Shown piece by piece: positions 1 through 64,000 of a stretch of DNA of 64,000 bases. This DNA is from Paramacrobiotus metropolitanus (Eukaryota > Tardigrada > Eutardigrada > Parachela > Macrobiotidae), in the NCBI RefSeq assembly GCF_019649055.1, contig NW_026570252.1, forward strand, positions 1,219,028 through 1,283,027, in the 5' to 3' direction. The notes beneath the pieces were generated by a model that saw nothing but the letters and a program-made list of their open reading frames with translations, did no database searches and was not told the DNA's origin. Made by a program: the position numbers and the translations under genes. How positions within the stretch are numbered: position 1 is the stretch's first letter; each line of letters opens with the position of its first letter.

Positions 1-449
1 TTGGGCTACCGTGGTGGATCCCAGGGTCGGTTGACTCGGTTCAACCGAACATCCGGATTTACCCTGAGTCGTCGGCGGCCGTGTCCGTGGTGGGCTGACG
101 GCGATACTGTCGCCAGTCGGCTTAACGGCACGAGTCGCTGTCGAGGGTCCGGCAACGTTGTCGTTTCTGTTTAGGATGGTTCCCGTTCGGACACCATCCG
201 GGCCGTCCAAGATTCTCTTGTCGGGCACGGACCGACCGCGGCAGCTATTGGCGCCTGCGGTGGCCCTAATCTTCGGCAACTTTCCGGATTTAGCAGCTTT
301 TTTATGAGTTTTAGGAGGTCCGGCGAAGGTTCTCTCGTCGGACGGGGGCCCGCCGGCGCGATTATGGGCGCCTGCAGTGGATCCTCCAAATGGGTTGTCT
401 TTGTCCGGTGGCTCGGTTGGTGGCAAGCGGTCAGCTAAGGCACCGTTTC
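1..449 (-). mobile_element. LTR retrotransposon, region downstream of gag
   Basis: This stretch lies 3' of the minus-strand gag ORF, where pol should begin. A short open frame at 171-389 (minus) repeats the style of the gag C terminus: proline-rich, with a phrase close to 'MEDPLQAPIIAP' against 'MQEPIAPQP' at the end of gag, so it may be a gag tail after a stop or a frameshift. No protease or reverse transcriptase motif is visible before the window edge, so pol, if present, is to the left of position 1. Assignment to the element rests on adjacency and on the shared GGGTC-rich composition. Confidence 0.45.
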
Positions 450-2933
450 TTACTGACCATACTCGTTTCCCGTCAGGTATACCGGGGCTGATCCACCACC
501 GTTACTGGGGGGATAAGGTGCCGACCCTGAGGGCTGCGGAGCTATTGGCTCCTGCATCCGTCCGGTGGGGTACTGGTATCCGTCATGTTCGGAGTAGTAT
601 CCACCTTCATCTGGCTGACCTCCACCATTAACTCTTCCTTCGGGGGGCTGGTTCCGGTTGACCCTTCTCCTCGGTCTCCCTGCGCCTATTGGGCGCGAAG
701 GAACCAAGGCCGCACGGTTCGGATTTGCCGAGCCTATCGGGCCACCGCCATCATACCTCTGACGCCAGTCCTTGTACCAGCGCAGGTTCGGGTTGAACGC
801 CGGGTCGACGTTCGCGTACACGCAGGCATTGCTGTGGTGATTGCCCCACATGCAGTTGCCGCAGGTAATCCCATTCTCGAATGTCCATTGCCAGAACAGG
901 CCCTCCTGTCTGTCCACGTAGGCATCCAGGGTCCGCTGGCGCTGATTGGGCCCGGGGTTCTGACCATTCTGGCCGAGGTTTCTCCCCTGACCATGGGTAT
1001 CCTGCCAGAACCCGTTTCCGCTATTGCACCCTCCGTTGTAGCCTCCATTCTGGCCGGCGCACCCACTTCCTGGGTACTGGCCGGGGCCACCGTAAAAAGG
1101 CAACGGGGCCCGGGGCTGCACGGCTGGCATCCCTATTGGGGACGCAAAGTGCACTGCTCGTTCATGTCTTGGGGCCAGGATCACGTTCCGGACAATTGAG
1201 TCCTCGATTGGCATCTTATACTCCGGCTTTCCAGCGGTGAACTTCCGGATATATGCCAAGAAGTCAGCCGTGGTTTCCGGCATCCTGATGTCCAAGGCCC
1301 GGCGTAACTCTGATTCGGTTACGTTCTTGCGTAAGTAGGTGAGGGCCAGCTTTTCCGAAAGACCACCACGTGCCTTAATATTCATCATGGCATCGTAGTA
1401 CTGCTCCGGTGTCTCTAGCCCAAAGCGGTACGTCCGTTGGCTGATCTCTGCTATAGCGTTGGCCTGCTTGTTGCTCTCCGCAAACCGGTCGATGAATTTA
1501 TCCAGCCATTCATTGACGGTCCAGCCTTCTTCAGGCTCGGAGGTCGACTGGTTTTCAAACCATTCGAGGGCCGGGCCGGAGAGGGCAGTTTCCAGGGCGG
1601 TCGTGAAGTTCACGTCCGGTTCATCCAGGTCGCCGTCCGGTCCGTAAATCCGTCGGATGGATTTCACCCATCTGTCCAGGTTTGTGCAGACTCCGTCAAA
1701 CTTCGGTAACCGGGGTCGGTTGCCACGGTCAATCATCCGAAGCAATCTCTCTTCACGATCCCGGGCATGCTGTAGGGCTGCCATGACACGTTCTGCGTCG
1801 GGATCATGTCGAGCGACCGGGTAGCCTTGTTGGGCCACCGGAATCAGCAGGGGTTGAGCCGGCTGTGGTTGAGCCATGTATGGTACTTGAGGTTGGACCG
1901 GGTATTGAGCCGGATGGTTGCCCTGTATATCAGGTAAACCACGCGGGTCGACTAAGTTGGGTCGATCTCCCGGTGCCAATGGTCTCGGATGCTCCGGCTG
2001 AGTCGCATTCTGCGGTACACATCCGGTAGCCGGAGAGCGAGGGTCAGCATCTGCCCGAACTAGCTGATTCTGCAGTCGCAGATAGCTGCAGGCTCTGGCG
2101 AAGCCTTCTGGGGTCGGGCTGGATGAAGACGACTCCGAGTAATGGTCCGGTAACTGGTCGCGACCCTCAATTAGACCTATTTGGGTCATATTTAGGGTCT
2201 CCTGCGGCAGAACGTACCTCGGTTGCTGGTCTAGCAGCACCCTCGAGGGTCGGTCCCGGCTGGGATCCGCAGGATGGGGTCCGGTAACCTCATTCTGAGG
2301 TGCAGACACAATAACTGCCGGGTAATGAGGCTGTTGTGACACTGGCTCCAGCACAGGCTGCTGCTGCTCCAAGTTGGAGATCCGCCGATGTAAGGCTTCC
2401 ATGTCCTGCCTGGTAGCCGTCTGCAAGTTGCCGAGGTTCCGCTGCAGGGTGCCAAGGGCATGCTGGGTTTCATTCTGTAGGGTGCCGAGGGCATGCCGGG
2501 TTTCCATGTGCTCCCGCTGAAGTGTAGCAACAGCCTGCAGGGTTTCCGTCTGGTTTTTCTGCAAAGTACCGACGGCTTGCAGGGTGTCCGTCTGGTTCTG
2601 TTGCAAAATGCCGAAGTTCTGCGCTGAATTCGCTTGCAGTTGCCCTAGGAGGCCAGCAATCTGCTGGAGAAGTGGCGAGTTCTGTTCGCGCCCTTCTGAT
2701 GGGTCGGGTCTACAGTCCACCGGGGTTGCGTACCGAGGGTCCGACTGAGGTGAAGCCCCGAGGCCGATATGAGGGACATTCTGTCCCGGTGAAGGGGTTA
2801 CCTGTACCCCCACTAGCCTAATTGGGCCCGTGGATGGTACGTCGCGGCCAGCAGGACTAACATGATGAGGGTCGTAACCCCCGGTCTTCATCGGTTCCGG
2901 TGGAGTCTGGTAACTACGGGTCTGAGCGCTCAT
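450..2933 (-). CDS. gag: Retrotransposon Gag polyprotein, 827 aa
   Basis: Structural protein of an LTR retrotransposon, expected to form the cytoplasmic particle that packages element RNA. The start is a true ATG and the frame is uninterrupted. Residues about 85-200 form a glutamine-rich coiled coil built from short repeats around 'TLQ' (GTLQ, ATLQ). A proline-rich region follows. Residues about 405-565 resemble the retrotransposon gag capsid-like domain (PRLPKFDG, then ALEWFENQ, with conserved Trp, Leu and Arg positions). A canonical CCHC zinc knuckle, CX2CX4HX4C (CGNCMWGNHHSNAC), lies at about residues 689-702, followed by a glycine- and arginine-rich tail suited to RNA binding. No protease or RT is fused to it. 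The knuckle and capsid region are seen directly; Ty3-like affiliation is inferred. An unbroken 827-codon frame suggests a fairly young copy. Confidence 0.85.
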   Translation of the reverse strand: MSAQTRSYQTPPEPMKTGGYDPHHVSPAGRDVPSTGPIRLVGVQVTPSPGQNVPHIGLGASPQSDPRYATPVDCRPDPSEGREQNSPLLQQIAGLLGQLQANSAQNFGILQQNQTDTLQAVGTLQKNQTETLQAVATLQREHMETRHALGTLQNETQHALGTLQRNLGNLQTATRQDMEALHRRISNLEQQQPVLEPVSQQPHYPAVIVSAPQNEVTGPHPADPSRDRPSRVLLDQQPRYVLPQETLNMTQIGLIEGRDQLPDHYSESSSSSPTPEGFARACSYLRLQNQLVRADADPRSPATGCVPQNATQPEHPRPLAPGDRPNLVDPRGLPDIQGNHPAQYPVQPQVPYMAQPQPAQPLLIPVAQQGYPVARHDPDAERVMAALQHARDREERLLRMIDRGNRPRLPKFDGVCTNLDRWVKSIRRIYGPDGDLDEPDVNFTTALETALSGPALEWFENQSTSEPEEGWTVNEWLDKFIDRFAESNKQANAIAEISQRTYRFGLETPEQYYDAMMNIKARGGLSEKLALTYLRKNVTESELRRALDIRMPETTADFLAYIRKFTAGKPEYKMPIEDSIVRNVILAPRHERAVHFASPIGMPAVQPRAPLPFYGGPGQYPGSGCAGQNGGYNGGCNSGNGFWQDTHGQGRNLGQNGQNPGPNQRQRTLDAYVDRQEGLFWQWTFENGITCGNCMWGNHHSNACVYANVDPAFNPNLRWYKDWRQRYDGGGPIGSANPNRAALVPSRPIGAGRPRRRVNRNQPPEGRVNGGGQPDEGGYYSEHDGYQYPTGRMQEPIAPQPSGSAPYPPSNGGGSAPVYLTGNEYGQ

Positions 2934-4450
2934 TCTGACGCTCAGCCTTGGTAACCCGAGAAATGAAGATGTGATGCCTCGGCCGGGACGTACAGACTAT
3001 CCCTATTTGGGGACCGTCTGATGTTGACAGGTTCAGCTGGTTCAGCCTCGGTACGTCCGGCTTCGAGGGTTCAGGCTTCGGTATACCCGGCTTCGAGGGT
3101 CCGGTAATCGGTTTGATGCTTCAGCACCTCTGCCGAGACGTACAGACTATCCCTATTTGGGGACCGTCTGATGTCAACGGGTTCAAATTGATCAACCTCG
3201 GTACGTCCGGCTTCGAGGGTCAAGGGTCGAGGCTTCAATATGTCCGACCTCGAAGTTCGAGGGTCGAGGCTTCGATATGTCCGGCCTCGAAGGTCGAGGG
3301 TCGAGGCTTCGATATGTCCGGCCTCGAAGGTCGAGGGTCGAGGCTTTGATGTGTCCGGCCTCGAAGGTCAAGGGTCGAGGCTTTGATGTGTCCGGCCTCG
3401 AAGTTCGAGGGTCAAGGCTTCGATATGTCCAACCTCGAAGGTCCGGGTGCGGTGGTTCCGGCAATCTGCGGAAGTCGGTCGGAGTCCCTAATTGGGGACG
3501 TCCGTCCAACAATGTCCGATTACCACTGAAGGTGGAGGCTTAAGCGGTTTTCGCTTCAGCCGGGTTGACCAGATATCCCTATTGGGGACCTCTTGGTCAA
3601 GTCAAACCTTCGCTAAGTTGATTTCGAGCCTCCGTTGGATCAACCGAATATCCCTATTGGGGACTTCCGGTTGAGTCGGACTTCCTTGGGTTGAAGAGCC
3701 TCCGAGGGTCCGTGGGGGCACAGGTCCGGTGGGGTGGGGGGGTGATGTGGTGGGTGTGCTCGTACTACTTGTGACTCAGTACAGGTTACAGTACGGTACG
3801 GTTATTACGTACGTCCTATACTACGGTCGTTAAGCACTGTGACGTCACACAAAATGATCTTGCTAATTGCTGCCTACGTCACAAGTTTAGTGCCGGGCGC
3901 AAAAATTTGTAAACAAGTATGACTCACTACGGGCGCTTAGCATAGGGAATCTCCCCGTTACGCTGATTGGCTGCCGTAAAGTACTATAAATCGACTACCG
4001 TGACGTCACAAGGACATTCGGATTTTAAAATTGAATTAAAATTTACAGAAAAATCAGGAAAAATCGGAAAAAATTCTATTTTTCGATTTTTAGCCGACCA
4101 AAAATTAATTCAGCCGGGGGAAAATTTATCCCCTGATTTTCTGAAATTCTAGGAAGAAGTTAGCCGAGGCTCGAAGGGTCTTAGCCGAGGTTCAGAGGCT
4201 CGGTAGGCTAAGGTAAGATTACCCGGAAAAAGATGATTTTAAGCCCGTTTATCCGGGTGAAAATTACTTTTAGCCGTCCAAAACCACTTTTCAACCGACA
4301 AAAATGAAAATAGCCCGGCTATATCGGGTCTACGAGGGTCTACTCGGTTTACCGAGGGTCAGTCGACCCTTTTTACCGGGTTAATCCGAGTCGTTCTGCT
4401 GGGTTATCCGGTGAATCCCGCGCGCTTGATCCGCTTGTCCGCGATGGTAA
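2934..4450 (-). mobile_element. Untranslated leader/LTR side of the left retrotransposon
   Basis: Upstream (minus sense) of gag. It is non-coding and repeat-rich. A 38-bp block containing the motif CCTATTTGGGGAC and ending in CTGATGT is present twice (about 2988-3025 and 3137-3174). A shorter TCCCTATTGGGGAC core recurs near 3570 and 3650, with a variant near 3485. GAGGGTC recurs throughout. From about 3900 the base composition becomes AT-rich with TTTTTCGATTTT-like runs, and then returns to GGTC-rich sequence near 4320-4440. No LTR boundary or tRNA primer site could be fixed without the partner LTR. Confidence 0.4.
3200..3470. repeat. Tandem array of ~37-bp units, left retroelement leader
   Basis: Six to seven imperfect head-to-tail copies of a unit that includes TCGAGGCTTCGATATGTCC and ends GGCCTCGAAGGTCGAGGG. 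Copies differ by single substitutions (CGATATG or TGATGTG; GGTCGAGG or GGTCAAGG). Both strands stay open by chance because the unit contains no stop codon, which produces spurious ORFs. The palindromic TCGAGG/CCTCGA content would allow each unit to fold. Confidence 0.8.
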
Positions 4451-5774
4451 AGTTGCGGGTGCGACTTAACGCAAAGGTGACCCCGTATGATTAATCCTAC
4501 GCGCTGCAGGCTCTCGTAACGAGCCCGTATCCGGAGCGTTCCGTCCGAATGGCCCGTGAGATCCGTACCGCTGGTCGTCCGCGCAAGGATCGTTCTGTCC
4601 GCACAAGAGAGAAGGGTCCGCAGGTCGTTCTGCCCGCGTCCACGAGAGAGAAAACACCGTTCTGGCTGGCAACGTTCGGGTGGGGATGGGAACTGGGTTT
4701 TAGTTCTCCCCTGCCTGTTCGTTGGCCGTTACGGATGTAGGTCTACACCGTCTCTCAAAAGGTTCCACAGAAGGAAAAACCGAGATCTGCTACCATGTGA
4801 CAGCTGGCGAACAGAGGCTCACGATAGTGAGGAAATAGGCTTTATTGTGTGATAGCAATAAAGTACAGCACTGTGCGTGAGCAAAATCATGACTAAACTG
4901 GAATGATCGGCTGAATGAGCCGTAACATGGAAAATGCCTATCTGCGGCACTGGGCTGATCCAACACGAGCAAACGAACGCTGATTGGCCGAGACGTATAG
5001 CCGAAGGCGTGGTAAGGCGTAGCCGAGCCAGAGTCGAGGCCGATACGGCGTACGAGAGCGAGTGCGACTCGGTGTGAGTCAGCACACCGGAAGCGGGACT
5101 GTCGCTGGCTGCCTACTCGTAGGCTGCCATAGCGACTGGCCCAACAATGTGAAGCACAATTTCACTCGGTTTATTTACACTTATGATTTATATAAAATTT
5201 CTATATTATTTTTTAAACATGTAATTTTTTTCATCGTTGTCATTCACCATATTTAGATATATATAATTTTATTATATATATTTATTTCATAATAATCTCT
5301 ATTTTGCTGTGGCTAAAATTGAGGTTATTCTTATTTTTTGTACAATTATTTTATCGCATAAGATATATTGTACGATTATCTTATATTGTTATATTGTACG
5401 ATTTTTTTATTATTTTTTTTTTGTTTTAATGTACCGAGGTCGAATGCAGTACCATATAATCTACAGTAATTACCGTACTTTATGTCAGTTTGTGATAACA
5501 TTACTTATTAAATTTTTATTTTTTAATATTGCATTGTATTGTATTGATTTTGTTAATATGAAGACTTAGAATACAGTAAAATCTGTCTTATACACCGGTA
5601 AATATATACTCCTGGAAATTACATACGCGGAACGTTTAACCGGCGTGTCCCATTATCCATAGATTGTAATATACATAACTCTGTGTAATACGAGTACATA
5701 CACCTGGATAACACATACGGTTTTGCTTTAACCGAAGGTGTACTTAGCAACCAGGTTTTACTGTACCATAATTT
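4451..5774. other. Non-coding stretch with one hairpin
   Basis: No gene is visible. At 4510-4660 a short phrase CGTTCTGTCCGC recurs three times in a GC-rich setting, probably still retroelement sequence. A hairpin with arms TCGCT/AGCGA and GCCTAC/GTAGGC lies at 5102-5135. From 5155 to about 5580 the sequence is very AT-rich with long T runs and no coding signal. Confidence 0.5.
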
Positions 5775-6029
5775 GTGCGCATTACGTTTGCAGTGTGGAT
5801 GCTTGTGGATTGCGCCATGAGCTACACGTACTATTGCAACGGTCAGAGCTCGACGCTCCCGCTGGCCGGCTGCAGTTACAGCACCCTGGGTGTCCTGGAC
5901 CCCAACGCCCTCATCGTCGGTACGCCCAGCCTCGCCACCAACTACAACACCGGCTTCAACAACAACGGCTACTACGGCGGCAGCAATCGGCGTCATCACC
6001 ATCACAACCGCTGGTCCCGCTGGCGATGA
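5775..6029 (+). CDS. Terminal exon of a small tyrosine/glycine-rich protein, copy 1
   Basis: Unrecognised small protein, paralogous to the ORF at 47607-47864. The shared part runs from 'SYTYYCNGQSS' through 'GCSYSTLG' and 'LDPNALIVGTPS' to an asparagine-rich stretch and the ending RRHHHHNRWSRWR, immediately before the stop in both copies. The frame here has no upstream ATG in line with the paralogue: the equivalent codon is GTG. An acceptor-like TTTGCAG precedes position 5794, and the paralogue has ACAG at the matching place, both followed by TG in the same phase. The sequence is therefore best read as a last exon whose 5' exons are not located; the alternative is a short ORF starting at the ATG at 5799. 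The His4 run and basic C terminus are conserved, which argues for selection. Function unknown. Confidence 0.55.
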   Translation: MRITFAVWMLVDCAMSYTYYCNGQSSTLPLAGCSYSTLGVLDPNALIVGTPSLATNYNTGFNNNGYYGGSNRRHHHHNRWSRWR

Positions 6030-6689
6030 AAAGGAACTGGTCTCTGGCAACTGCAGTGTGGCCCGTGTACCAAAATGGCTTCCTTCATCCATAGCATAAA
6101 CGTCAAGCGATTACTCTAACCTTCACTGCTGAATTCGAATATTCCGTGGCTTCTTTTTGTTTCTCTTATGTGAGCCATCAGCGGTAGTGTTTTCCTTTTC
6201 GCTAGTCTACCGCACCTTGTGCAGTACTGTACTGTACATTACATTCCAGATCGTTGTTGTAGACGTTCACCTGTGTATATAACAATATCGACAACTACAT
6301 AGTATGTCCATTGCGGACGCGTTTGTATTAAAAATACGGAGTACAAGCTCAGTGATTTATTTCCTGCGTAAAGATACTGCGAGAACTACAGGTTCGGGTT
6401 ACGCCAAACTCCAAAGTTCCAAATCACGGTTCCCGCCGCGCCACATTCTTTAACGGTTTAACCTACTACCGATTAGGAGAAAGCGCACGCATTCGTTTTT
6501 GCCTGAAGGGTCACGGTATTTACAAAGTGCTTTCACACGTTTTAAAAAAGTGAAGAAAACGGTCTGAAGAAAAGTTCTGTATGAGTAGAGGAACAAATAA
6601 TTTTTCCGTCAGGTGATTACAGTTTTTCATGAATGATAAATTAATCCGATTCATACAGTTTTTGCCATTCGATAAATTAAAGAAGCTAA
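6030..6689. other. Intergenic, 3' flank of small exon
   Basis: No gene is visible. The first part is probably the 3' untranslated region of the small exon, although no clear AATAAA was seen close to it. A short open stretch at 6620-6730 (plus) reads like the sequence preceding the LINE reverse transcriptase in a different frame and probably belongs to that element. Confidence 0.4.
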
Positions 6690-8463
6690 AAGACAGTATT
6701 TCGATCGGAATGCCAAAAATGGTGCGGTTATTTGGCGGGAAATGAACCGAATGTTGAACCGAAACAAACCGAACGTTGTACCGGATATTGATCCCAATGA
6801 TTTGAACCGCGAGTTTGCCAAAATGGGCGAACATGGCAGTCGGCACCCGCCGGCGGTTACTCCTGTTCCTACAGAACCTACGTCACCGGTGTTTGAATTC
6901 GAGCAAGTAACTGCTGTTACCGTAGCCGAAGCTTTTTCCAGCATACTGAGCAAGAGAAAATGCGCAGGGCCTAACGGCATCCCACATAAACTCTTGCACG
7001 AAATATTTCCTTTATTGATCGAACCCATGACGCACTTGATTAATCAGTGCTTTAAAAAAAAATATCTTTCCAGATATTTTCTAAAAGGCGGATGTGATAG
7101 CTCTGCCCAAGTGCGCTCAACCAAAATCGGCAGATCAACTGCGGCCGATATCGTTGTTATGTAATTTGTCGAAAGTATTTGAAAAAGTCGCTCAGTTACA
7201 AATCGCCAAATTCTTGAAACGTTTTGACATTTTGTCCCAAAATCAGTCTGGTTTTCGTAACGGTCATTCGTGTGAAACGTTGCTTTTAAAAGTAACGGAA
7301 ACATGGAAGAAGGCTGTGGACTCCAGAAAAGCTGTGTTGCTTGTGTCTTTCTCGATTTAAAAAGTGCTTTTCCTTCAGTGTGTCATGAATTATTGCTAAC
7401 GAAACTGCGTGAGTTGGGGTTTAGCAAAGACGCGCTTACATGGATGCACTCATACCTTACTGGCAGAATGCAGCGTGTACGTATCGGAGAACGGTGGTCA
7501 GAATGGGAACGCGTTTTCACAGGTGTACCACAGGGTTCGATTCTTGGTCCTTTACTTTTCATAATTTATTTAAACGAGCTGCTAAAAATCGAATTTCATT
7601 GCCCAGATGTGCAGTTAGAAAGTTTTGCTGATGATACGATCTGCTACGCGATAGCAGACACGAAGTCGGAAGCAGCAGACAAAATAACTGCAGTGCTCCC
7701 AATAATATGCGAGTGGCTTCATTTGAACCGTTTGTTTGTCAACGAAAAAAAGTCGAAACTGCAAATGGTCACTTCTGCGTACAGTCGTGATAAGAGTATC
7801 GTGTCGGTTGATTTGAACGGGCATAAGCTTGAACCGGAAAAGTCAGTCAAACACTTGGGAGTGATAATTGATGAGCATTTGAAATGGACTGACCAAATTA
7901 AAAAGGTCCAAAAAAGTGCTTACCATGGAATCGCTCTCATAAACAGTGTTAAGAGCGGACTGCCGTTGCCCCAACGCGTTGGACTTTATCACGCATTCGT
8001 CCAGTCTCACCTGGACCGTTGCTCCACTGTGTGGAGCGGTGCGCCTGCGTCCACGCTGGAGCCGCTGGCTGTTGCGCAAAGAAAAGCTATTCGAGCTATC
8101 GCTAACTATGCCGAAGTATCTGCCACCAGCCTGATGAAACAATACGGGATTACGCCACTGTCTGAACGATGGAAACACCAAGAAGCAACATGGCTTTACA
8201 AAATTCTGCACCCGGAGAAATTCCTAGTGCCCCGTTACCTCACAGAAATGATCGTCATAAAGCAACAATCGAAACCGTACAATCTTCGAAGCGGAAACAG
8301 GACCTTCATCGAAGCGGACGCGGCCACAAGGACGGGGAAGTCTACGTTGGCGTGGAGACTGAACAACATCAGAAACCGGCTAACCGAAGCCGGAAACGAC
8401 ATTCTTAGTAGCAGTTCGCTTGCTGTTTTTCGTAATGCACTGAAGCATATTACCATTGCCTGA
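6690..8463 (+). pseudogene. Non-LTR (LINE) reverse transcriptase, 5'-truncated and frameshifted
   Basis: Remnant of a non-LTR retrotransposon, which copies itself by target-primed reverse transcription. The reading frame is spread over three pieces: 6742-about 7075 carries the RT N-terminal signature (KRKCAGPNGIPHKLLHE), about 7094-7340 carries 'LRPISLLCNLSKVFEKV' and 'QNQSGFRNGHS', and 7340-8463 carries LDLKSAF, GVPQGSILGPLLF, the catalytic FADD box and the RT C-terminal thumb and tail. Two frameshifts, near 7075 and 7340, separate the pieces. No apurinic endonuclease or ORF1 lies upstream, as expected for 5' truncation. The motifs fit the Jockey/CR1 side of the LINEs; assignment to one clade is not possible by eye. 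The element cannot make active enzyme as it stands. Confidence 0.9.
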
Positions 8464-8640
8464 CTGCCTTCGTTTTCTTAGTAATTCTCTTGTATTAATG
8501 GCTTTTGCTCTAAATTCATACTGTTGTCTGTCATTTAGCCAGGTTTAAATTCCCACGCTAGATTCGATCCTAGCTTTCAATGGGTTACCTGCCTGCCGTA
8601 CAATAAACAAATAAACAATAATATATGTTTATACGATATC
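8464..8640 (+). mobile_element. 3' end of the LINE copy
   Basis: The untranslated tail that follows the RT stop. It ends in a short A-rich repeat (AATAAACAAATAAACAATAATA is the region 8602-8625), typical of LINE tails built of simple repeats instead of a pure poly(A). The target-site duplication was not found, consistent with age. Confidence 0.5.
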
Positions 8641-8919
8641 AGTACACTAGCCATGCAAATTACTCTTAGATTTTGCCGCATAACGTCAAACCGAACGCAA
8701 TAAAGGTTGAGATACGTACATACATATACACATAGCTATCTATCCGTTTCTTTCGTTTTCTATATGTTATTATTATGTTTTTCTTAGTCGCAAGTCACGG
8801 CTATTCAGAGTTTTCAGACCACATGCGTTTGTCCGGTCTGATCGACTGTTTCCCTCCTGTGATCTGTTGACAGGGAGCAGGCGGGTATCAGATGCCCCAG
8901 GGCGATTTGGACTAGACCG

Positions 8920-8995
8920 TAGTCAAGCTGAACAGACAGAGCTACTTTTATAAGATAACTCTGTGCTCTATCGCTCTGTCTGTTCAGCTTGACTA
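8920..8995. repeat. Perfect 23-bp inverted repeat (hairpin)
   Basis: Arms 8920-8942 and 8973-8995 are exactly complementary (beginning TAGTCAAGCTGAACAG), with a 30-base loop. Imperfect pairing continues outward around ACTAGA at both sides. No ORF overlaps it. It could be a hairpin RNA precursor, a MITE remnant or a simple inverted duplication. Confidence 0.8.
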
Positions 8996-9969
8996 CAGTA
9001 CGACTAGACTGCAAGTGTTGCAGAGGACGGCTTGCAAGATAGACTGGCTCTGACGCCGACCACTAGCCATTCCTATACATAGCCGTTGGATACTGGAATG
9101 CATATTTAGGCTGATCTACAGTGTATAGCAAATTATTTCTGGCAGTCTGCCAGTGTCTGCAGTAATTTTCGGTTTCCTATTTGACGAGTAGCAAAACGTT
9201 CCCTCGTTTTTCTAAATTTTGCTCTGTCTGGTTAGTGCCGTCATAATATTATGTGGATCCATAATTAAGCAGCAGGAATGTTGAGACTAGCACTAAAAAG
9301 GTGGGTGAGACCTTGAGAGTGTTTAGCAGGACTCATGAGAAATTACAGTACTGGGAATTTTCATTTTTCGCACTAACTGTTAATTAGTACTTACTGTGTA
9401 GCAGCCTAACACATCAATTTATCAATCTGAATTATTTATTCCTTCGAGTTTCGATACTCCGACTCAATGGTGGGCGTAACTGGCGTTGCTTGTGGTATTG
9501 AGGCTCTTGTTCATGACGATGATTCTTGCTGCAGATTCCTGTTAGGGGCGGCTGGGGACACGCCCAAGATGCAGGTTGGCAGTGTGCAGTGGCAACAGCG
9601 CGGACTTCGAATGCAGCGGACTACCGGGCATTAGTAATACTAACATTTGTAGCTCCTACTGGTAGTGAGTGTACACTGTATTACTACGACAGCTTCCGTA
9701 AAACGTTCCTTACTGTTCTACTTCTGCAGTTCATAAAATAATTAATTTACTTCAAGCGCTGTTACGTACTAATGGTGTACTCTTTAGGTGTAAACTGTTT
9801 CTCCAAATTTAGTTCCAAATTTTAATGAACTGTCAGTGTGAAGTGTGTAGAAAGTACGTGATAATGATAAGTAGCTTTAATAATACAGTATCAGTAATGA
9901 GAATTCGTTAGTACACCACAGTCAGTTTCTTGTGTACCGTCGTATATATGTCGGACTTTTACTGTGCAG
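8996..9969. other. Intergenic / possible 5' intron of the next gene
   Basis: No convincing exon. A short frame at 9537-9580 follows an acceptor-like CTGCAG and has a GC-rich coding look, but its phase does not join the exon at 9970. The rest is AT-rich with no repeat noticed. Confidence 0.35.
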
Positions 9970-10994
9970 TAAATCCCGAAGGCCGACCCCGCTTCAAGCA
10001 GCAGATTCCCCGCCGACAGATGTAAGTCAGTAGGGATTTCGGCATTCCGTCCAATGGGAACGAAGTCCGGAATTAACTGACCAATGGTTTGATAATGGTT
10101 TTCAGAAACACCTCGACCCAGAGCTGGCGGCCGTGCGCACGGGGTGAGTACCCAGTTCCCTCAAATTTTATAAGCAAGTGGTACATAAAAATAACACCTT
10201 GTGTTGATTAACTTGATTTATGCCAATCTAAGATGAATAACGGCCGAGTCCGGCTGTTGTTAGAGGAAATGCGGCCGCTGCCTTGAGTGCATCAACATAC
10301 GCGACCAAAAGGCGGATATGATAGTAATGAATTTCGTTTTTTTTAATGTGTAAAACCGGAATTTTTTATTAGCATCTATCAACGTAGGGCTTGCTGTTAG
10401 GTGTTGACTGGCTCCTGCGTGAATAGAAATCACTGTTATAACGAATAAGCAGCAACCGAACATTTTCCCTACAGGGAGCAGGGCCTCCTAACCAAGGCTG
10501 CCCGGCAAGGATTGGAATTATCTAGCGACAACGCATTGACGAAAGAATGGTTCTTCGCGTGGCGCGATGTCATCCGCAGTATCCTGCGCCGGGACACCGC
10601 CGGCTACTACATTCCCGAATGGTGGGACACGGGCGTCAGTGACGAGGATCCGGCATGGGCGCGCCCCCTGCTGGTGCTGCAGAAGGTGATCAAGCGGCGG
10701 CTGACCGGCGGGCCCGGCGTCTTTCCGGCCCTGTTGGTCATGGGCCATCACAGTGATACACCCGAGACCTTGGACGACATGGAGCGGGTCATGGCCAGCC
10801 TGCTGCAGTATTTCCGCTCGGTGGAGCGGGCCCGCGACGACACGGCCTTCCTCCTCGTCCACGGCGTCAGTTTCGCCTGGGGGGTGGCCCGGCCGGGGCA
10901 GCTGCCGGAGCGCCGCGGCCAACATGCCGACGTCCGGGAGAGCAGCGCCGAGCCGGCGTTACAGCGACTGGCCCAGCATATTATCGCCCTGTGA
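9970..10994 (+). CDS. Hypothetical protein, last three exons
   Basis: I do not recognise this family. Three exons join in phase with canonical borders: 9970-10021 (acceptor TGTGCAG, donor GTAAGT), 10106-10143 (acceptor TTTTCAG, donor GTGAGT) and 10475-10994 (acceptor CCTACAG), ending in TGA. The exons are GC-rich and the introns AT-rich. The last exon encodes about 173 aa, with conserved-looking blocks 'KEWFFAWRDVIRSILRRD', 'YYIPEWWDTGVSDEDPAW', 'LLVMGHHSDTPETLDD' and 'VHGVSFAWGVARPGQ'. It has no transmembrane segment and no obvious catalytic motif. The first exon begins mid-codon, so the start lies upstream. A polyadenylation signal AATAAA at 11303 may serve it. No frameshift is seen, unlike in several neighbours. 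Confidence 0.6.
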
Positions 10995-11106
10995 TATCAC
11001 AGCCGACCAGCGCCGACTCTCCTCCGTGGGTGCTCTTTTTCTTGTCGTTTTATGCAACCGTAGGTTAAAATCGCCTGATGAACATACTACGTAATAATTA
11101 TGCAGT

Positions 11107-11190
11107 CGGTGTGGTTCAGTAGTTAATATAACAGTCGCACGGCTTGAGCATGCAGCTGCAGCACACTCGGTTCGATTTTTCTTATCGGAT
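11107..11190 (+). repeat. tRNA-like sequence (SINE head or tRNA pseudogene)
   Basis: Contains an A-box-like segment (TGGTTCAGTAGTTAA) and, 45 bases on, a B-box-like GGTTCGATTTT. These are the two internal RNA polymerase III promoter parts with spacing close to that of a tRNA. The acceptor arms do not pair, so it is not a working tRNA. It fits a tRNA-derived SINE or a tRNA relic. Confidence 0.4.
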
Positions 11191-11384
11191 TCCTCATTTC
11201 ACCTTCTCGACTGGAATTTTTTTCCATTTTCATGTTGGTTTTCATGTTAGTTCATTAGTGGGATTTATTAATCGGATTTCATGAGCGAACGTTAATGTAG
11301 CTAATAAAGTCTGTCATTCGTTGTTTTGACGCTTAAACAACTTAAGCAGAATGATAAGAATATGTACAGATACTAGTACAGAAT

Positions 11385-11460
11385 GTAGGGACTAGGGAGT
11401 AGTGTGCATTTGTATGTTGAATTTTGTACGCGGTTGTATGGAAACCGCTGCAAAAATGTA
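11385..11460 (+). repeat. Dispersed block shared with 47935-48020
   Basis: The run TTGTATGTTGAATTTTGTAC and the following GCGG-TGTATGGAAACCGCTG match, with a few differences, the sequence just downstream of the second small-protein exon (about 47965-48015). Either both are pieces of one old duplication or of a short repeat. Confidence 0.5.
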
Positions 11461-11953
11461 CTGCACCGTCCCACATTCTTTTTAACAGTAATAAATTGTA
11501 CCGATGAACAAACCCGTTTTATCAGAGATGTCGTTTTACGTCTTCTTACAGTGTAATATTAATGCAATCATTAATTAACCATAAAATAATATAAACATGA
11601 AAATGATGAAATGTTATAACATATAATTAATCTAAACGGTATTCTATGCATGTCTACACGAATACATATCACATGCTAGCTGATAAGATAAGATAAGACA
11701 CAAAATCGATAATATGAGAATAATAATATAATACTAATTATTTATTCACGTGTTAGCCTTCGCCACGACCGTGACCTTTACGGATGTGTCTTACGTAGAA
11801 AAACCTTCGGGAGTTTTTATTATAAGCAAATCTGATTACTGTACAATACAAAAATATATTACCAATTAACAAGGGGACCGGCCGGTGCCCATTTTTAGCT
11901 CTGAATTATCACCTCATATTCTTCCGTTCGTTTTATTGCAATACGTGAACTGT
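11461..11953. other. Intergenic, AT-rich
   Basis: No gene, repeat or RNA signal seen. Confidence 0.4.
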
Positions 11954-12725
11954 TTTATATATCGAAATGGCTACGCGCGAGAGTATCGCGCGCGTAGAGG
12001 TTTGACTACGCGCGAGAGATTCTCGCGCAAAGTCAAATGACTACGCGCGCGAGTTAGCGAAATTAGAAAAATATATAATCGATTTGTGAATAAACAGTAA
12101 TGCGGCAGGCAAGAACCAATACCATAACAACCAAGGTCAACTGTCCGAATAATTTCTAGGACGTAAAACTGTGTATTATACCGGTACTGTTTATAAGCCG
12201 GCATAATTTCGTATTACAGTACTAGCCGGCACAGTTAAGCTACCTAACGGTGTTCGTAACGGTTGTTTGTGTACTATTTACTTCTCTAAAATGGACTCAA
12301 CCCTGCTCAAAACTGGCGACCGCTTTATGTCCTACGAAGCAGCTTCAAAGCTGTCAAAGACCGGGGAAAACTGACCAATCAGGTCTTTGCAAACCCCGGA
12401 GGAAACGCCCGGACATCTAAAACTCATCCGCACCATGCAAGTTTCCCATACAGCTCCGCCCGATTAATCTGCAAGAAGGGGGGCGAATATCGTCCTCACC
12501 GGAAAGACGAAGAGATAACCCACAAGTCGATTACAACGACGCTGAAGAGCGGTTGCAAAGCATACGTTCAAAACAAAATCTATCGCGCGTAACTGATTCT
12601 GTGCGGTTTTTACTACTGGCGAGAGCTCTCGCGCGTAGACAAACTACTACGCGCAGGAGCTCTTGCGCGTAGACAAAGTGCTACGCGCGTGAGAGCTCTC
12701 GCGCGTAGACCTGACCTTTATATAT
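11954..12725. mobile_element. Candidate DNA element bounded by CG-rich palindromes
   Basis: Two clusters of CpG-rich palindromes built on CTACGCGCGAGAG/CTCTCGCGCGTAG lie at 11971-12055 and 12580-12711. Each cluster contains several near-perfect palindromes, for example 11971-11997, 12001-12037 and 12681-12709. The outer ends read GGCTACGCGCGAG on the left and, as reverse complement, GGTCTACGCGCGAG on the right. A 9-base direct repeat TTTATATAT lies close to both ends (11954-11962 and 12717-12725), but with a few unmatched bases between it and the palindromes and in AT-rich flanks, so it may be chance. A transposase-like DNA-binding fragment sits inside. A Mutator-like or foldback element is the best reading. 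Confidence 0.5.
12290..12594 (+). pseudogene. FAR1/MULE-type zinc-binding domain fragment
   Basis: An ATG at 12291 opens a 27-codon frame ('GDRFMSYEAA'). After one frameshift near 12346 a second frame runs about 80 codons to a stop at about 12592. The second frame carries 'RLICKKGGEYRPHRK' and 'LKSGCKAYVQNKIYR', the cysteine-and-glycine pattern of FAR1/WRKY-GCM1-like DNA-binding domains found at the N terminus of Mutator-like transposases and relatives. The remainder of a transposase is missing. Its place between the CG palindromes suggests it is the coding remnant of that element. The family assignment is by motif memory only. Confidence 0.4.
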
Positions 12726-12794
12726 ACATAATACATACGGTATTTTTTAAAATTTTTGAGCGGAAGGTAATTTTTTCTGTGTATGGAATTTAAC

Positions 12795-13190
12795 ACCATA
12801 CAGAATGATCGGTCGTCCCCGCTGCGCTGGGACAGCTGGGGATTATGCGGACCAGATGCCAACGGGCTGGGTGCTGTCCTCGCCAAGATAATCCTGCAGA
12901 AAACAGCCACAACGCGAGCCGCAGAGTTTCTGCAGTAACGGATCCGCGCAGAATCCTGCGAGGCTGCGCATCGATCATCTTCAAATAATCTTTTCAGTCC
13001 AGTTGAGCCACTCCTGAAAATTAATTTCCAACTAATTAGTTACAAATAATTTAATTTATAGAATTTCCAGTTAATTTCTTCTGTGCGTCGGTCACTGTCG
13101 TAGCTGTTTCAATTAAATTCAATTAATTCAATTAGTTTAGTGTATTTTTAATTTATTATGGCCTTAATTGAATTTCAATGAATACATTCA
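12795..13190 (+). repeat. Exon-like dispersed repeat, copy 1
   Basis: Homologous to 35946-36420 over about 400 bp, and partly to 36545-36730 (inverted). The first 145 bp keep an open frame (12801-12938) reading 'DRSSPLRWDSWGLCGPDANG', matching 'DRSSALRWESYGLFGPDASG' in copy 2. The rest is an AT-rich tail full of AATTAATTTAATT-like words shared between copies. It is either a mobile repeat carrying an exon or three pseudogene copies of one exon and its intron. Confidence 0.65.
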
Positions 13191-13324
13191 TAGATTATTT
13201 GATTTAATTGGCCATCGGCTATCGGCATGTACACTACTCGTATTATAAGCTACCAAGTCGACGTTGCATGTCAACACTTCTTTACTTCATCAAATACTGA
13301 GGCACGCAAAATTATTATAAGCAA

Positions 13325-13425
13325 ACCTCGGTAAGAGACACTTTACAAAAAAAACACTTTATGTAAAAATGTAGAAACACTTTATGTAAAAAATAAACAG
13401 ACACTTTATGTAAAAGACATTGTAC
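13325..13425. repeat. Short tandem repeat, unit ~ACACTTTATGTAAAA
   Basis: Four imperfect copies of a 15-25-bp unit containing ACACTTTATGTAAAA. It lies in the 3' flank of the duplicated synthetase fragment and is absent at the parental position near 39080, so it expanded after duplication. Confidence 0.65.
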
Positions 13426-13429
13426 CATG

Positions 13430-13735
13430 ATGCATATGGCAGAAAAATGAGAATCTTCAAAATGGCAAAATATTAGACTACAATGAGAGAAAAATGCTTT
13501 CGGAACGGTCATGCATTCTCTCAGTACACATGAATGAAGAGAGAGAAAAGACAGCAGCGTGCGACGGCAGCCATTCACGGCAGAGTTGTCGTGAATCGGT
13601 GTCGTCGTAGAACTGCTCGATGATGGCGCTGTATTAGGGCGGCGACGGCGTTGCACTTCAGCTTCGGCGTGGGATCCAGTTCGCCGCCGGGGATGCTGAA
13701 GTCCTCGGGGAGGAGCTTGAGTTGATGCACTCACT
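13430..13735 (-). pseudogene. Duplicated 3' end of the bubblegum acyl-CoA synthetase
   Basis: Matches the last exon and 3' flank of the synthetase at 39100-39420. On the minus strand it reads 'LKLLPEDFSIPGGELDPTP', against 'FKLLPEDFSIPGGELGPTL' in the gene. A frameshift follows within 20 codons, and the copy stops matching abruptly near 13722. Homology continues into the flank (CAGAAAAATGAGAATC and GAGAAAAAGACAGCAGCGTG-type blocks), so it is a segmental DNA duplication, not a spliced retrocopy. Non-functional. Confidence 0.85.
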
Positions 13736-16579
13736 TTCTAGACTACAACACGACGGATTCGAGATTGCTGGTCTGTCCGTGAAAACATAAAGCTAACCAT
13801 AAGTTTATCTGCTGGTGGTTGGCCGGTCGACGCAGGACAAGTTTATTTTGTCACAAGGAATACTTCCGAAGGCGCAAGAGAAGGATTCCGAAATTTGGCG
13901 CAGGTGGAACGCACTAGCAGCAAGTAAAACATTCCGCATTAAAGTTTTTATCAAGGAAGTTCAGGAGACTCTAACCTTATTACAGTAGCAATCTGAATAT
14001 TTCCCTTACCTTTTTATAGCTCTGTTTTTAAAGTACATTTGTTTTACCACGCAGACGTACCTACAACAGAAGCAGTACAATCGTCAGATTTTTCACAAAA
14101 GAAAGTCGAACTGTAGACAGACGATCTGTTGCAGCAATGACCCGGGCGGCAGGGCCAAGTAAGTACACTCCGCAGTAGCGTCAGATGAAGTGTTGCCGCA
14201 GATCAGGACCAGAGGCGATTCCCGGCGACAGGTAACGGAGAATGGCGATTAGCGCGTAGACAATTTAGAAGTACATACGTATATGCCGTAGACAATTTAG
14301 AAGTACTAACGGAAGACAGGAATACTGCAAGACTAAATCTACAGCTGCAGATTCACGCGGCATTCTTCCCTTCCTGACAGCAAATTAGCGGTAAAAATAT
14401 TATTCAAATAAATCATATCATCGAAAGCCGGCATGTTGCTGCGATGTAAGCAGCGGATCTCTTGGAAAACACAATGCACAGGCTTAAACAGCGGCAACTG
14501 TTTGCGCAGAAAATCGAAGTAACGGTTGTGATTTGTCGGCTGACGGGATGAATTTTGCTGACAGTTTAAGGCCTAAGCCGCCTTCTGAAAGGTTCGGATT
14601 CGTGAATCGTAGTACCGATGACAAGGGACGTTTGATATGGGAGTAAACAAAGTACCAAGTTTTTTGTTTCAACGTTTAAGTTTGGAGATTATGCGGGGTA
14701 ATGCTATGAGTGTCTTGTGCACAGTCCCTTCCCACGTTAATTGGGACAAATTCTTCATTTGATTATATTTGTTGAGCGAAGCTCGCCTTGTACATATTGA
14801 GAAATAAAAACTAAGTACCAAGTTATTGTATTGTGGGAGAATCCGGTGCTTTGCTGAGGGAAGGTAGTGTCAACTGTCAAGATACCGGTAACTGGAAATC
14901 ATGCCAGAGCCGGTGAGACCACAAACAACTTCTGCATTGTGTTTCGTAGATTCCGATCCATGTGTACCGCCAGTGTATGGGAAATTTGCCTGTTTGTGTA
15001 TTATGTACTGGGCATTAGGAAAGGGGGTAAAAAAATTGTTTTGACCGGCAGACAAAAACGCAGGAGAAACTAAAACTACATGTAAATACTAAAATCGGAA
15101 ATACTGTAGATGTATTAAAATGCACTTAACGATCACGATAAGATTTGTTTCGTCAAATTGTGCTGTAGGTACGTACTACATCAGTCCATACTGAGGGTTT
15201 CTTTCAAGAGATCATCTGGAAGGAAGCTGCCGCGGATTAAGTGTCCTCTAAATTCCTGTTAATGGTGCGATGTGAAAAACAGTACAACTGGCGTAGAAAA
15301 AATATAGCGAGAAAGTTTGCAAAATTAATTACATCAATCCAGTACTGACGAGAGACAAGTCCAGAAAACTTAAAGGTTGTTAAAGGTATCACAGGCCTCT
15401 TGTGCATCGATGGTTTTATAATTTTAGCTTTGTATTTTGACAGGTCGCTCGGAAGTTTTTGACCGCGTAAACCCTGGACGGCCATCGGCCAGCATACCCA
15501 CGAATTTCCTAAATATGACCAGAAGGATGGGACAAGTAAGGGACGCATGAACGGCAAACTAATACACATACAGCCATGCTTATGTTTGGTTTGGAAATTA
15601 TAAACATATATTTTTATACATATATTTCGTTGACAAAAACAACCACATACTGTATTATGAATATTATAACATATGTATAATGATTATGATTACGATTATC
15701 ATGATTATGACATATTGTGAACGACTATCTCGGGCTCATCGAATTACAAGAAATTTTCTTATAACGACAAGCATACTGTATTTAACGTTGCCGCATCTGA
15801 GGCAATGCGGGAAGCAGCCGGCTTCCTTAAACCGGATCGGAGGGTGTAGAAGCACCATTAGGTAGTTCCAGACTGCGTCAAGAATTCCAGCTTGGCTTTT
15901 GTGTGTTCCGGCCAAGTCATGTGCAGCGTCAGGGTTCAGATACTGTGCCGGTGACCGTCAGCTCGGAGGCGTTGGTGTGGATTATCAGCGTCTGCCGGTC
16001 GGTCTGGATGCAGGCGGTATGCTGCAGGTAATGCTGCTGCCATTAATCATATAAATATTATACCCCCCCTAAGCAGTTAGACATGCCCCGCACAGGTCTC
16101 CATTTCCGATTGGTAATCCAACAGAAAAAAAATCACTTTTGGGGAATTAATTTCTTGCTTAAAGATGGTAGTACGTAACTAGTACGTGTACATATTCAGC
16201 CGCGATGCTGTCTCTATTTTAACTAGTCAAATTGGTAACCACTGAAAAATCACTGAAACTCACTGAAAATGTGCAGTGTACATGATACCAGCATAACTGT
16301 CTCTTAATAAACAGTTACTACAATACAGTTATTGTAGTCGCTAATTTTATTTTACGATTAACAAATAAACATTATGATAAATAAATTCCATTGAGAATTC
16401 TTTGGTTATGCGGTAGCCGGTACATACTCGTACGTTGATACGATACCGATATTTACGCGTTACGCGCAATTGCCTTGGCGGATGCATGTCAAATACATGT
16501 GAAAAGCACCAGCCGTGGCAAACAAAGAGTGCACGTAACATGGCGGGCCGTGGTACGGAGCTTAGTGCAGTCTATGAAT
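13736..16579. other. Intergenic region without recognisable genes
   Basis: Nothing convincing. A 20-bp direct repeat, CGTAGACAATTTAGAAGTAC, occurs at 14255-14274 and 14287-14306. A GC-rich block at 15800-16040 has an open minus-strand frame of about 35 codons after an acceptor-like CTGCAG ('HTACIQTDRQTLIIHTN'), which could be an exon relic, but I cannot assign it. Everything else is AT-rich. Confidence 0.35.
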
Positions 16580-16746
16580 CTATAAGGGGAATTCAACTGC
16601 TGAGGCCAGCACTCCCTGTGGCTAAACATGGTGCTTATGTACCGCGCCTGATTTAGCCGTGTGTATTGCCGTAACGTCACACTTCAGCCGGGTGACGGCA
16701 ACAAGTACAGGGAGTGATGGCCTCAGCAGTTAGATTCCCCCTATAG
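16580..16746. mobile_element. 167-bp MITE with ~40-bp terminal inverted repeats
   Basis: Ends 16580-16620 and 16707-16746 are inverted repeats: CTATAAGGGGAATTCAACTG on the left against CTATAGGGGGAATCTAACTG from the right, then GCTGAGGCCAxCACTCCCTGT in both. TA sits at both outer borders, so a Tc1/mariner-type TA duplication is likely. It is too short to encode anything. Confidence 0.75.
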
Positions 16747-19282
16747 AAGTATATCTTTGGCTGTAATTTAACGCAGGAAATAAATCACCCGGCTTGTACA
16801 ACGGAGAAATCTGTGTACGAGGAATGCCGTCCATTGCGTGCGATAATTTCTATGTATTGGCTGTTCAGTCTAGTAAAGATAAAAAAAAATTAAAAAAATT
16901 ATTTAATAAAATAAAATTAATTAATTTTAAATAATAAAAATAAAAAAAATAAATTAATAACCATAATAAATTAATTAATTTTATTATGGCTATTTCCCGC
17001 GTAGTTTTTACAAAAATAAAGGTGATAATTGGAAAAGTAGTGGTAAAGTCCAGCGTGTGCGAAGATGCGGGATGATCCCTGTTTCGGGTAGAGGACGTCC
17101 CGGCTCCAATTCCCGGCCGCCCCTTTTCTTGCCTTTTTTCTTACTGTAATAATCTCCGCTGCTTTTCTGGTTTTTAATCCTGTTGTCATACTTCGCTGAG
17201 TCCACAGTAAAGCAGTCGACATTAGTAATTTATTTCGATAATATCACAACAACTGTCACGGTGCTTATAATGGAAACGCGCGGCATAAAACATTAATTCA
17301 ACAAAAAACTGCGCGTACTGCATGCATTCCGCCCAGCTGCTGAAGCGGGCCGATAATTGTGCCGCCAATAACGTATGCCGGCAAGCTATAGAGCTTTTCA
17401 ATAACAGTGTGACAATTCTTATCAGTTGTGTGCTTTGTGAAGGCTCTTTCCGATTATGTCTTTACTCCATCCAGTTACCACCAATGCGCGAAATATCGTA
17501 TGCTCCACTGCTGTTATTACCGATACGTATGTAGACGAAGCAATGCCTTTCTATGGACGACGCCGTTTCTGGGTCCACTGTCCATTAGCGTTACACACGC
17601 CGAAAGCGAGCAAAATGTGTGCGTGAACGTGCCCCGATCTTCGATTAGCGGGTAGAAAAAAATTAATTATTATTCTTTTCTAACGCTGACCACACGACCG
17701 GTCGTGTATACACTGTGTTGGCGCATTGAAACCTGCAGTAATGTTCTATCTGCCGTCACTCCATCTGGCTGTTTTCGGCATTACTTCGCTACGCCATTTA
17801 CTGGCTACGCCAACACACAATATTTTCTGAACTGGGATTCCTGGAAATTGGTTAAGTTATGTTTAGCGGTCATATATGTTCAAATAATTTTTGCATTATG
17901 TCTGCGCACGTTAAACCTGTGCTTACGCAATTTGTGCTGCAGTACGCTGTGTTTTGCTGTTAGTGCTGCAGTTATGTACAGGATGTCCACCGGCAAATCA
18001 TCCAGGCACCTGTAAGTCACTCTATAACCAAACGGGAACGCAATTTTAGCTTTGTGATTTGTACGAGAATATGAGCTAACCAGTAACCAGGCAACATTTC
18101 ATGCTATCCTTTGAGAAAAATTTCGTTTTCTGCAGAATGGTAGAACGAATATGTACTCTGTAGGATGCTTAAAAAACTGATTTAGTGAGCCATGGCCAAT
18201 GGGCGCGGCCAGAAAAGTGATTTAAAGTTAATTCTACAATGCGCTGTAGCCTATGAACAATGCACCGCATTACACGTATACCGCTATCGCACAATGTCTA
18301 CGAGGCCAGTTTGACCTATCTGTGCTACCAGCTTATGTGGGAAAATTTTACGCAGCTCCAGAATTCATTTCCTCCCAAATTTTTAAAGGATCCAGACTTT
18401 TTTTCATCTATTTCCAAATTAGTTCCCGATGTTGGAATTAATTTCAAGCTGTCTTCCGCATTCGTGAAAATATCAAAATAATGAAACTGCAAATTTTCTC
18501 CCATTTAATTTCAGTTATTTTGAAGTTATTTTCCATGTTGTTTCGAAAACGATCTCAAAATTTCCAAGCAATCAGGTTTCTTAGCCTGTTTTCCAAACTT
18601 TCAGTTTAATAATATTTAATATGTTCATATTAGTCCCATAAGCTATTTTTTTTAAAAATTTGTTTGATTGTTTAAGTTTTTTGAAATCTTGCAAAGAATC
18701 CTCGAAGCCATCAGATTACCTTCCTGATTTTCTCTACTTACCAGGGCAGCGTCACCGGCCCCCTCTCAGAACAATCTAATTTTTTTGCAGGATGAGAGGG
18801 CAAATAATTTCATCTGCCATGGTCAATAAGGCGTGGCTAAATAGAATCTGAAAATCAAAGATTTCCTATGCTGTAGCCAATGCATGCCTTGTACTTTAAT
18901 ACTTATGTACATCTCCCTATTAATAGTTTCTGTGTTATCAGACATACTTATGCGTTCTGGCTGAGTGAGGCACGAAAAAACTGATGCGGTAGATACTTTT
19001 GCATAACGTTTCACGAAAGTCACGTTCCATGCGGACATGCTAACGTGCACACAGTACTTCTTTATCTGGATCAGATTAAACATTTGTGTTTTAACGACAA
19101 ATTCATCGTCAGCACACAAAAAAAGTTCCCCACAAGAAAATTATGTCGGATATCGGCAATTCTTGAGCAGAAAAATAATTAGCGTAAGTAACGAAGATAA
19201 CAAAACATTGCCGTTAAGCGCGCTTGATATAGCAGACGATGTACTGTATTAATTTCTAAATTTCAGATTGCGCATATTCTAA
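16747..19282. other. Intergenic region; low-complexity AT block and a dispersed repeat
   Basis: Positions 16880-16985 are almost pure A/T (AAATTAATT words). Open frames at 17428-17655 and 17704-18015 start on non-ATG codons and have no recognisable domain; I do not call them. Repeat family members at 18186-18216 and 18733-18850 are listed separately. Confidence 0.4.
18733..18850 (-). repeat. Dispersed ~120-bp repeat, copy A
   Basis: Reads, on the minus strand, AGCCACGCCTTATTGACCATGG, then about 60 variable bases, then CTGAGAGGGGGCCGGTGACG. The same arrangement is found at 22407-22536 (plus) and 43424-43553 (plus), with a partial copy of the CATGG end at 18186-18216. No terminal duplications were found. 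Confidence 0.6.
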
Positions 19283-20697
19283 TCACGATAACCTAAACTG
19301 ATTTGACGGCGGGCTAACTATGTACATTCCATCTTTAGGTGGCCGTAGCAATACCATCTGTTTACTTATGGACTTCGTCTCGAAAAGCACTAGATCTGAT
19401 TGTTCATCCAACGTGGCTGGGAAAATGTGGTCAATTTTCGCTTCCCGTGTGCCGGCTACAGGACCGCAATTATCATTACGTAATAACAAATGACCGGATA
19501 CGAATGAATCGGTTATGATCACGCAGCGGTCGTCTACAACAGCAATCACGTGATCCACTGCGATAACAATTCCATCGTCCGTACACACTATGCACTCGTT
19601 CCGCAAATAACCTTCGTTTCTTTCTCTTGTTCGGACAAAAATACCATTCTCCACTTTACAACGTTGGAATGTAAACATTTGCGGCGCTGAGCGATGTAAA
19701 CGCTCTTGCAGTAGGCGATAAACCGTATGATGAACTGGCAGGGGAGTGGCCTTGCCGATAAATGTGCAGCGGGCGCCGGATACTCCAGCTTCCGGCAAAA
19801 ATTCGGCTTCTCTAAAACATCCAAGACATTCTCGTTGTAGATTAGGAAGTAGAATATTACATTACGACTTTTAGCCTGAAATGCAGTCATAAAAATTATA
19901 AATATGAAGTTGGATCAGCCAAAAATTTAATCAGCGATTTCATAACATGAGAAAATATGATAAATGGTTTAACCTTGACAGTCCGAGTACGGCGGAAACC
20001 GCATGATGCGTCGCACTAATGGCTGTGCTGTTATTCCGTGCTTCATTTAATTTGAGAGCGCAGGTGGTTAACATATTAAAGTTGTTCATGATATGCTTAG
20101 CGGTGTTATTCATTGCGAGGACGCGTCGAGAAATCTTGCCAATATTGTGTTCCGGTCCGTAGCACGATAGTATATGTAGCGGTCCAAACAGTTCAACCGC
20201 GTATGGAATATGCTGCATCAAGTGGACAGAATATTTCATCTCGCCAATTCCAAAGTAATGTTGAAATGACTTTAAGAAATCATGGCACTGAGTTCGAAGT
20301 TCGTTGATATCAGTTCTCGTGATAGATTCTTTCGTGCACAGCCAAATAACACGCGAAGCATGGCAAAAAACTTTGTAAACGTTTTCCGGTAAGATGTTTC
20401 TTAACACAAATGGCGCGGCATGCTGCATAAAAAATCTTAACTCATGCGCTTTCATCCTTTTATACTCAAGAATATCTCGTGGTGGTCGGTTGTGATGACA
20501 GGAATCACAACAGACATCCATTGCTCGTTAATTTGTTGAATTTTTGATTTGGGAAGCCGTAAGACAGAGTCCTGTTCACATAACTGTCCCAGTAAGTACT
20601 TGGTAACGCCTTCATCGAACTGGTGCATTATATCCAACACAAATCCTTCGACAAGGTCAAAACCTTCAATCTGCGATAGCACCGTAGGGCGTTTCAT
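19283..20697 (-). pseudogene. CACTA/EnSpm-type (tnp2) transposase, decayed C-terminal half
   Basis: Transposase relative of a cut-and-paste element. The minus-strand pieces read in order: 20697-20480 'GFVLDIMHQFDEGVTKYLL' (the D-x-M-H block of tnp2-like proteins), then, after a frameshift near 20480, 'NRPPRDILEYKRMKAHELR', 'FVLRNILPENVYKVF', 'MQHIPYAVELFGPLHILS' and 'PEHNIGK' to 19940. A likely intron follows (donor AAG/GTTAAA, acceptor CATTTCAG near 19877), and then the C-terminal part to 19283 ('YLRNECIVCTDDGIVIAVDH'). An in-frame stop just upstream of 20697 and the missing N-terminal half mean no enzyme is made. Such proteins are sometimes domesticated, but the breaks argue against that here. 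Confidence 0.65.
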
Positions 20698-20844
20698 GCC
20701 GAACGTTTTCCTTTAAAACGCTTTCGTATAAAAGTTATTTATATTGAACAGATGGCTTAGACTTGTCCCATGCACTGGATTACTTCCATAGATTTATCTG
20801 TTTATTCTTTTGCAGTTATCAAGAGCGTTCCCTTTACTTTCATA

Positions 20845-21399
20845 ATGGCCGAGCAGGAGGCGCAGAAAAACGGTTGTGTAAAGCTCGATGAAGCCGGCGA
20901 CATCTTTATCAGTGTGGACAAGCTGAACGAGCTGAAATTGGATCCCAAGATTACGCGCGCTTCCAAATATGCCAAATCTTTAATGAAGGCCATTATGGAC
21001 CATGAGAACCTTGCCATTGCGTACAATCACAAGCAGAAGGGTGTTGGTCTGGCTAAGGTGCTGGGAAAAAACAACTGGCTCGCATTCTGGAGTAAGTATA
21101 AAGCCTACACAAATATACATAAATCATAATAAAAAACTTGTCAACGTACACCACTTCATATTGTAACGAGTGTAAAAATTTGGCTGATTTCGCATTTATC
21201 AAACTGGAAATTCTGTTTAATTAACCGTGTACCGCTTTTTATAGATCACGTTAAATTACATCAGCGACGAATGATCAAAAAGGACCCGGCATCCCGATGG
21301 ACTGAGACCTTGGACGTGGAAAAGATCCAGGGAAAGCTGCGGAAAAGCTATAGCGACCGTATTCGCACTTTTGCGGAAATGGAGAGGCTGTTTTCTTAA
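20845..21399 (+). CDS. Hypothetical 133-aa protein, two exons, possibly BEN-like
   Basis: Exons 20845-21091 and 21245-21399 join in phase (donor A/GTAAGT, acceptor TTTATAG) to give 133 codons from a true ATG to TAA, with no defect. The sequence is charged and helical, with no signal peptide or membrane segment, so it is nuclear or cytosolic. The middle ('ASKYAKSLMKAIMDHENLA', then 'GVGLAKVLGKNNW') loosely recalls the helix arrangement of BEN domains, which bind DNA or chromatin proteins; this is a weak resemblance and the call is uncertain. The C terminus is basic ('QRRMIKKDP', 'KLRKSYSDRIRTF'). Clean splice sites and frame make it one of the better candidates for a live gene in the window. 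Confidence 0.7.
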
Positions 21400-22406
21400 G
21401 GTTTTAGACTTTCGAGTTTTGGACAAGTGTTTTTTACAAGATACAGCCGACTGCGACATTTCATTTAGTTTAATTTCATATATCATAATGTGCTGCGTGG
21501 TTTTATTTTCGCATTGCAGTGGAGCGGTTGTGTTCTTGTTTTGGAAGGGTGAATTATTTTTCTTTAACAGTGTACTTGTGTTCAGTATGCAGCGTTAATT
21601 TTGTTTCCGTTTAGGTTATTATTTGTCAGTTGTTTCATTATTGCTCTTGATTAACAAAATTCGAGCCAATTATATTTGCGCTGATACCGTTGCAACGTCC
21701 AAAATTGTGTAAAATAACATGATTCGCTACGTATACAGCATCCGATAAATATAAACATATATTCTAATTAATTCGCAGTAATTATTGGCAGTGACCTGAT
21801 ATACGAAACACACATTCCATCGTTAAAAAGTACATTTTTGCACCAGTACAAAAGATGTCCGAAAAGATAAAGTTGTCGTTGAGCGGACAAATTTGTGTCT
21901 TACAGGATAAAAACGTAACGATTTAAGGTCAAAACGTATCATTGAAAAAACACAAAAAAAACTTTAATAGGGTCTGTATAAGCTTTAATACGGCCACTTC
22001 ATACGCTATCGTACGAGGCCTATGTGTGTCCTAACCGCTATCGTACGGGGCCTATGTTTTTGTTTATGAAGCTGGCCTGTAGGTGGTAATTAACAATATT
22101 TTGTAAGAGCTAGATCAGCAGGTGTCAATACGTACTTCCATTTCGTTTCGCGCTATCAGTTTTTAACACATACTGCTAGCACGAAAACCGCTAAACGTAT
22201 CTACCTACAAAGTATCTACAAATAAAAATAATTAACTAACATCTACCAGCCCGTTCGTTTCGGAAACGAGAATATTCAGCACACGTAAGCTCGTACGCTA
22301 AAACATGAAGTTGTTTGTATTAAATCGTAAATGGGCTTAAAGTACGAAGCAATGCATTTGGTCATAGGCTAATAAGATAGTAAATTTTTAACTTTTAAAT
22401 TTTGTT
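21400..22406. other. Intergenic; one short tandem duplication
   Basis: No gene. A block of about 35 bp with CGCTATCGTACG(A/G)GGCCTATGT is duplicated in tandem at 21998-22055. The rest shows nothing. Confidence 0.4.
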
Positions 22407-22536
22407 TGGCCACGCCCTCCTGACCATGGCCGATGAAACTAATTTTTCAAGCATACCCCAGTGCACGTTGCTCTGTCATCCTGCATAATATGAAATTTTC
22501 CTGAGAGGGGGGCCGGTGACGCTGCCCTGGTTAGGT
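22407..22536 (+). repeat. Dispersed ~120-bp repeat, copy B
   Basis: Plus-strand member of the family at 18733-18850 and 43424-43553: TGGCCACGCCCTCCTGACCATGG at one end (22408-22430) and GAGAGGGGGGCCGGTGACGC at the other. It lies 60 bp from the foldback element but outside its target duplication, so it is independent of it. Confidence 0.6.
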
Positions 22537-22594
22537 TTTCAGTTAACTTCTGTGTTATTCAAAGAATTCGTGTTGCCCATGTTTCACTCATTCA

Positions 22595-23702
22595 TTAATT
22601 TTGGCCAATGTCAAAACGCCGGCAGAATTTCCTGCCGACCGAATTTTTGTGTGGTCAAAATGCCGGCCGAATTTCCTGCCGGCAGAATTTTGTGGGGTCA
22701 AAACACCAACCGAATTTCTTGTGGTCAAAACGCTGGCACAATTTTTCAACATTCTCAACTGTAAGTAAAAATACTAAAAAATGCTACCTGCCTCGAGGCA
22801 TACTTGCCACGCGGTGTATAACAAAGGTTTGGGACTCTGCACTTATACAATTACACAAGTATCTTCATTGGCACGATTTTAGTGTTCCTTTGACAGCGTG
22901 CCTAAAAACTCGCAAAAGAGAATGAAGAAGCCGCGCAAAGCAGATAAACAAGGTGTTAAAAATAGGTAGAAAACCAACTTAAAGCGATCCTCGCAAAAAG
23001 TAAAGGGTTGACACATTATGTACTTTATTCGTTTCGGAAGAGCTTCCATCGTCCGACAAATAAGCAAAATTAAAGGAGTATCCACTGCGCCTTCAAAAGC
23101 CAATCACCTAATCATAAGCCGGAAAAACTAACAAAACAACAAGTAAAACAAAAAAACATAAATGGTGTAAAATCAACGTTACGCCCGACGTCGCCCATTA
23201 AATTTTAGCGCGAAATTTTGCGACTGCGGCCGCCATCGAGATGATTTGCAAATTGTGCTGTGAACTGCGGTTTCGAAAGGAATCAGACTAGATCACACTT
23301 CGGTGTTACTGCCGCTGTGGCATTGTTGAACAACTTGTCCGTCTCTTTTGCGCGGCTTTTTCATTCTCTTCCGAGAGTTTCTATGCACGCTGTCTATGCA
23401 ACAGCACTAAAAGCGTGCCGATAACGGTCCTTATGTAAATGTAAGTGTTAAAGTGCCCAAATCTTTGTTATACACCGCGGCAAGTATACCTCGAGCCAGG
23501 TAATATTTTTCAGTATTTTTATTACAACTACTTGAAGTTGAAAATGTTGAAAAATTCTGCCGGCGTTTTGACCACAAGAAATTCGGCCGGCGTTTTGACC
23601 CCACAAAAATTCTGCCGGCAGGAAATTCGGCCGGCGTTTTGACCACACAAAAATTCGGCCGGCAGGAAATTCTGCCGGCGTTTTGGCACTGGCCTTAATT
23701 TT
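22595..23702. mobile_element. Foldback DNA element, 1092 bp, with 8-bp target duplication
   Basis: The element occupies 22603-23694 and is flanked by a perfect 8-bp direct repeat TTAATTTT (22595-22602 and 23695-23702). Its ends read GGCCAATGTCAAAACGCCGG and, inverted, GGCCAGTGCCAAAACGCCGG. The inverted repeats extend about 350 bp (to about 22950 and from about 23327). Their outer 170 bp consist of alternating copies of a unit such as GCCGGCGTTTTGACCACA with GGCCGAATTTCCTGCCGGC. The centre has no transposase. An 8-bp duplication fits hAT, P or Merlin elements; the GG start is closest to Merlin, but that is a guess. Confidence 0.85.
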
Positions 23703-24882
23703 CCGACGTTATGTTAAAATAATGCCCGACCCAGCTATCCAGTTACCACCAACGTCCTTTCCAATAACCTTCAAATTCTTGTTAATTAATTTTTATTTTA
23801 CTTCGTAAATTATCATGAACTTCTCAAATTATGGGCTAAAGTTTCGAACTGTTGGTCATGCTCTCAAATTATTTCCTTAATCATTTTGTAATTTGTCTGC
23901 TCTTATCGTTTGTTTTACGTGATCCACACATCGCACCGCAAACGGCTTAAGTTCATCGGAAGACAGAAAGATAATTTTTTTGGCGACCGGGTACAACAAT
24001 ACTCGTTTTGAAAAAATTATTTGTGTGAAAGCTCACAAAGCCCTGTATCCCGCAAAATTTCTTTCCCGCGTAAGAATATTTGAACATTTCACCTGTTCTT
24101 TTTTAAAAACACTTCTTTTCTAAAAAGAAAGAAATTTGCTGACATGGCACTTGCGCCAGATGAGCTATGCAGTCATGGTGGGTGAAATTTCGAAAAAATA
24201 CTAGTTTTTTATGATAATTTTTATCTCAAATTTTGTGAGTATTGTTGTTACAATTTTTCCTCCACGGCCGGCTGCAACACGGCATGTCCATTTACATGAC
24301 AAATGCTTGTAATAAATTTCCATTGCGGAGACGCCTTTTATCAGGATGATTTCTTAAGCTCTAATAAGGAATTCGTTTTTGAAAGCCCTATTTGGGGATT
24401 TTATCAAGTTTCCCCTTTCTAAGGCTAACACGGCTACTACAGCGTGTAGAAAGTCTCATTTTTTAAAAGCGAAAAAACAGGAAACAATTTCTCAACCAGA
24501 AATGTTAACGTAACATACATACAACGATCTACGCGACTGAATAATAGCAAATTTTGATTATTACGAAATACATAGGGAAATTGGAATCTTTTCTGTGGGT
24601 CTTCTAAATCCACCGCTCCGCTCATGATTTAAAAATAATTTATTAAGAACTGAAACCGTAGAATATGATCGGTTTAATTAAACTTTGGCATCGTAGAAAC
24701 GAAACTTACGAGCTGCTGATCAGACACTGGATGGATTCAGCCCATCTTGTCAACGACCATTTTGTTTATCCACATATCGCATCTTTATGACAATTTCAAA
24801 CATTTTTTAACTAACAGATAAATTGTCAAAGTTTTTATTTTATTATTATTTTCCGAAGGACGTAGCGCTGCATACGTTCACA

Positions 24883-24927
<45 letters not shown>

Positions 24928-25247
24928 GTAGGTATGGATCCATGTCGTGTGATATTGTAACTTGTAAGGTTGTAACTGAGGACAGACAGAACGTTTACTG
25001 AAAATAGAGAGAAATTTACTGTAAACTCAAGAGAGACAGAAATGCTGTAACTCAGGATGGGCAGAGATGCAGAGGCAGAGGTGGAGCATGTATGTGAACA
25101 GTGAAAGAACGCACTGAATGTCATCGTCAGTTAATCCAAAGTTTCAAGCACTAGTTTTCGTTTACCTTTCCATAAAACTTCCTAACCAACATCTCAGAAG
25201 ATAGAAAGAAAAATTTGACGCTTTTGATCTCTGATAAGTGTTTTTGT
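23703..25247. other. Intergenic; TA microsatellite
   Basis: No gene. A pure (TA)n run of about 39 bp at 24886-24924 is bracketed by ACAGGT and ACCTGT, so the region can form a cruciform. A lone CCCTATTTGGGGA at about 24385 resembles the motif of the left retroelement. Confidence 0.5.
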
Positions 25248-25347
25248 GAGAACCAAGAAAGTATTTCGTAGACATAGCATAGGGTGCAAGCACGGACCTA
25301 TGCTAAGTCTACGAGAAACCAAAACAAAACTAACTTCTTGGTTCTCC
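25248..25347. repeat. Imperfect inverted repeat (MITE-like hairpin)
   Basis: GAGAACCAAGAAAGT and CGTAGACATAGCATAGG on the left pair with CCTATGCTAAGTCTACG and CTTCTTGGTTCTC on the right, around a 13-base loop. One arm has a bulge of about 15 bases. No target duplication was seen. Confidence 0.6.
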
Positions 25348-25893
25348 ATAAAACCTACTTTCAAAATATCAAAAAATTCTAAAATTTTATTCTCTATTCT
25401 GAAACATTAACTGGGAAGGTTCGTTAAAGTGACAACGAAAAACTGATGCTGCAAGTTTTGGAGATAGTGGCAGTCGGAATCAGGTACCCAAAGTCGAGAC
25501 TACACGTATGCGCGTACGCGAGGTGGTTGCACAGTCACCGTCACTTGCACTTGCCGCAGACTATTTCGCTAAAATAGCCGTCCAGCTTGCACTCATGACT
25601 CAGGCAATCTTCCCAGTAAACTCCACAACAGAAGTTTTTTGCAGTTATTATGTAATAAAACCCGTCCTTCGGAACAGTCCCCACGGGGGGGACGCCCCGC
25701 TAGGGTTTTTATTTTATTTATCATGTACAGTTCATTATTAATGCTATTAATTTATCATTTCTCCAAATTTACTTCCGAATAGCTTTCTGAATTATTTTAT
25801 GCTTGAACTTCAATCCATATTCACAAATACTTCTCGTACAAGCAATTCTAAATGAATTGTTGATTCCCAATTAATCCGGCTCATTTGGTGCAG

Positions 25894-26732
25894 TGGATGA
25901 CATTGTGGCCGAGGCGAAGCGACATCACCGGCACGGTGACCGTATTACCCTTACGGCCCTTACTGCACCGAGCGATGCTGCTATGGACAGCCTGGTGTAC
26001 CGGCCGCGTATTGGAGGTTATGCCACCTTCCAGTGCAGAATGCCCCCCGGCATCGACGGCAACAGTGTGGCGTGGCGCCACCAGAATCGAACGATCTACA
26101 GAGGACACAAACCGGTAAACGACAACTCCGGGCAGCTGTACGAATTTCGCCGCGAATATGGATCGTCCATCTTGCGTGTCAATATTCTGGACGTTAGCGT
26201 CCGGTCCACCGGGACCGTGGAGTGTCTGGCCGCCCCCACCGGACAGTCAAGCAACCTTCGCGTCCTACGGCGCTTCATGCTGCTGCCGAAGATAACGCGC
26301 CGCCGTGACGTCTTCACAATGACCGACCCGCCCTCCCTGACAGCCACCGAGGGTCAGCGGGTCAGTGTGTCGTGCAGTGTGCGGTTGCCCGTCGCGGACG
26401 ACGTGTATGTCCGTCTGCGCAATTATATCATGTGGGGACATAACGAGCGTATCGTCTACGGCCCTTCCGATGCTCCATACAAATCCCTCATCCTCACCAC
26501 GGCAAACACCACGGGATGGTCGCGGGAAGTCAAGTACGACTTTGCGAAGCCCCCGAACAGAGCCGGGTGGTTTCTCAGGGATACTGTCATAATCTCGGCA
26601 GTCAGCCTGGCGGATATGGGAGAAATTCAATGCTACTTCCGCCCACACGAGACCGTCCACGAGTGGATCGAGCAAAAGACGAGACTGGATGTTATTGCCA
26701 AGCTGCCAAACTGGATGTTATTGCCAAGCTGA
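25894..26732 (+). CDS. Ig-like protein 1, terminal exon (two Ig domains)
   Basis: Encodes about 279 aa after an acceptor (GGTGCAG) in the same phase as exon 2 of the paralogue at 32574-33397. Two immunoglobulin-like domains are visible. The first has Cys in 'YATFQCRMPP', Trp in 'VAWRHQNR' and Cys in 'GTVECLA'; the second has 'VSVSCSVRLP', 'IMWGHNERIV' and 'GEIQCYFRP'. Each has the Cys-Trp-Cys pattern and an Asp/Ser-rich stretch before the second Cys. By analogy with the paralogue it should be secreted, but no signal-peptide exon was found upstream within the window. The last seven residues or so are altered by a 26-bp tandem duplication. Function unknown; Ig proteins of this kind usually act by extracellular binding. 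Confidence 0.75.
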
Positions 26733-28130
26733 ATAACACCCAGCTGCCAAATTAAACGAGGGATCATAGCGCACACTCCCGTATGCCGTAATATTTCTGG
26801 CATCAAAAATTCTCGAAATTCCAATTACGCAGTTCAAACTGCAGCAGATTTTGAGCATTAAAGTTTACGATTGCGTTACTGTGTATTCTTTTTCGTTCAA
26901 GTACAGTGCTTCGGATTAAATTAATGTGTTAATGTAGTTTGTGCTCAAACCTGACAGGTTTTAAAGGAAGAACGGGAAATCATATTTCTGTACGGGTACA
27001 AAATCCTGTTTTGTTGTGCGGGTCATCGTTCAGTTTCGCGCTTCAAGGTTTGTTTGATACAATCAATTCTTGGTCGGCAACTATTCGAACTCCGATTTAC
27101 AAAAAAGCTGAAGTTGTACATGTGATTATGCCGCTGCCGATTGTAGCTGCTTTTGGCTTATCGAACAGTTTTTCTTGTGTCTAGATATGTACGCTTTGTA
27201 GCACTTTAGTTAATATAAATTACAGTAGAATCGCGCCGTTTCTATTGATCGAGCTTCGGCACTATTAAGAAAAAGATCATAGTCAGCGCGGCCTCCTCAT
27301 AGTTTCGAGATTTCGCTAACCAACGCGTCGCTAACGAAACTTGCACCAACCGTGGTCCAGAACTAGCTTAAAAGATTTTTGTTTTCGGATTCGCCCTACC
27401 AAAATCGCACCGGCATGATGCCGTAACCGATTCAACCGTGCTTCAAGGTCACATTAAAAGAAAACCTTTGCTCGGAAATGTCTACTCTGTGGACATTAAA
27501 GTGTTAGCTCAATGGTAGGTATAATAATGTATGTGTACTAGAAAAAGTTTCGCCTTGACATGGTGTTTTCGAATGTTATCGAACGGTCTAAACGCAAGCT
27601 TACAAATTAGTGCATAACGTTTAATAACTAAAGTTCACTTTTTATAACATAAGTTGCAGTTATTGCTCATTGGCCAATTAATATATTTCTCGACGATAAG
27701 GGAATACTGGGCACAGAACATCGAAGTCTCGTCGTTTTGCATGAAAAATCGCAAAATGTCGAACAATACTGATAACACTGCAAGATTTATAATGATTATA
27801 TGAAATTATTTGACTTCGACCTGTATACGGTGTCACACGCGATGAATTTCATGTAATCGATAGCTCTGACGACTGGATAGTGGTGACGGTTTCATTCCCC
27901 AGGAATAGGCGGTTCTGCTACTTGACAATAAGTGTTCAGTGCAGGCCTGGATACTTTGAAGAAGAAAAAGTATTTTATGCAGAAAAATAAACATCTAGCA
28001 AACAAAATGCTAACAATTACAACGACCAGTAAACAGACGTCCTGTGCTGTACAGTACCAGTGTCAAGTGAACAAAAGTGTTGACGAATGGATTTTAAATT
28101 GCATCCGAATAAAAAAGCGAGAATTCAAAC
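26733..28130. other. Intergenic, 3' flank of Ig-like gene 1
   Basis: No gene or repeat recognised. The sequence is AT-rich with no long frame from an ATG. Confidence 0.4.
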
Positions 28131-28545
28131 TTGCCCTAGTGGCTCAGTAACCAAAGTACCACCATCTTTGTCAAGTGCAGCAATCCAACAGCGGCAAAAT
28201 GACAAAACGGCCGTTGCAGCTGTCCAGTGCAAAGGACAGCCACATAAGAACTGAGCCGCTATGTCAGAAAGCCAGCAAACGTCCACCCCTACTGCTTAGA
28301 GCGCAGAGCCCGCTGGGTAAGTAAGTGACCAAACTACCCACTGGACAGTAGTGGTAATTCGGCCATCACTCGCCTACTGCCTAGTGCCTACTGGGCCCTG
28401 GTTACAGGACAGCACTTGCTCAGTGAGCAGAGCCCGTTAGATTACGGAGCGACCAAATTACTACTGCTGTCCAGTGAACAGAGCTCGCTGGGTAAGTGAC
28501 CGAATTACCACCAGTATCCACTGGATACTATCCAGTGCATGCGTA
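28131..28545. repeat. Imperfect tandem repeats around GCAGAGCCCGCTGGGTAAGT
   Basis: Three spaced copies of CAGAGC(C/T)CG(C/T)T followed by a GGTAAGTGACC-AAATTAC-like tail (about 28308, 28433 and 28478), interleaved with several copies of CCAGTG and CACTGGA. Unit length is irregular (45-125 bp). The sequence is non-coding. Confidence 0.5.
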
Positions 28546-29709
28546 CTGTGAACTGCGAAATTTGATACCTGACAGACAGTATGATTTCGGGTTATTTTTG
28601 CTTCGACAACTTAATAAAGGCATGTGTAGAGGCAAATGAAATGCGTCCGCGTACTAGAAGATGATTAGGGTTTCCTAATAAAAATAAGACTTACGCCTTA
28701 GCGCTTTACCAGATTACGCTTAACGTAAAATACACATTAATGCCAAGCTAATAAATAATCGGAACCAGCTGTAAACCACACGAAATGCAAAGGCGGAGGC
28801 GAAGCTGTTTTTTTTGTAAATTGTAAATGATGACTGTTGTGTACGATAAGAATCATTATTCGTTCTGAATAGCGACGTATGTTTAATCGATAATCGCCGG
28901 CAGCAGGCCTACTGCTACCAGGAAAACATGCGGTGCTAATTATACGGCTCATACATATTTGGGCCTTTGGCTGATCCCAAATCCTTAGTAGTTAGTTTTA
29001 TTAGGCGACAGCCGCCATACAAGCCACATGTACCATAAAGTGTAAACGCGGACACAGTACTTGCATTGTACAGTGCAGGTACAATTTAAACGTAGAAGAA
29101 ACTACTCGGGTATGGAATCCTTATTTAGTTAAACTGCAGTCTACAAAGTGACGGTTCGCTTGCCACAGTAATTCATGAATCATCATCAGAAGTAAATTAC
29201 GAATTCGTATCTTACAGTACAAGTATGACTAATTTCCCACGAAATCAGTTGACGACTATGTCGGTAGCGTCAACAGTTAATAGTAAGAGTACTGTAGATC
29301 AGCAACCGCAGTTTACAACTTTACATGCAAGGCGCGTACGCAGCAGTGGTGGCACAGACCGAGCAAGGCAAGAGAACTATAAGTAGTAGATAGTGACTAG
29401 ATACTGAAATATTGCCGAGGACCGCTCTCTCAGCTGCAAAATTCTTCGACCTATTGGATCGGAAGATAGTCGTCTAATAACGGAAATTCAGTATTAACCT
29501 ACGATGAGAAATCAGATAGGCACGAGTGACCGAATACTTACGCCAGCGTGTCAGCGTAGAAATCCAGCGTAAAAGCGCGGCAAACGGTCCGTCCACCGGT
29601 AGAAAATTTAAACATGTTGCTCTCGGTACTCAAATCATATGTGACCCCGTTCCGAATTTCTTTACTGCGATATATTATGCCAGTAATATTATTTTTTTGC
29701 AATGCTTTG
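28546..29709. other. Intergenic, nothing recognised
   Basis: No coding, RNA or repeat signal that I can support. Confidence 0.35.
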
Positions 29710-30117
29710 TTACTGTTTCCGTCCAAAATCGTTAGAGCCACTCATGGCCTTCGGACTTGCAGGCAGTATACCAAAAACAGCTGCTGCATTTCCCCGGACT
29801 ACAGCTAAACTGAATCGTTGTCTTAAAAAGGCGGTAGACCGAGGCTCCCCGGTAACTTCACGGATCTTTCTGCCGACGAAACGGATCAGCTCGGCAAAAG
29901 GAGTTCCGAAAGTCCCGAACGTTTCGACTGCCAGTGGGTAAAACAGGTAGCCCAGACCTTCGATAAAATCGTATGTCCGACGCTTGCTTGCTTCAGCCAG
30001 TTGTGCTATACTTCCCGCTTTCTTCGAGCTGGCATACACGTGGGATACTGCCACCGTATCCCAGCATGTCGCGTCCCACACTTTTGAATTCTTGATTAAA
30101 GCCGGTTGCGTAAGCAC
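29710..30117 (-). pseudogene. Non-LTR retrotransposon C-terminal fragment 1
   Basis: Minus-strand frame carrying the block that follows RT in some animal LINE polyproteins: 'KRRTYDFIEGLGYLFYPLAV', then ETFGTFG, 'FLRQRFSLAVVRGNAAAV'. The usual form is a Pro/Ala-Val-Glu-Thr-hGly-xx-Gly box followed by FLxQRhSxAhQRGNA. Only the last 136 codons are left; RT itself is absent. It is a fragment, not a gene. Confidence 0.65.
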
Positions 30118-30449
30118 GCATCCGTGTACAGTGTACTGACGCCGTATGGCGTCTTGCTGGCTGAACAGCGTCTGCTGACGTTATGATCGAAGTCAGCCAT
30201 CATATCCGCGTTGTTTTCTCTGAGGTATCTAAAATCCCCTTTCTTACTTGGGGAAAAGTTAACTTTTAAAGAAAATTATATTATAGAATTTCTGAGAATT
30301 CTAATGATACCTAGCATGAACTGATCTGAGTGCCAGGTGGTCGGGTATGCCCCTTGTAACTAAGTACTCAAAACAACACAAATTCATAAGAATAACACTT
30401 CCTGAATGCTATCCTGATCGGGGATTGTACCCATCGCACATATAGCATT

Positions 30450-30697
30450 TCAGCGTTTAATTGGAACAGACAGCCGCTGCTTAAGAAACTCTTTCGCCCA
30501 CTTCTGGCCTGTGGCGGTTGCTATCCCGTTTCCAACCTTGTCAACGAGCATTTTCGCTCCGTCCCCCCATGGTCCGTAAATTTCAAACGCTGCCGCTGTT
30601 GAGGTTGTATCTTGGTAAAAGCCAGGCGTGTTTGCTCAGTCTGGCCCCTTCCGCCAGCTCGGCAGCAGCTCCAACGTTCAGAAAGGTGCGGTCGATA
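30450..30697 (-). pseudogene. Non-LTR retrotransposon C-terminal fragment 2
   Basis: The same family block as 29710-30117 on the same strand. 'FLNVGAAAELAEGARLSKHA' is followed, after a frameshift near 30595, by 'FEIYGPWGDGAKMLVD' and 'EFLKQRLSVPIKR' and a stop at 30450. The two fragments are paralogous pieces of related elements. Fragment 2 abuts the foldback-type array that starts near 30698. Confidence 0.65.
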
Positions 30698-31170
30698 TTT
30701 GCTGACCGACAGATAACTGACCGACAAACAACTGTTCGACAAATTGTCTGCCCGGCGATATGGACATCATAATTATTGTGAAACTATTTTGTTGACAGAC
30801 AGCTTGCTTATCGGTCTTTTCTCTAGGTTTCTTAGCTTTTTAGGTGTTCTCGTTCGTTTGCTTAGCTTGCCGTAGGTTCTTAAGTTTTTTGTTTGTTTTC
30901 TTGTGCTTCTCATATTGGTTGTCTTCTTACATTTTCTTTTACGGTACTTTCTTAGATTTCTTAGATTTTTTTCGTGTTTTCTTATGTTTTAGTGAGTTAG
31001 CAGATAGTCGTCAGCAAATTGTCGGGGTTCAGCAAACTGTCGTTCAGAAACTTGTCGATCATCGTGTTGTCGTTCAACAAACTGTCCGGTAAACATTTTT
31101 TAGGTCAGCAAAAAGTCGTGAGCAAGTTGTCGGTCAGCAAGAAAGCGGTCAGCAAATCGTTGGTGTGCCT
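30698..31170. mobile_element. Foldback element relic with GTCGGTCAGCAA arrays
   Basis: Short arrays of the ~16-bp unit GCAA(A/G)TTGTCGGTCA occur in opposite orientation at 30698-30800 (TGACCGACA sense) and 31005-31170 (TGTCGGTCA sense), around a T-rich centre with a repeated TTCTTAGATTT. The right end reads GGTGTGCC, the exact complement of the GGCACACC terminus of the complete element at 54527-55921. The left end and a target duplication are not recognisable, so this copy is damaged. Confidence 0.65.
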
Positions 31171-31357
31171 TAAAAGCATTACTAGAGCCAGTAATATGTC
31201 GCGAACAGCAAGCTTAAACATGCAAGCAAAACTGACCCTTTGCATGATAAAGGGCGCGGCATCCTTCTTTCTTTTCTGGTTCTGCACGAGGTTGGTTAAA
31301 AGCCTCGGCACTGGTTAGCTTGCTGTTCGCGACATTACTGACTCTAGTAATGCTTTT
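31171..31357. mobile_element. 187-bp MITE with TTAA ends
   Basis: Arms 31171-31216 and 31312-31357 are inverted repeats (TTAAAAGCATTACTAGAG at the left end, then GTCGCGAACAGCAAGCTT), separated by about 95 bp. TTAA lies at both termini, compatible with a TTAA target duplication as in piggyBac or Kolobok elements. It directly adjoins the foldback relic. Confidence 0.65.
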
Positions 31358-32573
31358 AATGTTGATCCTCTTTTCGATACTATACAGTACTGTGTTATTC
31401 CACAGAACGCACTAGTCGCATGCATCTTACAACGTCAAAACCTGGTTCGCAATTCGCTTGGCAAGCTGGGCATGTCTCATTACTGTAACTGCACAGTTTC
31501 TTATTCCGTTTTCTTAAAATTCGTTGTCAAAAAAGATACCGACATCATGACACAAACTGAACTAAAACAGCTAAATTATGGTTAATAACTTAATATTATA
31601 CAACGAGAAACAGGTGCGGCTTCGCCTCCGCGTTTCTTGTGATCCACGGCCCGAATCAACTAATGCCTCGGTTAGTCGTCCACGTAGCGAGGATCACTTA
31701 AAAGTTAAAAGTGGCGGCGCCTAAGTCACTCACTCATTCAGTTAGCGATTTTTGCTCTTTGGACAGTAAATAGTAGCTCATTAACTCACTCACTTAATCA
31801 GCGAATGTGCTCGACGGTGGACGGTCGAGGTAGATCGGACACTCACTCAGTCAATTAGCGATTTGCTTAATGGACAATAGTGGTAACTCGGTAACTCACT
31901 CATAATAATGGAGCTCCTAGCTTTTAGCAATTGTTTAGAAGACCGGTCCAACCAAAATCGAACAGCCCGATAAACTTATACTTACGTGTGACACATTGTC
32001 GGTATGGTTAACACCTACCATTATTTTATAAATGTGCCGAAAACAACATTCGATAGGTTAACTTGCGATTGTTAAATTTTGTGGTGATGTACGAAATTAA
32101 GTTCAATTTATTCCGTTCAATTTGCGTGTCTATTACTGTACAGAGGAGTATTGCGTATTGCATCCAGGCAAAACTTTTTTAAATTTCAAGGTAAACCTAA
32201 AACGGGGTTGGATCGTTTGAGGCATCGAGCCGGCACGATTCTGATCAGACGTATTCAAAACAAAAGTCATGTGACGCAGTTCTGGACCACGGCCGATCTC
32301 ACTGGGGTATCAGATTTTTTTAAAAGTTTTCGGATAGAGAGATCTCCAGACTGTGGGGAGGCCGCGTAATATTGATCTTTTTCTGAATAATAAAGCGGGA
32401 ATTATTTTAATTAATTTCTGCCATTATGTAATCAAAAAAGCCCATGACGATTATACAAGAAAGGTCATCTCCGCCAGGAAAGCGGGCATCGCGTTTAGTT
32501 TTTGGTTAGATTTCTATAGATCATTGAGGGTAACAGCAGAATGATCCCCTTCCGGATCTTGCCCAATGAAACT
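31358..32573. other. Intergenic with ~65-bp imperfect tandem repeat
   Basis: At 31720-31910 three imperfect copies share CACTCACTC, then CAGTTAGCGATTT and a GGACA(A/G)TA segment. The remainder shows no gene; a frame at 32151-32369 has no recognisable domain. Confidence 0.4.
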
Positions 32574-35433
32574 CTACTGCGTGCTGTTCTTAGGAGAAAC
32601 CAGCAGCGTCGTCGTCTGCACGACCCATTCATGGAGGTACTGATGCGGCCGGAACCAGCACTGGACGTATCCTTCATCGGCCAGTCTGACGGCCCGAAAG
32701 TAGAGTCTAACGTGTTCCAGCTGGCCCGGGCTGTTGACGGACCCTCCCAGGTAGTATGGCTCGACGTCACGCGGTCCTTTCGTTCTGGGCACCAAACTCC
32801 GGTAGGCAGCCTCCCAGGGACCTTCCACGACGCGGCCATTGTGGACCCAGAGCAAATGGTTGCGCAGTCCGAAGAAGACGTCTTCCGGTACGGGCAGCCG
32901 GATGCTAAACGGCACCGCGACGGCCTCGCCCTCGGTGGCGGTCACAGCGAGCGGATCGGGCGCGGCGAAGACCTCGCTGCGGTGCGTGATCAGCGGCAGG
33001 AGCAGGAAGCGCTGCAGGACGCGGCGCTCCGTATTGTACTCGGGGCCCTGCGGCTCGATGACGCAGCGCACGTTGCCCCCGGAACGCATGGTGACGTTGC
33101 GGACGACGAGAATCAGGGTGGTGTCAACGCGGGAGAAGTTGTAGGTCTGCCCCGTGGTGTCGCCGTCCCGCAGCGCTTGCGGCTCTTCCGCTTCGTAGAC
33201 GGGCCAGTCCTGGTGCAGCCAGGCCACGTGGCGCCAGTCGACGGACGCGGGAACGTTGCAGATAAACGTCGCGTCCTCCCCCAGACGCGGCCGGGACACC
33301 ACGCTGTCCGGTGGAATGTCGCTCGGAACCAGCCCGGTCAGGATGATGCGGTCGTCCTGTCGGTTATTCAGCAACGCATCCGCCAGCATGTCGCTCACTA
33401 TCAATTAACAGGTCTGTCAGCTTTATTTTACGAGTATTACGTCTGCTTATCCCATTCGGGGCACGTTGCTTAAAGAAAACACAATCGGCATTCGGCAAGT
33501 CCTTGCGCAGCGGCTGCGCACCACCAGTCGTACTCTGTTGCGGGTAGCTGAACAAAATGCCCGTCTGGTTTATCAAAGTGCGCTGGCTCAGTGGGAGCTG
33601 AATTGTGGGAGATCATGATAAATTTCTACACAATTTCACTTGGCCTCCTTGGTAACGAGCCTGTTTCAATTACCCAAACTAAAGTTTGTTGTTTTTTACT
33701 AGTCGATAAAATCCTCTATGGAACGGGACTAAAACGTTTACGGTAGCGGCAGATGGTTCGCGGGAAACAAATCAAAAGCGGAGACAGCTATTTTGTTCAG
33801 CCACCCGGCCCACCGAAACCTGACGCGTGGTTATTGTAAGAAACCTCGTATTTTGTACATTTCTAAAAATATTATTAAAATTTCATTCACACAACTTATT
33901 TTAAAGTTTAAAAAAAAATGCAAAATCCTGATGCGCTGTGAAAAGGGGGATATTATGGGGAATATTCGAAGCAAATCGGCCCATAACGAGGCTTTTGGTA
34001 CGCCGATTTGTACGGTGTCTGGCGGCTTCTGCGACTTCGGCAGTCGGAGTTAGAAGTTGCGGGTTTCTCTGTCTTACCACAGGGACTGGGCTCAGTGTTG
34101 AGGGACGTACCTAGCAACGCTGCCGCAACATACGGCCATCCTTCTACCATATTCAGAAAGTCAGGAGCGGACCGGATCGGTGTCGGCATCAGTGGTTTAC
34201 TGCAGTATTTGCAGGAGTACTCCTCGACACCGTGACCGCAGCTATCCAGAGCTTCACGATTCTACAGACAGCGATAATACGGTGCGCCAGCAGGAGAACT
34301 ACGCGTTCGCTCTGTGTCTGTTCGTGTGCTGTCATACAGACTGTACGTAATACCGTGGCCATAGGACTACCGCTTAATTTAAGGATAGTGTAAATATTTA
34401 CACATTGATCGCCCCATTTGCAGAGGATGGTTTTCTGCTTCCCTATACCTGCGCAATTAACCAGCAGTATAGCTGCCGAACGCGAGCTATTTAAAAAGTG
34501 CCGGGATAAGCACGTGTTTCTGTGGGCCTACGATGACTTCCCGGCGTAGTTTACAATTAGCCATACGGCTCCCAACCGCCACAGGGCGCCATCCTGACGA
34601 GAATCGTGCATACGAGTTCTGGGCCTTCTGGCAAAGAAGCAACCATTAAACCAAGAGGCTGCGTTAGGTGTACAACAGTACAAGTAGCCGCAAGACAGAG
34701 GGGGCTGCTATTTGTTCACTGCAGTCTGAGAATCTAGCTAAAAGTCATGTTATGTAATGTAGCTCGTGGCACGAATGTTACATATATAATGTTATGTAGC
34801 TCGTGGCACGAGCTACATAACATTATAATTATCCCCCTGGTGTCAGAGGGGGCGCCCAGGGCGGTCACTGTCAAATTTCTCATGCGTCGCGCAGTCCAGA
34901 ATTACAGAAAATATTCAGCTTTTGTCCCAGTAAAGAATTCAGAGAGACGAAGCTGGTTTCGCTCGCAACGCCCAGCGACGCACCCCCTTTCCCGTGAAAT
35001 CACATCGAAATTAATTGAAAAATGAAAAATCGTGACAGTCTTAACTAATAACTTATTTTTATTTTCGACACACCGGCCTCGTAATAATTTTCAAAAATTG
35101 GAAATCTCGAATTGGACAGTCAAATTAACACGACGCACAGCGCGCAGAACAACGGCACAGATGTGAGCCTGAAACCCGGCGCAGTTGCGCAATCGGAGAG
35201 CCTGTTTTCCGGGAACGCGTTCCGCAGAGAATAACCAGCCCACCGCTCGCCGTAATCCAGGGGGAAAGCTATTTTTCCTGGTAGATAACTACGCAGTACT
35301 CACGGTTGGCGGGCGCTAACTGCTGAGGGGAACATCCGGCGGACAAATGAAGCTGCGGCAGAAGAAGAAGCATCAACCAGCCGAGGCACGTCGGTGACAG
35401 GCAGATAGTGCCTCTTTTCCAGCACGCAGACAT
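32574..35433 (-). CDS. Ig-like protein 2, secreted, two exons, 317 aa
   Basis: Exon 1 is 35433-35304 and exon 2 is 33397-32574; together they give 318 codons including the stop, with exact phase (43 codons plus one base, then TG). The donor is GTGAGT and the acceptor TTGATAG. Exon 1 begins with an ATG and encodes a signal peptide ('CLGWLMLLLLPQLHLSAG'). Exon 2 encodes two Ig-like domains. The first has 'ATFICNVPA', 'VAWLHQDW' and 'GNVRCVIEP'. The second has 'VAVPFSIRLP', where the paralogue has Cys at the position of Phe, then 'LLWVHNGR' and 'GYVQCWFRP', so its canonical disulphide cannot form. The frame is intact. It is the inverted paralogue of 25894-26732, about 6 kb away. Likely extracellular; partner unknown. 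Confidence 0.8.
33398..35303 (-). other. Intron of Ig-like gene 2, with possible antisense exon and a palindrome
   Basis: A 1.9 kb intron. On the plus strand an acceptor-like TTTGCAG is followed at 34426 by a 40-codon frame from ATG to TAG ('AERELFKKCRDKHVFLWAYD'), which could be a terminal exon or a relic of an unrelated gene; I cannot name it. A near-perfect palindrome lies at 34785-34827. Confidence 0.4.
34785..34827. repeat. 43-bp near-perfect palindrome
   Basis: Arms of 21 bp (beginning TATAATGTTATGTAGCTCG) with a single-base centre. A partial direct copy of the left arm, ATGTAGCTCGTGGCACGA, precedes it at about 34757. It may be a replication or repair product or a hairpin RNA source. 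Confidence 0.8.
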
Positions 35434-35660
35434 CGCAGCGGCGGCCAGCAGAATAACGATACCCTGATGATAACAATTATATTTTAAAACTACAGCAGAG
35501 AGACCACACTGCAGTAAATAAAAGCTTAATGGGGAAAAACTAGAAAATTCAGGTTGTTTTAGGAAATTAAATTAAATTATTAACCCCGCAACAGGCATAT
35601 GCCTGCTGCAGTTAAACCGGTTAATTCACCAAAAATCAACGCACGTGCAGCTGGTGGAAA
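35434..35660. other. Upstream flank of Ig-like gene 2
   Basis: Contains the expected promoter side of the minus-strand Ig gene. No clear TATA box or initiator could be singled out in the AT-rich sequence. Confidence 0.3.
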
Positions 35661-36191
35661 TTGCAGGCACAGAGAAGAAAGGTCCAGCGGCGTAGTGAGC
35701 CGGCCACCTGGGCGGCCATCCCATCCGCAAAGGCTGCAGACGGCCCACCATCCACCGTTCAGCGCGCTACGCCGCCGGACGATGACGAGTCAATAATTCT
35801 GACACTAACTAATTTTTTCAAAAAGTCCAAAATTCAAATATATTTCCTTCTGTAACCAACTCTGCCGTGACACCATAATATGGCCTTGCCGTTTATCGCC
35901 GCGCCTTCGACTCGTGCCGAAGGAAGCAGCAGCAGCGCTAGATGAGCGGAGCAAGACCGAGAAACAGCGCAGCATCGCGTCCAAGATGATCGGTCGTCCG
36001 CGCTGCGCTGGGAGAGCTACGGATTGTTCGGACCAGATGCCAGCGGGCTGGAAGGTTTCTTCGCCAAGATGATCCGGCAGAACCAGGCACAACGCCAGCA
36101 GCAGCGTTTGCGCAGCACCGGATCAGCGCACATTCCAGCGCGGCAGCGCATCGATCGTCTGCAGATTATCCTGTCCTTTTCGTCCGGTTGA
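35661..36191 (+). pseudogene. Exon-like repeat, copy 2, with adjoining disordered exon
   Basis: After an acceptor-like AAATTGCAG, 35671-35800 encodes a basic, alanine- and proline-rich stretch ('SEPATWAAIPSAKAADGPP'). A second frame, open from a TGA at 35943 to 36191, encodes 81 aa: 'DRSSALRWESYGLFGPDASG', then 'FFAKMIRQNQAQRQQQRLRS'. The latter is homologous to copy 1 at 12801-12938 and, inverted, to 36545-36730. No complete gene can be assembled: the TGA interrupts upstream and no donor is evident. It could be a decaying member of a lineage-specific family with a glutamine-rich helix, or an exon trapped in a mobile repeat. Confidence 0.4.
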
Positions 36192-36430
36192 GCCAAGTAC
36201 AGTTGTACTGTACTTGGTCTGTATGTAGTTGTACTGAAAATGAGTTTCGACTTTTCTCTAATTAAATAAAATTAATTTAATTTAGTTTGCCGAATTCCCA
36301 GTTAATTTCCACTTATGCTTCAGCAGCTGTTAGGCATCGGTCACTGTGGTTGCTGTTTAAATTCAACCTATTAATTTAAATTAATTTAGTGCCGTAATTA
36401 AAATTTAAATGAATTTAATTTAATCAGGTA
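36192..36430 (+). repeat. AT-rich tail of repeat copy 2
   Basis: Matches 13010-13190: both contain CCAGTTAATTTC, then GTCGGTCACTGT or ATCGGTCACTGT, then a TTTAAATTAATTTAGTG-like run. This shows that the homologous unit extends well beyond the exon-like part. Confidence 0.6.
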
Positions 36431-36544
36431 AGTACCACAGTCACAGTGACCGGCGCATAGCAATTATTATGAGAAGAACTTAACCGGGAACTCTGTAAAA
36501 TAAATTAAATTAATGCATTCAATTAGTGGAAATTGATTATCAGT

Positions 36545-36730
36545 AGTGGGTCTTAACTGGACGGAAAAGGCGGGATCATCTGAAGACGATCGATGCGCTG
36601 CCTCGCTGGATATGTACGCTGATGCGCTGCTGCGCAAACGCTGCTGCTGGCGTTGTGGCTGTTTTCTTAGGGATGATCTTGGCGCAGGACACCGACCACT
36701 ACCAGCTGCGTGGCATCTGGTCAATCTGGT
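36545..36730 (-). repeat. Exon-like repeat, copy 3 (inverted)
   Basis: The reverse complement matches copies 1 and 2 from GACCAGATGCCA through CGCCAAGAT, CAGCAGCAGCGTTTGCGCAG and GCATCGATCGTC. The frame is interrupted by stops. It lies 350 bp from copy 2 in opposite orientation, so the pair could recombine or fold back. Further plus-strand GC-rich pieces at 36720-36950 ('GPDALEFWQIPG') and 37160-37238 may be relics of the same or another gene. Confidence 0.55.
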
Positions 36731-36959
36731 TGAGCAGCTGGCGGAACAGCGGAAGTGGCACGCGCCGGCGCTCTCCTAACGATCAGCGGAAGAGCGGACG
36801 ACGGCCCGGACGCCCTGGAGTTCTGGCAGATACCGGGCTGCGTGCAGCGCTGACCGGAGCCGTCCGCCACACAGCCGGCACCCTCCCGCGCAGGATTTCC
36901 CGGATAACGGGACACGGATGTGGCAGATGACGGCGCCGCCTGCAATTCAGTGAGATCTA

Positions 36960-37868
36960 AACTGTACCAAATAAAATCAATCAGCAGATCAATACACATA
37001 AATTAAATTAAACTAAATTAAATTAAATTTTAATTAATTCGATTTATTCAAATTAATTTTTATTAAATTTGAATTAAATCAATTAATTTAGCGTAACTTT
37101 TAGATTATTATGGCTTTAATTACAATTTGAAGGATGCGTCCATCTACGATACTGATTTAGTTTTGCACCGTACAATTGCAGTCTCACTGAATTCCAGGTT
37201 CCCGTCATCCCGGCGCCCACCGCCTCGGAGGCCGAACGGTCAGTTCTCTTCCATCTAGATTTTTTTTAAAATTTAATTCTTTCGTTTCAGTTTTCGATTT
37301 GAGCATCCCGTTCCTTGTGCTGAGTTTTATATTTTAGGCTTTCTAAGTTCAATTGCATGTGGTTATTAAATATCACTCTAGCTGGACGTATTAATTTTGC
37401 AATTACATTATTGCGTCTAGTTTTTTTAAAAATAACCAAAATAAATATGACTTAAAAACAAAGCTAGCAACAACCAAAACAGACATAAATTAGGAAAAAA
37501 ACGAATGTTACCGAAATTAGAACTTTTCCTAAAATGAGAAACCAACTTAATTTTTAAAAAGACTACATCGGCGGTAATGAAAATAATTGTTTTTAAAATC
37601 AAAAAATAAGCTTAAATCAGAAAAAAAATCCTTAGATTTATGTTAAGGAACGCTAAACATGTTTCGCAAATAAATCAGCAAAAAAAAGTAACATCTGACC
37701 TTTTTTTCGGTATTTCGTCGCTATATTTTCGGTGATGCCATAAAGGATATTTTGCCTGGGATGCCCGACGCCGACTGAAATCAGTAACCATTAACACGCT
37801 GTGCCTGCCGCCCCGGGCGGGCAGCCAGCGTGTCAATGCCCATCTTCAGGGGAAAACACTGGATGGCA
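36960..37868. other. AT-rich non-coding, part similar to repeat tails
   Basis: Positions 36990-37140 are AATTAAATTAAATT-like and resemble the tails at 13130-13190. The rest, including long A/T runs, shows no gene apart from a possible small exon at 37160-37238. Confidence 0.4.
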
Positions 37869-38420
37869 TCATCGTCCATCCCGTTCTCCTCGCTCCCGTT
37901 CTCCCAGGGAAGATTCAGCCCGAATATCCGGACGATTTTGGGAATTAGTCATCCAGGAGAGGCTGCGGCGCATGTTGCTGGGGCAGGCCATGACGTAGAT
38001 CCACTGTGGCGAAATGTCTTCGAATTTCCATTTCGTCCCTTTCGAGTGATGGCTGTCCGCACTCCGCAGCGTGTAATGCGCTACAAAGTCACAAGAGTTG
38101 GCTGAAACGTTCAAGGAAGATTCCTTTCCGACGTTAATGCCGAACCAGAAGCGTCCCAGTAGGAACTGCGTCATGAGATCTAATGCGAAAGACTCGTTCT
38201 TGGGTGAAAACTGCAAAGCCAAGTACAGACGCGCAGCCGTGGTTCGATTTTTAAAAATAATGCGACGGCATGACCTGTGGCGTAATGGTGCGAAGGTAAA
38301 CGGCAGGGTTCTGTGGCCGCCAGGTAACAGGTTCGGCTGACTGCCACACGGCAGGATGAACTTTGAACTGCCGGTCCGAAAGTGGCGTGCTGTCGCCCAG
38401 TGTAGGCGAGAGTTGGCCAT
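37869..38420 (-). CDS. Hypothetical ORF, 183 aa
   Basis: Opens with a true ATG and runs 183 codons without a break. The middle ('FWFGINVGKESSLNVSANSC', then 'WKFEDISPQWIYVMACPSNM') has a folded, beta-rich look that faintly recalls MATH domains, but I would not name it. A good acceptor (GGCTTTGCAG) lies at about 38214 within the frame, so the real coding part may begin there and the N-terminal basic stretch may be intron read-through. No frameshift is needed. Function unknown. Confidence 0.35.
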   Translation of the reverse strand: MANSRLHWATARHFRTGSSKFILPCGSQPNLLPGGHRTLPFTFAPLRHRSCRRIIFKNRTTAARLYLALQFSPKNESFALDLMTQFLLGRFWFGINVGKESSLNVSANSCDFVAHYTLRSADSHHSKGTKWKFEDISPQWIYVMACPSNMRRSLSWMTNSQNRPDIRAESSLGERERGERDGR

Positions 38421-39280
38421 AATGTTGTCGGTTTGATCGACGGTTTACTAGCGCACAAGACGCTGCACAGAATGCAGACCAGCTGACTGCTATAACTGAG
38501 AAGTACTCCTACAGAGTTGCATATTTTGCTCACCGGTCACTAACACCACCGCCCATGTGGTGCGCTACAGGAGCAGCTGCTGATCGCACCACGTGCTGTT
38601 GCAGTTCTTCGTCTACTGGTCGGTAGTCACTGGAACAAAAATTAAAAATGTTGGAATTTAACATTGCTAAAATGTGTAAACGTGGAAGAGCGGTGGCTTC
38701 ACATTGCATCTGGTCCAGTCCCTGTTTTTTGGATTTTTATGGAAATTTAGTTCCTGCTTCAAAATTACTCAGAGCGAAGTTTTCACTATGAAAGCTATTC
38801 GTTTCTGGTATTTTTGCAATTGTCAGGAAATTTTAACAACAGGTGACCAAAATAAAAGAACGTTTATATAAGAAAGAATATTGAGAGTGAGTCAGTGACG
38901 AAAATCTGAGAAAAACCGAAGCAGGGCTACTAGGGCATATTGCGGACATATAGGCTGTTCTTTCTGTGTGTTACTGTATTTTAAGCATGCATAGTCGACG
39001 TTGACACATGTCAATAACGTTCACAAAATGCTGATGCACGAATATTACGAGTATTATGAGCGAATCTCGGTAAGAGATACTTAATATCATGTAGATAACA
39101 TTATCCACCGTGCACATGACAGAAAAATGAGAATCCTCAAAATGGCGAAAGATTATACTACAGTGAGGAAAAACGCTTTCTGAAAGGCCATGCTATCTCT
39201 CAGCACACATGAATATTAGAGAGAAAAAGACAGCAGCGTGCGACGACGACCATTGACGGCAGAGATGGGCGTGGCCTGAC
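38421..39280. other. Intergenic and 3' flank of the synthetase gene
   Basis: Positions 39060-39280 are the parental copy of the flank found at 13320-13600. Upstream of that nothing is recognised. Confidence 0.4.
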
Positions 39281-42193
39281 TCAGGAATCGGTGTCGTCGT
39301 AGAACTGCTCGATGAGGGCGCGGTACTGGGCGGCGACGACGTTGCGCTTTAGCTTCAGCGTGGGACCCAGTTCGCCGCCGGGGATGCTGAAGTCCTCGGG
39401 GAGGAGCTTGAATTTCTGCACGCACTGGGCGCGGCTGGTGGCGCGCTTGTTGACCAGCGCCAGGCGCTTCTCAATCACCTTCTGCAGACTGGTCAGCCCG
39501 ACGACCTCCGTTACCGTGCTCACGTCCTGGCCGCGACGTTCTCCTTAATCCTGTAGAAACAGACTTTAAGGAAAATGCCCGGTACATGCGATGACAAATG
39601 GGATTCACACACTAAAACTTTCGCTTTCGCGCATTACAAATCACTTGTTCGCAATACATTATGTCATTCTAAAGCTAAATAATTTGTATACATTGTTCCG
39701 AAAACCGTTTGCGCGTGCAACATCCGGTTGCCGAGATAAGGCGAATTAAAATGGGCGAAAAGTTTAACTGTAATCTGTAACGACGGCGGGAATACGTGCA
39801 AATAGTAAAACATATACTTACACTATTCAGATTAAAACAAAAATATTGAATAAAATCGAAAAAATCAAGGGATTTATTGACTAATACGAAAACGGCCTGT
39901 TCATCACAATGTTGTTACCATTCTTGTGCGGGCTTCGTCAGTCTGTCCAGCGGAGCACCCGTCGTCAGGTCAATCTCCGATTTCAGTGTTAGTAAAACAG
40001 CGAGGAATTTCCGCTTGTCGCCGATAACCATGGCGTTACTGACAAGCGGCAATTCTTCCTTAATCGCGTCCTATTGGATTAAAGCATATACATTAAACAC
40101 ACATTTACCTAATAAGTACGATATTTAATTTAATTTATACATATTACCGAGTTTCATATGATATCCTTTGAAAACTACAAATTTGCAATTACTGTATATT
40201 TATGAAGGAAACATGTTATACATTTATTTATCTGCATGTATTTATTTAAGTATCGCCATATTAATCTATCTACGAGTGTAAGAGTTATGATATCGCTGAT
40301 CAAGTGCACACGTACTTCTATGGGAATGGGCGGGACATTTTCGCGGTAATGAGCAGCTCCTTGAGGCGACCGGTAATGAAAAGGAAGCCTTCGCTATCCT
40401 AAGGAAGGTCATCAAGATAATGTACAGACAGTTTTATATAAAATATTTTATGTACGTGTAAGCCTAATTATTTGGCGTATTTTTGCACATGCATATATGT
40501 CTTTTATTATTTTTTTATATGTGAACCAATATGCCGCATTAATATATATTTATGTCGCCAAAGGTCATTACAATTTACCCGTTAAATCGCTTGAGATTGC
40601 CGCGCAGTTCGACATCCTGCGCCACGGAGCCGATCCAGGTCTTGACGGCGCCGTTCTTCTTGCTGACCGCCTGCATCTTCTCGGCCATCTTCTCGAAGAC
40701 CCGCGGCACGCCCACCAACGCCGTGGGCCGCGCCTCCCGCAGCGTGTCGACCAGGGTGCCCTTCAGCGCGTCCGGCTGGGCGAACCAGACCACGCCGGCG
40801 GTGTTGATGGACAGGTAGAGGTCGGTCATCTGCGCCGCCACGTGACTGAGCGGCAGATAGCTGACGAAGGTCTCCTGGATGTCGCGCCGGCTCTTCAGCG
40901 TGGTGAAGGCTTCCGTCATGGCCATGCGCGAGGTCCACAGCAGGTTGTCGTTGCTGAGCATGGCGCCCTTGGGGTTGCCGGTGGTGCCGGAGGTGTAGAT
41001 GACCGTGCAGCACTTGTTGGGAGCGATGGCGGCGTGCCGCTCCTGGATGGCCACGTCCGGCACGTACTTGGCCAGGCCCGGCAGCTCCGCCCAGCTGTAG
41101 ACGCTCTCCTCGGGCCCGTGCGCCGGCGTGCCCAGGTACTGGACGATAACTTTGAGGTGCGGCAGTTCGTGGTGGATCTTCATGATCTTCTGCACCTGCT
41201 TGTTGTCGTCGCACACGATGATGTTGGCGCGCGAGTCCGAGGCGTTCCATAGACAGGTTTCCGCGGAGTTGGTCGTATATATTCCCACCGCCAAGCCGCT
41301 GTATAAAATCAAGCGTAATCATTTTATTTAATTTCCCAATATTATAGCATGCAGCTAATCAGAAAGACATCGAATCACGCTGCATAAAAAATATTTAAGC
41401 TTATCTAAAAATAACAATTTCTGTAAATGTGTTAATTTGTTAATTAATTTTATATATGTGTAGTCATATCAGTTTTTATATAAACAACAAAAAGTTTGAT
41501 CAGATTAGCTTTATAGTGTACAATAACACAGAATAAAGAATTACACGATAAAAGAATTTTTGTATTCGGTGCACTTTAATATTTATATATGAAATAAGTT
41601 TTTTTCTGTACCCGGCATAAATGGCGGCCATATATCGGAAATGAACCATTCCGGCGCGTTAAACCCGATTATCCCGACAGCGTGGAAAGGCTCCAGTCCG
41701 CGATGGATGAAGGCTTTGGCCGCGGCCACCACGTCGTTGTGATACTGCAGGTACTTCCAGGTTTTCCACGCCCCGTCACGCTTGACCTTTAGTGCCTATA
41801 AACATCCCCACGTTATAACGCTGTGACCCAGCGTTCAGCGGAATATGTCCATACCGGTCGCGAGGCGTTGTTGGTGGCTCGATACGGCTGAACCAGGTCG
41901 GCACGGACTCGGGCTGGACGCCGTCGGTGTGCGGGTGGCTGCCCATGCGGATCTTGACGGGCGTGCCGGGCTGTATGGACCAGATGTTGTCGGCCGGGGC
42001 GCACTGGTCCGGACCGCAGTGGCCGTCGATGGGGCTGACGCCCCGCGTAGACCGTTCAGCGGACTGGCGTACTCGCTGTCGACGCTGTAGTGGAAGCCGT
42101 TGCACAGCGGATCGGACGGACTGGACGCCAGGCTGCCGTTCCCGTACAGTTCCATCTTCGGCGAGGCGTTGCCGGGGTCCTGGCCCGGGGATA
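39281..42193 (-). pseudogene. ACSBG: Long-chain acyl-CoA synthetase, bubblegum (ACSBG) type, broken
   Basis: Activates long-chain fatty acids to acyl-CoA with ATP, usually at the ER or peroxisome. Exons on the minus strand: 42193-41855 ('IWSIQPGTPVKIRMGS'), 41795-41612 ('VKRDGAWKTWKYLQYHNDVV', GIIGFNAPEWF), 41298-40578 (AVGIYTTNSAE, the ATP-binding loop YTSGTTGNPKG, 'FVSYLPLSHVAAQMTDLYLS'), 40398-40316 (GFLFITGRLKELLIT), 40070-39919 ('ELPLVSNAMVIGDKRKFLAV') and 39550-39281 (EDFSIPGGELGPTLKLKR). Splice sites are good, but about 150 residues between 'RFNG' and 'DSEGF' are missing. Small frameshifts occur near 42045, 41880, 41625 and 39525, and a 7-base deletion (loss of the Gly-Gly codons before ENVPP) near 40342. 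It is either a true pseudogene or an error-rich assembly. The 3' end is duplicated at 13430-13735. Confidence 0.85.
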
Positions 42194-43423
42194 CTGCATT
42201 AAACAAAACAAGCTATATATTTTTTTGTTAATTACAGCTTAATTTTAGTTAAGTTATAGGTACCTTTATAGACCCTGATATATGGCACCAGATTCGTGTA
42301 CATGCACGAAAACCTTCGCACCCTCGTAAACACTTTTTTGCATTGCTTTATGACATTCTGTAGTCAGATGATTGGTATTTCTACGCGCGATATTGCGTAT
42401 TATTATAGTGGCAAAAATATTCCAAAAAGTCTAATGAAGTTCAGATATACCAAAAGCCTCATTTCGAACCGCTCCTATTCAAATTTTCCACAATTACACA
42501 CATGAATATGAAAATCTTTCTTCCATTGAGCAAGAATTACTGTTCTTTTCAGTTTTCAAATAGAATTTTAAAAAATTAAAAAATTCAGTGTTTGTATATG
42601 TACTCGTACATATTCGTACAAGAATTTAGTGCCTTATATCGGGCTACGTTCTTTCAATGGTGCACGTGCTGCCCTTTACCCATTTAGTTTAGCTTATCGG
42701 TGGTAATGAAACGTACTTTGTTAGCCATTTTAGAAGCCTGCATTTTTATAAAAAAACTTCGCAATAATTTTCGCATACAGTACTTGAAATGCTATTAGCA
42801 AAAACCTGGATAATAATTATTCGATTTCATTAGACAAAAAATTATGTATTATACAAAACGATAAAACATAAAATCATATGTTGAATTGGGTATTTTATCC
42901 AGAAATTGCGTATTGTCTTATTTAACGGGATCTGCCGGATATAGATTCTCCTGATCGTTATTTTGTCAGTTTGCTTGACCTTTGACATTGTTTCTTACAG
43001 CGGAAATAACACTGCTGGGCAGCCAGTTATTTCATGCGAGGAAAACAGCCGAAATCAATGGCACCGTGCCAGAAATAAGTGAGTGAGTCGGATGCGTACG
43101 GTCTCCCGATCCGATTCTCCAGAATATTCTCCAGCACCATGATGGTTTGGCCGTACCGAATGTTTTGGCCGTTTCGCTTCAGAAACAACAATTTTTAACC
43201 AGGAGCTTATGAATTTTTCTTCACAAACTTTTAATTACGGTTTATAAACAGAAACTGGAGTTTTTATTGAAATGCAAGCGATTTAAACAAAAAAACTGTA
43301 ATCGTAATTCAATAAGTTGAACAGGGGTTTAAAAATACTATGATCGTATGCACCACAAGAAGTTTAAAAAGCGATATTAAAATAATACTTAAACAAAGTG
43401 AAAAATCTCCGCTTAAATTTTGT
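42194..43423. other. Intergenic between synthetase and kinase
   Basis: Upstream side of the synthetase. Sequence is AT-rich; no further exon or start codon for the synthetase was found, and no repeat was recognised. Confidence 0.4.
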
Positions 43424-43553
43424 TCTGGCCACGCCCATCGGCCATGGCAGATGAGAATAATTTCTTATTCCTAGTCCAATGTTCCTCTATCTTCCTCTAT
43501 CTATCTGAAATTTTTCGGAATTTTCAGGCAGGGGCGGGGCCCTGGTTAATTTG
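43424..43553 (+). repeat. Dispersed ~120-bp repeat, copy C
   Basis: TGGCCACGCCCATCGGCCATGG at the left (43427-43448) and GGCAGGGGCGGGGCCCTGGTTA at the right correspond to copies A and B. It sits just upstream of the kinase exon. Confidence 0.55.
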
Positions 43554-43612
43554 AATACTACTGTCAGTTCGATCTGCTTTGAAATGCTGATGACCTTTGC
43601 CATGTTCTGTAG

Positions 43613-44640
43613 TTGGGACGCTGGACACGTTAATCCGTAGCGCACCGCTGCCCATCGAAGAGATTAAGGACCTCCTCCAGCAGATCCTGACCGGCGTGGT
43701 GGCCATCCACGCCCACAAGATCATCCACGGCGACCTGAAGCCGGCCAACATTGTTCTGGCCCACGACACCAGCGCCCCCTTCCACCGGCGCGCTAAACTC
43801 ACCGACCTGGACGACCACCTCGCCCTGCTGACCTCCACGACGTCGGCGCAGGACCTCCAGACCCGCGGGAACTTCCGCTACATGCCGCCGGAGGTCCTGG
43901 TCGGCGGGCGGAAAGGTCATCCCGTCGGCCGGAAGAGCGACATGTGGAGCGTCGGCTGCATTCTCGTCGACATGTTCCGCCACGGGGAGCCGGTGCGGTT
44001 TGAAAAATTGGTGGAAGGGAAGGACGTCTTGGTGGACGCGCTGACGGTGGGGGAGGGGGTGGGTCTGCCGGTGCTGATGCAGTATGTGGTGCAGGGCGCG
44101 ACGCCCGAGATCCCGTATCAGGCGCCCGATGCCGCGCGGCATCTGTTGAGCCGGTGTTTCAGGATGAATCCGAAGGAACGCATTAGTGCGGCCAATATGC
44201 TGCATAGTGTGTGGTTCCAACAGGATGGCTCTATTCCCCTAAACGTGCCGGAGACCCTCCCAGGTGCTTGTTAACTTAAGGTTCGTCATCAGTTAATTTG
44301 GCCAATTTATTTGATTTGATTTTACAGTAAAATAAATGATTTTTAGATCCGCGTCATGTGGAAAACAGCGGGGAGTTCCTGCTCAACTACGGCGAGGACA
44401 TCCCCGCTCCGGACTCGGAGATGATCTGGGACGTCGGGGTGAATTGCGGACCCCGGGAAGCCCCTGGACGAGAAGTACCGCGCCCTGTTGAGACGGCACC
44501 TGGACCCCGCCCACCGTCCCACCGGCCCCCTCAATCCCCTCGGGCACCTCCTATGCCGCGCCGTAATCTTTCTAGCGCAGCCGGGATCTCTCTCTGGGGC
44601 CGTCGCTTCCGGACGTGGCGCGCTAGATGAGTACCTACAC
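43613..44640 (+). CDS. Protein kinase C-lobe, divergent, partial
   Basis: Exon 43613-44263 follows an acceptor (GTTCTGTAG) and encodes the C-lobe of a protein kinase: 'QQILTGVVAIHAHKIIHGDL', the catalytic loop HGDLKPAN (HGD where HRD is usual), 'LTDLDD' at the DFG position, 'NFRYMPPEVL' at the APE position, and 'KSDMWSVGCILVDMF'. The catalytic Asp and Asn are present, but the Phe-Gly of DFG is changed, so activity is doubtful. The N-lobe, with the glycine loop and Lys, is missing upstream and may have been on earlier exons. A second exon starts at 44347 in phase ('DPRHVENSGEFLLNYGEDIP'). After about 35 codons the frame turns Pro/Arg-rich, and a one-base shift near 44453 gives a more protein-like reading ('PLDEKYRALLRRHLDP'), so a frameshift is likely. 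Confidence 0.65.
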
Positions 44641-44689
44641 CCGCGATTACGAGTACGTGTGCCGGGGACGCACCACCCAGTTGGATATA

Positions 44690-46413
44690 TCCGTTGGACG
44701 CCGGGGAGCTGTTGAACGCGCAGGTGTGCTGGTATGAGCTGTCCATGGCGGATTTCGTGCGACATAGGGGAAGTTCCGGATGGAGGAGAAGATCGTGGCG
44801 GAGGCCGGCGCGTTGGTGACCTTTCTGAAAGCGCAGGAGGGCCGGCCGTTGGAGACGAAGGTGCCGCTGAGCATCAGCGTGGCCAGCGTCATCGCCGGCG
44901 CCCGATACGGGATGGACGACCCCCAACTGCGCTTATTCCTGCAGTACACCAAGGAGAATTTCGAGTTTACTATGAAAAAGGTCATCCTGGCGGTGCTGCC
45001 GGTGATGCGGTATGTGCCGCCCATTCGGGAGCAGCAATAAAAAGCTGACTATATTCCACTTTAAGCAGCAAATAAACATCAAGATAATTGCTTTAATTAA
45101 GGCCATTAAAATTTTAATTACGAAAAATAATTACTCAATTTTAATTGAGAACTTTACAGATTTATATGGTTTAAAGTTTGAATCGAATTTAGTTATAAAA
45201 TTATGAAGAAATTACGAAGATTAACTTGGACTTTTTTTAGCGAGGCAAATTAGTTTTTTATCGAAAAATTTAACACTTGCCTGAAACAAAATAATATAAT
45301 TACTGCCATTAAAAATTTAATCAAAAATTAGAACGGCAATTACCGTTAGGGAACAATTTTCCATCAGTTCAGGTAATTCGGTAATAATTAAATTAAATAT
45401 ACAAGTACAAAATACATAGTTAGAAATAAATCTACAGATCTAGAGATGATTGTGAATTTTGTAGCGACTGAAATTCCGCTGCTGTTGGAAGACCTCTTCG
45501 AAGCCGGACTCGACCACGACGCTGCGCTCGGTAACGGGGAAAAACTAATTAAAATAAGCAGCTCCTGACCTTTATGACTTTATGCATCGCAGGCGTTGTT
45601 AATGATGGCGCTGCATCCGGACATCCAGCGGCGCGTCCAGTCCGAACTGGACCGACACGTTAACGCCGCCAACGGGGAATTCGCCACGCCCTCCGAGAAA
45701 CTGGCCACGCCCTACGCCGAGGCCACCCTCATGGAGGTGCACCTCTACGCCAGCGTCGTCCCGATGGGCGTGGACCACTGCGCCCGCGAGGACATCCAGA
45801 TCGAGGGATACGACGTCCCGAAAGGTATCCCAAACCGTGACCTTTATGACTTTTAGATTTATTCATTTTATTTTATTATTATTATTTTTTATATCTGTTT
45901 CTAATGGCAGGATCGATTGTCCAAGTCAATATCTACTTCGTCCACCATATTGACGCCTGGTGGGAGGAGCCGGAGCGGTTCCGCCCGGAGCGTTTCTTAA
46001 TAGTCGGCCAAGGGCAGACGTCGGAGTATCTGATGCCCTTTGGACTAGGTAAGCGGGTTTTTCTCACGATAGTCTACCGATGGGAAATTTTTCCGCGATT
46101 TCTTTAGATTTATTTTTGCTCTTTTAATATTCCTTTTAAATACTTCTTATAAATTCCTACAATAAATTTTAATGAATTCTAATTTTGATAAGTGTATTTT
46201 ATATTATTTTGTTTATTTATTTTAGGAAAACGACGGTGCCTGGGTGAAGCGTTGGCCCGCGCCGAATTGTTCATTTTATTCTGCGGCATCGTGCAGCGCT
46301 TCGACATCCGGTTGCCGGAGGGCGTGGCATCCGCCGACATCGATCTGACGCCGACGTCCGGCATCACGGCCGACACGCAGCCGCACCGACTATGTTTTAT
46401 ACCGCGCCTCTGA
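44690..46413 (+). pseudogene. CYP2-like cytochrome P450, partial and degenerate
   Basis: Haem-thiolate mono-oxygenase of the ER. Coding parts: 44690-45040 ('RMEEKIVAEAGALV', 'VPLSISVASVIAGARYG', 'VMRYVPPIRE', then a stop), 45465-45530 (I-helix 'LLEDLFEAGLDHDAAL', without the usual AGTET threonine), 45593-45824 ('ALHPDIQRRVQSELDRHV', 'EATLMEVHLYASVVPMGV'), 45911-46048 ('EEPERFRPERFL', MPFGLG) and 46226-46413 (haem loop GKRRCLGEALARAELF and the C terminus). Introns are GT/AG. Defects: the K-helix ExxR reads EVHL; a frameshift lies before MEEK at about 44765; the exon at 45465 does not join the next in phase; no N-terminal anchor or proline hinge is found. It is most likely a pseudogene despite the intact haem loop. 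Confidence 0.85.
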
Positions 46414-47606
46414 TTTATTAGTCAAAAAAATTGAGCAGTTTCCTCTCGACTTTTAATTATGGCTTAAATATTTTAATAAAAATTGCTTCCTTTCTATTTT
46501 TTATTGATCTGAAACATAATTAATTAATTTGAAATGTATTTTACTTGGATAGTAAATTTTAACGTATTTGCTGTATATAGTAGTTAATTCTGCGCAGAAA
46601 AATACCAAAAATTGCTGTGTCACATGCTGGTGACTATCACTGTATTTCATCCAAGAAAGCATGGCAATTTTTTCCCGGTTAATAACCTGTGTTTTCCATG
46701 AGCCGGCGTCCGGTAACAACGCGGTTTTTCTGATAATTGTGGATTTACACCACAAGTAAGCTATTTTCCCGAGTGTTTTGTTTATGCGGCAACACGGCGA
46801 CGCCACCTTATAAAAGGCTGACCTCCGCTCAGAATAATGCGCGTGACAATGCCTTGTGCGCATATTTCGGGAAACCATAACAACACTCACCGGGCAATAC
46901 AAATAAACACTCGGGCAGCATATGGCGAAAAGCGTGCCGGAATGCTGCTGAAACTGAGCCGAAGAATGCACTGTTAAATGCTTTCTGTAAATGCATACAT
47001 AAATGCAACGCATTATACGAAAAAAAATATGCATTGGGTACACAAACATGAGCGACTGTTAATGTGAGAGTAAAATCTAATTTCCTTGAGATTTCGACCG
47101 GAAACCCGCTATCGCCAGTTAGTGCAAGCCATAGCTAACGTCTACTGAATTATTCTGTAAATAAATTATCCATTAATCATTTGTGCATCAATTTTGCGCC
47201 TTCCGTATTCATCATGTTCCCGGTCGGATTGTGGAAATCGTGTCTTCACACTGGAATTCGTAAGCAAGATATTAATATAGTCAAATTACAAAATAACCAT
47301 AAATATCAATACAGTAAAAACAGTATATAAAAAATATGTAGATAATTACTCGTATATGAAATAAATTCAGTGTTCTAGTGGAATAAGAAATAATTCAAAA
47401 ATAGAAAACGTTAGTAAATGATAGTTTTAAATAAAGATAAAGTAATGTTTTTGATAAATCAGTACTTCTATGAAATTACATTAAACATTAAATAATACAG
47501 AAATAAGAAAATAAATAGAAACATCGATTAAAAAATTAGAAAATTATAATTGTACTCGTACAGCAAACGGAAATTAATTTAAATATTGCCTGCGTATAGT
47601 AATAAA
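46414..47606. other. Intergenic, AT-rich
   Basis: No gene; the minus-strand frame at 46501-47049 has no recognisable domain and an unlikely composition. Confidence 0.4.
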
Positions 47607-47864
47607 ATGCGCATTGGTACAGTGTCGATATTGGTGGGACACGCCGTGAGCTACACGTACTACTGCAACGGCCAGAGCTCGACGTACCCGCTGGCGGGAT
47701 GCAGTTACAGCACCCTGGGCAGCCTGGACCCCAACGCCCTCATCGTCGGCACGCCCAGCATTGGCACCACCTACGACTACAACAACGGCTTCAACAACAA
47801 CGCCTACTACGCCGGCAATATTCGGCGTCATCACCATCATAACCGCTGGTCACGATGGCGATAA
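47607..47864 (+). CDS. Terminal exon of a small tyrosine/glycine-rich protein, copy 2
   Basis: Paralogue of 5775-6029: the same 'SYTYYCNGQSS', 'GCSYSTLG', 'LDPNALIVGTPS' blocks and the same RRHHHHNRWSRWR ending. Here an ATG at 47607 is in frame, giving 85 aa with a short hydrophobic start ('MRIGTVSILVGHAVSY'), too short for a confident signal peptide. An alternative is that the exon starts after ACAG at 47622. The two genes are 41.8 kb apart on the same strand. The 3' flank has a block that also occurs near 11390. Unknown function; conservation of the histidine run and basic tail suggests metal or nucleic-acid binding, but this is speculation. Confidence 0.6.
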   Translation: MRIGTVSILVGHAVSYTYYCNGQSSTYPLAGCSYSTLGSLDPNALIVGTPSIGTTYDYNNGFNNNAYYAGNIRRHHHHNRWSRWR

Positions 47865-48661
47865 ACGAATTTCTTAATTAATCTGGCTTTAATACTGGTT
47901 AGTTTGACCGGTACTTTATACAGAGTGGATGTACTAGTATCAGTAGTAGTATGTAGAAAGTAGTTTGTATTTGAATGTCGAATTTTGTACGCGGGTGTAT
48001 ATGAAGACGCTGATAATAATAGTAATTTTAATAGTAATAATAATAATTTATGGAACTGTATCTTTTAAAATTATAAAGAAAATTGTTTATGTAACTGTAC
48101 AATTTGCTGTTAATGAGATGCCCTTATCAGTAGACTCTCACCGGTTGTTGGTGTGAAGATTAAACGCTCCACACATGCCGACTACCGAACGGTTTCGTAT
48201 CTGAAAGTTTTTATTCAACTCACCAAAAAATAGCTAATGAAAATTGCGTATTTATCACGCAAAAAGGATCATCATATAATTTCTTATTAATTACTTATAG
48301 ATAAACACAAATCGAACTACAAAAAAAACTGGTGCAATGCTGATGGTGATTTATAACAGGTGAGAACGATGGTGATTCATGCGAGAACACAAAATGAACA
48401 ATAACCGAAATACAGAACTACTAATGACTAATGACAACACACGTGAACGCTGCTGTTATACCGTATATCCACTTGCGTTATGAAAGGCGAACAATTCAGG
48501 ACAATGCCAGCACTGACTCGAGCCGGTTAACGGAGGACATGTGCTGGAGTTCAAAGGAGGACAGATGAGTCTAAATACAGCGGTGCATCGATCTTTACAC
48601 CCGAAACTTTCTCAATTCCGCGACGGAATTCGGTGCGAAAAGGCGGCTTCAGCATATTGAT
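47865..48661. other. Intergenic; 3' flank of small gene copy 2
   Basis: Includes the block shared with 11385-11460. No other gene seen. Confidence 0.4.
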
Positions 48662-48759
48662 TCAATCGGTAACCGGGGTCCACTTCCGGCTGGCGGCATC
48701 AAACAAAAACAGCTGCGCCAAACTACCGCGAGCGATCAGACCATACACGGCCTCGCCGC
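48662..48759 (-). pseudogene. Nuclease-like gene, 3' part (split by transposon)
   Basis: Reads 'GEAVYGLIARGSLAQLFLFD' then AASRKWTPVTD and a TGA. The phrase (V)YGLhA-G---LFhaD is the usual sequel to the ELK-P-x-F motif found in the upstream part at 50259-51035. The border with the transposon is exactly at the 9-bp target duplication CCTCGCCGC (plus strand). With one copy of the duplication removed, the two parts are in frame. Confidence 0.7.
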
Positions 48760-50267
48760 GGCAGGGGATAAAAGGTGGCAGTGGCACCTGCCACTGGCAG
48801 TTGCCACTGGCAGTGGCATCTGCCATTATGCTTCTCGAAAACGATAAAACGTGGCATTTGCGAAAACTATTTATGCGTACTTTTTACGAAAAGTAATACG
48901 AAAAGTTGAGACCAAGAAATTTGACAAAACTAAGAAAGGGTTATCCTAGTGATGGTGTTGGTAATAGTACTGGTACACCGTGCCTGTAGTGGTAAACTGA
49001 GTAGTGCTGGTACCGGTGGGGCAATGAGATTGGAAGTGATTATGGTACTGCTACTATGTATTCAGTCTTTAATTTTCTGTTTTTCGAATTAGGTGGAGGT
49101 TTTGTCAAGCCTTTCAGTTTTTAGCTTGTAACGTTCTGAGGAGAAACCGAGGTATAACCGGCTTTTACGTAACAGTTAAATTTTTTAGCTCGATTGGTGG
49201 CATTCAGAATTTACGATTCGTAACAAAAAATAGGTTTTGATAACAATTCTACCTAATGTCAAACGTCCGACAGTTAACCCTTTTTAAGTTTTAAAGCGAT
49301 GACACTTAAAACCGGCACCACAGTTATGGACAGCAACTTATACTGTGGTGCCAAGTAAATTCCGCACCATTTCGTAAAGCCTGATATACTAGAGCTGTAT
49401 ACGGGGTTCAGCGTTCGCTGAGCGCACTGAACAGCGTCAGGCTGCCAGTTGCAAAGGGCCGAGCGTAACGGAGCGCTGCTCACTCTTGAAAAATCGTTCC
49501 TGCTTCAAAACGGTTCTCTATCAAGATTTACTGACGTGAATCTGATCCAAAATAAATTTTTACTATTTATGGTTACAAAACATGCTATTTGTATTACGTA
49601 TTATTTAACTGCTGGTACGAATTGCTTTGTCGTACCCGCATATACTACTAAACATGAATTATTTCAAATTGCGCGTTCAGCCAGTTCATAAGCCTGTAGA
49701 CAGTGAACTCACTGAACGCTAAAGCCGTCCATACAGCGCTTGTCTAGCATGCTGAACGAAAAATTGCGGAATTCTCTTGGCACCACAGTAATAATTCGAG
49801 CTGTCAGAAGCACGATAAGCCACAAGCACTACAGTGTTTAACGTAAAAATTCAAAAAGATCACAAATTACTAATTAGTCACTAAAGTATTTGCCAAAATT
49901 AAATTATTATTGCTCTGCGGTCCGTTCATCAAGATTATAACCTCCCTGTATTTGTAAATTGCAGTTACCAATGACTTTGAATTGTTTTCATTCATTAATA
50001 ATCCGTGATTTATTCCGCGCGAAGTCTACTGGTCGGTTATACACGGCTTGGGTTCGGCAATATAGCCAAGCAATTTTTGAACCTTTTCTGACCATGAGAC
50101 GACACAGTTTAAGTTAATGGCTAAATCGGTGTCCCCAATCAGTTTATTTGGAATTTCGTGTTTGTGGCAACTGCCATGTTTCATCGCTTGCCAGTGACCT
50201 GCCACTGCCAGTGGCAGTTGCCAGTGGCAGGTGCCACTGCCACCTTTTATCCCCTGCCCCTCGCCGC
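48751..50267. mobile_element. 1.5 kb DNA transposon with 9-bp target duplication
   Basis: Element 48760-50258, flanked by perfect CCTCGCCGC at 48751-48759 and 50259-50267. The terminal inverted repeats are about 60 bp and nearly identical, beginning GGCAGGGGATAAAAGGTGG and continuing as a self-complementary run of (TGGCAGTGGC/GCCACTGCCA) words. No transposase is visible inside, and a second element is nested at 49343-49788. The 9-bp duplication and GG terminus fit Mutator-like or FB-like elements. The near-identity of the two ends suggests a recent insertion. Confidence 0.9.
49341..49790. mobile_element. Nested 446-bp element with TA borders
   Basis: Ends read CTGTGGTGCCAAGTAAATTC on the left and, inverted, CTGTGGTGCCAAGAGAATTC on the right; TA lies at both outer borders (49341-49342 and 49789-49790). 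Imperfect inverted homology continues for about 110 bp, including GCTGTAT and GTTCA(G/C)TGAG. It is a Tc1/mariner-like non-autonomous element inserted into the larger transposon. Confidence 0.75.
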
Positions 50268-51035
50268 ACAGTCCAGCCTGCAGGGCTTTATTGGCCTGCT
50301 TTTCCCACTGCTGCACCAGCATCGACTCGCTGAAGCCGGGACGCTTCAGTTCCGCAATGAGAAGAACTTGGCGCAGGTCCTTTTTGTTGAGGACCTCGAT
50401 GGTGTTGTCGGGCGTCATGAAGCCCTCTTTGTTCTTCAACTCCGGCTGCGGGCGTACCCGGAAAAGCGGGGCGATGTTGATGAGGAGCAAGTAGAGGAAG
50501 AGCTCGTAAAAGGGCGCTTGATCGTGTGGCCCGCTGCCTCCACTTGCTTCACCCGCCGTTTCAAGAGGACGTGCTGCCGGCGGTACCAACCCCACGCCGT
50601 GGCGGCCCCTGAATGGGCCATGGCGGGACGCTGAACCGCCGTCGGCAAGGAAATCCCACTGCGGCCCATCATCAGGCTGCCCCCGCCGCTCCCGGATAGC
50701 AGCACACGCGACATTTCCCGGCCCCCAACCGTCTTCTTCTGTGCACCGGGATCCCGGTCCATCCCGTCGCCGACTCCGTGACCAGTTCCGATTCGTCTAG
50801 TGCAGCCTGATGCGGACGCGAGACCACACACGGTAGCCGCAGTTTGTGGACGGCGTCGCTGACCATCGGCTGACTGTTGACCTCGCGCACCGGGAAGCGC
50901 TAATGGGGCTCCAGGACGATCTCGCGCAGCGGTGTCCCGCATGTCTCACTGTGCTCATTCGGCATCAGCATGTCCACGACCTCGATAATGCCCTGGCCCA
51001 ATCCTTGCACTTGCTGCCTGCTGATCCCACCGTAT
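50259..51035 (-). pseudogene. Nuclease-like (PD-(D/E)XK-type) gene, 5' part (split)
   Basis: Begins after an acceptor (CATTGACAG). It reads 'YGGISRQQVQGLGQGIIEVV', 'GTPLREIVLEPH', a TAG stop near 50903, then 'RFPVREVNSQPMVSDAVHKL'. After a frameshift near 50510 it continues 'FYELFLYLLLINIAPLFRV' and 'LLIAELKRPGFSESMLVQQW', running up to 'ALQAGLCGE' at the transposon border. The acidic residues before LLIAELK and the E-x-K itself suggest the restriction-endonuclease-like fold seen in Crinkler-related and other eukaryotic proteins; this is inference. It has one stop, at least one frameshift and the transposon insertion, so it is a pseudogene or a very poor assembly. Confidence 0.55.
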
Positions 51036-52085
51036 CTGTCAATGTAGCGCCGGGTTTACAGATTTTGTACAGACTGTGATAAAAATGTACTTTCTGTAAA
51101 ACATACTAATAATTTACGAGTACTTATAATATTTACGGATTCTCCACTCTCTCCCGCTTCCTGGTCAGGTTCGTTAATGAGCTAGTAAAGGGTTGCGGTT
51201 TCCTGCGCGCGTGCCACCTCACGGAAATCAGGAACAAAACCACACAACATCGCTAGCACACAGTTTCTAAACGCTAAAATTTCCAGAAATTGTGTTGTGC
51301 AGCTCGATAAAACACGCCTGGTCAGCTTGTCGGATGAGCGTGAGAAACGGTCAGTGACCATTGTTCTCCGTTTCTGAGTGGAAAGTGCCGTAGACACGGC
51401 ACGTGCTGCACTGCTGCAGCCAATCACGGCAAAGTAATGTTGTACAGCGGCAGGGATTCAGCGCACTGACACCACTCTAATGCTAGATCCAGAATGGATC
51501 CAGGGACGGAGACAGAAACGGAATCTATCCCGTAGAGCGAGCAATACGATCTGGATGGCGAGCTATGCGGAAACACAAAACGTCGCACCGTAATTGCTGA
51601 CTTTTAATATTATTGAAAGTCTGGAGCACAGAAAATCAACAAGTGATCGGCGCAGCTCGATCGTAAAACGTAGAGCCCGTTCAACAGTGTGCAACACTGC
51701 GCAGCACGTGCTATGCCGCGCCCACTAACACAACTCAAGCCAGCCAATCAGAGGCGAGACACGTCACAGACCGTAATCCAAAGGCGTAGCGCCTAGCGCC
51801 ACGGACGTGAACGCTAGTGAGCCTCGTCTCACATGCCTCTGGGGGGATGCCGAGCTCCGTTGAGGCTGGACACACTCCCGAATCCACGAAAAGACGGTCG
51901 CCGGTGTCTGTGCGTGCTCAAAAACATCAAATTCTCTTATTCCATTTATCACATCAATTCCAAATGCACTATGTGAATTAAAGAGATCTGTATCAAATAC
52001 TATTCCATATCAATTCTAATACAAAAACAGGTCAACAGTTATAAGATCAACAAAAGTATTAATCAAATGTAGACTAGGATCCTCC
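51036..52085. other. Intergenic
   Basis: No gene recognised. GC content is moderate, and short open frames have no domain. The TGACCTTT-rich region begins just after this. Confidence 0.35.
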
Positions 52086-54517
52086 ACTTCTGACTCGTAA
52101 AGGTCACAGGTCCTGTCCACCGTTTTCCGCACTTTTGGCCTATTCCGCTCTGTTGAGCAATTCCGCGCATCCGTAGTGCGACTTTTCATCACAATCCGCT
52201 TGAGAATCAGGTGCGTATCAAGTACGACTTTAGGAATACTGCTTCATCTTTGGAATATGGTGCGTATCAATTGTACGACTTCAAAATGAGATCCATAAAG
52301 GTCATGGAGGGACGTCATATAGACCAGCGTAGTTCGCTTCCTCCCTGGTAAAGGTCATCCTTTGTTGAGATGATCCGTTGTGATGTGCGACTCGGTTTGG
52401 GTTAATGGTCCCAAAGGTCATGCGACGAATTCTAATACGGTGACTCTCTTGGGCGGTAATAATCCCAAGGTCATCCGACTTCTCTTCAAACTCTCATCAA
52501 AGGTCATGGAGGAACAGCCAATTTCTGCGGCCGTCAAGCATTTCTTCGCTTGCCTCCTGGTAAAACTTTTAAGTTGACCTTTCCGTCGCACATCCAACTT
52601 CAATATGCCTCGAGCGGCCAGAGTGCCGGCAGAGATTACCGTAGCATCTCTGATGGGGCCGGCCAACTACCGCATTAAATTTACCCCATAAAGCTTCCAC
52701 ATTAAATCTTTACTCTTGTTCGCCGCTTGTGGCCCAGCTTCCGTACGAGAGATCCGGCTTGATTACCGCTATTTCTCTCGTTGACTTATAACACTGATTC
52801 GCTTGGAGAGATTGCCGGCATAGTTTACAGCAACTCTAATGGGGAATACGGCTGACTGCCGCATCAAGTTTACCCCATTAAAATTTCCTGTTGTCTTTCT
52901 CTTTTTCGCCGCTTGTGGCCCTTTCGTATTCAAGAGATCCGGCGATTACCGTAGTTTCTCTTGCCAATTTATAACACTGAATCGCTTAAGGAGGAGAGCC
53001 GGCTAACTGCCGTAACTTGTCCCTTGGGGCCGGCTTTAGAGACCGAATCAATTTCAACCCCAATAGATGCTCCACATGATTTCTTTATCCTTTCTGATTC
53101 TGTGCTACAAACGCTGAAAACAACTAGTACACGAACGCAGTTTCAGTAATATGTTACGTGACCTTTATACTTTACCATTGCGCCTAGTTAGGCTATACCG
53201 TACTGAACTGAGACTTTCGCATTCAATTCTGATGACCTTTGGTTACTTTACGTGATGACCTTTCTCGTGCCATTTTTAAGTTCAATCGTCTCATTCTAAC
53301 ACGGTGACCTTTCACGTTTTTGACGTTTTCACCAGTTCAGATGCTCCGTCGATATTGTCAATTGCCGCATCCGTTATGACAACTCTCCACGCTTTACATC
53401 TCCGGTTCGAGAAGACTACTGGTTTCTCGTTATGTTCTGCTGTTATCATCCAATGGTGCTCCGAGCATGTAAACCGGTATGTCTTTGGCTTGTGTACCAC
53501 TGGTTTCCGGTTTCTGGGGGATAATGCCGAGTCCGCTGGTTTCGTTTCTTGGCTCTGTTTCAACAATCTTCAACTTCGCCAACGATCCGGATGATGACTG
53601 GGCCGATTTCGGCTCATTATTCTTCTCTTCTTGCGGCAAGGTCTCGTGACCTTTCGGTTTTTCCGTTCCCCGTAGCCTCTTTCAAGGATTTCTGAAACAC
53701 TTGACGCGCCGAATTGGTTTCCGCATCTGCTGCCACTTTTTCCATGGGGAGCATGACCTTTTCTTTCCCCACCTTCTTTCAAAGTCTCGTGACCTTTCGA
53801 TTGTTCCGTAGACACGGAACTCTCTTGACCTTTAGGTTGCGCTTCCTTCTCCACGGTTCGAGACGTCTTTTAACCTTTAGGCTGTTTGTCTTTTTCTGTG
53901 AAAGTCCCGCGACCTTCAGTCAGTCTGTCGCTTGACCTTTCACTTGACACTTGGTTCATTTGACATTTGACCTTTAAGTTCATTTGCGCTTAACCATTGG
54001 TTAATGAGTCGCTTGACCTTATGGTTTTCGGTTATCCAGCTTCACAACCTCGTCTGATGACCTTTCATTTTTGCTGATCCAGACCTTTTGTGACCTTTTC
54101 GCTGTTCCATTTGGATTTCTGCCGGAGTCTCTTACCCTTTCAATTGATCTTTCACTTCTTCCGCTTTTACTTCGATCGACGTTTGCACTTCATTTTGTAC
54201 TGCAGTCAGAGTCCGATGACCTTTCGACTGGTCGACAATTTCTGAAGATTCCGGACTTTCGTGACCTTTTCGTTGTTCCATTTGAATTTCGGTCGGAGTA
54301 TCTCGACTTTACGATGACCTTTCGCTTCTCTCGTATGATTCAGTCCGAGTCTGATGACCTTTCGACTGGAGGACCTTTCTGTTGACTTTTCATCCATGAT
54401 GACCTTTCTGACGTCTGTTTCGATGACCTTTTAACATTTTTGATAACTTTTCGTCAGAGTTTGGTGACCTTCCACTATACTTCGTATGACCTTTACACCT
54501 TCCGAACTTCCATACCT
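52086..54517 (-). mobile_element. 3' region of the right-hand LTR retrotransposon, TGACCTTT-rich
   Basis: Downstream of integrase in element sense. Twenty-five exact copies of TGACCTTT/AAAGGTCA lie here, in places one every 30-60 bp (53650-54500). Minus-strand open pieces at 53570-53854 ('KGHETLKEGGERKGHAPH') and 54206-54397 are highly charged, with no fold recognised; no envelope-like signal peptide or membrane segment is evident. A 3' LTR should lie here, but its limits cannot be set without the 5' copy. Confidence 0.5.
52618..53050. repeat. Tandem repeat, ~185-bp unit, about 2.3 copies
   Basis: Units starting near 52630 and 52812, and a partial one near 52985, share 'GATTACCGTAG', 'TTTACCCCAT', 'TTCGCCGCTTGTGGCC', 'GAGATCCGGC' and 'TATAACACTGA(T/A)TCGCTT'. 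The sequence is non-coding and contains no TGACCTTT, unlike both sides. Such repeats are common in LTRs or leaders, which supports placing an LTR here. Confidence 0.7.
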
Positions 54518-55930
54518 AATATCGTAGGCACACCGACAACTCGCTGACCGACATCTTGCTGACCGACAACTTGCTGACGACTATTTGCTGAACGACAAAA
54601 TGTTGACCCGACATATTGTTGAAACAACAGATCGCTGAACGACATTTTGCTGAACGACAGTATGCTGACACCGACGATTCGCTGACGACATTTTGTTGAC
54701 TGACAGAATGTTTACCCGACAACTTGCTTACTTACCAAATTGTTGACCGACATTTTACTGACCGACATTTTATGGAAATACCGACAACTCGCTGACCACA
54801 AATTCGTCCGGACGGTTTCGTCGGTTACAGGCTTCCGCGCTTCTGATAAATCCAGTAATCCGGCGCTTCTGATAAATCCAGTAATCCAGTAGTCTACTTC
54901 TCCTTTCTTCTGCTCAAGCGTGTTCGAGTGAAGTTCATCCAAAATCAACAACTCGTTCCCGCGGGCCGCGCCGCGTTTTAAATATGAAATAGTGCGCCAA
55001 ATTAAAACTCCCTTAAGTGTATCAAATTTACCTTACTTTAAAGCAATTAATTAATGCGACAGCAGTTCTAAGTTTAAATAGTGTAGACGATCTCGCGTAA
55101 AAAGTTCAGTTGCCTTGCCGGAGTTTGCTGTAATGAATTCTCAATGGGCACTGCTAGGTACTGGTCACAGTAGCGAATGAACAATACTGTTACTTTCAGA
55201 TATTTGTTTTCAAGTTGTGCAACCAGCAGGATGCTATTGTGCCGCATAATACGCGTATACGCACAATTTGTGCGTATACGCAGTAAGAAAATATCTGTTC
55301 TCTTGTAATGCAGAAACAACTTGTCACTAGCGACACAAGTTTAGCATATGATTTGAAATTTAATAGATACGCCGCAGAGCGAATACCGCCAGTAAATTAT
55401 GAATATAATATTAGTAACTATTAAGTAATAAATAATATTGACCGAGATATGAACAAGCTGGTTATTGCTTATTTTATTATGGCGTAATAAATAATAAAAA
55501 GTTATGGTTCAGTTATAACCGTCAGTCCGTTACAATATCGCTTCCTCTTTATGAAATCAACGTAAATTTCATTCACGAAATATTGCTAATGTGCGTTGAA
55601 CTAATCAGCAAATTGCTAATGTGCGTTGAACTGCTAATGAATATTGGTAATGTGCGTTGAACTGTTCAGCAAATTGTCGGTCAGCAAGTTTTCGTTTTTA
55701 CAAGTTGTCGGTCAACGAGTTGTCGATTGCCGACATTTCGCTGACCGACAAGTAAGCTGTCGTTCAGCAAATTTGTTTCAGCAAGATGTCGGTCAGCCAG
55801 TTTGTAGAAAAGCGAACTGTCGGTCAACGATTTGTCGGTCAGCAAGTTGTGGTAGTCAGCAACAAGTCGGTCAGCAAATTGTCGGTCAGCGAAATGAAGG
55901 TCATAGAGTTGTCGTGATACCAATATCGTA
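54518..55930. mobile_element. Foldback (FB-like) element with 9-bp target duplication
   Basis: Element 54527-55921 (1395 bp) is flanked by perfect AATATCGTA at 54518-54526 and 55922-55930. The ends read GGCACACCGACAACTCGCTG and, inverted, GGTATCACGACAACTCTATG. Inside each end is an array of the ~16-bp unit GCAA(A/G)TTGTCGGTCA, in opposite orientation at 54530-54810 and 55665-55915. This architecture, inverted repeats built of short tandem units with a 9-bp duplication, is that of Drosophila FB elements. The centre has a 26-bp direct repeat near 54838-54890, a possible captured coding fragment, and three copies of ATTGCTAATGTGCGTTGAAC-type units at 55584-55660. No transposase. Confidence 0.9.
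54770..54951 (-). other. Possible coding fragment inside the FB-like element
   Basis: Minus-strand frame 'LILDELHSNTLEQKKGEVDY' followed by 'SAGLLDLSEARKPVTDETVR' looks protein-like and stands in a GC-richer island than the rest of the element centre. A 26-bp duplication lies within it. It may be a host exon picked up by the element. I do not recognise the protein. Confidence 0.3.
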
Positions 55931-56053
55931 AAAAACTCCCGTTAACCTAATTTTTCGGATTAATATCTCTGCGTCCTTTAATTATCCGATCAAGGAGTTC
56001 TTTGTCGGCCGCATCTTCCACTTCACCTTTCTGGGTCAGCAACTCTGTGGGAG

Positions 56054-58678
56054 TTAGTTTCTTTTCTTCTGTTTAACCTTTCGCTCATCGATTGCTTTCG
56101 CTATATCGCGGCCCAATTGTTCAGCTTTCGATTTGACCGCTTCTATCTCCTCTTTTCTCTTTCTTATGAGGTCATTTTCATTGTCGGTAGCAGTGCGTGG
56201 TTCGAAAAATTTCGGATCGCGCTCTGGTATCTTTGCGCCTATCTGCCGTTTCGAAAGGTCATCGACGTCTCCGGTAGCAGTGCGTGGTTCGAAAAAAGGA
56301 TCTTGGTTCGGTTCAAGTTCTTTTTGCGAAGCGCGTTCGGCTACTTCATCTTCAGTTCCTGGTGACCTTTCTGCCAAATTTCCGGCTTCTGTGTTTAACT
56401 TGATTGTAACTGCTGTTTCGAAATCCTTATCTTCTTTCCTTTTTCTTCCTCTTTTCTTTGTTGGTTTATCTTCGTTTTCACTCTTGTTCATCCGAGCTTC
56501 ATCCGTTTCGGGTAGCGGAGGTGGTTCGAAAAGAGTCTCTTTTTGGGGCTTAAGCTCTGCGTCTTCATCCGGCAATGGCGGGTGCCATAACTTCAAGCGA
56601 TCGATCGAGACCACCTTCAAGTCCGCTTCTTTCTTTGGGTTTTGTTCAATAACCTCCGCTTCGTTTGCTCGCGGGAAGCTAATAATCTTCCATACCTTGT
56701 CATATTTCGATTTGAAGTCCGATTGGTTCTCTTTCTTTCCTTGTTTCGTATCCTTTGGAAGTCGTATCAACACAAGGTCGCCGACTTTGAAGTTCGGTTC
56801 CGATTTCTTCTTGTTATAGATTTCCGCGTTCTTTTCGTACGCATCTTTGATGCTACATCTCGCCACTTCTTCGGCAAAGGTCAAATTCTTTTTCATGGTC
56901 TCCACCCATTCATCTGGGGTCCCATAATCGTCTGGGATATTCGTTTTTGTGACCACATCCTCCGGCATTGTCATTTCTCTGCCGTACAGCATATAATATG
57001 CTGAATATCCGGTCGTGGCGTGTACGACTCTGTTCATCGCCGAAATGACATATGGGAGGTACTTGTTAAACTTTCTTTCATTTCCCGCTTTCAAGTATTG
57101 CGCCAATCCATCCGCAATCGTCTGCATCTGTCTTTCAACTTGGCCCTGACCTTCTGGATGATATGCTGTTCCAAATGTGTGTTTAATCTTAAACACATTG
57201 GTGACCTTTGTCAGTACTTCAGCTGTAAAGTGCCGTCCGCGATCCGTGTGTAGGATGTGCGGTGCTCCGTGAACCAATATCACGTGCTTGACGAAAACTT
57301 TGGCAAATTCTTTGGCTGTAGCCGTCTTCATTGGTACGGCAATCACGTATTTCGTCAGCTGATCGATGAACACCGCTATGTACTTGTATCCGCGTTTCTT
57401 CGTTGGTAACAACGGTCCTTTCAGATCCGCGTAAACTCGGAAGAACGGATGTCCCACTTTAATCTCTTGCAGTTTCCCGGGTGGGCACTTCCTCGGTGTC
57501 TTGCGGAATTGGCATCCTTGACAAGCGAGTATGTAATTCTTCACATCAGTACTCATTCTGTCCCAATAATAACGCAGTCTTATTGCTGACAGAGTCTTTT
57601 CAAATCCCAAATGGCCTGCAGCCTTCTCGTCGTGCAATGCGTGGATTATCGCTCTTCGCATTGGCAACGGTACTACATATGACCTTTCAAGTTTCCCATT
57701 TTTATCCTTTACTCGGTACAATATGCCATTCCATAACTGATAATGAACTTCAAATTTCGATCTCGTTTCAGCATCTGGTAGGTGTTCCAATTCGTCTATT
57801 ATCATTGCCAAGTGGGGATCTTTCAGCTGTTTGTTGCGCAACTGCAAGTTCGAGTCATCTTCCTCTTCCTCATCACCTTGCAGGTTGACAATGCGGACTG
57901 TCGCCGTACTGATTTCATTCCAATCCTTGATGACCTTACAGCGTGGTAATGGCTTATATCTCTTTTTCATCTGCTTCGGGAATCGCAACAGCTTTATCGG
58001 GCACTCGTTCAACGCCTGTGCCACTTTGTCTGTTTCCCAAAGGTCATCTCGAATTTCTACCGTTTCGTCAAGTCCGGTGACCTTTCCATTATGAGTTTCG
58101 ATATCCGCTGCAAGTCCGGTGACCTTTAAGTCACTAACGGTAGGCAACCAGCTTTTAACTCGGTTCACTTTTGCTTCCGTTTCAGCCGACTCATTCGCCG
58201 TAGCTGAGGTGACCTTTAATCGTTTTTTTCGTTGTTCCGCCATCTGTAGGAACAACTGACCAATTTCAATTGCTGGTTCTTTTGTGTCAAATTCCTTCTT
58301 ATAATCCTCGAAGTTCGGGATCTCATCAAATTCCTCTTCCTGACACGTCGGACCTTCAATTGGTGCTCTTGATAACGCGTCCGCATTGTCGCAATATTTC
58401 CCCGGTTTATATTCAATTTTGAACTGATGACCTTGTAATGCCATCGCCCATCTCGTCAGGCGCGGGTTCATTCCAACTTTATTCGTTTCCGACCTCAATA
58501 GGTTGGTCAGCGCCTGGTGATCCGTTCTTACGGTGAATTCCGCATAATCGATGAATGGCTTGAACTTTCTAACAGCAAAGACCACTGCTAGACATTCCCA
58601 TTCCGTTACACCGTAATTTCTTTCTGCTCCGTGTAAGACGCGGCTCGCGTATGCGATAGGATGTCCATCCTGTGACAA
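56054..58678 (-). CDS. pol: Ty3/gypsy-type RNase H (end) and integrase ORF, 874 aa
   Basis: Continues the pol polyprotein after a frameshift. Residues 1-75 are the rest of RNase H ('YGVTEWECLAVVFAVRKF', 'TVRTDHQALTNLL'). An HHCC zinc domain lies near residues 345-395 (H-x3-H spacing, then CQGC). The integrase core DD35E is near residues 415-515 (YADLKGP, HTDRG, GQVERQ). Then comes a GPY/F-like module ('YDKVWKIISFPRANEAEV'). The C-terminal 200 residues are low-complexity and charged, with repeats of FFEPRTAT (twice exact, and once as LFEPPPLPET). No chromodomain is seen. Integrase inserts the cDNA into chromosomal DNA. The frame is long and unbroken, so this part is little damaged. Confidence 0.9.
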   Translation of the reverse strand: MSQDGHPIAYASRVLHGAERNYGVTEWECLAVVFAVRKFKPFIDYAEFTVRTDHQALTNLLRSETNKVGMNPRLTRWAMALQGHQFKIEYKPGKYCDNADALSRAPIEGPTCQEEEFDEIPNFEDYKKEFDTKEPAIEIGQLFLQMAEQRKKRLKVTSATANESAETEAKVNRVKSWLPTVSDLKVTGLAADIETHNGKVTGLDETVEIRDDLWETDKVAQALNECPIKLLRFPKQMKKRYKPLPRCKVIKDWNEISTATVRIVNLQGDEEEEDDSNLQLRNKQLKDPHLAMIIDELEHLPDAETRSKFEVHYQLWNGILYRVKDKNGKLERSYVVPLPMRRAIIHALHDEKAAGHLGFEKTLSAIRLRYYWDRMSTDVKNYILACQGCQFRKTPRKCPPGKLQEIKVGHPFFRVYADLKGPLLPTKKRGYKYIAVFIDQLTKYVIAVPMKTATAKEFAKVFVKHVILVHGAPHILHTDRGRHFTAEVLTKVTNVFKIKHTFGTAYHPEGQGQVERQMQTIADGLAQYLKAGNERKFNKYLPYVISAMNRVVHATTGYSAYYMLYGREMTMPEDVVTKTNIPDDYGTPDEWVETMKKNLTFAEEVARCSIKDAYEKNAEIYNKKKSEPNFKVGDLVLIRLPKDTKQGKKENQSDFKSKYDKVWKIISFPRANEAEVIEQNPKKEADLKVVSIDRLKLWHPPLPDEDAELKPQKETLFEPPPLPETDEARMNKSENEDKPTKKRGRKRKEDKDFETAVTIKLNTEAGNLAERSPGTEDEVAERASQKELEPNQDPFFEPRTATGDVDDLSKRQIGAKIPERDPKFFEPRTATDNENDLIRKRKEEIEAVKSKAEQLGRDIAKAIDERKVKQKKRN

Positions 58679-60240
58679 TACCGCTCAATTCCTTCTTTAC
58701 TTGCGTCGCATTCAATGACGGTCGGTTTCGCGGGGTCGAATTTTGCCAATACTGGACCTTCACACAACAGTTGTTTCAAACTGTTGAACTCGTCTTCGTG
58801 CACCTTCGTCCAGTCCTTCTTTACTTGTTTGTCTTGTCTCAACAGCTCGTACAAATGACAAGTCTTCTGTGCATATCCCATGATGAACTTGCGATAATAA
58901 TTCGCCAGTCCGAGGAATGACCTTAACTGCCTTTCTGTTTGAGGTCGTCTGAATTCGGATACTGCGGTGACCTTTTCCGGATCCATTCTGATTCCGTCTT
59001 CACTGAGTATATGACCCAGGAATCCCATTTGTCTCATTCCAAATTCGCACTTGGTTGGCTTAATCGTGAATCCCGCTTCGACCAAGCTCATCAATACATT
59101 TCTTAAATTCTGCATGAAGATTGCCCAAGTTTTTCCGGCGAAAATCACGTCATCAATGTATCCGAAGACACAGCCTTTTCTTTTTGCCTTCGAAAGTACC
59201 TTGTCCATGCACAATTGGAATGTCGCTGGTCCGTTGCAGACTCCAAACGGCATTCTTTTAAATCGATACATTCCATCTTGCGTTACAAAGGTCGTCTTGT
59301 TGATTGACGCTGGATCCATGGGGATCTGCCAGAATCCACTTTGCAAGTCCATTTTTCCGTAATATTTGTTGCCTGCACACGCATCGAGCAACTCATCTGG
59401 ATTCGGTAACGGGTAGTTATTCTTTCTCGTTAGCTTGTTAAGCATAATGTAGTTAACACAAAATCTCGTTCCCATTGTCCCGTCGCCATTCTTTTTAACC
59501 GCTAACACAACTGGAAAGCTCCATTCGGCGTCCGACGGTTCGATCACATCTTGTGCCAACATCTCTTCTATATGCTTTGTTATGAACTTACGGCCTGTCC
59601 AACTCGTTCTGGCCGGGTTGCATTTAATCGGTTTCGCATCTCCCGTATCAATCACGTGAGTGACCCCTTTCACGTCTCCATACGGTTTCTTTGATGTCGG
59701 TAAGACCTTCCAGAATTCCCAGAACGCGTTGTGCACGTCGTTCTTTTGTTCCTCAGTCAGGTCAGGTCCTAATTTCAGATTTCCAATTATCTTTGTCAAT
59801 TCTGCTTTCGTCGTTTCGTCCACCTCTGGGTCTTCGAGTGCGTTCTTTACTGTCCCAGCGTTGACCTTTACATTTTCCATATGTTCATACGGTTCAACGT
59901 ATCCGAGAAGCTGATTTTTCTTCACGACTCGGTATTTGCTACTGTGATTCGCGATGACGATTTCAAAGTATTTTCCCCTGTGATCCGTCACTCCTGCCAA
60001 CGGTTGCACTTCAGTTTCCACTTGTGGGACCGGTGTAAACATCAACTTGTTCTGAGACGGTGCATATTTTCCCATCTTGACCTTTACCCGTGTGCAGTTT
60101 GACGGTTTCAATTTAATTCTTTGGTCACTGTAGACTTTAATCACATCTTTCGACATTCTAGCCTTTTCCACTTTCAATCTTCTGACTTTAATTTCTTTTT
60201 CTTTTTCTTCGTCCACTTCGTCATCTTCATCTAGATCCAT
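58606..60240 (-). CDS. pol: Ty3/gypsy-type reverse transcriptase ORF, 544 aa
   Basis: Reverse transcriptase with all expected blocks: 'IEEMLAQDVIEPSDAEWSFP', 'RFCVNYIMLNKLT', 'YGKMDLQSGFWQIPM', 'FKRMPFGVCNGPATFQLCMD', the catalytic FGYIDDV, 'PTKCEFGMRQMGFLGHILS' and 'RRPQTERQLRSFLGLANYYR', then the start of RNase H at 'IECDASKEGI'. A one-base frameshift there (about 58680) ends the frame and passes it to the 874-aa ORF. The N-terminal 190 residues are acidic and then basic and are not RT; they continue the long linker from 60433-61979. The shift falls inside RNase H, so it is damage, not programmed frameshifting. Confidence 0.92.
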   Translation of the reverse strand: MDLDEDDEVDEEKEKEIKVRRLKVEKARMSKDVIKVYSDQRIKLKPSNCTRVKVKMGKYAPSQNKLMFTPVPQVETEVQPLAGVTDHRGKYFEIVIANHSSKYRVVKKNQLLGYVEPYEHMENVKVNAGTVKNALEDPEVDETTKAELTKIIGNLKLGPDLTEEQKNDVHNAFWEFWKVLPTSKKPYGDVKGVTHVIDTGDAKPIKCNPARTSWTGRKFITKHIEEMLAQDVIEPSDAEWSFPVVLAVKKNGDGTMGTRFCVNYIMLNKLTRKNNYPLPNPDELLDACAGNKYYGKMDLQSGFWQIPMDPASINKTTFVTQDGMYRFKRMPFGVCNGPATFQLCMDKVLSKAKRKGCVFGYIDDVIFAGKTWAIFMQNLRNVLMSLVEAGFTIKPTKCEFGMRQMGFLGHILSEDGIRMDPEKVTAVSEFRRPQTERQLRSFLGLANYYRKFIMGYAQKTCHLYELLRQDKQVKKDWTKVHEDEFNSLKQLLCEGPVLAKFDPAKPTVIECDASKEGIERYCHRMDILSHTRAASYTEQKEITV

Positions 60241-60432
60241 TAAGTCCTCTTGTTCTGAAAGGTCACTTACACCTGAATCTTCCGAAGTCGTTGAATTGTC
60301 ACTTGAACTCGTCCATTCCGAGTCCGAATCGCTGCTCTCGTATTCTTGTGCAGCGGCTTGACCTTTGTCAGCCTTTTCAAGTGGACGCTCATCAACTCCT
60401 TCATCATCTGATGAAAGGTCACTTCCGTTTTC

Positions 60433-61143
60433 TCAAGAATCGCTAAGTTTTTTCGCTTTCGAATTTTTGAGCAGAGGCTTGTCCGTTTCCTTTGCCTTTC
60501 GCCCGTTTCGTGTAGCGACTCTCGGATGGCTCCTCGCTACTCGGATTCTTGTTGATGACCTTTCCGACTGATCAGAGTTTGACCTTTCTTCCGCCTGCTT
60601 TGACCTTTCCAAATCGTCAATCTTTTCAAGGCCCATTAATGGCTTTTCGGTCAACTCGGCCGGCGGACCTTCCTCACCGTTATCGAGTGACCTTTCCCCG
60701 TTTTTTGCCTCAGTTACTGGGTTTTGCTGTTCCTTTGATATCCTTTCCACCTCCTCTTTGAACTTCTTCCACATCTCTCCTCTGTCTGTCAACATCTGTG
60801 CGATATTGAAGGCAGATGTGTGTGATTCTTCTGTTTCATTCGATCCTCCTTCAGCTATCTCTTTAGCTGGCTCTTCCTTCTCTGTTTCTTTTGCAGTCAC
60901 CTTATCAACTTCATCCTGTTGGACCGTCTCGTAGCCTTTAGGTCGTTTGGGACCAACGAAAACACAATTTGCCATCAGCTCTTCAGTAACCCAGTCATTA
61001 CTCGGAATCGTTTCATACATGCACCATGTATCGCCGCCTCGTTCTGGGTATTCCACTCCATCTGGATCTGGTGCAAAGGTCACCTTTTTCTTTTCCATTA
61101 ACCCCGGTAACCTTCTTTTCCGGGTTACTTGCAACTCTCGCAT
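60433..61143 (-). CDS. Linker of the pol polyprotein, charged, part 2
   Basis: Frame continuing from 61979-61221 after a one-base shift near 61215, and separated from the RT frame by a single in-frame stop near 60435 and an acidic run. It contains 'KKVTFAPDPDGVEYPERGGD' near the start and then lysine/glutamate-rich sequence with several ERS or KVT phrases that correspond to AAAGGTCA octamers in the DNA. There is no catalytic motif. It lies between protease and RT, where most Ty3/gypsy elements have only a short linker. Confidence 0.6.
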   Translation of the reverse strand: MRELQVTRKRRLPGLMEKKKVTFAPDPDGVEYPERGGDTWCMYETIPSNDWVTEELMANCVFVGPKRPKGYETVQQDEVDKVTAKETEKEEPAKEIAEGGSNETEESHTSAFNIAQMLTDRGEMWKKFKEEVERISKEQQNPVTEAKNGERSLDNGEEGPPAELTEKPLMGLEKIDDLERSKQAEERSNSDQSERSSTRIRVARSHPRVATRNGRKAKETDKPLLKNSKAKKLSDS

Positions 61144-61220
61144 TTCCTTTATGTCGAATATAGGAATCTCCGCTTCAAATTTCGTCCAATATTTATCAAA
61201 TATGTCCCAGTCGTTTTCTT

Positions 61221-61979
61221 TTAGTGCTTTTTACAGAACACCACTACTGACTCATATACCGGTGTGCCGAGTCCCGTTGGAAAGATAACTGTTCTCCCTT
61301 GACCTTTGTACATGTGGTTTATGCGGAAATCCCAAAACAATTCTATTCTCGCTTCTTCCCATAGCTGTACTTCCTCGTTCATTGAGTCTATCTCTCTTTC
61401 AAGTTTCCGCTCAGTTGATACCGGGTCAAGAGGATCTTGGATTCCGTTATCCATACGTTGCTGCCAATGGTTCAGCCATTTTCCTCTCCCCGGATTGAAG
61501 TTTTTCACACATGACAACCAAGTCCGATATCTGTTCCAATGATACCGCTCAATGTGTGGCTTCCACATTTCGTTTGTCCGCATGATGCTTTTCACTTCTT
61601 TTTGGACATGACCTTTAAGATCTGCCAGAGCGGCGTTACATCTCGGCCATTCTGAAAGGTCATCTTGGGAGGCGTTTTGGCAACATTCAGTGCATTCCCA
61701 TTGTGGTTGCACTCTGCACGGATCCTCGTAATAACCGTGTCCGCAACTCCCCATTCGTTCTTCTGGAGTTAATATCCTTCGGCTCATTTGCGGGTTAGCA
61801 ACCACCTTCTCCTGTGTTGTGGTTTTCTGCTCACATTCGATTTCTGTTATACTGGCTTCGTCGGAGGATAGTTCAATAATCTCTGTCTCATTGTTCAGTT
61901 GATGACCTTTCAACTGTTCAAGCGCTTTGTTGCGGATTTCGCTCGCGAACATCTGTTCTTCTTCAGCTATTCGTTTCAA
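61221..61979 (-). CDS. Linker of the pol polyprotein, cysteine-bearing, part 1
   Basis: Frame of 252 aa with a coiled-coil-like start (MKRIAEEEQMFASEIRNKAL), an acidic region, then a Cys/His cluster ('GSCGHGYYEDPCRVQPQWEC', TECC) and a Trp-rich stretch ('MWKPHIERYHWNRYRTWLSC', 'WLNHWQQRMD'). The Cys/His cluster might bind zinc. I know no standard retrotransposon domain like it. A host-derived insertion or a lineage-specific domain is possible. Confidence 0.55.
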   Translation of the reverse strand: MKRIAEEEQMFASEIRNKALEQLKGHQLNNETEIIELSSDEASITEIECEQKTTTQEKVVANPQMSRRILTPEERMGSCGHGYYEDPCRVQPQWECTECCQNASQDDLSEWPRCNAALADLKGHVQKEVKSIMRTNEMWKPHIERYHWNRYRTWLSCVKNFNPGRGKWLNHWQQRMDNGIQDPLDPVSTERKLEREIDSMNEEVQLWEEARIELFWDFRINHMYKGQGRTVIFPTGLGTPVYESVVVFCKKH

Positions 61980-62023
61980 TATCCGTAACCTTTCACTCTT
62001 TTTATCCTTTTCTTTGGCCGACT

Positions 62024-62572
62024 TTACTCCCAGTGCCTCTGGTACTGGGATAGGCTACCCACTCTGTGTTGCCAGGTACAAGCGATTGTTTCGCTGCGGC
62101 TGTCACTTCTTTCTGTGTGGCAGCTATCTCTCAAGTGCTGGTGACCTTTCGTCATTCTCGGTAGCAGATCGAGGTTCGAAAAAGTTCGGGGTACGCTCTG
62201 GTACTCTCTGCAAATCTTTTTCTTCGATTTCATTTTCGGTAGCAGATCGTGGTTCGAAAAGGTCTTACTGACGTTTTTGGATCCAGCTCTGACGCCAAGT
62301 TCTCAACTGGTGACCTTTCATCCCTTCGTTCCCAGTGCCTCTGGTACTGGGATAACTTTACAACACATTCTTTTTCTGTGGCTCCTTGCTCACAGTTATC
62401 TGCGATCATACTTCTCCCGTCCGGAGAAATATGATCACCTCATCAAATATCTGGCGCAAACGGCTCCTTTTTCCTCTCGTTCACTTTTTGGACATTTCCA
62501 CTTTCACTTTTCTTCTCTGGTGCACTCTGGTGCCGGGATTGTCCGTTGGCTAGTCTCGTTCTGCTGCACTCG
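62024..62572 (-). mobile_element. Protease-RT linker with peptide repeats, broken frames
   Basis: Minus-strand sequence encoding, in pieces, two copies of FEPRSATEN (62155-62260, the second preceded by VPERTPN) and copies of IPVPEA (near 62040, 62330 and 62577; another at 62725 lies within the next ORF). Stops interrupt the frames. The FEPR repeats match FFEPRTAT at the far C terminus of integrase, so the same peptide repeat occurs at both sides of RT-integrase. Confidence 0.6.
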
Positions 62573-63232
62573 TCATTCCGGTGCCTCTGGTACTGGGATG
62601 ACCTTTCTCTTCCTTTGTGTCAGCATTGCCCGGTTTAGTGTGTTTTCAATCTCCTGTTGGATCAATTTCAACTGCTCAAATGTTGACAATTCTTTTTTCG
62701 CCCTCGTTTCCTTTGCCTTTCCCGGTGCCTCTGGTACTGGGATTAGCGTTTTACTAACCGTTTGAGCATTTCCCGTCTGTTTTACAAGTTCGGTGACCTT
62801 TCCGACTTGAACTTTGGCGATCGGTTTCGGGTCATCTTCCTTCTCTTCTTCGCCTTCATTATCCATTAGTACGAACTTCTTCTCCAAGAAGTCAAATCCC
62901 AGTAGCACCTGTACATCGTCACACTTCGGTCGGACGTAAAATGAATGTTCACTAGTCTTTTTCCTTAAGGTCACTGGTGCTACGCAGTAATGCGTCACCA
63001 TGAATCCTGACGTTCCACTAATTCCGTTTATCTTCACCAATCTGTCTGGTGGCAATGGGAGCATGTGCAGTCCATTCTTTTCGCAAAATGGTTTGCTGAT
63101 CAGCGACGTCTCAGCGCCGGTGTCAACATTGCGTTGACCTTTATGTCTCCCTTTCACTTCATGAGTGTACGCTTCAATTCTTTTGGGCAATTTTCCGTTT
63201 TGAATCTTCAATGTGTGTATCTTGCATTTCAC
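62573..63232 (-). CDS. Retroviral-type aspartic protease ORF
   Basis: Carries the active-site triad as DTGAETSLIS near residue 38 and a flap/second-lobe region ending 'VQVLLGFDFLEKKFVLMD', where LLGxDFL is the usual ILGxDxL-type motif. Such proteases cleave Gag and Pol as homodimers. The C-terminal part has IPVPEAPG and IPVPEAPE repeats. The N-terminal side has no Gag zinc knuckle, so Gag must lie further upstream, beyond the right edge. Confidence 0.85.
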   Translation of the reverse strand: MKCKIHTLKIQNGKLPKRIEAYTHEVKGRHKGQRNVDTGAETSLISKPFCEKNGLHMLPLPPDRLVKINGISGTSGFMVTHYCVAPVTLRKKTSEHSFYVRPKCDDVQVLLGFDFLEKKFVLMDNEGEEEKEDDPKPIAKVQVGKVTELVKQTGNAQTVSKTLIPVPEAPGKAKETRAKKELSTFEQLKLIQQEIENTLNRAMLTQRKRKVIPVPEAPE

Positions 63233-64000
63233 AGGGATTGAGATACTGGTCCCGGATCCATGTCAGGAGGCACTTGTCCTTTCGCCGGAGTACTGTGACC
63301 TTTCAGTATCTCCTCAACATCAATCCTGTGTGGCGTCAGTTCGGACGTCGTAGAATTTCTGCGGTTTTTCTTATCCGCTTGCTTCTCTGCAGCCATTTTA
63401 CCGCTGGTGACCTTTTCGTTACTGCACTTGCGGATTTGCTTTTGTGCTGTCATACCGTACCTTTAGTCACTTCGTTTATCGTCGTGGATCAATTCCTCTT
63501 TGCGGTTTTCATTTCTTTTATCTCGCAACTTTTCAATGACTTCACTTGTTATTTGGTCAGCTCGCTTCAATTCATCTGCTTCGCTATCTTTCATCTCATT
63601 TGACCTTTCATATGTAACCATATCATATCCCTTTGGGCCATCCATTCAATCACCTTCGCGGACACTTCATTGTTCGTTTTCGTCGGATCGGTTTGCGAAG
63701 ACATTCCGTCCGTCAGGCCGGTGACTTGTCATTGGCATCCTGTTGCAATGCTTGTGATAAGTCCCGTGACCTTTCAACTGCGCTACTCTGTTGCATTTGC
63801 GCCATCTCATTTGACCGTCCTTTTTGTTCATTCTGCTAAGTCCGTGACCTTTTTGCGCTTTAACAAATCCGCCAGCTGTCAACTTTTGTATGGGACTTTT
63901 CTCCATAATTCAGCGGTTTATCTTCCGGCGGTGCGTTTCGCGGGTTATCCAGGTCAGCTTGTGCATTCTTGTATTCAGTTGCATTGAATACTGGAGCAAG
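63233..64000 (-). mobile_element. Upstream part of the right LTR retrotransposon (pre-protease)
   Basis: Highly charged minus-strand open pieces (63229-63453, 63463-63645, 63667-63906) in different frames, with TGACCTTT octamers at 63297, 63412, 63601, 63768 and 63846. No capsid or CCHC motif is recognisable. It probably encodes the C-terminal part of Gag or a Gag-Pro linker; the element continues past the edge. Confidence 0.5.

Follow-up and report, generated by a model that had tools for sequence, protein, structure and literature searches.

What keeps a single octamer in dozens of exact copies along a retrotransposon, and what might read it? The question arises at the right-hand end of the window, the whole stretch of 64,000 nucleotides analysed, where the word occurs as TGACCTTT or, on the other strand, as AAAGGTCA.

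The element and its octamers

The octamers lie in a Ty3/gypsy-type retrotransposon of Paramacrobiotus metropolitanus, usually about 24 kb between its ends; the window copy runs on the minus strand from its 3' LTR to the contig end, where it is truncated (Table 1). Protease (PF13975/PF13650), reverse transcriptase (PF00078), RNase H (PF17919/PF17917) and integrase (PF17921/PF00665) follow in this order, and paired direct LTRs flank the coding part: LTR matches form same-strand pairs 17.5-29 kb apart, mostly about 24 kb, six of which enclose a reverse transcriptase match. The 5' and 3' LTRs of the three pairs compared are 99.1, 100 and 99.1% identical; LTRs from different elements are 92.4-95.5% identical. 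Comparison of the upstream frames with family models gave nothing above cut-offs, and of four pattern matches to the reverse transcriptase protein in viral contigs none was confirmed. The segment at 54485-55932 is missing from other copies and is therefore regarded as an insertion; apart from the octamer at its left border it lies outside the octamer system. The largest reading frame of the repetitive 3' region is at most 106 aa, and the sister-family locus L030 has a block homologous to the 3' untranslated block, likewise with octamers.

Table 1. Features of the window copy and positions of their octamers
Feature	Position	Strand	Basis	Octamers
3' LTR, about 359 bp, outer limits approximate	51476..51834	-	paired LTR matches	none
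3' untranslated block	51835..52560	-		5, all TGACCTTT in sense RNA: 52099, 52297, 52350, 52413, 52499
3' region, repetitive frames (KGH/KGQ repeats)	52561..54484	-		19, sense
1.45-kb insertion ending in 15-bp-unit arrays	54485..55932	.	absent from other copies	54487 (left border)
pol: RNase H C-terminal part, integrase (H2C2 + rve), tail	56054..58678	-	Pfam matches	56254, 56363, 56876, 57202, 57680, 58039, 58078, 58120, 58210
pol: reverse transcriptase (RVT_1) and RNase H start	58606..60240	-	Pfam matches	58968, 59862, 60078 only
pol between protease and reverse transcriptase; open frames 60433-61143 and 61221-61979, no Pfam match	60241..61979	-		60258, 60359, 60414, 60556, 60580, 60601, 60688, 61075, 61300, 61609, 61655, 61903
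Between open frames of the window copy	61980..62572	-		62142, 62311
Retroviral-type aspartyl protease region	62573..63232	-	PF13975, PF13650	62599, 62794, 63135
Upstream of protease, to contig end	63233..64000	-		63296, 63408, 63601, 63767, 63845

The initial annotation, made by eye, had put about 59 copies in this element and about ten in the remaining 52 kb. An exact count on the plus strand gives 59 in 52086-63900 (47 TGACCTTT and 12 AAAGGTCA) and 13 (9 and 4) in positions 1-52085. For the former stretch an order-1 (dinucleotide) Markov model expects 0.58 + 0.13, about 0.7 in total, and an order-2 model 1.2 + 0.15, which rules out chance or composition as the source; no other 8-mer is as frequent there when the two strands are counted together. 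Its density is about one per 200 bp across the visible part of the element, coding parts included, the LTRs being without it (0 in seven LTR pieces of 223-236 bp). In 20 further copies, stretches of 9-10 kb hold 16-61 octamers, an 84-fold enrichment in sense and a 60-fold enrichment in antisense orientation, and most one-base variants are enriched 0-6-fold, with TAAGGTCA as an exception at 21-fold. None occurs in the window's first 10 kb, which hold a related left-hand element, a distant relative and the sole other element compared.

Equal density throughout the genome, which would have undercut the observation, was not found: nine of ten arbitrarily placed 4-kb stretches hold 0-2 copies (five in 36 kb), and the tenth, with nine, matches a sister family's 3' portion. 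Genome-wide, AAAGGTCA occurs 42,562 times and its reversed form 15,522 times, this control being about twice as frequent as those for CAAGGTCA (6,332 versus 7,867) and TAAGGTCA (6,598 versus 9,476), neither of which is enriched. Short-spacer triplets of the octamer number 1007 against 2. Octamer arrays stand about 1 kb inside 5' LTRs, where they read TGACCTTT in RNA, and further arrays occur elsewhere, for example on contigs C1 and C2; part of the octamers sits in tandem repeats.

Spacings are irregular and without a fixed phase, although half of the gaps (29 of 58) are divisible by three, perhaps owing to frame-keeping tandem repeats. An avoidance of gaps below 21 bp, apparent in the window only, was dropped since other copies have gaps of 7, 10, 11 and 16 bp. 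The base after AAAGGTCA is C, T or A, not G, and the base before the octamer is mostly G; we know of no NR4A preference for a G preceding the word. The overall strand bias (47:12) is no more than composition, for which the order-1 model predicts 4.4:1. Orientation is nevertheless block-wise and departs from composition within blocks, the 3' block having 0 sense to 5 antisense sites where 1.9 to 1 is predicted.

Purifying selection on the octamers

Twenty further copies were aligned to the window over 56480-63980 in pieces of 18, 20, 20, 14 and 19 rows of 21, the rows left out having incomplete coverage or no match. These alignments contain 33 octamer places, 32 of which are kept in at least 70% of rows. 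Nucleotide diversity is 0.022 within octamers and 0.103 outside, the dip being exactly 8 bp wide; all 33 sites are less diverse than their own flanks, and none of 5000 permuted sets was as low. Between pairs of copies, octamers are retained at 0.92 (545 instances, 34 sites) versus 0.46 for other 8-mers. In a sister family at 63% identity, 6 of 8 octamers of one 2-kb stretch are exactly in place, compared with 7% of 8-mers (119/1701).

Octamers also persist where codons drift. At third codon positions diversity is 0.021 in octamers and 0.231 outside, which shows that it is not the protein that is constrained, as the initial annotation had argued from octamers read in all three frames, and protein constraint is excluded as their cause. 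The frames themselves bear out that reading: the 18 sense sites in open frames of the window copy within the aligned pieces start at codon position 3 (nine), 2 (five) and 1 (four), and four antisense octamers likewise lie in open frames. The constraint on the octamers is independent of reading frame.

Within octamers (264 columns) 40 changes are private to one copy and 8 are shared, while elsewhere (7126 columns) 1179 are private and 1722 shared (Fisher p 2e-9), so that private changes occur in octamers at almost the frequency seen elsewhere, whereas shared changes are 8-fold rarer. Together with LTR pairs that are 99-100% identical, this demonstrates purifying selection at the nucleotide level on octamers in replicating lineages. 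Recent common origin fails as a cause in that flanks diverged and octamers did not, and mutational protection is ruled out by the nearly normal rate of private changes. When an octamer is mutated, the change is almost always confined to a single copy (retention 0-0.03 over 17 instances of five variants). Nor did the suggestion of a self-spreading motif find support, nearly all sites being common to most copies and few newly gained. That copies of the word are held nearly unchanged amid changed surroundings suggests that some protein must read it along the element.

Candidate readers of the word

Both orientations are retained equally (0.916 antisense versus 0.924 sense, the antisense value coming from six sites only), which points to double-stranded DNA, and we infer a reading of DNA rather than RNA. 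The word is identical in its 8 bp to the NBRE, the site that NR4A receptors bind as a monomer according to PMC10419244. The P. metropolitanus genome encodes an NR4A orthologue in three exons (C45:296815-298442), with intact CEGCKG and RTDSLKGRRGRLP motifs that we take to be the P-box and A-box, respectively. Since word and NBRE coincide and the genome has the orthologue, we regard an NR4A-type nuclear receptor of the host as the putative reader. Further features of an NBRE are found as well: the exact word is used and its one-base variants generally are not, although TAAGGTCA, GAAGGTCA, AAAGGTGA and others are retained at a few sites, and there is no fixed partner half-site, the window element and the 20 stretches together holding 0 NurRE and 3 DR0-5 arrangements. 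From the proposal that the element is covered with receptor sites, the DNA-level reading and the exact NR4A monomer site therefore survive. Its other forms do not: CAAGGTCA, the FTZ-F1/ERR-type half-site, and TAAGGTCA are unsupported for lack of genome-wide enrichment, and receptor-dimer arrangements are nearly absent.

Our best explanation, held tentatively and at somewhat under an even chance, is that the octamers form a selected protein-binding array, probably read by NR4A. We hypothesise that (i) AAAGGTCA would be a double-stranded-DNA site for a sequence-specific protein binding as a monomer; (ii) this reader would be the host NR4A-type receptor; (iii) the bound array would resist silencing over the whole element body, rather than act as an ordinary promoter enhancer, and so may keep the chromatin of the long element open and transcribable; and (iv) copies with intact sites would be those that continue replicating. 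Stated more broadly, and with a probability approaching one half, the body of a eukaryotic retrotransposon, genes included, may be a selected address, made up of a single exact 8-bp word recurring about every 200 bp and read as DNA by host NR4A or by a zinc-finger protein of the element's own.

Several observations count against the NR4A explanation. The LTR pieces, where a promoter is expected, are octamer-free, and the number of sites exceeds an enhancer's needs. Block-wise orientation and the TGACCTTT leader arrays are not predicted by a symmetric DNA site. Private changes at third codon positions are somewhat fewer in octamers (9/62 columns) than outside (490/1891). Some one-base variants are retained, namely GAAGGTCA at 0.86 (4 sites), AAAGGTGA at 0.79 (3), TAAGGTCA at 0.76 (6), AAAGGTCT at 0.67 (3) and AAAGGTCG at 0.65 (5), mostly at places that are not octamers in other copies.

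The main rival, which we consider somewhat unlikely, is that a protein encoded by the element reads the word and may coat element DNA or counter silencing, in the way of VANC proteins on VANDAL elements, the octamers being its landing sites. Long forms do have a third gene 3' of pol, present in the sister family (L040, L030), where its product bears an N-terminal C-x2-C-x12-C-x2-C motif and, after it, an RS-rich stretch; the 3' ORF proteins P0121 and P0130 start with CPDC/CPHC...CWEC/CWTC. Protein matches to the 3' ORF queries (2 and 9, one shared; the nine from 8000 candidates scored) are all from P. metropolitanus, and the relatives P0124 and P0127 lie on contigs that are apparently C187 and C167, which carry window-family copies. 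The distant relative at the left end of the window is octamer-free, and VANC21 (PMC5735166) likewise has a 9-bp word dense in its own element. Against this, the 3' ORF has no Pfam or NCBIfam match above cut-offs that indicates DNA binding, no protein from the family of the window copy was found with the four-cysteine start, and agreement of the word with a known host-receptor site would be a coincidence. The window copy is without the 3' ORF (none of ten such proteins matches anywhere in the window), although such copies could be served in trans.

It is unlikely that another host DNA-binding protein, such as an insulator, chromatin or repair factor of the same 8-9-bp preference, is the reader and NR4A a mere look-alike. 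The exact word pins down a specificity and not a protein, the presence of octamers in coding DNA and their absence from LTR pieces would fit a chromatin or architectural role equally well as a receptor, and a search for the zf-C4 class found 63 scoring segments in the genome; to our knowledge, though, no animal protein class other than NR4A reads exactly AAAGGTCA as a monomer.

That the word acts in RNA we regard as very unlikely. It might be a packaging or translation tag, or engage in many-to-many pairing of UGACCUUU, clustered in the leader and the 3' block, with AAAGGUCA in coding parts. The block-wise orientation agrees with such pairing, leader arrays and 3' block being UGACCUUU and coding parts mostly AAAGGUCA; exactness would be expected when a mutation at a single site cannot be compensated, and some variants that keep G-U pairs are retained at few sites (GAAGGTCA, 4; AAAGGTCG, 5; AAAGGTTA, 6, at 0.49). 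However, the G-U-keeping AGAGGTCA and AAGGGTCA are almost only private (10 instances; retention 0.016 and 0.0), antisense octamers of the coding part are as strongly retained as sense ones at 60-fold enrichment, and a one-stranded packaging tag, as the initial annotation had considered, leaves that equal retention unexplained.

An absence of function, whether through composition, protein constraint, recent common origin, mutational protection or spread by biased conversion, may seem suggested by the relatedness of the copies, the youth of the three dated ones and the octamers within tandem repeats; it is refuted by the Markov expectation below 2, the third-position result, the diverged flanks around unchanged octamers, private mutations near the normal rate (40/264 versus 1179/7126 columns), mutated octamers being nearly always private and the age of sites common to a family at 63% identity, and is extremely improbable unless the 20-copy alignments mislead.

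Comparison with known systems and significance

Transposons carry binding sites in terminal or leader regions. In the Drosophila gypsy element, about 12 Su(Hw) sites, longer and degenerate, form an insulator array in one leader stretch; the element described here is likewise of the Ty3/gypsy type with many sites, and gypsy's are read by a host zinc-finger protein, but here one exact word is tiled over the coding and non-coding interior. The DUS/USS of Neisseria and Haemophilus, exact words of 9-12 bp, are similarly scattered in coding DNA on both strands and maintained by selection or drive for reasons other than protein function, yet they span a whole bacterial chromosome and serve natural transformation, and we know of no uptake counterpart for a retrotransposon. 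Previously known NBREs occur singly or in small numbers close to regulated genes, whereas here 59 are tiled over 12 kb of transposon, genes included. Another parallel is VANDAL21 of Arabidopsis, whose VANC21 is proposed to keep the element unsilenced (PMC5735166, PMC10398659). A short word (9 bp there) is extremely dense in one transposon family and is read as double-stranded DNA, density mattering; here too the word is dense in one family and rare in the one other element compared. In contrast, the VANDAL21 word is described as lying for the most part in tandem repeats of non-coding DNA, in a single orientation, with fast turnover and differences between families, while the octamers are dispersed, occur also in coding DNA and in both orientations, hold old fixed positions and are identical in two families. 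The reader here is putative, the element's own candidate being the 3' ORF with its four-cysteine motif and no family match.

Literature searches pairing P. metropolitanus with retrotransposons, or concerning short-motif or octamer enrichment in retrotransposons, found nothing. Among the matches listed (titles and abstract starts) for NR4A/NBRE with transposable elements, none dealt with octamer tiling, which may be in print elsewhere, and those for synonymous constraint with transcription factor sites in transposable elements and for repeated motifs in gypsy elements held nothing comparable; PMC11071193 deals with two other tardigrades.

Strong selection on a word within an element's genes, in every frame, shows that a signal at the level of DNA can prevail over the freedom of synonymous codon choice across a very long element. 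It opens a direct way to study how a giant retrotransposon escapes silencing or comes to be recognised, the host being an animal whose control of transposable elements is hardly studied. If the proposed reading is true, a protein-read DNA word on coding sequence at such density would be a new mode of recognition or protection for a mobile element. If these elements hold the genome-wide excess of the word, about 27,000 copies above its reversed form, the host would have been seeded with that many hormone-receptor-type sites. NR4A is described in published abstracts as an immediate-early stress-response factor in mammals; if it is the reader, these elements would have altered its genomic binding-site landscape in a stress-tolerant animal.

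Octamer density in the window and across the genome

Between positions 52086 and 63900 of the window, the initial annotation had put the number of octamers at about 59, and an exact count returns 47 copies of TGACCTTT and 12 of AAAGGTCA, where a dinucleotide-level model expects 0.7. The remaining 52 kb to the left, for which about ten copies had been proposed, contain 13. None lies in the first 10 kb, where the left-end retroelement sits, the gag of which has a zinc knuckle resembling that of the octamer family. Across the 170 Mb P. metropolitanus genome, in which the window is the end of one contig, the octamer occurs 42,562 times compared with 15,522 for its reverse. CAAGGTCA (6,332 vs 7,867 for its control) and TAAGGTCA (6,598 vs 9,476) show no genome-wide excess, and by comparison with their controls the reversed octamer is a high one. 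Three octamers within short spacers occur 1007 times in the genome, in contrast to twice for the control. Nine of ten arbitrarily placed 4-kb genome stretches hold 0–2 octamers; the tenth, L030, holds nine, carries the 3' gene of a second, related retroelement family and has matches near the pol of that family on many contigs. The octamer observation is real and unusually clean.

Structure of the element and retention of octamers between copies

The minus strand of the window encodes protease, reverse transcriptase (RT), RNase H and integrase domains of the Ty3/gypsy type. A genome search with window 50600-51700 as query located the LTR: the matches form same-strand pairs 17.5–29 kb apart, mostly 22–24.5 kb, and six of the pairs flank one of the RT matches listed (two on contig C55 and one each on C3, C9, C59 and C79). 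Given these paired terminal stretches and the LTR in the window, the window copy represents the 3' portion of an element of this kind, truncated where the contig stops. Element sizes fall into classes, mostly about 24 kb, with 17.5 kb on C9. Long forms carry a further gene 3' of pol. The RT-to-3'-end distance is several kb shorter in the window and C9 copies than in those on C187 or at C1:3.94 Mb, and ten proteins of the 3' gene have no match in the window copy, which, without this gene, may depend on the long forms. The two LTRs of the same element are 99.1, 100 and 99.1% identical (three elements), and LTRs of different elements 92.4–95.5%; the near-identity within pairs indicates that the copies are young and that their differences arose mostly in replicating lineages before insertion.

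Features of the element and its surroundings (C, contigs; L, stretches of the P. metropolitanus genome)
Feature	Location	Remarks
Terminal-stretch pair	C55:94302/118495	
Terminal-stretch pair	C3:979083/956913	
Terminal-stretch pair	C7:802881/827246	
3' LTR	window ~51476-51834	from the terminal-stretch search and its extension
Insertion in window copy	window 54485-55932	1.45 kb; arrays of the 15-bp unit ACCGACAACTTGCTG at both ends, inverted; foldback-like repeat
Arrays of a unit similar to ACCGACAACTTGCTG	window 30702-30743 and 30999-31157	
44-bp units GTCAAAACGCCGGCCGAATTT...	window 22610-22718 and 23550-23685	opposite orientation, ~1 kb apart; possibly another foldback element
Recurring peptides IPVPEAPG and FFEPRTAT	window 56054-63232 (minus)	through the polyprotein, also in copies; DNA repeated too
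Third gene 3' of pol in long forms (proteins P0121-P0130)	L040:477-1580; L030:1-1410	RS-rich region; no known family
Frame upstream of pol	L015:7641-8576 (minus)	repeated peptide QRSPQNGTASGN..., octamer included as read by eye
Gag-like frame, other retroelement	window 450-2933 (minus)	weak Ty3_capsid match (E 0.018); no octamers nearby
Open frame	window 7303-8463 (plus)	resembles a non-LTR (LINE) reverse transcriptase fragment, by eye only
Two paralogue-like frames	window 25893-26732 and 32574-33404	immunoglobulin-like, by eye only

For comparison, 20 further copies were used, representing 20 of the 39 other places among the matches listed, and each contains 16–61 octamers in 9–10 kb. Relative to a first-order model, AAAGGTCA is enriched 84-fold (sense) and 60-fold (antisense) in these stretches, and its one-base variants mostly 0–6-fold, the exceptions being TAAGGTCA (21- and 12-fold), AAAGGTTA (8-fold, sense) and AAAGGTCG (11.5-fold, antisense). 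In piecewise alignments (five pieces with 14–20 of 21 rows each), 92% of comparisons show the octamer of one copy unchanged in a second, and the corresponding figure for other 8-mers is 46%. The octamer sites number 34, of which 33 occur in at least three copies and 32 in 70% or more of the rows; the window copy itself lacks the octamer at two of the 33. The repeated polyprotein peptides, whose DNA word GTACCAGA has a strong retention of 0.96 between copies, might serve as recurrent sites of cleavage or docking. Since the L015 peptide repeat, read by eye, includes the octamer, tandem duplication within disordered protein may be one way in which some octamers are multiplied.

The positions reach back to the second family. 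Its member L041 is 63% identical to the window element over 1811 aligned bases and has eight octamers in 2 kb, six of them exactly on a window-element octamer; conversely, 6 of 13 window octamers in this stretch are matched, compared with 7% of 8-mers (119/1701). In the 3' block, at 62% identity, three of the six octamers of each family match exactly and one more is offset by one base in the two-family alignment.

Selection on the octamer

Diversity, about 0.10 around the octamer, dips to 0.02 across its eight positions and no further, lies below that of the flanks at all 33 sites, and was matched by none of 5000 random site sets. Protein constraint is rejected as the cause, as the initial annotation had argued from reading frames: third-codon-position diversity is 0.021 inside octamers (62 columns) and 0.231 outside (1891), and outside the open frames of the window the values are 0.021 and 0.101. 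Protection from mutation is likewise rejected, because changes private to one copy reach nearly the same frequency within octamers (40 in 264 columns) as in the rest of the alignment (1179 in 7126). By contrast, changes common to at least two copies are 8-fold rarer inside (8 vs 1722; Fisher p 2e-9). This private/shared contrast persists at third positions alone (p 8e-4), where octamers hold slightly fewer private changes (9 in 62 columns vs 490 in 1891 outside), and is weak at first and second positions (p 0.05). At places with an octamer in more than 80% of the other copies (17 instances), the mutated forms AGAGGTCA, AAGGGTCA, AATGGTCA, AAAGATCA and AAAGGCCA are nearly always found in one copy only (retention 0–0.03), indicating that octamer mutations occur after insertion and that their carriers leave few descendants. 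Upkeep of the octamer is thus by selection. Some other variants are well retained, including GAAGGTCA (0.86), AAAGGTGA (0.79) and TAAGGTCA (0.76; 3–6 sites each), mostly at places that are not octamers in other copies, and may be weaker sites or protein-constrained.

Candidate readers and a possible role along the element

Retention hardly differs between antisense octamers (0.916, with only six sites) and sense octamers (0.924), which points to reading as double-stranded DNA. Passages of PMC10419244 describe the word as the NBRE, the monomer site of NR4A receptors. An NR4A orthologue is present in the genome; its gene has three exons, and both CEGCKG and RTDSLKGRRGRLP are intact. The octamer sites are single: the window element together with the 20 stretches yielded no NurRE and three DR0-5 arrangements. 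The base after the octamer in the window element is C in 24 cases, T in 22, A in 13 and never G; G follows 3 of the 13 octamers elsewhere in the window.

The main rival to NR4A is a reader protein that the element itself would encode. The 3' ORF product has an N-terminal four-cysteine motif, CPDC...CWEC, in the two proteins seen, and every relative found is from P. metropolitanus; it is at most a putative reader. Action of the octamer in RNA is less likely, because the pairing-preserving changes AGAGGTCA and AAGGGTCA stay private to single copies, although other such changes are kept at a few places. Domains that we take to be ERR-, FTZ-F1- and RXR-like also occur in the genome, but CAAGGTCA, the half-site form linked to these receptors, is not enriched. 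A plain promoter enhancer fits poorly with the complete lack of octamers in the LTR pieces examined and with an orientation that goes by block: 51835-52560 has 0 sense and 5 antisense octamers (1.9 to 1 expected from composition), and 52561-54484 has 19 sense and 0 antisense (6.3 to 1 expected). In the RNA, the arrays that lie some 1 kb inside 5' LTRs (C7:803987, C3:978028) read TGACCTTT.

The octamer-free LTR pieces and the block-wise orientation lead us to favour an array that would act over the full length of the element, perhaps by holding it open to transcription; both the reader protein and this benefit are what we infer. The nearest published system found is VANC21/VANDAL21 (PMC5735166, PMC10398659), which, in the parts of these papers that treat its word, shares with the tardigrade element a short, dense word and reading as DNA, the latter presumed for the tardigrade. 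Unlike the tardigrade octamer, the VANDAL21 word is described there as sitting for the most part in non-coding tandem repeats that change rapidly. By its features the tardigrade octamer element is not a VANC21/VANDAL21 system, although by analogy it may work like one.
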